This document shows, in pieces, positions 1 through 33,493 of a stretch of DNA of 33,493 nucleotides. The DNA is taken from contig MKVR01000032.1 in NCBI GenBank assembly GCA_001899235.1, positions 1-33,493 on the forward strand, written 5' to 3'. This DNA is from Nitrosospira sp. 56-18 (GTDB lineage Bacteria; Pseudomonadota; Gammaproteobacteria; Burkholderiales; Nitrosomonadaceae). The position numbers and the translations under genes were made by a program. Below the pieces are notes generated by a model, which was not told the origin of the DNA, did not search any database, and was given only the letters and a program-made list of their open reading frames with translations. Each line of letters opens with the position of its first letter. The first letter of the stretch is position 1.

Positions 1-90
1 CGCAACCAGGTGCTGCAGCAAGCCGGCACGGCGATGCTGACCCAGGCCAACGCCATGCCGCAATCGGTGCTGTCCCTGCTGAGAGGCTGA
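1..90 (+). CDS. fliC: flagellin, C-terminal end (partial)
   Basis: The first 29 sense codons and a TGA stop at 88-90 are the extreme C-terminus of a flagellin. The residues read QQAGTAMLTQANAMPQSVLS and end in LLRG. This is the conserved D0 coiled-coil tail that packs in the core of the flagellar filament and is needed for export and polymerisation. The 5' part lies outside the window, so filament length and variable-domain type cannot be judged. Its place directly before fliD-fliS-fliT supports the call. Whether it is fliC itself or one of several flagellin paralogs cannot be told from this fragment. Confidence 0.85.
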   Translation, partial: RNQVLQQAGTAMLTQANAMPQSVLSLLRG

Positions 91-547
91 TCGGCACGGC
101 CGAGATTGCCCGGTGCGGCTCGGCGAAAATGTAGAAAAAGTGGAAGCAGAAACAGGAATCCGGGGTGATCGACATGCCCCGGGTTTCAGTTCCGAACGGT
201 TTTGAATCGAAGAATGATCTCAATAATGCGCATCTGTAGCGAACTCACCATGCAGGTGAACGTCGTTACCGCGGACAGCCTTTGTGGATCATGGCCCTAA
301 ACTGGAAATGAGCGATCAGCCGCCGGATTGGGGATCATATCGGCAACCGGACCGGAACCGTTGCCGCGGGCGTGCCGGTCTCGTTACGACCCCCGCAGGC
401 CAGGAAGGAACTGCTGTAAGCGAAGCTTGAACCTGTGCGGGCCAGCAATCGGAAGCGGCGGGTGATCGGCGACGATAAACGCAAGGAAAGTAGGATCGAA
501 ACAAAGTCGAGGCGCAACGGCGCATCGCGGGGAAGTTGGAGAAAAAC
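91..547 (+). other. 457-bp intergenic region between flagellin and fliD
   Basis: I see no gene here. It holds the two hairpins downstream of the flagellin stop and presumably the fliD promoter. I could not find a clean sigma-28 site: a GACGATAA at 471-478 resembles the -10 half, but no TAAA lies at the right distance upstream. The Shine-Dalgarno GGAGA at 538-542 belongs to fliD. Open frames crossing the region on either strand look like shadows. Confidence 0.5.
157..186 (+). terminator. possible flagellin terminator hairpin
   Basis: A GC-only stem CCGGGG (160-165) pairs with CCCCGG (177-182) across an 11-nt loop and is followed by GTTTC. There is no proper U-run, so it may only be a stabilising 3' hairpin of the flagellin mRNA. 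A second, weaker hairpin (GCCGAG 99-104 with CTCGGC 119-124) lies just upstream. Confidence 0.35.
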
Positions 548-2557
548 ATGACAATGTCGGCAGCGGGTATCGGATCGAATCTTGACGTGGATGGCATCGT
601 CAGCCAGTTGATGGCGGTGGAAAAGCAGCCGCTTGCGCTGCTGCAGAAACGCGAAGCGGACTACCAGGCCAAGCTGTCCGCATACGGATCCCTCAAAGGT
701 TCGCTTTCGGCCTTCCAGACCGCCATGCAGGGTCTGGCTGATGGCAGTAAATTCCAGGCGGCGACCGCGAGTGCGGCGGATTCCTCGGTGCTTGCCGCCA
801 GCGCAAACGGCAAGGCGGTGCCCGGCAGTTACTCCGTCGAGGTGCAGCAATTGGCGCAGCAGCAGAAAATCCGTTCCGATGGATTCGCCAGCACCTCCAC
901 GGTGATAGGAAGCGGCACGCTTACCATCCAGTACGGCGCATACGATAGCGGCTCCAACACCTTCACCCTGAACAATGCGAAACCCGCGCAAACCGTGACG
1001 ATCGATCCGGCCAACAACACGCTCTCCGGAGTGCGCGATGCGATCAACGCGGCAAATATCGACGTAAGCGCGACCATCATCAACGATGGCGCCAGCAACC
1101 GGCTGGTAATGACCAGCAAGGATACGGGCGCTTCCAGCAGCATCAAGATCAGTGTCGCCGACGACGACGGAAACGATCTGGATGCATCCGGGCTTTCGCG
1201 GCTCGCTTTCGATCCCACCGCAGCGGCGGGTACGGGAAGAAACATGGCCGAGGTACAGCCGGGGCAGGACGCCAAACTGAAGATCGACGGGATAGACATC
1301 AGCAAGCCATCGAACACGATTACCGATGCGATCGAGGGCGTCACGCTCAATCTGCTCAAGAGCAATACCGGCAGCCCGACCACGCTGACCGTCGGGCGCG
1401 ATGTCGCCGGCGTCAAGGCGTCCGTGGAAGCCTTTGTCAAGGCATACAACAATGTCAGCCAGACCCTTGCAGGCCTCAGCGCATATAACGCCGCGACCAA
1501 GACTGGCGCGGCGCTGCAGGGGGATTCGACCACGCTGTCGATCCAGTCCCGCATACGCGCCACGCTATCCGCGACCGTGGGCGCAGCCGCGGCCGGAGGT
1601 GGATTGAGCTCGCTGTCGGATATCGGGGTGGCTTTCCAAAAAGATGGCACCCTGGCGCTGGATTCCACCAAGCTGCAGGCTGCGCTGGATAATAATTTCA
1701 ATGGGATCGCCGGACTGTTTTCCGCGCAGGGGAAATCCAGCGACAGCCTGGTTTCCTACGTCGGATCTACCGGGAATACAGTGCCGGGAAACTACGCCGT
1801 TACCGTCAGCAGGCTCGCGGCCCAGGCCAGCGTGGCCGGAAGCCAGGCCGCGGGTCTGACCATCACCGCGGGTATCAACGACCAGTTGGACATCAATGTG
1901 GACGGCACTCTGGCAAGCATCACGCTCTCCGCAGGAACATATGGATCGGCGGATGCGCTGGCTGCGGAGGTGCAGAGCAAGCTGAACGGCACGGCGGCAC
2001 TCCTGAATGCCGGAAATGCCGTTACGGTTTCCCAATCCGCAGGCGTGCTCACTATTGCTTCAGCCCGCTACGGTTCCGCCTCCGCGGTGAGCGTCATGGG
2101 CGGCAATGGCGCAGCCAGCTTGATGGGGGCGAGCCCCGTCTCCGCCGCGGGAGTGGACGTGGCCGGCACGATCAATGGCATCGCCGCTACGGGAATAGGG
2201 CAGACGCTTTCGGCGGCCGTCGGCGATCACGCGGAAGGGTTGCGGGTGAATATCAATGGCGGTCCGCTCGGTTCACGCGGGAATATCGGTTTTTCGCGCG
2301 GATACGCCGATCAGTTGAATACGCTGGTTAGCGGCTTTTTGACAAGCGACGGGTTGATTGCCAGCCGTACCGACGGGCTTAACGCCAGTATCAAGGATCT
2401 CGACCAGCGCCAGAGTGATTTCAATGATCGCCTGACGGCCATCGAAGCGCGCTACCGGGCACAATTCACCGCGCTGGACACCATGCTCAGCAGCCTCAAT
2501 CAGACCAGCGCGTATATGACCCAGCAGTTGAGTGCTTTGCCGACCAAATATTCCTGA
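548..2557 (+). CDS. fliD: flagellar filament-capping protein FliD
   Basis: FliD (HAP2) forms the cap at the filament tip under which exported flagellin folds and inserts. The N-terminus carries the signature GIGSNLDVDGIVSQLM and a coiled-coil FliD_N domain over roughly residues 1-100. The FliD_C domain runs from about residue 240 to the end, finishing in a heptad-like helix (YRAQFTALDTMLSSLNQTS). A flagellin-hook IN-like motif lies near residue 414 (NYAVTVSRLAAQ). At 669 aa it is longer than the enteric protein (about 470 aa), mostly through the surface domains. I chose the ATG at 548 because GGAGA at 538-542 sits 5 nt upstream; a TTG at 536 is possible but would overlap that site. fliS starts 14 nt downstream, so the two are probably cotranscribed. 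Confidence 0.95.
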   Translation: MTMSAAGIGSNLDVDGIVSQLMAVEKQPLALLQKREADYQAKLSAYGSLKGSLSAFQTAMQGLADGSKFQAATASAADSSVLAASANGKAVPGSYSVEVQQLAQQQKIRSDGFASTSTVIGSGTLTIQYGAYDSGSNTFTLNNAKPAQTVTIDPANNTLSGVRDAINAANIDVSATIINDGASNRLVMTSKDTGASSSIKISVADDDGNDLDASGLSRLAFDPTAAAGTGRNMAEVQPGQDAKLKIDGIDISKPSNTITDAIEGVTLNLLKSNTGSPTTLTVGRDVAGVKASVEAFVKAYNNVSQTLAGLSAYNAATKTGAALQGDSTTLSIQSRIRATLSATVGAAAAGGGLSSLSDIGVAFQKDGTLALDSTKLQAALDNNFNGIAGLFSAQGKSSDSLVSYVGSTGNTVPGNYAVTVSRLAAQASVAGSQAAGLTITAGINDQLDINVDGTLASITLSAGTYGSADALAAEVQSKLNGTAALLNAGNAVTVSQSAGVLTIASARYGSASAVSVMGGNGAASLMGASPVSAAGVDVAGTINGIAATGIGQTLSAAVGDHAEGLRVNINGGPLGSRGNIGFSRGYADQLNTLVSGFLTSDGLIASRTDGLNASIKDLDQRQSDFNDRLTAIEARYRAQFTALDTMLSSLNQTSAYMTQQLSALPTKYS

Positions 2558-2571
2558 TAGGAGAACGTGAA

Positions 2572-3069
2572 ATGTATTCCGCATCCCGCTACGGCACCAG
2601 CGCCTACGCCCGCATCGGACTCGAAACCGGCGTATTGGCTGCCAGCCCGCACAAGCTCATCCTGATGCTGTTCGAGGGTGCGCGGATTGCGCTCGCGTCG
2701 GCCCTCGTTCACATGAAGAATGGCGAGATCATCGCCAAGGGGGAGGCCATCTCCAAAGCCATCACCATCATCACTTCCGGGTTGCAGGCCAGCCTGGAGA
2801 TAAAAGCGGGTGGCGAGCTCGGCGAGCGGCTGTACGCGCTCTACGATTACATGAGCCGCAGGCTGCTGGAGGCCAACCTGCATAACAAGCCGGAATATCT
2901 GGAAGAAGTGGCTCGCCTTCTGGGGGAACTGAATGATGCATGGGAGGCGATCGGGCCGGCTTCGACGGTATCCGCCATGCCACCCATATCATCCATATCA
3001 TCCGCCGCTCACCATTCCTACGATTCACCGGTTTCGACTCTTTCCTCGAACAATGGGCACGGAAAATGA
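2572..3069 (+). CDS. fliS: flagellin export chaperone FliS
   Basis: FliS binds the C-terminal helix of flagellin in the cytoplasm and stops it polymerising before export. The start MYSASRYGTSAYARIGLETG, the segment ASPHKLILMLFEGA and the later YDYMSRRLLEANLHN are family hallmarks of the four-helix bundle. At 165 aa it is longer than typical FliS (about 130 aa). The extra length is a Ser/Pro-rich C-terminal tail (about residues 130-165) that looks disordered. A clear AGGAG lies before the ATG. The stop codon overlaps the fliT start as ATGA at 3066-3069, implying translational coupling. Confidence 0.93.
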   Translation: MYSASRYGTSAYARIGLETGVLAASPHKLILMLFEGARIALASALVHMKNGEIIAKGEAISKAITIITSGLQASLEIKAGGELGERLYALYDYMSRRLLEANLHNKPEYLEEVARLLGELNDAWEAIGPASTVSAMPPISSISSAAHHSYDSPVSTLSSNNGHGK

Positions 3070-3416
3070 AGGATACCGACTCCATGAATGATTCCGGAAG
3101 CCTTGCAGGATTCGAATACATAGCCCAGGTGACCACCGAAATGGCTGAAGCGGCCCGAGCCGGAGAATGGGAAAAGCTCGCAGGACTGGAGCGGCATTGC
3201 GCGGCCAAAGTTGCCCAGATCAAGGCGATGCAGCCGGTACAGCTCACGAGCGAGATGCAGCGCCGCAAAATCGAACTGATACATCAGATCCTGGCCAATG
3301 ATGCGGAAATCCGCAATTTCACCGAGCCCTGGATGAAACGCCTGTGGTCGCTGCTTGGCAGTTCCAGAATGGCGAGACAGGTAGGGAAAGCTTACGATTC
3401 GAGCGCGTTCGAGTAA
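3066..3416 (+). CDS. fliT: FliT-like flagellar chaperone
   Basis: A 116-aa, mostly helical, charged protein in the position and of the size expected for FliT, the cytoplasmic chaperone of FliD that also regulates late flagellar expression in enterics. Sequence conservation in this family is low, so the call rests on context plus helical patterns such as EMAEAARAGEWEKLAGLERH and RKIELIHQILANDAEIRNFT. The frame is open from 2940, but I chose the ATG at 3066: it overlaps the fliS stop by 4 bp, gives a family-typical length and avoids a 126-nt overlap. A second ATG at 3084 is possible. Confidence 0.8.
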   Translation: MKDTDSMNDSGSLAGFEYIAQVTTEMAEAARAGEWEKLAGLERHCAAKVAQIKAMQPVQLTSEMQRRKIELIHQILANDAEIRNFTEPWMKRLWSLLGSSRMARQVGKAYDSSAFE

Positions 3417-3423
3417 TCGCCGC

Positions 3424-3451
3424 TAAACCAGTGGCCAGAACCTGCCGATTT
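3424..3451 (+). promoter_or_regulatory. candidate sigma-28 (FliA) promoter
   Basis: TAAA (3424-3427) and GCCGATTT (3444-3451) match the TAAA-N15-GCCGATAA flagellar consensus, except that the spacer is 16 nt and the last two -10 bases differ. It lies in the only real gap of the flagellar block, 77 nt before the fliK-like start. It could give the fliK-like/flhB-like pair its own late-class transcript. This is a visual match only. Confidence 0.4.
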
Positions 3452-3527
3452 TATCTGTTGATGCTGCTTCCCGGTCTTCTCGAGGCTGGAAGGGTCGAGG
3501 TGGACGAGAAAATGCGAGGTCTTTGAT

Positions 3528-4643
3528 ATGCTTGCGCTCGATGCGTTGAATGCGTTGGCCCGGAGCTCCGCCGGCGCGCTCCTGGCGCGCAGGCAGCCCG
3601 GTGAATTGGCGCTGCTCGCGGGCCTGGAGCCGGGGCGGCGCCTGGGTGCGCGCGTGCTCGGCAAGCTTCATAACGGCGAGTTCCTGGTCGAACTGGCCGC
3701 GCGGCATGCAGGTGGGCAGGAGGGGCAGGCGGTGCAAATGCGGTTGCCGGCAGGCGTGCGTCCGGGCGATCTGCTGAATCTCGTTTTCGTCTCGCGGGAG
3801 CCGCGTCCGACCTTCATGATTGCTGCCGAAGATTCTCCCTTCTCGCAGGGCGTATCATCGCGCGTCAGCGATGCCGGTCGTTTTATCGATCAGTTGCTGC
3901 GCCAGCCGGCGGCGGCACCCGCGGGGCTGACGACGTTGTCGAGCACGGGATCTCTTCTTGTGGGGCCACCGCTGGATAGCGTGCAGCTTGCGAAAAGCCT
4001 CGCAGGAGCGCTGGATCGGAGCGGGTTTTTCTACGAATCCCATCAGGCGCAATGGGTCGCAGGCTTGAGATCCTTGCCCAGATTACTGCTGGAGCCTCAG
4101 GCCCGGCTATCTTCCGAAGCCGGTCTCGCCGCCGCACAAGGGGAAGGGGCGGAGGCAGGCAGCATCATCGGTGGAGAAGAAGGGGGTCCAGCCGCGCCCT
4201 CCATCGCGCCAGGAACAGCCGGCGCAAGCGATCCCGTTCATCCGGCTGCCCTGGCATTGGTGCGGCAACAACTGGATATGCTGGAAACGCGGCAATTCGC
4301 CCTGCAGGGAATGGCCTGGCCGGGTCAGGTCATCACGTGGGAGGCGGCACAGGAAATAACGCAAGACCGGGGAGAATCGGATACTCGGAATCCGGGGGAG
4401 AGAGAGCAAACCGCTTCCGCCTGGCGCACCACAGTGCGTCTCGTCCTCCCCCGGCTTGGCCAGATCACCGCAAGCCTCCGGCTTGACAAGAGCATCGGAT
4501 GCGCAGTAGATGTGCGCCTCGGCGCAGCGGAGGCAGGCACCGTGGCCGCGCTGCGTGCCGGCATGGCGCCATTGGCGGATGGCCTGAAAGCAGCGGGGAT
4601 CGAATTGATGGGCATGGAGGCGGCGCATGATGAAGCCTCCTGA
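3528..4643 (+). CDS. fliK: FliK-family flagellar hook-length control protein
   Basis: A 371-aa protein with the architecture of a FliK-type hook-length regulator: an Ala/Gly/Leu-rich N-terminal half, a low-complexity linker (about residues 205-235) and a C-terminal Flg_hook-like domain from about residue 238. Within that domain, VRLVLPRLGQITASLRL (near 303) and the following VDVRLGAAEAG segment are the typical beta-rich core. Related proteins measure hook length and trigger the FlhB specificity switch. It is shorter than classical FliK, so it may be a second FliK-like paralog of the kind found with flhB-like genes. GAGG at 3516-3519 precedes the ATG by 8 nt. Its 3' end overlaps the flhB-like gene by 17 nt. 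Confidence 0.8.
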   Translation: MLALDALNALARSSAGALLARRQPGELALLAGLEPGRRLGARVLGKLHNGEFLVELAARHAGGQEGQAVQMRLPAGVRPGDLLNLVFVSREPRPTFMIAAEDSPFSQGVSSRVSDAGRFIDQLLRQPAAAPAGLTTLSSTGSLLVGPPLDSVQLAKSLAGALDRSGFFYESHQAQWVAGLRSLPRLLLEPQARLSSEAGLAAAQGEGAEAGSIIGGEEGGPAAPSIAPGTAGASDPVHPAALALVRQQLDMLETRQFALQGMAWPGQVITWEAAQEITQDRGESDTRNPGEREQTASAWRTTVRLVLPRLGQITASLRLDKSIGCAVDVRLGAAEAGTVAALRAGMAPLADGLKAAGIELMGMEAAHDEAS

Positions 4644-5046
4644 ACCACCTGCCTTACCTGCCTTGCCTACCTTGTCCGTGACATCCATACCGCCGGAATC
4701 CTCCATGTTTCCTGCGCTTCCTGCATCCCCAGCGTCCCATGGCGCGGCGGTGGCGCTGGCCTATCGGGATGGCAGGATAGCTCCTCAAGTCGTTGCAAAA
4801 GGCCGGGGGGTGGTGGCGGAAGCCATAATCGAGAAGGCGCGCGCCCATGGCGTATATGTGCACGAATCGCCGGAACTGGTATCTCTGCTGATGCAGGTGG
4901 ACCTCGATCAGGCGATTCCACCCGAACTCTACCGCGCAGTGGCTGAACTGCTCGCCTGGCTTTACCGGCTCGAAGCGGGAGTTGTTCTCCCGCTCTCGCA
5001 TTCGCTTCCCGCGATAGAAAATATGATGAAGGATCGAGACGGTTAG
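4627..5046 (+). CDS. free-standing FlhB C-terminal-like protein (FhlB/FlhX type)
   Basis: A 139-aa protein matching only the cytoplasmic C-terminal part of FlhB, the export-switch protein of the flagellar type III apparatus. After a Pro/Ala/Ser-rich leader of about 38 residues it shows AVALAYRDGRIAPQVVAKGR, then HGVYVHESPELVSLL and IPPELYRAVAELLAWLYRLE, the FlhB_CC signature. There are no membrane helices, and the autocleavage NPTH motif is missing where FlhB would have it, just before the AVALAY segment. Such stand-alone copies can act as or modulate the FlhB switch domain; that role here is inferred. It overlaps the fliK-like gene by 17 nt, so the two are coupled. Either ATG (4627 or 4630) could be the start. 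Confidence 0.85.
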   Translation: MMKPPEPPALPALPTLSVTSIPPESSMFPALPASPASHGAAVALAYRDGRIAPQVVAKGRGVVAEAIIEKARAHGVYVHESPELVSLLMQVDLDQAIPPELYRAVAELLAWLYRLEAGVVLPLSHSLPAIENMMKDRDG

Positions 5047-5052
5047 AAAGCC

Positions 5053-5094
5053 CTGGACAAATCCCTGCTGGGGATTTATTCAGCGCTTCCTTAG
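5053..5094 (+). repeat. dispersed repeat copy forming a hairpin between convergent genes
   Basis: CTGGACAAATCCC (5053-5065) pairs with GGGATTTATTCAG (5071-5083) with one G-U wobble and one mismatch around a 5-nt loop. The 20 nt at 5072-5091 match the reverse complement of 33406-33425 at 19 of 20 positions, so this is one of at least two copies of a repeat. It lies between the convergent flhB-like gene and the orphan gene, and probably serves as their transcription stop although it lacks a long T-run. Confidence 0.65.
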
Positions 5095-5101
5095 CTCCGT
5101 C

Positions 5102-6019
5102 TTAGCGGGTCTGGGTTTCCTGGCCAGCTAGCGCCAGTATGCCCTTGAGCGTGATGACGCTGGTCAGCGCTTCCATAGGGATACGGGCCTGGCTCTCGTT
5201 CGGGTCCCTATACCGGAATACCTGCGCCTCCGCTTCCTGGCCCTGGGGCGGCGAAAGAAAAACGAGCGGCTCGGGTATGGCCTGGATCGGCAGCGAGATA
5301 GTCAATCCGTGTTCCAGGCCGCGAACTCCCGCAGGGTAGTCGGTGAAGGTGAAGGAGATGATCCGCTTCAATATCTGCACGTCGAATCCATCGGGTGTCA
5401 GCCTGAAGGGAACGCGAAAGCTTGCTTTTCCCATGTCGAAGCACAGCAATCCGTCGTGAAAAGGGGACGCGGCATCTCTGCCTTTGCATTGCGGCCGGGA
5501 TTTGCATATTTCATCGAATTCTTCCACATCGGGAAGCGCGTCGTGAGTATTCGTGTATTCGACTATGGTGCGGCTCCATTTTTTGTCCCAGGCATCATCC
5601 CGAAAGGTCCAGCGCCTCTGGCGAAAGCAGGTCAGTTCGTATTCCCGCAAAAGCTGGTATATCACAAGAGAATATCTCCCGCACATGGGCGCCTCGAAGT
5701 TGAAGGTTTTCGTGGTGGTGATGCTGTGGCTCCAGTTGACTTCGTAGCCGAAAACTTCCTTGATCGTCGCCTTCAGCTTGAGGATATCCTCCAGGCCGAG
5801 GGAAGCGCCAATGGATTGTTCGACCGTCTGGCTGGTTTTCTCCGAAACGCCTTCGGTCCGGGCAACCTGGCAGACTCCCGGCGATCCGCATCTCGCCGTG
5901 GTGCTGCTGTCGATATCGATCCATTTCTCATGAATGACGCAATCGATCCTCGTCCGGCCGGAATCGAGATCAACGGATACTTCCCCAATTTTCTTCCGGC
6001 CGCTGAAATAAACAGCCAT
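5102..6019 (-). CDS. orphan protein of unknown function (305 aa)
   Basis: I do not recognise this protein. It starts MAVYFSGRKKIGEV with no signal peptide and has no obvious membrane helix. Residues about 55-115 hold a Ser/Thr-rich, amphipathic stretch (SEKTSQTVEQSIGASLGL, later SHSITTTKTFNFEAP) of a kind seen in beta-pore-forming and other beta-hairpin proteins; that resemblance is weak and only by eye. Several Cys occur (CGSPGVC, MCGRY, LTCFRQR, ICKSRPQC), with a Trp/Asp-rich middle (WTFRDDAWDKKWS). A strong GGAGGAAGAG precedes the ATG, so it is very likely translated. It stands alone on the minus strand, downstream of hrpA by 137 nt, and is convergent with the flagellar block. Confidence 0.7.
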   Translation of the reverse strand: MAVYFSGRKKIGEVSVDLDSGRTRIDCVIHEKWIDIDSSTTARCGSPGVCQVARTEGVSEKTSQTVEQSIGASLGLEDILKLKATIKEVFGYEVNWSHSITTTKTFNFEAPMCGRYSLVIYQLLREYELTCFRQRRWTFRDDAWDKKWSRTIVEYTNTHDALPDVEEFDEICKSRPQCKGRDAASPFHDGLLCFDMGKASFRVPFRLTPDGFDVQILKRIISFTFTDYPAGVRGLEHGLTISLPIQAIPEPLVFLSPPQGQEAEAQVFRYRDPNESQARIPMEALTSVITLKGILALAGQETQTR

Positions 6020-6113
6020 CTCTTCCTCCAGATTCCAGTTTCGGGCAGCAATCAGGCCGAAGCCGCAGCATAACGCCGATTTATGTGCTTCCTTAACGTT
6101 AGATCACGCCGGT

Positions 6114-6139
6114 AAAAAAGCAAGAGGCCGGCGGGGCTC
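6114..6139 (-). terminator. likely hrpA terminator
   Basis: On the minus strand GAGCC...GGCCTC forms a short GC stem with one bulged base, followed within 4 nt by six T (6114-6119 on the + strand are A). It lies 17 nt downstream of the hrpA stop and upstream of the orphan gene, so it fits an intrinsic terminator. Confidence 0.4.
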
Positions 6140-6156
6140 GGCTGCTGCCCCCCATT

Positions 6157-9100
6157 TCATTCGCCACCCGATCGCTCGATCTCTTCCCATAGTTTCTGCA
6201 ACCGCTTTGCGGAAACAGGATAAGGCGTCTTCAGTTCCTGCGCAAACAGCGAGACGCGCAGCTCTTCGATCTGCCAGCGGAAGCCGGCCAGGGCCGGGTC
6301 GCTGATTCCGGTCTTTTTATGTTGCTGCAGGCGCTGCGCATACCGGTTCCAGAATCCTGCAATGACTGCGCCATGGCGCATGTCGCGCTCCGGGTTTCCG
6401 CCATATTTATCCAGCCGCAGCGACATGCCCTTGATGTAGCGCGGCAGGTGTTGCAGCTGCTCCCATGGCGTGGCGCTCAGGAATCCCGGATAGACAAGGT
6501 GATGCAATTGCTGTTCCAGCTCATTTTTCAGTTTTCCGATACCGGGGCTTCCCGCAGACATCCGCGAAGTCAACGCCTGGGATTCGCTGGCGATGCTCTG
6601 CAACGTCCGCAGTGTGGCCTCCGTGACAGCGGGCAGCCGCACCCTGGCCCGCTGCCGCTGTGCCGCGAATTCCTGCTCGCGCCGGGGCAGCACATCATCC
6701 CCGATGAAAGCGCGGTCGGAAAGAGTGTTCAGGATGTCTTCCCTCAGCGCATCGGTATCGACGAGGCCATGCAGCTGCAAGACTGCCTGGTTCACCATCC
6801 GGCCTTGTCCCCACAGGTGTTTTTCCAGTTGCTTCATCTGTTCCCTGAGCTCGTAGCGCAGCAACTGGCGCACGCCAGCCCGCATGCCTGCCTGCGCCGC
6901 ATCCGGCGTGTCGAACAGGTGGATGGACACCTTGCCCTCGCGCAGCGCCAGCGCCGGATAGCCGATCAGCTTCCTGCCGCCTCGCACGAATGGGATTTCT
7001 TCCGGGAGATCGCCAAAATCCCAGCGTTTTACCTCGTCGCGCTCGACGGGAAGGCACTCTCTCGAGTCCGCCCCGGAGAATGTCAACTGCGCTGCCTCGC
7101 CGAGCCGCGCCCTGAGCTGCGCTAGATCGCGGCTCATGGCCAGCTCTTCCCCTGCTTCGTCCACTATCCGGTAATTCATCAGCAGGTGCCGGGGCGGCTC
7201 TTCATTGGCCCATATGGCAGGTGAAACAGTGGCGCCTGTGCTTTTCTGGATGAAACCCGCCAGGGCAGCCGTGAGCGGGATATTCGCCCGGGTGGCATGT
7301 CCTTGTCGTGGCGTCGCATTTTCTTCCTTCCTCTCCTCTTCGTCCTGATATTCAAGGAAGCATGTTACGAATTCCGGCACCGGCACGACCTGCCGCCGTA
7401 TCTGCTTGGGAAGCGCCTTCAAATACCAGGCGATCTTTTCCCGGATCAATCCGGGAACCAGCCAGCCGAATCGCGCCGGTTCGAGCCTGTTGAGCAGGGG
7501 CAGGGGCACGGTGACGGTTACGCCATCCAGCGGATGGCCCGGCTCGAAGCGATAGGCGAGCGGCAATCCGGAGCCGTCCATGATGAGGGTATCGGGAAAC
7601 CTTGCCTCGGTAACATCGGCTGCCTCATGGCGCATCAGGTATTCGCGGGAAAGATAAAGACAACGCGGATTCTTCTGCTCCGCCTGCCGGCGCCATTTTT
7701 CGAATGCGGCGCCGTTGCTGATTCCCTCCGGAATGATCCCATCGTAAAAGGCGAAGATTTCCTGCTCGTTCACCAGCACGTCCTGCCGCCGCGCCTTGTG
7801 TTCCAGCGCCGCGACTTCAGCGATCAGCTTGCGGTTGTGCTCGAAAAATGGGGCATGGGTGATATAGTCGCCGGGGACCAGCGCGGAGCGTATGAAGATC
7901 TCCCGTGCTTCCCTGGGATTGATCGCGCCGTAATATACCCGCCGCTTCGGCACTACCGTCAGGCCATAGAGCGTAACCCGCTCGAAGGCCGACACCTGTG
8001 CCGTATTCTTTTCCCAGTGGGGATCGAAATAATGTTTCCTGCAAAGCCTCCCGCCTGCCTGTTCCACCCATAGGGGATCTATTCGCGCCACGCACCGCGC
8101 ATACAGCCTGGCGGTTTCTGTCAGATCGGCGGCCACGATCCACTTGGGCCTGGATTTCTTCAGTGCCGAGCCGGGGAAAATGGAAAATTTGATGCCGCGC
8201 GCCCCCAGATACTCGCCATCCTCATCGGCCTTGAACCCGATGTTGCCCAGTAGCCCGGACAGGAGCGCACGGTGGATTTCCTCGTAGTTTGCGGGAATTT
8301 CATTGGGCCTCATTCCCGATTCCATCACCAGCGTATGAAGCTGGCCATGAATTTCGCGCCATTCGCGCATCCTGCGATGAGACAGAAAATTTTCCCGGCA
8401 CAGAGCCGCCAGCTTGCGGCTGGACTTTTTATGTTTCAGCTGCTCATCGAAAAAATCCCATAGCTTCAGATAGCCAAGAAAGTCGGAGCGCTCGTCCTGG
8501 AAGCGCTGATGGGCACGGTCAGCCGCATCCCGGCATTCGAAGGGCCGGTCTCGCGGGTCCTGCACGCCCAGCGCCGAGGCGATGACGAGCACTTCTTTCA
8601 GGCAATTTCCTTCCCTGGCGGCCAGTATCATGCGCGCCACCTTCGGGTCGACGGGAAATTTGGCCAGCCGCCAGCCGATGGGGGTGAGGGCCCGTTCCTT
8701 GCCCGGGATATCCTGTACTGCTCCCAATTCCGACAGCAGCTGGTAGCCATCGGCGATCATCCGGGGCAGGGGAGGCTCCATGAATGGAAAATCCTCGATT
8801 TCGCCAATCCTGAGCGACTTCATGCGCAGGATCACGGCGGCCAGGGATGAACGCAGAATCTCCGGATCGGTGAATTCCGGGCGGCCCAGATAATCTTCTT
8901 CCGGATACAGGCGGATGCACACGCCGCTCATGACCCGTCCGCAGCGCCCGGCCCGCTGGTTGGCGGAAGCGCGCGATATTTTCTCGATCTGCAGTTGCTC
9001 CACTTTGTTGCGGAAGCTGTAGCGGTTGATTCGTGCCAGGCCGGTATCGATCACGTAGCGTATTCCCGGAACCGTAAGCGAGGTTTCCGCTACGTTGGTG

Positions 9101-10086
9101 GCGAGAATGATGCGTCTCGCGTTTCCGTCCGGCTTGAATACGCACTCCTGCTCCGCGTAGGACAAACGCGCGAACAGGGGGAGTATCTGCACCATGGCAT
9201 GGCTCGCGCCGGGAAAGGCGTGCTTGCGCAACGATTCGGCGGTTTCCCGGATCTCGCGCTCGCCAGGGAGGAAGATCAGCATGTCGCCCGCGCCGCAGCG
9301 CATCGCTTCATCGACCGCGTCGAGGATCGCCTGCTCGGCATCGCCTTCCGCCTTATCCTCGTCTTCGGCTTCCGTTTCCGCATAATCCGTGCCGCCAATC
9401 CTGCCGGGCGGGCGGTAGCGTACTTCGACCGGATACAACCGGCCCGATACCTCGATTATGGGAGCATCGCCAAAATGCGTGGAGAAACGCTGCGCATTGA
9501 TCGTGGCGGAGGTGATGATGAGCTTGAGATCTCCGCGCCGGGGCAGCAGCTGCTTGAGATAGCCGAGCAGGAAATCGATATTGAGGCTGCGCTCGTGCGC
9601 TTCATCGACAATGATCGTATCGTATGCCAGCAACTGCGGATCGCCCTGGGTTTCTGCCAGCAGGATGCCGTCGGTCATGAGCTTGATGTACGTATCCGGA
9701 CCCACCTTATCGGAAAAGCGCACCTTGTAGCCTACCGTGTGTCCTAAAGAACTGCGAAGTTCGGATGCCACTCTTGCAGCGACCGTGCGTGCCGCAATGC
9801 GGCGCGGTTGCGTATGCCCGATCATGCCGGTAATCCCGCGATCCAGTTCCAGGCAAAGCTTGGGAAGCTGGGTCGTCTTGCCCGACCCGGTTTCGCCGCA
9901 GACGATTACAACCTGGTTATCCCGTATAGCCGCAAGGATGGCGTCGCGCCGGGCCGCTACGGGGAGCTCTTCCGGATAAACCGGCCTGGGCGCATTCGCC
10001 CGGCGCATTGCGATTCTCGCCGCGTCAGCGGCAGGGCGAGCGTTTGCAGCAGGGGAAATGGCGGAAGCGGCCACCGGTTTTTTCAT
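6157..10086 (-). CDS. hrpA: ATP-dependent RNA helicase HrpA
   Basis: A DEAH-box RNA helicase of 1309 aa, close to the 1300 aa of E. coli HrpA. Visible motifs are Walker A GETGSGKT (64-71), TQPRRIAA (92-99), DEAH (161-164), motif III SAT (193-195), TNVAETSLT and motif VI QRAGRCGR. The ratchet/OB-fold region and a long C-terminal domain of the HrpA type follow, ending in KTPYPVSAKRLQKLWEEIE. HrpA unwinds RNA and has been linked to fimbrial mRNA processing and to rescue of stalled ribosomes in enterics. The first 35 residues are Ala-rich and poorly conserved, so the ATG at 10086 is likely but not certain. It is transcribed alone and divergently from the small membrane-protein gene. Confidence 0.96.
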   Translation of the reverse strand: MKKPVAASAISPAANARPAADAARIAMRRANAPRPVYPEELPVAARRDAILAAIRDNQVVIVCGETGSGKTTQLPKLCLELDRGITGMIGHTQPRRIAARTVAARVASELRSSLGHTVGYKVRFSDKVGPDTYIKLMTDGILLAETQGDPQLLAYDTIIVDEAHERSLNIDFLLGYLKQLLPRRGDLKLIITSATINAQRFSTHFGDAPIIEVSGRLYPVEVRYRPPGRIGGTDYAETEAEDEDKAEGDAEQAILDAVDEAMRCGAGDMLIFLPGEREIRETAESLRKHAFPGASHAMVQILPLFARLSYAEQECVFKPDGNARRIILATNVAETSLTVPGIRYVIDTGLARINRYSFRNKVEQLQIEKISRASANQRAGRCGRVMSGVCIRLYPEEDYLGRPEFTDPEILRSSLAAVILRMKSLRIGEIEDFPFMEPPLPRMIADGYQLLSELGAVQDIPGKERALTPIGWRLAKFPVDPKVARMILAAREGNCLKEVLVIASALGVQDPRDRPFECRDAADRAHQRFQDERSDFLGYLKLWDFFDEQLKHKKSSRKLAALCRENFLSHRRMREWREIHGQLHTLVMESGMRPNEIPANYEEIHRALLSGLLGNIGFKADEDGEYLGARGIKFSIFPGSALKKSRPKWIVAADLTETARLYARCVARIDPLWVEQAGGRLCRKHYFDPHWEKNTAQVSAFERVTLYGLTVVPKRRVYYGAINPREAREIFIRSALVPGDYITHAPFFEHNRKLIAEVAALEHKARRQDVLVNEQEIFAFYDGIIPEGISNGAAFEKWRRQAEQKNPRCLYLSREYLMRHEAADVTEARFPDTLIMDGSGLPLAYRFEPGHPLDGVTVTVPLPLLNRLEPARFGWLVPGLIREKIAWYLKALPKQIRRQVVPVPEFVTCFLEYQDEEERKEENATPRQGHATRANIPLTAALAGFIQKSTGATVSPAIWANEEPPRHLLMNYRIVDEAGEELAMSRDLAQLRARLGEAAQLTFSGADSRECLPVERDEVKRWDFGDLPEEIPFVRGGRKLIGYPALALREGKVSIHLFDTPDAAQAGMRAGVRQLLRYELREQMKQLEKHLWGQGRMVNQAVLQLHGLVDTDALREDILNTLSDRAFIGDDVLPRREQEFAAQRQRARVRLPAVTEATLRTLQSIASESQALTSRMSAGSPGIGKLKNELEQQLHHLVYPGFLSATPWEQLQHLPRYIKGMSLRLDKYGGNPERDMRHGAVIAGFWNRYAQRLQQHKKTGISDPALAGFRWQIEELRVSLFAQELKTPYPVSAKRLQKLWEEIERSGGE

Positions 10087-10263
10087 CGGGACATGAGATG
10101 GGACATAGGGCTTGCTGAAGCCTTATTTTACCGTACGCCAAAGCCGGCTCACGACTGCCGGATTGGCAAAGCCGGGATGGGCAGAACACTCGGCAAGCCA
10201 GTAGCGAAATCAGGAAGAAAGGGGATGGTCCTTGACACGGGATTTCCAGCAGCTATCTTTAGG

Positions 10264-10290
10264 GAAGCCCTTACGAAGCCCCTACGAAGC
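10264..10290 (+). repeat. short tandem repeat, 11-bp unit
   Basis: GAAGCCCTTAC (10264-10274) is followed directly by GAAGCCCCTAC (10275-10285) and a partial third GAAGC (10286-10290). It lies just upstream of the 58-aa gene, in the divergent gap with hrpA. It may be slippage or a small regulatory repeat; no function can be assigned. Confidence 0.5.
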
Positions 10291-10319
10291 ATATTAAGAG
10301 TATTCGCGGAGCGCGCCCC

Positions 10320-10496
10320 ATGACTGGAAATCCCCGCAGCAAACGAAAATTATCCCTTCCACTGATTATCCTGGGGGGATTGCTGATGTTTCTCGCGCCG
10401 GAGAACATATGGGTTGGCGCGGTTCTTTTTGGCCTGGGCATTATCGTGGAAATAGCGGGAGCCGTACTGCGGCAGCGCCGCGAACCCGGGGAATAG
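10320..10496 (+). CDS. small membrane protein (58 aa), hypothetical
   Basis: A 58-codon frame starting MTGNPRSKRKLSLPLIILGG and ending RQRREPGE. It has a basic N-terminus, a hydrophobic helix at about residues 11-26 (LSLPLIILGGLLMFLA), a short turn PENIW, a second helix at about 31-50 (WVGAVLFGLGIIVEIAGAVL), and a basic end. This predicts a two-helix hairpin in the inner membrane with both ends in the cytoplasm by the positive-inside rule. GGAG at 10308-10311 sits 8 nt before the ATG. I recognise no family. The regular TM pattern and good Shine-Dalgarno site support a real gene. Confidence 0.7.
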   Translation: MTGNPRSKRKLSLPLIILGGLLMFLAPENIWVGAVLFGLGIIVEIAGAVLRQRREPGE

Positions 10497-10987
10497 CGCG
10501 AAAACGAATGAGCGCCACTTCCCCTGCCGCGCTGGCTGCGTTCGATGACTTCTGTTTTGCGTCGCCCCGTGGCCCGTTCTCGCTCATCCCCATCGTAACA
10601 GCCTAACCGTGGCCTATGGTCCTTGTACCACAATGATCGGATTCGCACTGAAGGGAAGCGGCAATTGCCGGATTCAGGATAATCCCGAGCTGGAAAAGAG
10701 GGCAGGAGCAGGGCAAGTTGAATCCCCCATTAGCGCACCCGGGAATTGTTGAATTCAGGATAAAAAACCTGAATACGCTGATACGCTACGGCGGCTCCGG
10801 GTTTATTGCTTTCATCTGCAAAGAAAGCTGCAAGGGGGACTCTCGGAATCCCCGGAGGTCCCCCCCTCGAACGGCATGATAGTATACCTGCGCTCAGCAA
10901 AGCCAAGGAGAAAGTCGAATTTTCTTACCGCCCCGGCTCGCGTCAATTCCGTCAGCGTTCCATCTGGCGGGTGGCGGCGCTTGTTTC
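10497..10987. other. 491-bp gap with hairpins but no supported gene
   Basis: I see no credible gene. Two inverted repeats stand out: ATTCAGG (10753-10759) with CCTGAAT (10768-10774), and GGGGGAC (10834-10840) with GTCCCCC (10858-10864). Either could end transcripts from the 58-aa gene (+) or the PEP-CTERM gene (-), but neither has a clear T-run. A + strand frame beginning at 10806 has no recognisable content and runs into the antisense of the next gene. Confidence 0.5.
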
Positions 10988-12121
10988 TCAGCCCGGTATG
11001 CGGCGCCTCGCCAGCAGCAATAACATCCCCAGTCCCGCTAGCATCATCGCATATGCCGAAGGTTCCGGAACCGGCGCCAGCACGCCGAATAACCCATGGG
11101 CTTCGTCATTAGGGCCAGCTGCGAAGTAGAGCAACTGGCTGCTGCCCCCCATTGCACCATTGCCCGGAGATATGGCCCACAGCCCATCGATCACGACGGG
11201 ATGGTTGCTGGCGTCCATTACCTGTCCCAGGGGCATGAGGGTGGCCGGATCATAGATGTTGATGTGGCCATCGCCGAAATTGCCCACGAGCAGATCTCCC
11301 GCCATGGCGCCAAACGAGGAAGGGGCGATCGCCAGCCCCCATGGCGCATTCAGCGTGCCGCCCGAAGCCACTCTGCCCAGGAGGTTGCCATCCAGCGTAA
11401 ACTTGTCGACCAGCCCCAGGCCGGCACCCTTGATTTCATCGTTGGTTGCATTATCCCGCTGGGCATAGGTAACATACAGCGTGCCATCGAGATTCTGCAC
11501 ATTGAAAGGCGCATAGCCGGTAGGCAGGTTGGGATCGGTGAACGAACCGGACAGCGACGGCTGCGCCGTGGTGCCTTTATAAACATCTATGGTGCCGGCC
11601 TTGAAATTCGCGGCGTACAGGTAGTCATTTCCCGCCACGCTGCCGATCGCCGCTCCCTTGTATACATTTGCCGCAGACGCGCTCGCGATGGTCTCGGCCG
11701 ATGTGCCCAGGGAGGGCCGCCAGCCGGAGACCGTGCCATCCTCGCTCACGAACAGGAAACGATTGCCGTTGAATGACGATCCGTTTCCGTTGAATACCTG
11801 GCCTGTCGGATTGCCGGCGCCGGGAATGGTCACCGTGAGCCCCGCCTTGGCGGTGGCCTGGGTTGCCGGATTCACGTTGTACAAGACCGCCGTGCCGGCC
11901 CCGTTCGAAGATACCCAGAAGGGACTGGTGGGACCAAAAGACATGCCCCATCCATTCTTGAGACCCGGATCGGTTATCTGCGCGGGATTGGCAGCCTGAT
12001 CATCGGTAACCAGGTTGTTGACGCTGAAAGACACCGCCCAGGCGGGATTGAAAAGGATTGCCACCAGGGATAATCCCGCGCCGGCAACCAGCGATGGTAA
12101 AAAGAATCGAGTTCGTTGCAT
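10988..12121 (-). CDS. TIGR03118-family PEP-CTERM secreted protein
   Basis: A 377-aa exported protein. A signal peptide covers residues 1-29 (hydrophobic core VAGAGLSLVAILF, cleavage after PAWA). The body begins FSVNNLVTDDQAANPAQITD and continues with NGWGMSFGPTSPFWVSSNGAG and NAPWGLAIAPSSFG, features of the TIGR03118 family, predicted to form a beta-propeller. The C-terminus (about 351-377) is a PEP-CTERM sorting signal: VPEP, a hydrophobic helix and a basic ARRR end. Such proteins are processed by exosortase/archaeosortase-type enzymes and released or attached outside the cell, often in exopolysaccharide producers. No exosortase gene is in this window. GGAGCAAGGA precedes the ATG. Confidence 0.88.
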   Translation of the reverse strand: MQRTRFFLPSLVAGAGLSLVAILFNPAWAVSFSVNNLVTDDQAANPAQITDPGLKNGWGMSFGPTSPFWVSSNGAGTAVLYNVNPATQATAKAGLTVTIPGAGNPTGQVFNGNGSSFNGNRFLFVSEDGTVSGWRPSLGTSAETIASASAANVYKGAAIGSVAGNDYLYAANFKAGTIDVYKGTTAQPSLSGSFTDPNLPTGYAPFNVQNLDGTLYVTYAQRDNATNDEIKGAGLGLVDKFTLDGNLLGRVASGGTLNAPWGLAIAPSSFGAMAGDLLVGNFGDGHINIYDPATLMPLGQVMDASNHPVVIDGLWAISPGNGAMGGSSQLLYFAAGPNDEAHGLFGVLAPVPEPSAYAMMLAGLGMLLLLARRRIPG

Positions 12122-12307
12122 GGTCCTTGCTCCACAAAAGTTAAGGAAAACTACGCACCAGTGTCATTTGGCCCTTCCATGTATCCCCCTTTTACCATCA
12201 GCCCTTATCTTTTTCCGTCGTCGGTCGTTCATCAGCGGCCAAGCTGACCGGTTCATCCTTATATGGGCCGGACTATGACCCTGGATTATGCGGATGCCCC
12301 GAATTTC

Positions 12308-12335
12308 AACATATATCACGGCTTCCGATTGTCAA
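12308..12335 (-). promoter_or_regulatory. candidate promoter for the PEP-CTERM gene
   Basis: On the minus strand TTGACA (complement of 12330-12335) is followed after 16 nt by TATGTT (complement of 12308-12313). The -35 is perfect and the -10 is 4 of 6. It would leave a leader of about 180 nt before the ATG at 12121. Confidence 0.35.
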
Positions 12336-12426
12336 GCTGAGCTGGAGAGCGATATGCGATGCCTGCTCGGTGGCATCCATCGTCATCCGCAGGATGTTGT
12401 TGAAGGCGGTTTACCGGTGGGAGAGC

Positions 12427-12454
12427 TTGACAAAGCGCGGGACTGATCTATAAA
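12427..12454 (+). promoter_or_regulatory. sigma-70-type promoter for the giant-protein operon
   Basis: TTGACA at 12427-12432 and TATAAA at 12449-12454 are separated by 16 nt. This is a near-consensus housekeeping promoter, 37 nt before the protease ATG at 12491. No equally good site was seen between the five downstream genes, so it probably drives the whole cluster. Confidence 0.65.
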
Positions 12455-12490
12455 TACAAAAAGCGGAAATAGCGGGAGCGGGAACAGCCC

Positions 12491-14428
12491 ATGTCAACGA
12501 TCTGGAACAAGCTCGACTCCGGCCTCTCATCGATCTACCTGAATTATCTCCAGGTAAAGGAGAAGGGCAGGGCTTCGGTCGCTCGCGTGCATCCAGCGGT
12601 GGCGGCAGGCGGACGGGTCAATGTATCGCTGCAATACGCCGGCGACCTGGCGCAGATCGAAGCGCTGGGATTCCAGACCATATGGAACACGGGAAACGGG
12701 GGCGCCACCGGGAGCGTGGACCTGGCCGATCTCGAGCGCATTGCCGCCCATCCGGGGGTACTGAAGCTGTCTTTCGGCAAGAAGCCGAAGCTGCACCTCG
12801 ACAAGAGCATTCCCAATATCTCGGCGGACCAGGTATGGAGCCGGTCCGGCGAAACCTTCAGCGGTGACACCGGCGCGGGTGTCATCGTCGGCATCATCGA
12901 TACCGGTGTGGATATCTTCCATCCCTACCTGCGCAAGGCCGGTCCTCCACAGGAGACGCGCATCCTGCGCATCTGGGACCCCGGCCTCGAACCGGAAAGC
13001 GGCGATACCCAGCCTGATCCGTCGCTCCTGAGTGCGCCGGGCCCCACCTATGGCGTCGAGTATGACCGCGCCAAGATCATGGCCGCGCTCGGCGGGCTCG
13101 GTAACTTCCGCCATCGAGATTGTGCCGGCCACGGCACGCACGTCGCTTCCACCGCCGCGGGAAACGGACGGGACAAATACCAGTATATTGGCGTGGCGCC
13201 CGAAGCGGACCTGATCATCGTCAAGGCGCTTTACCTGAAAAAATACCCGCAAATGGGCGGCACCGATATTCCATTCGACCAGCTCTTCCGGGACGCGGTG
13301 TCCTATATCCTGAACGTCGCGAAAAACGTATTCAGCAATCGTCCGGTAGTAATCAATTGCAGCTTTGGCAGCGACACCGGTCCGCATGACGGATTTACCG
13401 ATGAGGAGGATTTCCTGACGAACAAATTCGCGGGAGCCACCGGCCAGGTGCTGGTGCAATCCGCCGGGAATTCCGCCGGAAGCCAACAGCATGCGCGCAT
13501 AGAATTTCCCTCCGGTGGCGGATCGGTGGATATCCCGGTCGAATTGATCGACGATCGAACCAACCGGATCGAATACAACCGCTGCGAAGCGGAGGATGAA
13601 ACGGAAGCGCAATCGATCAAGCTCTACTATCCATCCGGAGGGACCGAAATTTCGGTGAAACTGCAGCTTCCTTTTGGGGAAGGCGGTCCTATCAGCGGAC
13701 CATCGTTCGGCGGGACACCCGTGACGAGCACGTTTGGCAGCGCTCAGCAATATTCCCTCCAACATTCGGCTGAAAACCAGACCCTGCGGTGGACCAGCCG
13801 TGGAACGGTGAACAGGAACCTGTTCGAGGTGGAAATTACGCCCAATGCCAGCAAGCTTCACAGGGCAGGAACGTACACCCTGACCGTAAGCGCGCCGGAC
13901 GCGCTGACCGTCCATCTCTGGTGCGAGCAATCGGATTATGGTTTTTTCATCGGAACACCTTCCTCGGCCATTGCTCATGTGGAGGACACCCATCTGGTGG
14001 GAGACAATGGCGGCGCCGACAACATCATCACCGTGGCGGCCTACGATGCGGAAACCGCCACGCTTCCCATCGCCCGCTTTTCGTCGCGAGGGCCGCTGGT
14101 CGATTACAACAGCGGGCTGGCGCAGCCGGCCAAGCCTGATATCGCCGCGCCCGGTGTGCATGTGGATGCGGCCAAGAGCAAGGATTCACAGCCGAGGCGC
14201 AAGAAAAAATATGTCGTAGGAATGAGCGGGACCAGCATGTCGGCCCCGCATGTGACCGGAACCGTAGCCCTGATGCTGCAGAAAAATCCGGCATTGACCA
14301 TCTCGCAGGTGATGAGTACGCTCAAAGGCAATGTTCAGCCGGTAACGATTCCCATCGATCCGACAACTGCGGACGAGGCCGGGGCCGGAAGGCTCGACGC
14401 CAAGCTGGCCTTTGACCATACACCCTGA
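12491..14428 (+). CDS. subtilisin-like S8 family serine protease
   Basis: A 645-aa S8 peptidase with an intact catalytic triad: Asp137 in GIIDTGVD, His214 in GHGTHVAS and Ser582 in SGTSMSAPHV. The oxyanion Asn327 sits in SAGNSAG. Residues about 40-100 (VNVSLQYAGDLAQIEALGF ... LERIAAHPGVLKLSF) look like an I9-type propeptide, suggesting autocatalytic activation. An insertion of roughly 170 residues (about 340-510), predicted beta-rich, separates the Asn and Ser blocks. There is no signal peptide, which is unusual for a subtilase. GGGA at 12480-12483 and GGGAG at 12474-12478 lie upstream. It is the first gene of a five-gene unit, so maturation or trimming of the giant downstream proteins is a reasonable inference, not shown by the sequence. 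Confidence 0.93.
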   Translation: MSTIWNKLDSGLSSIYLNYLQVKEKGRASVARVHPAVAAGGRVNVSLQYAGDLAQIEALGFQTIWNTGNGGATGSVDLADLERIAAHPGVLKLSFGKKPKLHLDKSIPNISADQVWSRSGETFSGDTGAGVIVGIIDTGVDIFHPYLRKAGPPQETRILRIWDPGLEPESGDTQPDPSLLSAPGPTYGVEYDRAKIMAALGGLGNFRHRDCAGHGTHVASTAAGNGRDKYQYIGVAPEADLIIVKALYLKKYPQMGGTDIPFDQLFRDAVSYILNVAKNVFSNRPVVINCSFGSDTGPHDGFTDEEDFLTNKFAGATGQVLVQSAGNSAGSQQHARIEFPSGGGSVDIPVELIDDRTNRIEYNRCEAEDETEAQSIKLYYPSGGTEISVKLQLPFGEGGPISGPSFGGTPVTSTFGSAQQYSLQHSAENQTLRWTSRGTVNRNLFEVEITPNASKLHRAGTYTLTVSAPDALTVHLWCEQSDYGFFIGTPSSAIAHVEDTHLVGDNGGADNIITVAAYDAETATLPIARFSSRGPLVDYNSGLAQPAKPDIAAPGVHVDAAKSKDSQPRRKKKYVVGMSGTSMSAPHVTGTVALMLQKNPALTISQVMSTLKGNVQPVTIPIDPTTADEAGAGRLDAKLAFDHTP

Positions 14429-14449
14429 TGCATTCAATGGATCGCGCAA

Positions 14450-17400
14450 ATGGCCACTGATTCCATCTACCTGGTTCGACTGGCATCCTGGCTGGGAAAA
14501 GCGCTTGGTGCGGGTGCCCCGCTTTTCCATGAATTCTCCACGGATGCCCTCGGGTTGGAGTTGCCTGCCGCCGTCACGCACGCACCCGCCGTGGCTTCGG
14601 CCCTGGGCCAGGCGGAAGCAGCTGCAAACAAGGCGGGAGAGGCTGCCACAGATATGGCAGCCGCCGACGAGGCTGGGGACGATCTCCAGATATTGGCCGC
14701 GCTGATACGGTTTGCCTCGACGCTTGTCGAGTTCTACCATGCGCTGTCCAGCTTGATCAGCGCCATCCAGGCCAATCTGACGGCCGCGACCATACCCGAT
14801 GCAGCAGCCAGGGCCTCCGCGCAAGCATTCGCGGCCGGCCTGGCGAAAAAGATCAGCGATTACGCCATTGCCTCGGCCATCACGGAGCGCGTGCCGGAAC
14901 TGGCATACGGACTCAAGCTGCTGGGCCTGCTCGACTGGGAACACCAGGGCTACAACAGCGGCGACAGCCTGAGCCGTTCATACGTGCGCAAGGGCCTTCG
15001 GCTCGACCGCGTGAAAGGGTTGATCGGCGATCCCGAAAAGCACTTTCGCGAAACCCTGGGCTGGGGAGACCCCGGTTTCGACCCGACCGGTTTTTTCCGG
15101 GTGATCCGGGGGTTTTTTCACGAGGAAGATGATATCGAGATCGGCGAGGAAGCGGGCGAACCCTTTCTCAAGGGCTGCCTGCTGGTCCGTCGCGATTCTT
15201 CCGTTTCGCCGCCGGGCCTGCGCCTGACCCTGATCGGCGATTTCGATGCCGACCGTTCGCAACGCCTCCGCCTCGCCGATGAGTGGGGTTTTGTCACTGC
15301 TTCCAGTTTCCGCATGGTTGGCGGCGTGTCGGGGCAGATCAGGCCACCGCTGACCATCACATTGCAGCCGTTGTCCGGTTCGATCACAGGGGAGCTTCGC
15401 ATCTTCTTCGAGCGCAACGAGGAGGCGAGGCCTTTCCAACTCATCGGCGGCACGGGCGGAACGGTTTCGCTATCGGCAAACAACATCCAGGCGGGCGTGG
15501 GCTTGAAGGCAGAGGTGGGTACGGGCGGCAGCGCTACCCTCGATCCGCTGCTATTCGCCGACATCGACCGCCTGGCGCTGCATCTTGGTTCCTCGGACGC
15601 GGACGGCTTCATTGCCAGGCTGCTTGCCGCCGCCGATATCGAAGGAGAATTCGACCTGGGACTGGAGTGGCAGGCCAGCACCGGTTTACGGGTCAAGGCG
15701 AGCGGTGGCATCGAGATCGCGCTGCCGATCCACAGGCAGCTGGGGCCCATCGATTTCCAGACCCTTTACCTGGCATTGCGCATTCTTCCCAATGGATCAC
15801 TGTCCCAGGAAGTTTCCGCCGGCCTTGCCGGCAACCTTGGGCCGCTGCACGTCGCCATCGAACGCATGGGCGTGCTCATGGACCTGCGGTTCGCGGAAGG
15901 CGTGGATGCCAGATTCGGGCCTTTCGATACGGCGCTCGGCTTCAAGCCGCCGAACGGCGTGGGCCTGGTGGTGGATGCGGGCGTGGTGACGGGCGGCGGC
16001 TATCTTTATTTCGATTTCGACCGGGGCGAGTATGCGGGTGCGCTCGAGCTTTCCATTGCGGGCATCGTGACGGTAAAAGCCATCGGAATCATCACCACCA
16101 GGATGCCCGATGGCTCGAAAGGTTTTTCCCTGCTCATCATCATCACGGCCGAGTTCGGCACCGGAATCCAGCTTGGTTTCGGTTTTACCCTGCTGGGAGT
16201 AGGCGGTCTTCTGGGACTCAACCGCACGATGAACCTGCAGTCGCTGATGGAGGGGGTGCGCAGCGGCGCGATCAACAGCATCATGTTTCCCCAGAACCCG
16301 GTGGAGAATGCGGCAAGGATCATCAGCGACCTGCGCATCATCTTCCCCCCTTATGAAGGAAAATTTCTTATCGGCCCGATGGCCAGGCTGGGCTGGGGTA
16401 CGCCCATGCTCGTCAGTATTTCCCTGGGCATCATCATCGAGATACCGGGCAATATCGCCATCGTGGGCGTATTGAAGGTCGCCCTTCCGGCGGAAGACGC
16501 GCCGCTGATCGTCATCCAGGTGAATTTTGCAGGCGCCATCGAGTTCGACAAGAAGCGGCTCTATTTCTTCGCATCGCTGTTCGAATCGCGCATCCTGTTC
16601 CTGACCCTCGAAGGAGAAATGGGGTTGCTGGTGGCGTGGGGCGACGACGCCAACTTCGTGGTATCCGCCGGGGGGTTCCATCCGCGCTTCAATCCGCCAC
16701 CGCTGCCATTCCCCAGCCCGCGGCGCATTGTCGTCAGCATCCTCAATACCGACGTCGCACGCATACGCACTGAGACCTACTTTGCGGTGACATCCAACAC
16801 CGTGCAATTCGGTTCGCGCACAGAGGTCATGTTCGACGTCGGCGTGGCGCGAGTGGATGGGCACCTGGCTTTCGACGCGCTGTTCCAGTTTTCGCCATTC
16901 TATTTCATCATCGAAATATCGGCTTCCGTTTCACTTAAGGTATTCGGCCTGGGCCTGTTCAGCATCCGGCTCCAGTTCGCGCTGGAAGGACCCACTCCCT
17001 GGCGTGCGCATGGCACCGGCACTCTCAGCCTGTTCTTTTTCGACGTATCCGCCGATTTCGATATCACCTGGGGCGACAGCAAGGACACCACTTTGCCACC
17101 GATCCCGGTCATGCCCTTGCTCCGTGCCGAAATCGACAAGCTGGAAAACTGGAAAGCCGAACTGCCGATCAACAACAATCTGCTGGTATCGCTGCGCAAG
17201 CTGCCAGAAGGGGAAACCGCGCAAGTGCTGCATCCGCTGGGGTCGTTGCGTATCAGCCAACGCGCCGTGCCGCTCGATCTCAAAATCGATAAGGTGGGCA
17301 ACCGAAAACCCGCGGACGCCAATGAATTCATGCTTGCTCCGACGGCTGGCCTGGTGAAGGCGGTCGATGCCGACGAGCAATTCGCAAAAGCCCAGTTCCT

Positions 17401-17863
17401 GGATATGAGCGACGCGGAAAAACTGTCGCAACGGGCATACGATCCATTGCACGGTGGCGTGGTGCTGGCCTCCGGCACGCAGCAGCTGGGCGCGGCAAAA
17501 TTGGTGAAGCGCAGGGTGCGCTACGAGCAGATCATCATCGACAGCAACTACAAACGCTTCCGTCGCCGGTTCAAGATCTTCACTGCCGGGTTCTTCGATC
17601 ATTTCGTGAAAAGCTCGGCAATATCAAACTCTTTATTATCAAATAGTTATACGACAAAGCTCGACCCTTTCGAGGATAAGATAAAAGTAAGGGAAGGCGG
17701 CTTTACCGTAGCGCTCGTGGAAAACAATCGTCCTTACAGCACGTCTGCAGCCTATTTCTCCAGCGAAGCGCTGGCCAGCCGGTTTATTGCCGAGCAGGTA
17801 TCCGCCAAACCCGAGCTGTATGAAACCCTGCACGTGGTGCCTCAATATGAGGCGAGCATATGA
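14450..17863 (+). CDS. DUF6603-type giant beta-rich protein
   Basis: An 1137-aa protein. The segment at about 517-593 (GYLYFDFDRGEYAGALELS, then ITTRMPDGSKGFSLLIIITA, then a Gly-rich GFGFTLLGVGGLLGLNRTM) matches what I remember as the DUF6603 signature; the function is unknown. An Ala-rich helical N-terminus (1-180) is followed by about 700 residues of alternating amphipathic beta-strands (for example RLYFFASLFESRILFLTLEG and FIIEISASVSLKVFGLGLFS). That pattern could build a barrel, a beta-solenoid or a hydrophobic groove. The C-terminal 200 residues are more polar. There is no signal peptide. It starts 21 nt after the protease stop with a weak ribosome site, suggesting coupling. Its stop overlaps a 19-codon micro-ORF. 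An AT-rich patch at about 17620-17690 departs from the gene's usual codons. Confidence 0.85.
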   Translation: MATDSIYLVRLASWLGKALGAGAPLFHEFSTDALGLELPAAVTHAPAVASALGQAEAAANKAGEAATDMAAADEAGDDLQILAALIRFASTLVEFYHALSSLISAIQANLTAATIPDAAARASAQAFAAGLAKKISDYAIASAITERVPELAYGLKLLGLLDWEHQGYNSGDSLSRSYVRKGLRLDRVKGLIGDPEKHFRETLGWGDPGFDPTGFFRVIRGFFHEEDDIEIGEEAGEPFLKGCLLVRRDSSVSPPGLRLTLIGDFDADRSQRLRLADEWGFVTASSFRMVGGVSGQIRPPLTITLQPLSGSITGELRIFFERNEEARPFQLIGGTGGTVSLSANNIQAGVGLKAEVGTGGSATLDPLLFADIDRLALHLGSSDADGFIARLLAAADIEGEFDLGLEWQASTGLRVKASGGIEIALPIHRQLGPIDFQTLYLALRILPNGSLSQEVSAGLAGNLGPLHVAIERMGVLMDLRFAEGVDARFGPFDTALGFKPPNGVGLVVDAGVVTGGGYLYFDFDRGEYAGALELSIAGIVTVKAIGIITTRMPDGSKGFSLLIIITAEFGTGIQLGFGFTLLGVGGLLGLNRTMNLQSLMEGVRSGAINSIMFPQNPVENAARIISDLRIIFPPYEGKFLIGPMARLGWGTPMLVSISLGIIIEIPGNIAIVGVLKVALPAEDAPLIVIQVNFAGAIEFDKKRLYFFASLFESRILFLTLEGEMGLLVAWGDDANFVVSAGGFHPRFNPPPLPFPSPRRIVVSILNTDVARIRTETYFAVTSNTVQFGSRTEVMFDVGVARVDGHLAFDALFQFSPFYFIIEISASVSLKVFGLGLFSIRLQFALEGPTPWRAHGTGTLSLFFFDVSADFDITWGDSKDTTLPPIPVMPLLRAEIDKLENWKAELPINNNLLVSLRKLPEGETAQVLHPLGSLRISQRAVPLDLKIDKVGNRKPADANEFMLAPTAGLVKAVDADEQFAKAQFLDMSDAEKLSQRAYDPLHGGVVLASGTQQLGAAKLVKRRVRYEQIIIDSNYKRFRRRFKIFTAGFFDHFVKSSAISNSLLSNSYTTKLDPFEDKIKVREGGFTVALVENNRPYSTSAAYFSSEALASRFIAEQVSAKPELYETLHVVPQYEASI

Positions 17864-17919
17864 ACGGTAACAGCGCGAGGAAGCGAATGACGGACTTTCA
17901 CCCTATGAGTAAAAGCTAG
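17860..17919 (+). CDS. 19-codon micro-ORF linking two giant genes
   Basis: ATG at 17860 overlaps the previous stop as ATGA. The frame reads MNGNSARKRMTDFHPMSKS and stops with TAG at 17917-17919, 3 nt before the next ATG at 17923. Inside it, GAGGAAG (17877-17883) is correctly placed for an in-frame ATG at 17887. The downstream giant gene has no good ribosome site of its own. This suggests ribosomes are passed across the junction by terminating at the TAG and restarting. The peptide itself may have no function. Confidence 0.4.
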   Translation: MNGNSARKRMTDFHPMSKS

Positions 17920-17922
17920 CCC

Positions 17923-20900
17923 ATGGCGAAACCGATCGGCACCTATTCCTTTCTTCCGTACCTGCGCCTGGGGCTCGCGAACAAGATCAGCCAGCCGGAC
18001 CAGGACGCGGTGAAGCTGCGCGCCACGTTCGACCTGCAATTGTCGCTGGAAGGCAAGGCGATAAATGGCGGAGAGCCTCTCAAGGCTGACATTTCCAAGC
18101 CGGTCCAGCTCTACGGGCCGGGAGACGTCGTTGGCATCGATCCGCGAGCCATATTCAAGACCGAGCCGCTGAACTGGATCACCAATTTCGAGGCCAATTA
18201 CCTTCCGTACATCGATTTCTACGAAGAGGATTTCCCCTGGCGTTATACGCCGAACCGCCCGGATGACGCGTTGAACCGCCTGCGCCCGTGGATTGCGCTG
18301 GTGGTTCTGGAGGAAAGCGAGTTCGAAGACGGCAAGAACGTGAAAGACAAGCCTTTGCCTTTTATCCACGTCGAAAATCCGGCCACGGTTTTTCCGCCCG
18401 CCCAGCAGCTTTGGGCCTGGGCGCATGTCCATGTCAATCGCGACCTCGCCGCAAGCGACGCGGAAATCGTTTCGAGCAACATGAACGCAGTCCTGCCAAA
18501 GCTGGACAATGCGCTGAAGCAGAATGCCGATCTTGCCTACGCACGCCTGCTTTGTCCACGAAAGCTGAAACCCGATAGCGCCTACCATGCCTTTCTGATG
18601 CCGGCCTTCGAAAGCGGAAGGCAGGCCGGCCTCGGGTTTGAAGTCAATCCGGATTTCGCCAGCCAATATGCCTGGGGCGAGAAACCGGACCAGCTCGATT
18701 TTCCTTACTACCACCGCTGGTATTTCCGCACCAGTTCCATTGGCGATTTCGAATACCTGGTGCGGCTGCTGAAAGCCAAGCCCGCTGACGATCGGGTGGG
18801 GCGGCGCGACATGGATATGCAGGAACCGGGCTGGAATCTTCCAGGGCTGGACCCCTCGGGGCCGCTCGGCGGCATACTCAAGCTGGGCGGGGCGCTGCGA
18901 GTTCCCGAAGAGGTAATCCGCGATATCGATGAATTCAATAAATATGAGCACTGGGCCGATAATGGTTATCCCCAGCCCATCCAGACAGCCATCGCGCAAT
19001 TTCTGAACCTGGCTGACGATTACCAGAAACCGGGCGCGAATCCCGAAATCATCCCGGATCCGGAGAATCCGCCCGATCCCGATCCGCTGATTACTCCGCC
19101 GCTATACGGGCGCTGGCACGCGGCGGTGGAGCGGCTGCTCAAGGATGCAGGCGGCGCGGACCTGCCCAACAACAGGAACTGGATACACGAACTCAACCTC
19201 GATCCCCGATTTCGCGTATCCGCCGGTTTCGGCACGCGGGTCATCCAGGACAAGCAGGAAGAATACATGAACATGGCCTGGCAGCAGGTGGGCGAGGTGA
19301 TCAACGCCAATCGCCTGATCCGTTTCGCGCAGCTGGGCAGCGAAGCGCTCTGGCAATGGCATGCGCGAAATTTCCAGCCGCTCCTCGCTCAACGGGCGGA
19401 CAGGCTGATGCTTATCAGCGCACCGGTGCAGAAGCGCATCCTGGTACAGAACACCACCGTTTTCCAGCAAGTCAGGATGAGCCGGGTGCCGCCCGTGGCG
19501 GTTTCGGCGCAGATGCGAAAAACCATGCGTCCCCGTGCCCGCATCGTGCGCAAGTTACCGTTCTCGACCCGCGGTATCGCTCCGGAAACGGTGATTTCCC
19601 GCCTGAATTCAGGCGAATTGCTGCCTGCGCCACCCAAGTCGACCCCTTCGGGAATCCAGACCGAGCAGGTGCTGGCCGACCAGGTCCAGCCGCCCATCGA
19701 GCCGAAGTGGCTGGCGGACCTGGTGCGGCAATATGCCTGGCTTCCCGCCGCTACCCTGGCACTGGGGATCGCCATCGCGCTGCTGGCATTGCTGCTGGCG
19801 CCCGCTCTGCCCCTGGCGATCCTGGGCCTGGGCGCGGCCGCGGGATTGCTGGGCCTGTACGCCGTGATGAACCGGATACTGCCGCAACTGGCGAAGCCGC
19901 AGGTTTTCGGGGACGACGGGCGGCCGGGGTCGGCCGCTCCTCCACCTGCGGCGGTGGACACTGCGCCCAAAAGCCTGGACTTCCGCATCGCTGAACCCGG
20001 AGAAGCGGCCAGGCCCACAGTGGGCACGACGGACAGCGTGGAGGCGCAGCGGCTCAAGGCGGCGGTAAAGGAGATGTATGCCGTGGATACCGCCGCGCGC
20101 GCGGCGGCAACCCTTCCTCCCAAGCAGCCGCTGAACCTGAGTGTGCTGGCGGTGGAAACGCTCGCGGCGTTGCATCCGGATCGCACCGTTCCACGCCTGG
20201 TGCTGGACAGGATTCTGTTGCCCGGGCGCATCCGCGACCGCTTCAATCCGCAGGTGTTTGACGAGGTGATGAATTATCCGCGGTTCGACTTGCCGATGTA
20301 CAAGCCCTTGTCGGACCTTTCCTCCGAGTATTTCCTTCCGAACATCAACCTGATCGAGCAGAACAGCATCACGCTGCTGGAGACCAACCAGAAGTTCATC
20401 GAGTCCTACATGGTGGGCATCAATCATGAAATGGCGCGCGAATTGCTATGGCGCGAATACCCGACTGATCAGCGCGGCAGCTACTTCCGCCAATTCTGGG
20501 ATGTCAGCGGCTATCTCCCCGAATCCGGGGAGGATCTCGCCAATCTGAAGGAGAAGCTCAGGGATATTCCCGAACTGCACCGCTGGCTGCCCGCTTCCGC
20601 ATTGGGGGATCATGACAATCGGGAGGAAGGCGGTGCCAAGGAGGAGGAAGTGGTGCTCGTGATCCGGGGGGAGCTGCTGAAAAAATATCCCACGGCCGTC
20701 ATCTATGCGCACAAGGCCAAGTGGCAGATGAAAACGAATCCCGACGGCACGCCAGGCAACGTCATCGACAATACGAAGGAGCGGGATCTGGCGGACATAC
20801 CGGAGGGCCTGGAGGACAACCCACCGCGCACGCTCGTCAAGACTCCACTTTACAGCGCCAAGATCGACCCTGATATCTACTTTTTCGGTTTCGATCTGAC

Positions 20901-21303
20901 ATCGGAAGTTGCCAAAGGCAGCGATGGCTCCCACCCGGGCGACGAAGACAAGCCCGGGTGGTTTTTTGTCATCAAGGAGCGTCCGGGCGAGCCCCGGTTC
21001 GGGCTCGACATCGGCGGTCCCACCTCCGAAAAGCACACCTGGAGCGATCTCTCATGGGAAGATGCGACGCCCGCCTTGCCGGAGGGGGGATTCCTCCAGA
21101 TTACCGGTGCGACGGCGCCGATCGGGCTGACGCAGCCCACCGATACCAGCCAGGCGGAATTCGAGGAAGAACTCGAGCAATACAAGGAGGATGTGCAGGT
21201 TGCCTGGCGCAAGGAGGCCGATGCCGCGGACCTCGCCTACATACTGTACCAGGTGCCGGTCATGGTAGCCGTGCATGCCAGCGAGATGCTCACCGTCAAG
21301 TAA
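17923..21303 (+). CDS. 1126-aa protein of unknown function with central hydrophobic segment
   Basis: I do not recognise a characterised family. Residues 1-590 are soluble, Trp/Asp/Pro-rich (LNWITNFEANYLPYIDFYEE, LRPWIALVVLEESEFEDG). Residues about 606-652 are strongly hydrophobic (ATLALGIAIALLALLLAPAL, then AILGLGAAAGLLGLYAV) and could form two membrane helices or a hairpin. A Pro/Ala linker follows, then a second soluble half with a conserved-looking block (VGINHEMARELLWREYPTDQ, VVLVIRGELLKKYPTAVIYA) and an acidic helical region near 1085. There is no N-terminal signal peptide. The ATG has no clear Shine-Dalgarno site and may depend on the upstream micro-ORF. It is the third gene of the cluster; a membrane-contacting structural or pore role is speculation. 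Confidence 0.85.
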   Translation: MAKPIGTYSFLPYLRLGLANKISQPDQDAVKLRATFDLQLSLEGKAINGGEPLKADISKPVQLYGPGDVVGIDPRAIFKTEPLNWITNFEANYLPYIDFYEEDFPWRYTPNRPDDALNRLRPWIALVVLEESEFEDGKNVKDKPLPFIHVENPATVFPPAQQLWAWAHVHVNRDLAASDAEIVSSNMNAVLPKLDNALKQNADLAYARLLCPRKLKPDSAYHAFLMPAFESGRQAGLGFEVNPDFASQYAWGEKPDQLDFPYYHRWYFRTSSIGDFEYLVRLLKAKPADDRVGRRDMDMQEPGWNLPGLDPSGPLGGILKLGGALRVPEEVIRDIDEFNKYEHWADNGYPQPIQTAIAQFLNLADDYQKPGANPEIIPDPENPPDPDPLITPPLYGRWHAAVERLLKDAGGADLPNNRNWIHELNLDPRFRVSAGFGTRVIQDKQEEYMNMAWQQVGEVINANRLIRFAQLGSEALWQWHARNFQPLLAQRADRLMLISAPVQKRILVQNTTVFQQVRMSRVPPVAVSAQMRKTMRPRARIVRKLPFSTRGIAPETVISRLNSGELLPAPPKSTPSGIQTEQVLADQVQPPIEPKWLADLVRQYAWLPAATLALGIAIALLALLLAPALPLAILGLGAAAGLLGLYAVMNRILPQLAKPQVFGDDGRPGSAAPPPAAVDTAPKSLDFRIAEPGEAARPTVGTTDSVEAQRLKAAVKEMYAVDTAARAAATLPPKQPLNLSVLAVETLAALHPDRTVPRLVLDRILLPGRIRDRFNPQVFDEVMNYPRFDLPMYKPLSDLSSEYFLPNINLIEQNSITLLETNQKFIESYMVGINHEMARELLWREYPTDQRGSYFRQFWDVSGYLPESGEDLANLKEKLRDIPELHRWLPASALGDHDNREEGGAKEEEVVLVIRGELLKKYPTAVIYAHKAKWQMKTNPDGTPGNVIDNTKERDLADIPEGLEDNPPRTLVKTPLYSAKIDPDIYFFGFDLTSEVAKGSDGSHPGDEDKPGWFFVIKERPGEPRFGLDIGGPTSEKHTWSDLSWEDATPALPEGGFLQITGATAPIGLTQPTDTSQAEFEEELEQYKEDVQVAWRKEADAADLAYILYQVPVMVAVHASEMLTVK

Positions 21304-21324
21304 ACGCAAGGAAGGGAAAAGTCG

Positions 21325-24300
21325 ATGGCAGAATTCCAGGACGCGCAGCGGAAGCTGTCTCAAACCCGGGCCGCCCGTGACGAGGCGGCGCGTGCGCTAT
21401 TCCTTGCGGGGGAGCAGCTCAAGCAGGTGGCATCGGAAATGGAAGCGCTCGGCCGCTGGGCCAGCCCGGACAATGCGCAGAGCCTTGAGCAGCGCCAGGC
21501 ACTCGAAGCGCGAAAAAGCCGCCTGGAGAACCTTGAAAAGGAACGGCAACAGCGCCTCGATGCCATCAAGGGTGAGCTGGCGGATATAACCGGCCTCTTC
21601 CAGGATACGTGGTCCGACCCGCGCCGGCAAATGGAGAAAATGGATGACGGCATCCCCATCATGCTCTTTCCCTTGCGGCTGGAAACGCGTTTCAAAGCCC
21701 TGGATGCCGGAGGCGCGGATGGAGCCGCCGGCCGTGCGCAGCAGCTGTGGGTGCGCATCTACCCGGACGAGTGCCTGGTGGATACATTCGAGGAAACACT
21801 GTCGCAAACCGAACTCCACAGCGCGACCATCTTCTGGCGCGAATATTTCCATGCGGCGGGGGATGAAGCAACGGAACGCGCCGCATGGCGCGCGCTGGTC
21901 GCCAGCCACGGATCGGGGCGGGCAACCTGGATCATCGGGCAATTCCGCCCGCTCAACCCCCTCCGGCCGGACGATCCGCTGGGCAATCCCGCGCTGGAAC
22001 TCAAGCCACAATCCAGGACAGCCGGAGAAGTCATCCTGGTCATTACCGCCGACGAGAGCCTGGCGGATTCGGAGAAAGCTGCGCTGACCCCCTACTGGAT
22101 TGCCATCTGGCAGGCGGAGGGGCGCAACAGCCTGGAAGGGCTTGCCCGGGATGCGCTTGCCGCAGCCGTGGGCGCGGAGCGTGCCGCGCAGCTGATCGCG
22201 CAGTTTGCTCCCTATAACCTCGCGGAGCAGCCGCCGGCGGGATATACGCGCGTCAGCGCCACGGTGCGCACATCTTTCCTGTTTTTGCCGAAAAAGGAAG
22301 ACATCGATACCAAAACCCGGTCCTGGATGCAGGCCGCGAAAGCGGAACTGCTGCCGGAACGGTTTGTCCTGCTGGGCTACCGCGATGGCGTCCAGGTGCT
22401 GAATCAACTCGGCGAGCCGGTGCAGGTGCCATTTTCGGTCAGCCCCGACCCGGCGGGTACACCCGAGTCCCAGTTTCAGTTCGATGAGAATGGCAACCTC
22501 GAACTCGGCGATGAAATGCGATGGATGACGGATTTCGATGAAGCGGTGCGCCGCGGCATGGGTTTTCGCGTGGAACTGACGCCATCGCTTGCGGCGGGAT
22601 TCGACCGGTTGTTTGTCCTGGGAATCCGCCTGAGCGCGGATGCCGGTAAAGGCAAGGATGAGCTGGATACTTTGTTCCGCCACCACTATTTCAGCAGGAG
22701 CGGCTTTTCCTTTTTACCCCAGGGCGCGGCCACCAACAATACCGACGATGGCAACTCCGCCTATTCGCGCGAGGACGATGCCGACAGCAGCTACGATTTC
22801 GTTTTCAGGGGATTGGGGCAGTTCAGCGAGACGGACGATCTCATGGAAAAGCGCGATGGCCAGTGGTTCGCGGAAAGCCTCGGCCTGGATGCATCGGACT
22901 GGCTGAAGCAGGTCCCTCGCGCCGGAGGGCGGGACCAGGGCGAAGCGCGTGCAATGAATACCGCCCTGTGGCCGGCCACCCTTGGCTACTTCATGGATAC
23001 CCTGCTGCAACCAGTTTTCAGCGACGATGCCATCTACTATACCCGCTGGTTTTTCAATCGATTCGTCAGCGGCCGCGGCCCGATCCCTGCCATCCGCATC
23101 GGCCGCCAGCCTTACGGCATCCTTCCGGCGGCGGCCATCAGCAGGGCCCGGTGGATATCCGGCAAGGAGAAGATCTCCATCGATTATTCCCGCCGCTTGC
23201 TGGAGCAGCGCGGCACATCATTCCTGGATTGGCTGGCAAAGTTCAAGGACGTGCTCGACCGGCTCAATGCCATCTGGCGGAGTCTTGCGGGGCAGGCGGC
23301 CCATGTCGGCGTGGAGGGCGGGGCAGGGGCGACAGACGGCACGGGCGACACAGACCCGCACCAGGAACTGCTCGATATCGTGGGACTGCATCCCGCCTCG
23401 GTGGAATTCCACCAGCGCTATGCCAGTACCCAGAAGCAGGAACACAATATCGCCGCCATGTGGCAACTGTTCATTTCCTGGCAGACGCTGCCCGCCAACG
23501 AGCTCCATAACGAGGCGTTCACCCTGCTGCGGCAATTGGGTTATTCCGGGCTGGAGACGCCGAAACTGTTCGACCTGTTCTGGAAGATTTTCCCCAACCG
23601 CCTCAATGGTCCGATCATCCAGGAAGGACCGCTATCCGAGGTTGATCCGCTGCGGATCGTGACGACGAGTAAGCGCAACTACATCGAATGGCTGCATGAG
23701 TGGGCGCGCCTCTCATTCGAGACCATACGCGTCCAGGATGGGTTCCTGGACAATAAATGGCCCAATTCTCTCCTCTACATCCTGCTCAGGCATGCACTCG
23801 AGCTCGGCTACCACGATGCCGGCATCCGCGTGCTGGACGATGCGCAATTGCTCGATGAGCCCGGGAGAAGATCGCTGCGCACCGAGCCGCATTTCTTCCA
23901 GATCGAGGGTGCGAACACCGGTGCAGCCGGGGGCGGTTCGGCGCCCGAGAAAAGCCGCTACGAAATGCTTTATACCCCGAACCAGCAGGTAACCGGCGAT
24001 TCCCGCATGCTGCTGGCCGATTATCTCACCCGGAACATCGGTGTGCTTTTCGGTACCCGCCACCTTGCCGAGCAGATCGCCGCCCTGGACAGGCTTGCGC
24101 AAACCCCTACCGCCCGGCTGGAACGCCTGCTGGCGGAGCATCTCGATTGCTGCGCCTACCGGCTCGATGCCTGGACTACGGGCCTTCTCGGCTTCCAGCT
24201 TGCTTCGATGCGGCATGCACCTGCCGCCGAAGCCGCCGGACCCGCGGAAAATACCGAAGGCGGACGGGTAACTGCAGAGCCGCGTGCGGGTTGGCGCAAG

Positions 24301-27093
24301 GGCATCTATCTGGGTGCATACGGCTGGCTGGAAAACGTGCGCCCCGAAAACAAGGAGCTGGCTGCGGTCACGCTGAGCGAAGAACTGGATGAAATATTCA
24401 ACAAACAGCAGCCCGCAGGGCAAAACGAGCCGCTATTCAGCGACAGCAGCAACGAGGGTTATATTCACGCCCCCTCGGTCAATCATGCGGTAACCGCGGC
24501 AGTGCTGCGCAATGGATACATCGCCAATGCCACTCCCGCGCAACCGGACCTGCTGAAGGTGAACCTTTCCTCGGAGCGGGTACGGCTTGCGCTGGGCATC
24601 ATCGAGGGAATCCGCAACGGCCAGAGCCTGGCCGCCTTGCTCGGTTACCAGTTCGAGCGCGGGTTGCACGACCGCTATGCCTTCGCCGAAAGCGACCAGT
24701 TCATCTATCCCTTGCGCAGCGTTTTTCCGTTATACACGCGTGCGGAAGACATTCCCGAAGGAACTTCCATCGAAGCGGTCCAGGCGCGCAATGTCGTCCA
24801 TGGACTGGATCTCCTTCGCCGTGCAAAGAACGCCGATACGGCAAGCAGGAAATACCCGTTCGGTTTTCCTCCCTCGAAGCTGCCGCCTGCCAGCTCGGCG
24901 CAGCAAGCGGTCCTCGATGCGGAAGTCGACCGCCTGCTGGATCTTTACGACGCCTTGGCGGATCTCGCGATTGCGGAGGGCGTGCACCAGGTGGTCATGG
25001 GCAATTACGACCGGGCTGCCGCAACGCTCGATGCTTACAGCCAGGCTACCTTTCCGCCGGTACCCGAAGTGGTGCAGACGCCGCGCAGCGGCATCGCGCT
25101 CACCCATCGGGTTGGGCTGCAACTCGATACAAACATTCCGGTAGTCCCAAGTGACAATCCGCGCGCCAGGGCCGAACCGGCCATCAACCGCTGGGCCGCA
25201 ACCTTATTGCCGGATGCCGCGCGGCTCGGCTGCAGGGTGGGTTATGCCGATCCGGCCACCGGTAATCCGCAGGTCATCCACGTGACCCAGGCGGACCTCG
25301 GCCTGCAAGCGCTCGATCTGATCTATATCATGCGGGCGGAAAACCCGGAAGCACGCTCGGAGCTGGAAGACCGCATCCGCGATTTCGCTTTTACCCACCC
25401 TATGGTGAAACCCAGGCCGGATCTTCCGCTGGAAATCTCCTATCTTGAAGGTGCCACGGGAGATTTCAGTTTTTTCGAGGTTGGGCCGCTCGTCCGCGGC
25501 CTGCGCGCGCTCGCGCTGCATTCCCGGCCGTTGCAAGCCGTGGATATGGCGCTCCCTACCGAAGGGAAGGAGGATGCCGCCAGCGGTAGCACGCTGCGGC
25601 GCGATCGCGTTGATTTTCTTCCCACAGCGCTGGCAGCCATCCGGACGAACCAACTCCTGCCTCTCCAGGGCCAGCTCGATGCTGTCTTTCCGGAGCCGGG
25701 GCCGGTCATCGCGACCATATTGAGCGATATCGACCAATACCTGGAAGGCATCATCGCCGCCTGCCGCGAGATTGCCCGGTATGGGTTGCCGCAGACGGAG
25801 TTCGGCCTGTTTTACGAAACGAAGGGCAACCTGTTCGCGCAGCTGCTGAAGAAAGTGGCGGATACCGCCGGGCGCTTCCAGAACAAACTCGATGAGTATG
25901 AAGCGCTGATGGGCACGCTGCCTGCGCAGCCGGGAGAAGAAGAACGCAAAGCCCTGTTGCTCCAGGCCGAGCGGCTGATCTCGACCACCTATACCGATCC
26001 GGCGGGGCAGAGCTCGGCGCAGGTTCTGGCAGCGGTGCAGGCAAAGGAAACGGCTTTCCGGTCCCGCCTGACACTGCTCAAGGGCATGGAAAAAACCGGC
26101 GAAACCACGCTCAGCGGGCTGCTGACGACATGCAGGAGCCTGCTGGCGGTGGCGGATTTTGACCTGGCCCCGGTGAGCATCACTGAGGATGAAAAGCAGG
26201 TGGTCATTCTGGCGGAAGACATCCGCAGCCGTGCCCGGCAGCTTGCTGCCGATCTGGATGCGCGCGCAGGGGCGGTTACGCAGAAATTGGCCGAGCATGA
26301 TGTCGCCGCCGACTCCGCCAAGCGTGTACAAATTCTTACCGAAGCCGCGCGCGCGGTATTTGGCGAGGAATTCGTGCTGGTTCCCTCATTCAGTCTTCCG
26401 GACAAGCAGGCGGAAGAATGGGCGAATGCCTACGCCAGCCGCGCGGCTCTGCTCGATTATCAAAAAAATGACCTGAAAAATGAGTTTCCCGTGGATGACT
26501 GGTTATACGGCGTGGCCAGGGTGCGTGAAAAAATGCATCACCTGGAAAATCTCGTCTTTCTTGCCGAGGCACTGGGCACATCCGCGCCCAACCTGCAGCC
26601 TATCCAGCTGCCGCATGCCCCTGCCGGTCCCGGTGGTTCCGCCGCAACCTGGATGGCCCTGGAATTCCCGCCCGCCGCCAAGGATAAGCTGGAGCGGGAG
26701 CTGCTGCTTTACACCGCGCATTATTCCCGGGATTTCGACAAAACAAAGCCGCAGTGCGGCCTTCTGCTGGACGAATGGACCGAGGTCATACCGACGGATA
26801 CCGAGACGACCGGCGTCGCATTCCATTTCGACAAGCCTAATGCCGAGCCTCCGCAAGCCATCCTGCTGGCATTGCCGGCGGAGTTCACGGGCGCGTGGAA
26901 ATGGGAGGATCTCGTCGACTCTCTTGGAGAGACGCTCGACCTGGCCCGCTCCCGCGCCGTGGAACCGCAGCAGCTCGACCGGACGGCGCTTTCCGTATTT
27001 CTTCCCGCAACCATCCTGGCGACAGCCTGGCGGCCGATCACCATCGCCGCGGACTTGTCCCTGGTGAATCAGTATGTAGGAAAAATCCCATGA
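21325..27093 (+). CDS. 1922-aa protein of unknown function with terminal coiled coils
   Basis: The largest gene in the window. Residues 1-92 form a charged coiled coil (AEFQDAQRKLSQTRAARDEA, LEARKSRLENLEKERQQRLD). The body starts at PIMLFPLRLETRFKAL and holds Trp-rich mixed alpha/beta sequence. Noticeable motifs include IPAIRIGRQPYGILPAA near residue 590, TGLLGFQLASMRHAPA near 960 and VGYADPATGNPQVIHVTQAD near 1310. Residues about 1470-1690 are again helical and coiled-coil-like. The C-terminus (about 1770-1922) is beta-rich and ends in a hydrophobic LPATILATAWRPITIAADL. There is no signal peptide or clear membrane span. AAGGAAGGGAAAAG precedes the ATG, a good ribosome site. The stop overlaps the next start as ATGA. 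I know no family function; size and coiled coils suggest a scaffold. Confidence 0.85.
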   Translation: MAEFQDAQRKLSQTRAARDEAARALFLAGEQLKQVASEMEALGRWASPDNAQSLEQRQALEARKSRLENLEKERQQRLDAIKGELADITGLFQDTWSDPRRQMEKMDDGIPIMLFPLRLETRFKALDAGGADGAAGRAQQLWVRIYPDECLVDTFEETLSQTELHSATIFWREYFHAAGDEATERAAWRALVASHGSGRATWIIGQFRPLNPLRPDDPLGNPALELKPQSRTAGEVILVITADESLADSEKAALTPYWIAIWQAEGRNSLEGLARDALAAAVGAERAAQLIAQFAPYNLAEQPPAGYTRVSATVRTSFLFLPKKEDIDTKTRSWMQAAKAELLPERFVLLGYRDGVQVLNQLGEPVQVPFSVSPDPAGTPESQFQFDENGNLELGDEMRWMTDFDEAVRRGMGFRVELTPSLAAGFDRLFVLGIRLSADAGKGKDELDTLFRHHYFSRSGFSFLPQGAATNNTDDGNSAYSREDDADSSYDFVFRGLGQFSETDDLMEKRDGQWFAESLGLDASDWLKQVPRAGGRDQGEARAMNTALWPATLGYFMDTLLQPVFSDDAIYYTRWFFNRFVSGRGPIPAIRIGRQPYGILPAAAISRARWISGKEKISIDYSRRLLEQRGTSFLDWLAKFKDVLDRLNAIWRSLAGQAAHVGVEGGAGATDGTGDTDPHQELLDIVGLHPASVEFHQRYASTQKQEHNIAAMWQLFISWQTLPANELHNEAFTLLRQLGYSGLETPKLFDLFWKIFPNRLNGPIIQEGPLSEVDPLRIVTTSKRNYIEWLHEWARLSFETIRVQDGFLDNKWPNSLLYILLRHALELGYHDAGIRVLDDAQLLDEPGRRSLRTEPHFFQIEGANTGAAGGGSAPEKSRYEMLYTPNQQVTGDSRMLLADYLTRNIGVLFGTRHLAEQIAALDRLAQTPTARLERLLAEHLDCCAYRLDAWTTGLLGFQLASMRHAPAAEAAGPAENTEGGRVTAEPRAGWRKGIYLGAYGWLENVRPENKELAAVTLSEELDEIFNKQQPAGQNEPLFSDSSNEGYIHAPSVNHAVTAAVLRNGYIANATPAQPDLLKVNLSSERVRLALGIIEGIRNGQSLAALLGYQFERGLHDRYAFAESDQFIYPLRSVFPLYTRAEDIPEGTSIEAVQARNVVHGLDLLRRAKNADTASRKYPFGFPPSKLPPASSAQQAVLDAEVDRLLDLYDALADLAIAEGVHQVVMGNYDRAAATLDAYSQATFPPVPEVVQTPRSGIALTHRVGLQLDTNIPVVPSDNPRARAEPAINRWAATLLPDAARLGCRVGYADPATGNPQVIHVTQADLGLQALDLIYIMRAENPEARSELEDRIRDFAFTHPMVKPRPDLPLEISYLEGATGDFSFFEVGPLVRGLRALALHSRPLQAVDMALPTEGKEDAASGSTLRRDRVDFLPTALAAIRTNQLLPLQGQLDAVFPEPGPVIATILSDIDQYLEGIIAACREIARYGLPQTEFGLFYETKGNLFAQLLKKVADTAGRFQNKLDEYEALMGTLPAQPGEEERKALLLQAERLISTTYTDPAGQSSAQVLAAVQAKETAFRSRLTLLKGMEKTGETTLSGLLTTCRSLLAVADFDLAPVSITEDEKQVVILAEDIRSRARQLAADLDARAGAVTQKLAEHDVAADSAKRVQILTEAARAVFGEEFVLVPSFSLPDKQAEEWANAYASRAALLDYQKNDLKNEFPVDDWLYGVARVREKMHHLENLVFLAEALGTSAPNLQPIQLPHAPAGPGGSAATWMALEFPPAAKDKLERELLLYTAHYSRDFDKTKPQCGLLLDEWTEVIPTDTETTGVAFHFDKPNAEPPQAILLALPAEFTGAWKWEDLVDSLGETLDLARSRAVEPQQLDRTALSVFLPATILATAWRPITIAADLSLVNQYVGKIP

Positions 27094-28997
27094 GCGATCC
27101 GCTGATCATACGCAACCTGCCGGAGGTCTTGTCCGGAAGCGTCCTGTTTCCCACGCTTACCCGCTACAACCGCCTGGAAAGCCGTCCCCGGACGGATAAT
27201 TTCAGCCGAGCGCTGCGCGCGGAAGTACGGGATGCCCTGTGGATGCTCTGCAAACAGTGGCAAATGGGTGAATTCGAGGGTGATGATGCCGGCACGCCTA
27301 TCTATGCCAAGCTGCATGCAGAGGGCCGGCAGCTATCCCGATACCGGCCGCAAGGCGGGGCGCCCCGGCCATTTGATACCAAAGCGCCGCTGGAAGCCAC
27401 GGTGGAGCGGCGCGCCATTCCTTTCACGGCGGGAGCGCAGCTGCTCTCGCTGGATCTGCGGCTGCAGATGGGGCGGCGCTGGCTGAAAATGATTCCGGCA
27501 TCGGCGGCGGACCCGTTCAAGTCAGGATATCCCTTCCCCCGTCCCGATCCGGCTACGAAGGCGGATGCGGGGATATGTGCGCATGCGGATGCCTGGCAGC
27601 AATTCCAGGCAATAGCCGGCCGGGCCATGGACGGGGCGAAGCTTTATTTTCATCTGAAGGAAAACCCGGCGAATCTCGCTTCGGACGGGATCGGAGGATT
27701 GTCTGCTGGCGACAAATCGGCCGCGGATGAGGCCGGACCCCGCTATGTGGCGTGGTTTGAAAAACTTTATTTCATTCCGCCGGAAGAGCATGAGGACGCC
27801 TGGCAGCCGGTGCGGCTGGAATACCAGTTCGCGTGCGCAGCGCCCGACGGCGAGGGCAAGGAAAAGGTGCTGGCCGCCGAGGAGTACTACCATGAACATC
27901 TGGACTGGTATAACTTCGATTGGGATAAAACCCGGCAGAGCCTGGACGATACGCTCGAGAATCCGGAAGTTCCGGCGGGCCTCACTCTGGAAAAGCCGTA
28001 CCTCACGCGCAGTTTCATTCCTTCGCCGGTACGCTTCAACGGCATGCCCGACACGCGCTGGTGGGCGTTCGAGGACGGCAAGACCAATTTCGGCGATATC
28101 AAACCCGGAACTACTGACCTGGCAAAGCTTCTCCTCATCGAGTTCGGCCTGGTCTATGCAAATGACTGGTTCCTGTTTCCATACACTGTTCCGGCGGGTT
28201 CGATCCTGAATATAAAAGGCCTGGCGATCACCAATACGTTCGGAGAACGCTTCTGGATACAACCGGCCGGCCGTGGCGCGGACGACAGCTGGCAGCGCTG
28301 GACGATGTTCAGCCTGAATATCAAGGGAGCCAAGGATGAGCCGGCAGACCTTACCCTGCTGGTTTTGCCGACTGCGCCGAAAGTGCAGGAAAGCCCGCCG
28401 CTGGAACAGGTTGCGCTCATCCGTGATGAAATGGCGAACATGGTCTGGGGTATAGAAACGGCGGTGCCCATGCCGCAGGGTGGAAGCCGGGAAGGCAATA
28501 TTGCCGCAGCGGAATATCACGGCTACCTCCAGGCGCTGCTCGATCAGCAGAACGCTGCAACTCCGCCTGCCCCGAAAGAGTGGAAAGCGCCTTTCCGCTA
28601 CAACATCATGACCACCGTGCCGGAAAACTGGATTCCATTCGTGCCCGAACATGTCCCGGGCAGCCAGCGGCAAATCCAGCTGCGCCGCGCTGCCATGCCG
28701 CGCTACCTTGAAAATGATCCTGCGCCTTCGTTCGAGCGCGTACGTCCCCGTACCACTCTGCTGCGCGAGGGCCTGGAGGCGGGAAAGGCTTATCATATCC
28801 ATGAGCAGGAAGTGCCCAGGGCGGGCGTGCAGGTGTTTCAATCGTTCCAGCGCACGCGCTGGAACGACGGCAGGGTTTTTACCTGGCTTGGCGCCAGGAA
28901 ACGCACCGGCCGTGGGGAAGGGCATAGCGGCCTCGCTTTCGACCAGATCCTGCCCGTGCCGCCCAAGGGTGGGTCATCCGGCAGTCCGCAAGGGTAA
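27090..28997 (+). CDS. 635-aa protein of unknown function, last gene of the cluster
   Basis: The frame is open from 26895, but I chose the ATG at 27090: it overlaps the previous stop by 4 bp and has TAGGA 8 nt upstream. The protein begins MSDPLIIRNLPEVLSGSVLF and contains ALRAEVRDALWMLCKQWQMG near residue 40-60, an unusual Trp-rich helix. Later segments include RSFIPSPVRFNGMPDTRWWA, LLLIEFGLVYANDWFLFPYT, IRDEMANMVWGIE and NWIPFVPEHV. No catalytic motif, signal peptide or membrane helix is evident. The dense Trp/Tyr/Phe content points to a compact structural protein. I do not recognise its family. Strict coupling to the 1922-aa gene suggests the two products interact. Confidence 0.85.
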   Translation: MSDPLIIRNLPEVLSGSVLFPTLTRYNRLESRPRTDNFSRALRAEVRDALWMLCKQWQMGEFEGDDAGTPIYAKLHAEGRQLSRYRPQGGAPRPFDTKAPLEATVERRAIPFTAGAQLLSLDLRLQMGRRWLKMIPASAADPFKSGYPFPRPDPATKADAGICAHADAWQQFQAIAGRAMDGAKLYFHLKENPANLASDGIGGLSAGDKSAADEAGPRYVAWFEKLYFIPPEEHEDAWQPVRLEYQFACAAPDGEGKEKVLAAEEYYHEHLDWYNFDWDKTRQSLDDTLENPEVPAGLTLEKPYLTRSFIPSPVRFNGMPDTRWWAFEDGKTNFGDIKPGTTDLAKLLLIEFGLVYANDWFLFPYTVPAGSILNIKGLAITNTFGERFWIQPAGRGADDSWQRWTMFSLNIKGAKDEPADLTLLVLPTAPKVQESPPLEQVALIRDEMANMVWGIETAVPMPQGGSREGNIAAAEYHGYLQALLDQQNAATPPAPKEWKAPFRYNIMTTVPENWIPFVPEHVPGSQRQIQLRRAAMPRYLENDPAPSFERVRPRTTLLREGLEAGKAYHIHEQEVPRAGVQVFQSFQRTRWNDGRVFTWLGARKRTGRGEGHSGLAFDQILPVPPKGGSSGSPQG

Positions 28998-29019
28998 TTT
29001 CCCTGCCCGCAATTTTATT

Positions 29020-29048
29020 CCGACACCGCCAGGCGCATCCCGTACAAT
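29020..29048 (+). promoter_or_regulatory. candidate promoter for the alcohol dehydrogenase gene
   Basis: CCGACA (29020-29025, 4 of 6 to the -35 consensus) and TACAAT (29043-29048, 5 of 6) are 17 nt apart and lie 44 nt before the ATG at 29093. This gives the gene its own start separate from the giant-protein cluster. Confidence 0.45.
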
Positions 29049-29092
29049 TCGCGAGACTGCAATGCATGCCAACTCTATCGATAGGGGGACAA

Positions 29093-30103
29093 ATGACGAC
29101 CATACACGGATGGGCTGCTTCAGGCGCGAAACGGGAACTTGAGCCATTTACCTACGATGCCGGCCCCCTGGGTGCGGAAGAGGTGGAAATTGCCGTGGAG
29201 TATTGCGGTTTGTGCCATTCCGACCTTTCCATCCTGAATAATGATTGGGGTTTGTCCCGGTATCCGGTGATTCTGGGGCACGAGGCGGTGGGGCGCATCG
29301 TCGCGCTGGGGGAGTCCGCCAAGGGCTTGAAAGCCGGGCAGCGCGTGGGCATTGGCTGGAGTGCTTCGAGCTGCATGCACTGCCATGAATGCATGACCGG
29401 AAATCACAATTTGTGCCCGGAGGTGGGCGCGACCATCATCGGGCGTCACGGAGGGTTTGCCGACCGGCTGCGCTCGCACTGGGCGTGGGCAATTCCCCTG
29501 CCCGATGCGCTCGATATTTCTTCCGCGGGGCCGCTGCTGTGCGGAGGCATCACGGTCGCGGCCCCGCTGATGCATTTCAATGTCAAGCCGACGGATCGCG
29601 TGGGCGTGGTGGGAATCGGCGGCCTCGGCCACATGGCCCTGCGGTTCGCAAACGCATGGGGATGCGAAGTGACGGCTTTTACTTCCAGCGAATCCAAATT
29701 CGAAGAAGCCAGGAAATTGGGGGCCCATCAGGTGATATCGAGCCGTGACAGGGCGGGGATTGCGAAGGCGGCAGGCTCGCTCGATTTTCTCCTGATCACC
29801 GTCAACGTGCCGCTTGACTGGAGCGCATTGCTGGGAACATTGAAACCGAACGGCCGCATGCATGTGGTGGGAGCCGTGCTCGAACCGATGCCGATCGCCG
29901 CCTTCGACCTCATCATGAAGCAGAAAAGCGTTTCCGGATCCCCTACGGGAGCGCCTGCGGCAATTTCCGCCATGCTGGATTTTGCCGCGCGGCATGGCGT
30001 CGCGCCGCAGGTCGAGCATTTCCCGTTAAGCCGCGTGAATGACGCGATCGAGCATCTGGCGACGGGTAAGGCGCGCTACCGGGTCGTTATCGATATATCC
30101 TGA
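29093..30103 (+). CDS. ahr: zinc-dependent NAD(P) alcohol dehydrogenase / aldehyde reductase, Ahr type
   Basis: A 336-aa medium-chain dehydrogenase very like E. coli Ahr (YjgB), an NADPH-dependent aldehyde reductase. Catalytic zinc ligands are Cys41 (YCGLCHSD), His63-Glu64 (GHE) and Cys150 (LLCGGIT). Structural zinc cysteines are 94, 97, 100 and 108 (CMHCHECMTGNHNLC). The Rossmann glycine motif GIGGLGH is at 174-180. The C-terminal HFPLSRVNDAIEHLATGKAR is typical of the family. The ATG at 29093 was chosen because AGGGGG (29083-29088) lies just upstream and the protein then begins where homologs do; an earlier start at 29066 is less likely. Probable role: detoxifying reduction of aldehydes in the cytoplasm. 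It follows the giant cluster by 95 nt but has its own promoter-like site. Confidence 0.9.
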   Translation: MTTIHGWAASGAKRELEPFTYDAGPLGAEEVEIAVEYCGLCHSDLSILNNDWGLSRYPVILGHEAVGRIVALGESAKGLKAGQRVGIGWSASSCMHCHECMTGNHNLCPEVGATIIGRHGGFADRLRSHWAWAIPLPDALDISSAGPLLCGGITVAAPLMHFNVKPTDRVGVVGIGGLGHMALRFANAWGCEVTAFTSSESKFEEARKLGAHQVISSRDRAGIAKAAGSLDFLLITVNVPLDWSALLGTLKPNGRMHVVGAVLEPMPIAAFDLIMKQKSVSGSPTGAPAAISAMLDFAARHGVAPQVEHFPLSRVNDAIEHLATGKARYRVVIDIS

Positions 30104-30158
30104 ATCTCAGGGGTATAGGCGGAAGACCTGTATCGCCGGGAAGCTTGTTTGGCTCTTC

Positions 30159-30551
30159 CTAAGATACAATGAACTGGGCAGTGCCTTGCAGGTTGACTAC
30201 GCTGTAAAGGCGCTGCGGTCCTGGCGGCGGTCCCGCGATGGTGGTGGGGGCGGTAGCGGTGATTCCCGGAACCCTGATGTGCGCTCCCGCGGACTGGGGT
30301 AATACCGTGACGATAGGCAGAAGCAGTGAAAACGTGTCGGTTTTCAGATCGGGTATGGATTCCAGCGTGACGGTAATCAACTGGCCGACCTCCGTATCCT
30401 GGATGCGAATCTCGTCTCCCCGGAACGAACGGCTGATCCTGTCGTCGCGATAGCTGAAGATGGGGCCGCCAAGGATGCTCGTCGTGGAATAGGTGACATG
30501 TATGGCGCCGCGGCTGAGTTCGAACAGGTTTGCTTGCGTAAAACCTTCCAT
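30159..30551 (-). CDS. small hypothetical protein (130 aa)
   Basis: The protein begins MEGFTQANLFELSRGAIHVT and ends in LYSVVNLQGTAQFIVS. It is predicted all-beta, with no signal peptide, no membrane helix and no known catalytic motif. GAGGAGG (complement of 30556-30562) lies 4 nt before the ATG, a very strong ribosome site that decides between this frame and an overlapping 167-aa frame on the same strand (30076-30579). The Thr/Ile/Val pattern (TFSLLLPIVTVLP) fits a small beta-barrel or sandwich. It is convergent with ahr, with 55 nt between. I recognise no family with certainty. Confidence 0.7.
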   Translation of the reverse strand: MEGFTQANLFELSRGAIHVTYSTTSILGGPIFSYRDDRISRSFRGDEIRIQDTEVGQLITVTLESIPDLKTDTFSLLLPIVTVLPQSAGAHIRVPGITATAPTTIAGPPPGPQRLYSVVNLQGTAQFIVS

Positions 30552-30629
30552 GATGCCTCCTCTTGGAAATAATATTCATCCGGGCCGAATCGTGTACAGC
30601 CCCCGCGATGCGGGATACCGGTTTTTTGT

Positions 30630-30657
30630 ACTATAGATCACCACGGGCAGAAAACAA
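30630..30657 (-). promoter_or_regulatory. candidate promoter for the 130-aa gene
   Basis: On the minus strand TTGTTT (complement of 30652-30657) and TATAGT (complement of 30630-30635) are 16 nt apart. The -10 is 5 of 6. It lies in the gap after the ankyrin gene and would give a leader of roughly 70 nt. Confidence 0.35.
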
Positions 30658-30675
30658 GCTGATCCATGGATACGA

Positions 30676-32118
30676 TCATTTTTTCCCGCCGGCTTCTTCA
30701 AGAATACGCACTGTTTCCGAATGGCCGTTCTGGGATGCCATTGTCATCGCCGTGCTGCCATCCCTGGCTTTCACGCCCGCCTTGGCGCCGGCCGCGAGCA
30801 ATATTTCGGCCACCTCCTGCCTGCCGTCCTGCGATGCCAGCATCAGGGCGGTAATGCCGTCGCTTGTCGTGGCGTTTACGTCTGCCCTGGCGGCGATCAG
30901 CACATAAACCACCTCCTGCCGTCCATCCTGCGATGCGGCCATCAATGCAGTCAAGCCATTGCCTGACTTGGCATTCACATCGGCTTTGGCTTCAATCAGT
31001 TCATGAACTACCAGTTGATGACCTTCTTTTGCCGCCGCCATCAGCGCGGTAATGCCCTCACTTGTCCTGGCGTTCGCATCCGCACCCGCCACCAGCAGCG
31101 CCTGCACTATTTTTTGATAGCCTTTTTCCGACGCGATCAGCAACGCAGTCAAATTGTCGCTGGTTCGGGCGTTTACATCCGCCTTGTCTGCCAGCAGCTC
31201 ATGCACTACCGTCAAGTGGCCGGCCTGGGATGCCACCATCAACGGCGTGACACCGTTGTCTATCCTGGCATTCACATCCGCCCCGGCGGAAAGCAGCATG
31301 CGCGCCACTTCAGGATGGCCCATTTCCGATGCCATCAGCAATGCTGTCGCACCGTGCTCCCTTGCGGCATTGACCTCGGCACCGGCTGCCAGCAGATTCT
31401 GCACGACTAGCTGATGTCCGTTCTGCGATGCCACGAACAGCGCTGTGATGCCACTATTCATGCGAGCCTTTACTTCCGCGCCAGCGGCGAGCAATTGCTG
31501 CACTACCGGCTGATGCCCCTTCTCTGATGCCAGTATCAATGCGGTCACGCCATCACTTGTCCTGGCATTTGCATTGGCACCAGCCGCCAGCAACTCCTGC
31601 GCCACCATGCGATATCCTTCCTGCGCCGCCGCCATCAAGGCGTTGATGCCGTTGCCCGCCACGGCATTGACATCCGCTCTGGCCGCAAGCAGCGCGTGGA
31701 CTATCTGCGGATAGCCTTTTTCAGATGCAATGATCAAAGCGGTCAGGCCATCATTTGCCCTGGCATTCACATCGGCTCCGGCGGCAAGCAAGGCCGTCAC
31801 TATTTGCCGGTTGCCAACCGCCGCTGCCGCCATCAATGCCGTGGCGCCATTGCTCATGCGCGCATTCACGTCAGCCCTGGCATCAAGCAGCTTTCGCACG
31901 ATTGCCTGATGGCCCGTGGTGGAAGCGGCCATCAACGCGGTGGCGCCATCCTGCCTCGCTTCATTCACGTCGGCTTTGGCGGCGAGCAGCGCCTTTACCC
32001 GGAAAAGATCTCCTCTCCGCGCCGCGGTAAGCAATTCGCTGTCCGCCAGCACGCTGGCGGGAGGCCAGCACAGAACCATCAATAGGCAGGCAAATCGCAT
32101 TTTCCATGATTTTGTCAT
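30676..32118 (-). CDS. exported ankyrin-repeat protein, about 14 repeats
   Basis: A 480-aa protein consisting of a signal peptide (residues 1-25, cleavage after SVLA) and then about 14 consecutive 33-residue ankyrin repeats to the C-terminus. The repeat core reads NGxTALMAASxxGHxxVVxxLLxAGADVNAR, with strong conservation between copies. There is no other domain. Ankyrin stacks bind proteins; the signal peptide places this one in the periplasm or outside, probably as a binding or protective partner. GGAAGTG lies just before the ATG. It begins 44 nt after the Gly/Tyr-rich gene and is probably in the same transcript. The internal 99-bp periodicity makes the gene prone to repeat gain or loss by recombination. 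Confidence 0.92.
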   Translation of the reverse strand: MTKSWKMRFACLLMVLCWPPASVLADSELLTAARRGDLFRVKALLAAKADVNEARQDGATALMAASTTGHQAIVRKLLDARADVNARMSNGATALMAAAAVGNRQIVTALLAAGADVNARANDGLTALIIASEKGYPQIVHALLAARADVNAVAGNGINALMAAAQEGYRMVAQELLAAGANANARTSDGVTALILASEKGHQPVVQQLLAAGAEVKARMNSGITALFVASQNGHQLVVQNLLAAGAEVNAAREHGATALLMASEMGHPEVARMLLSAGADVNARIDNGVTPLMVASQAGHLTVVHELLADKADVNARTSDNLTALLIASEKGYQKIVQALLVAGADANARTSEGITALMAAAKEGHQLVVHELIEAKADVNAKSGNGLTALMAASQDGRQEVVYVLIAARADVNATTSDGITALMLASQDGRQEVAEILLAAGAKAGVKARDGSTAMTMASQNGHSETVRILEEAGGKK

Positions 32119-32162
32119 TTCACTTCCTTTTTAACGAATCGCCAACGCTTCCTCAGCATGCC

Positions 32163-32723
32163 CTAATTCCCGGAAGAGGGCTGGGGAGAAACCTGCAGCC
32201 AGCCATCCGGGCAGTCCTTGACATAAGGATAATACCCGTTTGCCGCCCGGCAGTAATACCAATAGCCGGGGGGTGGCGAAGCCTGAGGCTGCTGTGGCAC
32301 GTCCTGCCGCTCCACGTATACCGGTGGCGCCGCGGGCACGGCTACCGGGGGATAGGAATAATAAGGCCAGAATCCATATCCGCCATAGCCCAGCCCATAC
32401 CCCAATCCCAGTCCGAGCCCGTATCCCCCAAAACCAAAACCCAGGCCGTAGCCATAGCCGCGGTAGAAGCCTCGGGGGCCGCGATAGTAGCCATGGCCGC
32501 CGCCGCGATAGTAGCCTACTCCACCCCCCCGGTAATAGCCCACTCCGCCGCCAAAATGCTCCCCGCCGCCATAATGCATTCCTCCGCCGTGCCCCCAGCC
32601 ACCTCCGCCAATATGCCCGCCGCCGCCAAAACCGCCGCCGTGCCCGCCGCGCGCCCATGCTGAAGCAGCGTAAAGCACCCCGAGAAAAATGAACGCAACA
32701 ACCATCGATCCGGTCTTTTTCAT
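32163..32723 (-). CDS. exported glycine/tyrosine-rich protein
   Basis: A 186-aa protein. The signal peptide is residues 1-24 (hydrophobic MVVAFIFLGVLYAA, cleavage after AWA). Residues 25-125 are low-complexity Gly/His/Tyr with tandem GxGYYRGG units, then Gly-Tyr-Gly-Leu repeats. After a Pro-rich linker the last 40 residues form a small conserved domain (PPGYWYYCRAANGYYPYVKD, then CPDGWLQVSP) with two Cys that could form a disulfide. I recall this tail at the end of many small proteobacterial secreted or lipoprotein-like proteins. GGGGAGG precedes the ATG. The function is unknown; a cell-surface or envelope role is inferred. It is the middle gene of a three-gene minus-strand group of exported proteins. 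Confidence 0.85.
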   Translation of the reverse strand: MKKTGSMVVAFIFLGVLYAASAWARGGHGGGFGGGGHIGGGGWGHGGGMHYGGGEHFGGGVGYYRGGGVGYYRGGGHGYYRGPRGFYRGYGYGLGFGFGGYGLGLGLGYGLGYGGYGFWPYYSYPPVAVPAAPPVYVERQDVPQQPQASPPPGYWYYCRAANGYYPYVKDCPDGWLQVSPQPSSGN

Positions 32724-32771
32724 ACTTGCCTCCCCATCCGCCCGATCTGCCTGGCCAGATATGGCAATGAC

Positions 32772-33170
32772 TTACCGCAGCCAGAATCCGCCGATCTTCC
32801 CATCCTTGAGGGCAAGAAATATCAGGACATCGTCATTGCCATCCTTGAATTCCATCTTCCATGTGTAGACTGCAAAGCCCTGCTGGTTCAATCTGGTGAG
32901 GAACGTCGTGGCATAACCCTGCTTGAGGCGGGAAGCAAGGGATTGATTGATGCTGGCAAGCATCTCCTTTGTCATCCCCTCCTGGAATGCCTGGTCGCCC
33001 TGTGCGACGAAATCCGGCAGGGAATTGGCCTGGATAGCCGAGATCATGCTTTTCATGGTGGCTTCCGTGTTTTCGGGCGCCTGTGCGAAAACAGCCAGGG
33101 GTGTCAGCATGATGAACGTGAAAGCAATGATTTGACGCCTCATGAGCGCCAGCGAAGAAGTCAGGCACAT
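32772..33170 (-). CDS. small exported protein of unknown function (132 aa)
   Basis: The frame is open from 33212, but the ATG at 33170 has AAGGAGAG just upstream and gives a standard signal peptide: RR at 11-12, hydrophobic IIAFTFIMLTPLAVFA, cleavage after residue 29. The mature part (about 103 aa) has helices (TMKSMISAIQANSLPDFVAQ, TKEMLASINQSLASRLKQG) followed by a beta meander (FAVYTWKMEFKDGNDDVLIF) ending GKIGGFWLR. This layout resembles periplasmic NTF2-like or DUF3887/DUF4019-like proteins, but I cannot assign it. An ATG at 33143 is an alternative. It is first in the minus-strand group, 48 nt before the Gly/Tyr-rich gene. Confidence 0.8.
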   Translation of the reverse strand: MCLTSSLALMRRQIIAFTFIMLTPLAVFAQAPENTEATMKSMISAIQANSLPDFVAQGDQAFQEGMTKEMLASINQSLASRLKQGYATTFLTRLNQQGFAVYTWKMEFKDGNDDVLIFLALKDGKIGGFWLR

Positions 33171-33365
33171 GAAACTCTCCTTGAGTGGGTGATATCGGAA
33201 CGATGGCAGCAATCAGCGGCTTTTCATGCCGCTATGGGAATAATCTGCAATATAGACGCAGAGCGGGGAAATTGAAAGCCGGAAAGGGGTGGAACAGACG
33301 GGAGACAGCGATGCGCTTGATGCACTTTTGGCTTGTGATATGCCGGCGAAAACAGCCGGGCTTAA

Positions 33366-33427
33366 GGAACCTCTGAATCTGCGAGGACTTGTTCAGAGGT
33401 TTCTTAGGAAGCGCTGAACAAATCCTC
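33366..33427 (+). repeat. compound palindromic repeat element
   Basis: Two inverted repeats interlock. GGAACCTCTGAA (33366-33377) pairs with TTCAGAGGTTTC (33392-33403) with one wobble around a 14-nt loop. GAGGACTTGTTCAG (33383-33396) pairs with CTGAACAAATCCTC (33414-33427) with one mismatch. The two folds exclude each other because they share 33392-33396. The segment 33406-33425 is an inverted 19/20 match to 5072-5091, so this is a dispersed element. Confidence 0.7.
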
Positions 33428-33441
33428 ACTGAGCGCGTTGC

Positions 33442-33450
33442 TGGTAAAAT
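33442..33450 (+). promoter_or_regulatory. extended -10-like element at the right edge
   Basis: TGG followed by TAAAAT (33445-33450) forms an extended -10. No good -35 is seen. It may drive a + strand gene that begins at or after 33455, where an open ATG frame (MIIRRATQVVAGT) runs off the window end. The frame is too short to identify. Confidence 0.3.
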
Positions 33451-33493
33451 CGGGATGATCATAAGGCGCGCGACGCAGGTCGTAGCCGGGACT

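What the first reader, a model, noticed from the sequence alone, without database searches (positions are those of the whole stretch)
12491..28997. Five-gene, 16.5-kb operon of giant proteins with a protease and a DUF6603-type protein
An S8 protease, a DUF6603-type protein (1137 aa) and three large proteins of 1126, 1922 and 635 aa are packed with 21-nt, 59-nt, 21-nt and -4-nt junctions behind one good promoter. About 5465 aa are encoded with no export signals, no enzymes apart from the protease and no family of known mechanism that I recognise. Seen: layout, triad, lack of signals, coiled coils, hydrophobic segment. Known: subtilases often process partners; DUF6603 is of unknown function. Inferred: the products form one large assembly matured by the protease, perhaps a particle, envelope machine or toxin-like complex.
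Basis: partly seen in the sequence, partly recalled or inferred. Interest (0 to 1): 0.85.

Follow-up and report, generated by a model that had tools for sequence, protein, structure and literature searches.

The report
Swappable-enzyme machine of giant proteins
Across fourteen bacterial phyla and in salt-loving archaea, four giant proteins of unknown function are nearly always encoded together next to an enzyme that has been exchanged many times, along with the matching half of one giant protein, which suggests an undescribed machine that carries interchangeable enzymes.

Summary
The five-gene operon is real. Its last four genes (DUF6603, P3, P4, P5) form a fixed core: among the best 80 of 433 relatives, visible neighbours are present in 73 of 74 (DUF6603), 78 of 78 (P4) and 68 of 69 (P5). 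In 248 genomes of one order, P3 and P5 occur in the same 8.

The S8 protease is not conserved. It fills an exchangeable slot: S8 17, M64 4, PhoD 4, phospholipase D 3, galactose oxidase 3, tyrosinase 1 of 67 slot proteins, plus 20 trypsin-like proteases.

The main result lies inside the DUF6603 protein. Its N-terminal part follows the enzyme class (13 changes on the tree, minimum 12); its C-terminal part (31) and P5 (34) do not. Nearest-neighbour agreement falls from 0.83-0.89 to 0.15-0.36 (chance 0.21) near residue 480. Enzyme and adaptor half move as one cassette on a constant scaffold. Trypsin-like and S8 slot proteases also share a C-terminal domain.

How it works (delivery or display of the enzyme at membranes) is inferred. 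I found no description in print.

The parts
12427..12454 (+). promoter-like TTGACA-16 nt-TATAAA, 36 nt before the first start codon
   Evidence: read by eye; not reported by the scan, which asks for T at the last position of the second hexamer
12491..14428 (+). slot enzyme: S8 subtilase, 645 aa, with D (GIIDTGVD), H (GHGTHVAS) and S (GTSMSAPH) motifs; lacks the ~125-aa C-terminal domain of other slot proteases
14450..15890 (+). N-terminal ~480 residues of the DUF6603 protein: enzyme-class-linked adaptor half (predicted helical bundle, then beta strands); swaps together with the slot enzyme
15890..15950 (+). approximate cassette boundary (residues ~480-500; the tests place it between about 430 and 540), where linkage to enzyme class falls to near chance
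15950..17863 (+). C-terminal part of the DUF6603 protein, constant: predicted giant amphipathic antiparallel beta meander (Pfam DUF6603 covers residues 427-989)
17923..21303 (+). P3, 1126 aa, core protein
19735..19848 (+). hydrophobic hairpin of P3 (about residues 605-642); a hydrophobic stretch is present in 74 of 92 P3 ORFs or fragments
21325..27093 (+). P4, 1922 aa, core protein, no family
27090..28997 (+). P5, 635 aa, core protein; model with pLDDT 81.7, pTM 0.79; Foldseek lists no match at E <= 0.001 in PDB or BFVD

Best explanation
The operon encodes one modular machine with an exchangeable enzyme. SHOWN by comparison: DUF6603-P3-P4-P5 is a constant core; the gene just before it is a slot for one (sometimes two or three) enzymes of unrelated families; enzyme and the first ~480 residues of the DUF6603 protein are inherited and swapped together, while the rest of DUF6603 and P3-P5 follow another history. 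INFERRED: the N-terminal half of DUF6603 is the private holder of its enzyme, helped in many systems by a shared C-terminal docking domain on the enzyme. The C-terminal half of DUF6603, a giant one-face-hydrophobic beta sheet, and the P3 hairpin engage membrane or lipid, and P3-P4-P5 build the body of a self-contained vehicle. The enzyme, made without a signal peptide, is held in the producer's cytoplasm until the complex is assembled and released, then acts on other cells or extracellular polymers. In the window the cargo is an S8 protease.
For: Constant core and order. Co-occurrence: P2 and P3 on the same 13 of 72,556 plasmids; P5 on these plus one; P3 and P5 in the same 8 of 248 genomes, the centre genome being one of the 8; 1/C(248,8) = 3e-15 if genomes were independent. 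Exchangeable slot. Frequent exchange against the P5 tree: 34 changes over 63 classed rows, minimum 12, shuffled mean 39.8. Co-swapping: DUF6603 N-part 13 changes against C-part 31 on the same 63 rows; nearest-neighbour agreement 0.83-0.89 over residues 1-480, 0.70 in the window starting at 421, then 0.15-0.36 over the remaining ~4,300 residues (chance 0.21, sd 0.05); enzyme distances follow the N-half (r 0.95 for 19 trypsin-like, 0.91 for 14 S8), also after control for the C-half (partial r 0.86 and 0.89), not the reverse (0.08 and 0.17). Pair example: L011 and L014 share P3 81%, P4 72%, P5 83% but carry different proteases, and DUF6603 identity rises from 21-33% in the first 360 alignment columns to 86-93% in columns 541-960. 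Shared ~125-aa C-terminal domain on S8 (8 of 17) and trypsin-like (20 of 20) slot proteases, found in 37 of 6144 ORFs of the loci then held, 28 in the slot and 9 in tandem genes upstream of it, and, with one query, on only 2 of 72,556 plasmids, both bearing the operon. Membrane/lipid hint: strand faces differ by 3.13 hydropathy units against 1.25 shuffled (27 strands); best structural resemblances are ApoB100, porins and the FimD pore. Signal-peptide heuristic positive in only 2 of 73 slot ORFs, 3 of 81 DUF6603, 0 of 90 P3, 1 of 88 P4, 0 of 77 P5. A shorter second operon type repeats enzyme-DUF6603-P3-like, with lipase (two loci) or deaminase (one) as the upstream enzyme.
Against: No step of export, delivery or membrane insertion was observed. 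The DUF6603 model has pTM 0.52, most of its porin/ApoB matches have rmsd of about 9-13 A (FimD 5.7 A over 248 residues), and a beta meander resembles many proteins. The P3 hairpin is missing in 18 of 92 ORFs or fragments, including those of the two haloarchaea and four Streptomyces loci. No lysis gene, ATPase, receptor-binding or secretion gene was recognised in the operon. Enzyme class is not wholly free on the core trees (as low in 0 of 200 shuffles for P5, 1 of 200 for the C-part), and for trypsin-like enzymes raw correlation with the core proteins is also high (0.80-0.89), partial correlation having been taken against the C-half only. On the N-part tree the fit is not perfect: L066 and L078 (own classes) fall with class X1, M64 is split and L048 stands apart from the other S8. 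Co-swapping could partly come from recombination geometry, since enzyme gene and N-half are neighbours. The window's own S8 lacks the shared domain, whose docking role rests on its distribution alone. The signal-peptide test used the longest ORF start and is crude.
Confidence: 0.5

Rival explanations
1. A fixed multi-enzyme scaffold, inside the cell or on its surface: the core displays or stores whichever hydrolase or oxidase is loaded for polymer breakdown or nutrition, without delivery into other cells.
For: Slot enzymes with a family are degradative or oxidative; alpha-L-rhamnosidase or glycosidase genes lie next to P5 in L059 and L016; surface-type names for core homologues in annotated records (BGTF surface, lamin tail, VCBS).
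Against: Signal-peptide heuristic negative in 71 of 73 slot ORFs; the second operon type carries a Bd3614-like deaminase just upstream of DUF6603 in L107, a fold I recall from polymorphic toxins rather than nutrition.
Confidence: 0.25
2. A defence or self-killing system with exchangeable effectors: the core senses an invader and switches on the enzyme inside the producer's own cytoplasm.
For: Patchy presence, plasmid occurrence, cytoplasmic enzymes and effector exchange are usual for such systems (recalled); the window S8 matches PADLOC 'subtilase' and 'IetS' models.
Against: No PADLOC match up to E 0.01 for P2-P5 and no NTPase, nuclease or nucleotide-signalling family recognised in the operon; galactose oxidase and tyrosinase would be unusual effectors for it; the hydrophobic beta sheet is unexplained.
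Confidence: 0.12
3. The co-swapping of the DUF6603 N-half with the enzyme is only hitchhiking: homologous recombination happens in the conserved C-half, so everything upstream moves together, without physical matching.
For: Enzyme gene and N-half are adjacent, and the linkage ends where sequence conservation begins.
Against: Within one enzyme class the N-half follows the enzyme's own divergence (r 0.95 and 0.91) and differs between classes far more than the C-half; presence of the shared C-terminal domain in S8 enzymes sorts with N-half clades. Hitchhiking would still leave the exchangeable slot unexplained.
Confidence: 0.2
4. One reading: the protease cuts and matures the four large proteins.
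For: An S8 protease with the canonical motifs lies first in the operon.
Against: Related cores have no S8 protease in that place: the window's nearest relatives by P5 carry S8, trypsin-like and tyrosinase, and phosphatase, PLD or oxidase occur elsewhere.
Confidence: 0.04

Closest known systems
Pfam PF20248 DUF6603
   Same: The second gene is a member (E 7.1e-132).
   Different: Pfam gives no function; here the family is placed in an operon with three unnamed families, and its N-terminal half, outside most of the Pfam match, proves to be an exchangeable module.
Polymorphic toxins, Rhs and T6SS cargo exchange (recalled)
   Same: Constant vehicle with exchangeable enzymatic part; recombination at a fixed boundary; a deaminase as cargo in one locus of the second operon type.
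   Different: Cargo is a separate upstream gene with the adaptor at the N-terminus of a second protein; no Rhs, VgrG, PAAR, tube or sheath family in P2-P5.
Tc toxin complexes and extracellular contractile injection systems (recalled)
   Same: Several giant proteins, cargo without a signal peptide, wide patchy distribution.
   Different: No Tc, sheath, tube or baseplate family recognised among the five proteins.
Apolipoprotein B100 beta belt; FimD, LptD and porin barrels
   Different: Loose superpositions, signal-peptide heuristic negative in the window's protein, and present in organisms without an outer membrane (haloarchaea, most Actinomycetota, Paenibacillus).

Membership tests
Pfam DUF6603 (PF20248) | profile match above the curated cut-off | tested here: met
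   441 bits against 27, residues 427-989
S8 subtilase (PF00082), slot enzyme of the window | profile match and Asp/His/Ser motifs | tested here: met
   143.1 bits against 21.8; DTG, HGTH, GTSMSAPH read (motif names recalled)
Outer-membrane beta-barrel proteins (DUF6603 C-part) | signal peptide for export | tested here: not met
   crude hydropathy heuristic positive in 3 of 81 DUF6603 ORFs, the window's negative; control P0007 positive
Outer-membrane beta-barrel proteins (DUF6603 C-part) | closed transmembrane beta barrel | tested here: inconclusive
ApoB-like lipid carriers | lipid-binding amphipathic beta belt | tested here: inconclusive
Tc toxins, eCIS or T6SS | homologues of tube, sheath, baseplate, Rhs or Tc subunits | tested here: not met
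   no such family for P2-P5 in Pfam, NCBIfam, PHROGs; PDB profile searches gave nothing for P5, one chance-level match for P3 (E 2.3) and helical-bundle-like ones for DUF6603 and P4. Sequence level only; folds of P3 and P4 not tested
Known anti-phage defence systems | PADLOC models for the core proteins | tested here: not met
   0 models up to E 0.01 for P2-P5; the S8 enzyme matched 'subtilase' and 'IetS'
Prophage or phage module | occurrence in phage genomes | tested here: not met
   of 37 pattern hits in viral contigs none was confirmed; 1 of 50,697 phage records, an UNVERIFIED fecal scaffold

The most novel reading that the evidence does not exclude
An undescribed class of self-contained protein machine, spread by horizontal transfer through at least 14 bacterial phyla and haloarchaea, that loads one of at least seven enzyme families (proteases of several folds, phosphatase, phospholipase D, oxidases, tyrosinase) by exchanging a cassette of enzyme plus matching adaptor domain, and carries it to or through membranes by a giant amphipathic beta-sheet protein. 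A smaller sister form (enzyme, DUF6603, P3-like) may be its simpler relative.
Probability: 0.45. Interest if true: 0.95.

Novelty: categorically new. Interest (0 to 1): 0.88.

Why it matters
Core proteins whose relatives in other phyla keep 31-73% identity to the window's, nearly always encoded together, had no known function or solved relative in the sources searched here. The swap boundary inside a single protein gives a direct handle on how enzyme and carrier are matched: the N-half is a ready candidate for an enzyme holder. If the machine delivers its cargo, it would be a new protein-delivery kind shared by Bacteria and Archaea and independent of envelope type; if it only displays or stores enzymes, it is still a new enzyme-carrying assembly. 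Either way a long list of 'hypothetical' genes becomes testable as one system.

Tried and rejected

Rows dropped before counts: only the best 80 of 433 relatives were held. P5 tree: 77 rows, 14 without class, L063 fragment left out, L068 and L070 trimmed. DUF6603 trees: 63 of 67 classed loci (ORF length 1000-1300 aa and score over 600). Neighbour agreement: 60 loci thinned to 47 (core identity under 85%, classes with two or more members). Distance correlation: 19 of 20 trypsin-like, 14 of 17 S8 (L048 left out by hand as a different S8 type). Slot ORFs (150 aa or more, ending within -400 to +150 of the DUF6603 ORF): 73 for 76 loci with 700 bases of room; 6 (L004, L005, L008, L020, L036, L068) left unclassed. 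Only 8 of the 13 P3-bearing plasmids were opened. The 248-genome set was centred on a genome chosen because it bears the operon.
Full report
What is there. The five genes stand as described: S8 protease 12491-14428, DUF6603 14450-17863, P3 17923-21303, P4 21325-27093, P5 27090-28997, all on the + strand with gaps of 21, 59, 21 and -4 nt. Only the first two have Pfam families; P3 and P5 have none and P4 only a sub-threshold match. The window is one contig of a 3.29-Mb genome in which P3 and P5 were each found once. Flanking genes scanned are ordinary (flagellar genes, a PEP-CTERM protein, an alcohol dehydrogenase, an ankyrin protein).

A conserved four-gene core. P3 was found on 13 of 72,556 plasmid records, from Streptomyces, Nocardia, Rhizobium, Paraburkholderia, Gemmatirosa and four haloarchaea. 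DUF6603 was found on the same 13 and P5 on these plus one. In the 8 of these plasmids that were opened the order is DUF6603-P3-P4-P5 on one strand; P5 was not recognised in one of them, L005, and some genes are split. A scan of 84,980 species genomes gave 433 relatives, of which the best 80 were kept. Where the contig lets one look, DUF6603 precedes P3 in 73 of 74, P4 follows in 78 of 78 and P5 follows P4 in 68 of 69; median gaps are -4, 11 and -6 nt; 14 phyla are represented. In 248 genomes of one order, centred on a bearer, P3 occurs in 8, P5 in the same 8, and DUF6603 in 17, that is those 8 plus 9 others. So P3 and P5 go together there, and DUF6603 has a second context.

An exchangeable enzyme slot. 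Upstream of DUF6603 in 73 of 76 loci with room for it lies a same-strand ORF of 242-1561 aa, ending within -116 to +279 nt of it. Of 67 classed slot proteins, Pfam finds S8 in 17, M64 in 4, PhoD in 4, phospholipase D in 3, galactose/glyoxal oxidase in 3, tyrosinase in 1, and Trypsin_2 weakly in 9; 20 belong to one trypsin-like class. Others have no family. Some loci carry two or three slot proteases in tandem. On the P5 tree, enzyme class changes at least 34 times (minimum 12; shuffled mean 39.8, as low in 0 of 200, so some clustering remains). The window's closest cores carry an S8 (a Saprospiraceae genome, P5 72% identical), a trypsin-like protease and a tyrosinase (Nitrosomonas ureae). L011 and L014 share P3 at 81% and P5 at 83% but have different proteases.

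The swap boundary lies inside the DUF6603 protein. In that pair and in L022/L023, DUF6603 identity is 13-33% over the first 360 alignment columns, rises through 36-66%, and is 86-95% over columns 541-900. On the same 63 rows, a tree of residues 1-430 needs 13 class changes and a tree of residues 541 to the end needs 31. The N-part fit has exceptions: L066 and L078 fall with class X1, M64 is split, and L048 is apart from the other S8. A sliding nearest-neighbour test on 47 thinned loci gives agreement of 0.83-0.89 up to residue ~480, 0.70 in the window beginning at 421, then 0.15-0.36 through the rest of DUF6603, P3, P4 and P5 (chance 0.21, sd 0.05). Within a class, enzyme distances follow the N-half (r 0.95 and 0.91) even after control for the C-half (0.86 and 0.89), while the reverse vanishes (0.08 and 0.17); raw correlations with the core proteins are 0.80-0.89 for trypsin-like and 0.39-0.55 for S8 enzymes. 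So enzyme gene plus DUF6603 N-half is one cassette, and DUF6603 C-half plus P3-P5 is the other. The simplest reading is that the N-half holds its enzyme. Mere hitchhiking cannot be fully excluded.

A shared domain on different proteases. A ~125-residue C-terminal domain occurs on 20 of 20 trypsin-like and 8 of 17 S8 slot proteases, in 37 of 6144 ORFs of the loci then held; the other 9 are tandem genes upstream of the slot, one of which carries it inside the protein. With one query it was found on 2 plasmid records, both with the operon. It has no significant PDB match. Among S8 rows of the N-half tree it is absent from one clade of 8, which includes the window, and from L048, and present in the other 7. 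A docking role is inferred.

A second, smaller form. Of 11 other DUF6603 loci (L103, L105-L114), the gene just before DUF6603 could be named in three: class-3 lipase in L105 and L109 and a Bd3614-like deaminase in L107; weak metallo-beta-lactamase and endonuclease/phosphatase matches stand in L106 and L108; in L110-L112 no enzyme was recognised, and in L103, L113 and L114 the gene before was divergent, cut by the contig end, or not scanned. The gene after it in L103, L107 and L109-L114 is a 628-779-aa protein whose profile aligns with the N-terminal part of P3 (hhalign probability 86.8%, E 4e-6). Enzyme, DUF6603 and P3-like protein may thus be the minimal unit.

Verdict. I hold the modular system (core plus cassette) as nearly certain from the comparisons, and the delivery or display mechanism as about even odds. 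No description was found in the literature held here.

Noticed in passing
window 536-5046: Flagellar genes fliD, fliS, fliK-like and an FlhB C-terminal-like protein, unrelated to the operon.
   Followed up: partly
window 30676-32118 (-): 480-aa protein almost wholly of ankyrin repeats.
   Followed up: no
window 10988-12121 (-): PEP-CTERM protein divergent from the operon.
   Followed up: no
L103, L105-L114: Second DUF6603 operon type: enzyme where nameable, DUF6603 ORF of 867-3183 aa, P3-like protein in eight of the loci, then further large unnamed genes.
   Followed up: partly
L091:20001-21806: Orphan P5 on a Streptomyces anthocyanicus plasmid, 46% identical to the window's, with IS5 transposases about 4-6 kb away and no other core gene in the stretch.
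   Followed up: no
L092: An UNVERIFIED 'Bacteriophage sp.' scaffold from human faeces (MT835531) holds P3-P4-P5; possibly a bacterial contig filed as phage.
   Followed up: no
L014:19194-19910: A 238-aa protein with a twin-arginine-like N-terminus sits between P4 and P5; in the similar L013 P5 is missing from the stretch held.
   Followed up: no
L058, L059, L016, L040, after P5: Enzymes after P5: M64 peptidase (L058, where DUF6603 is missing), rhamnosidase or other glycosidase (L059, L016), FAD-binding protein (L040).
   Followed up: partly
L010:16545-23293; L005; L006: Core genes read in two frames or split into two ORFs in some plasmid copies.
   Followed up: no
L103, L104: Leptolyngbya PCC 7375 genome has three DUF6603 genes, one preceded by a PhoD-type enzyme after another P4-P5 pair.
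   Followed up: partly
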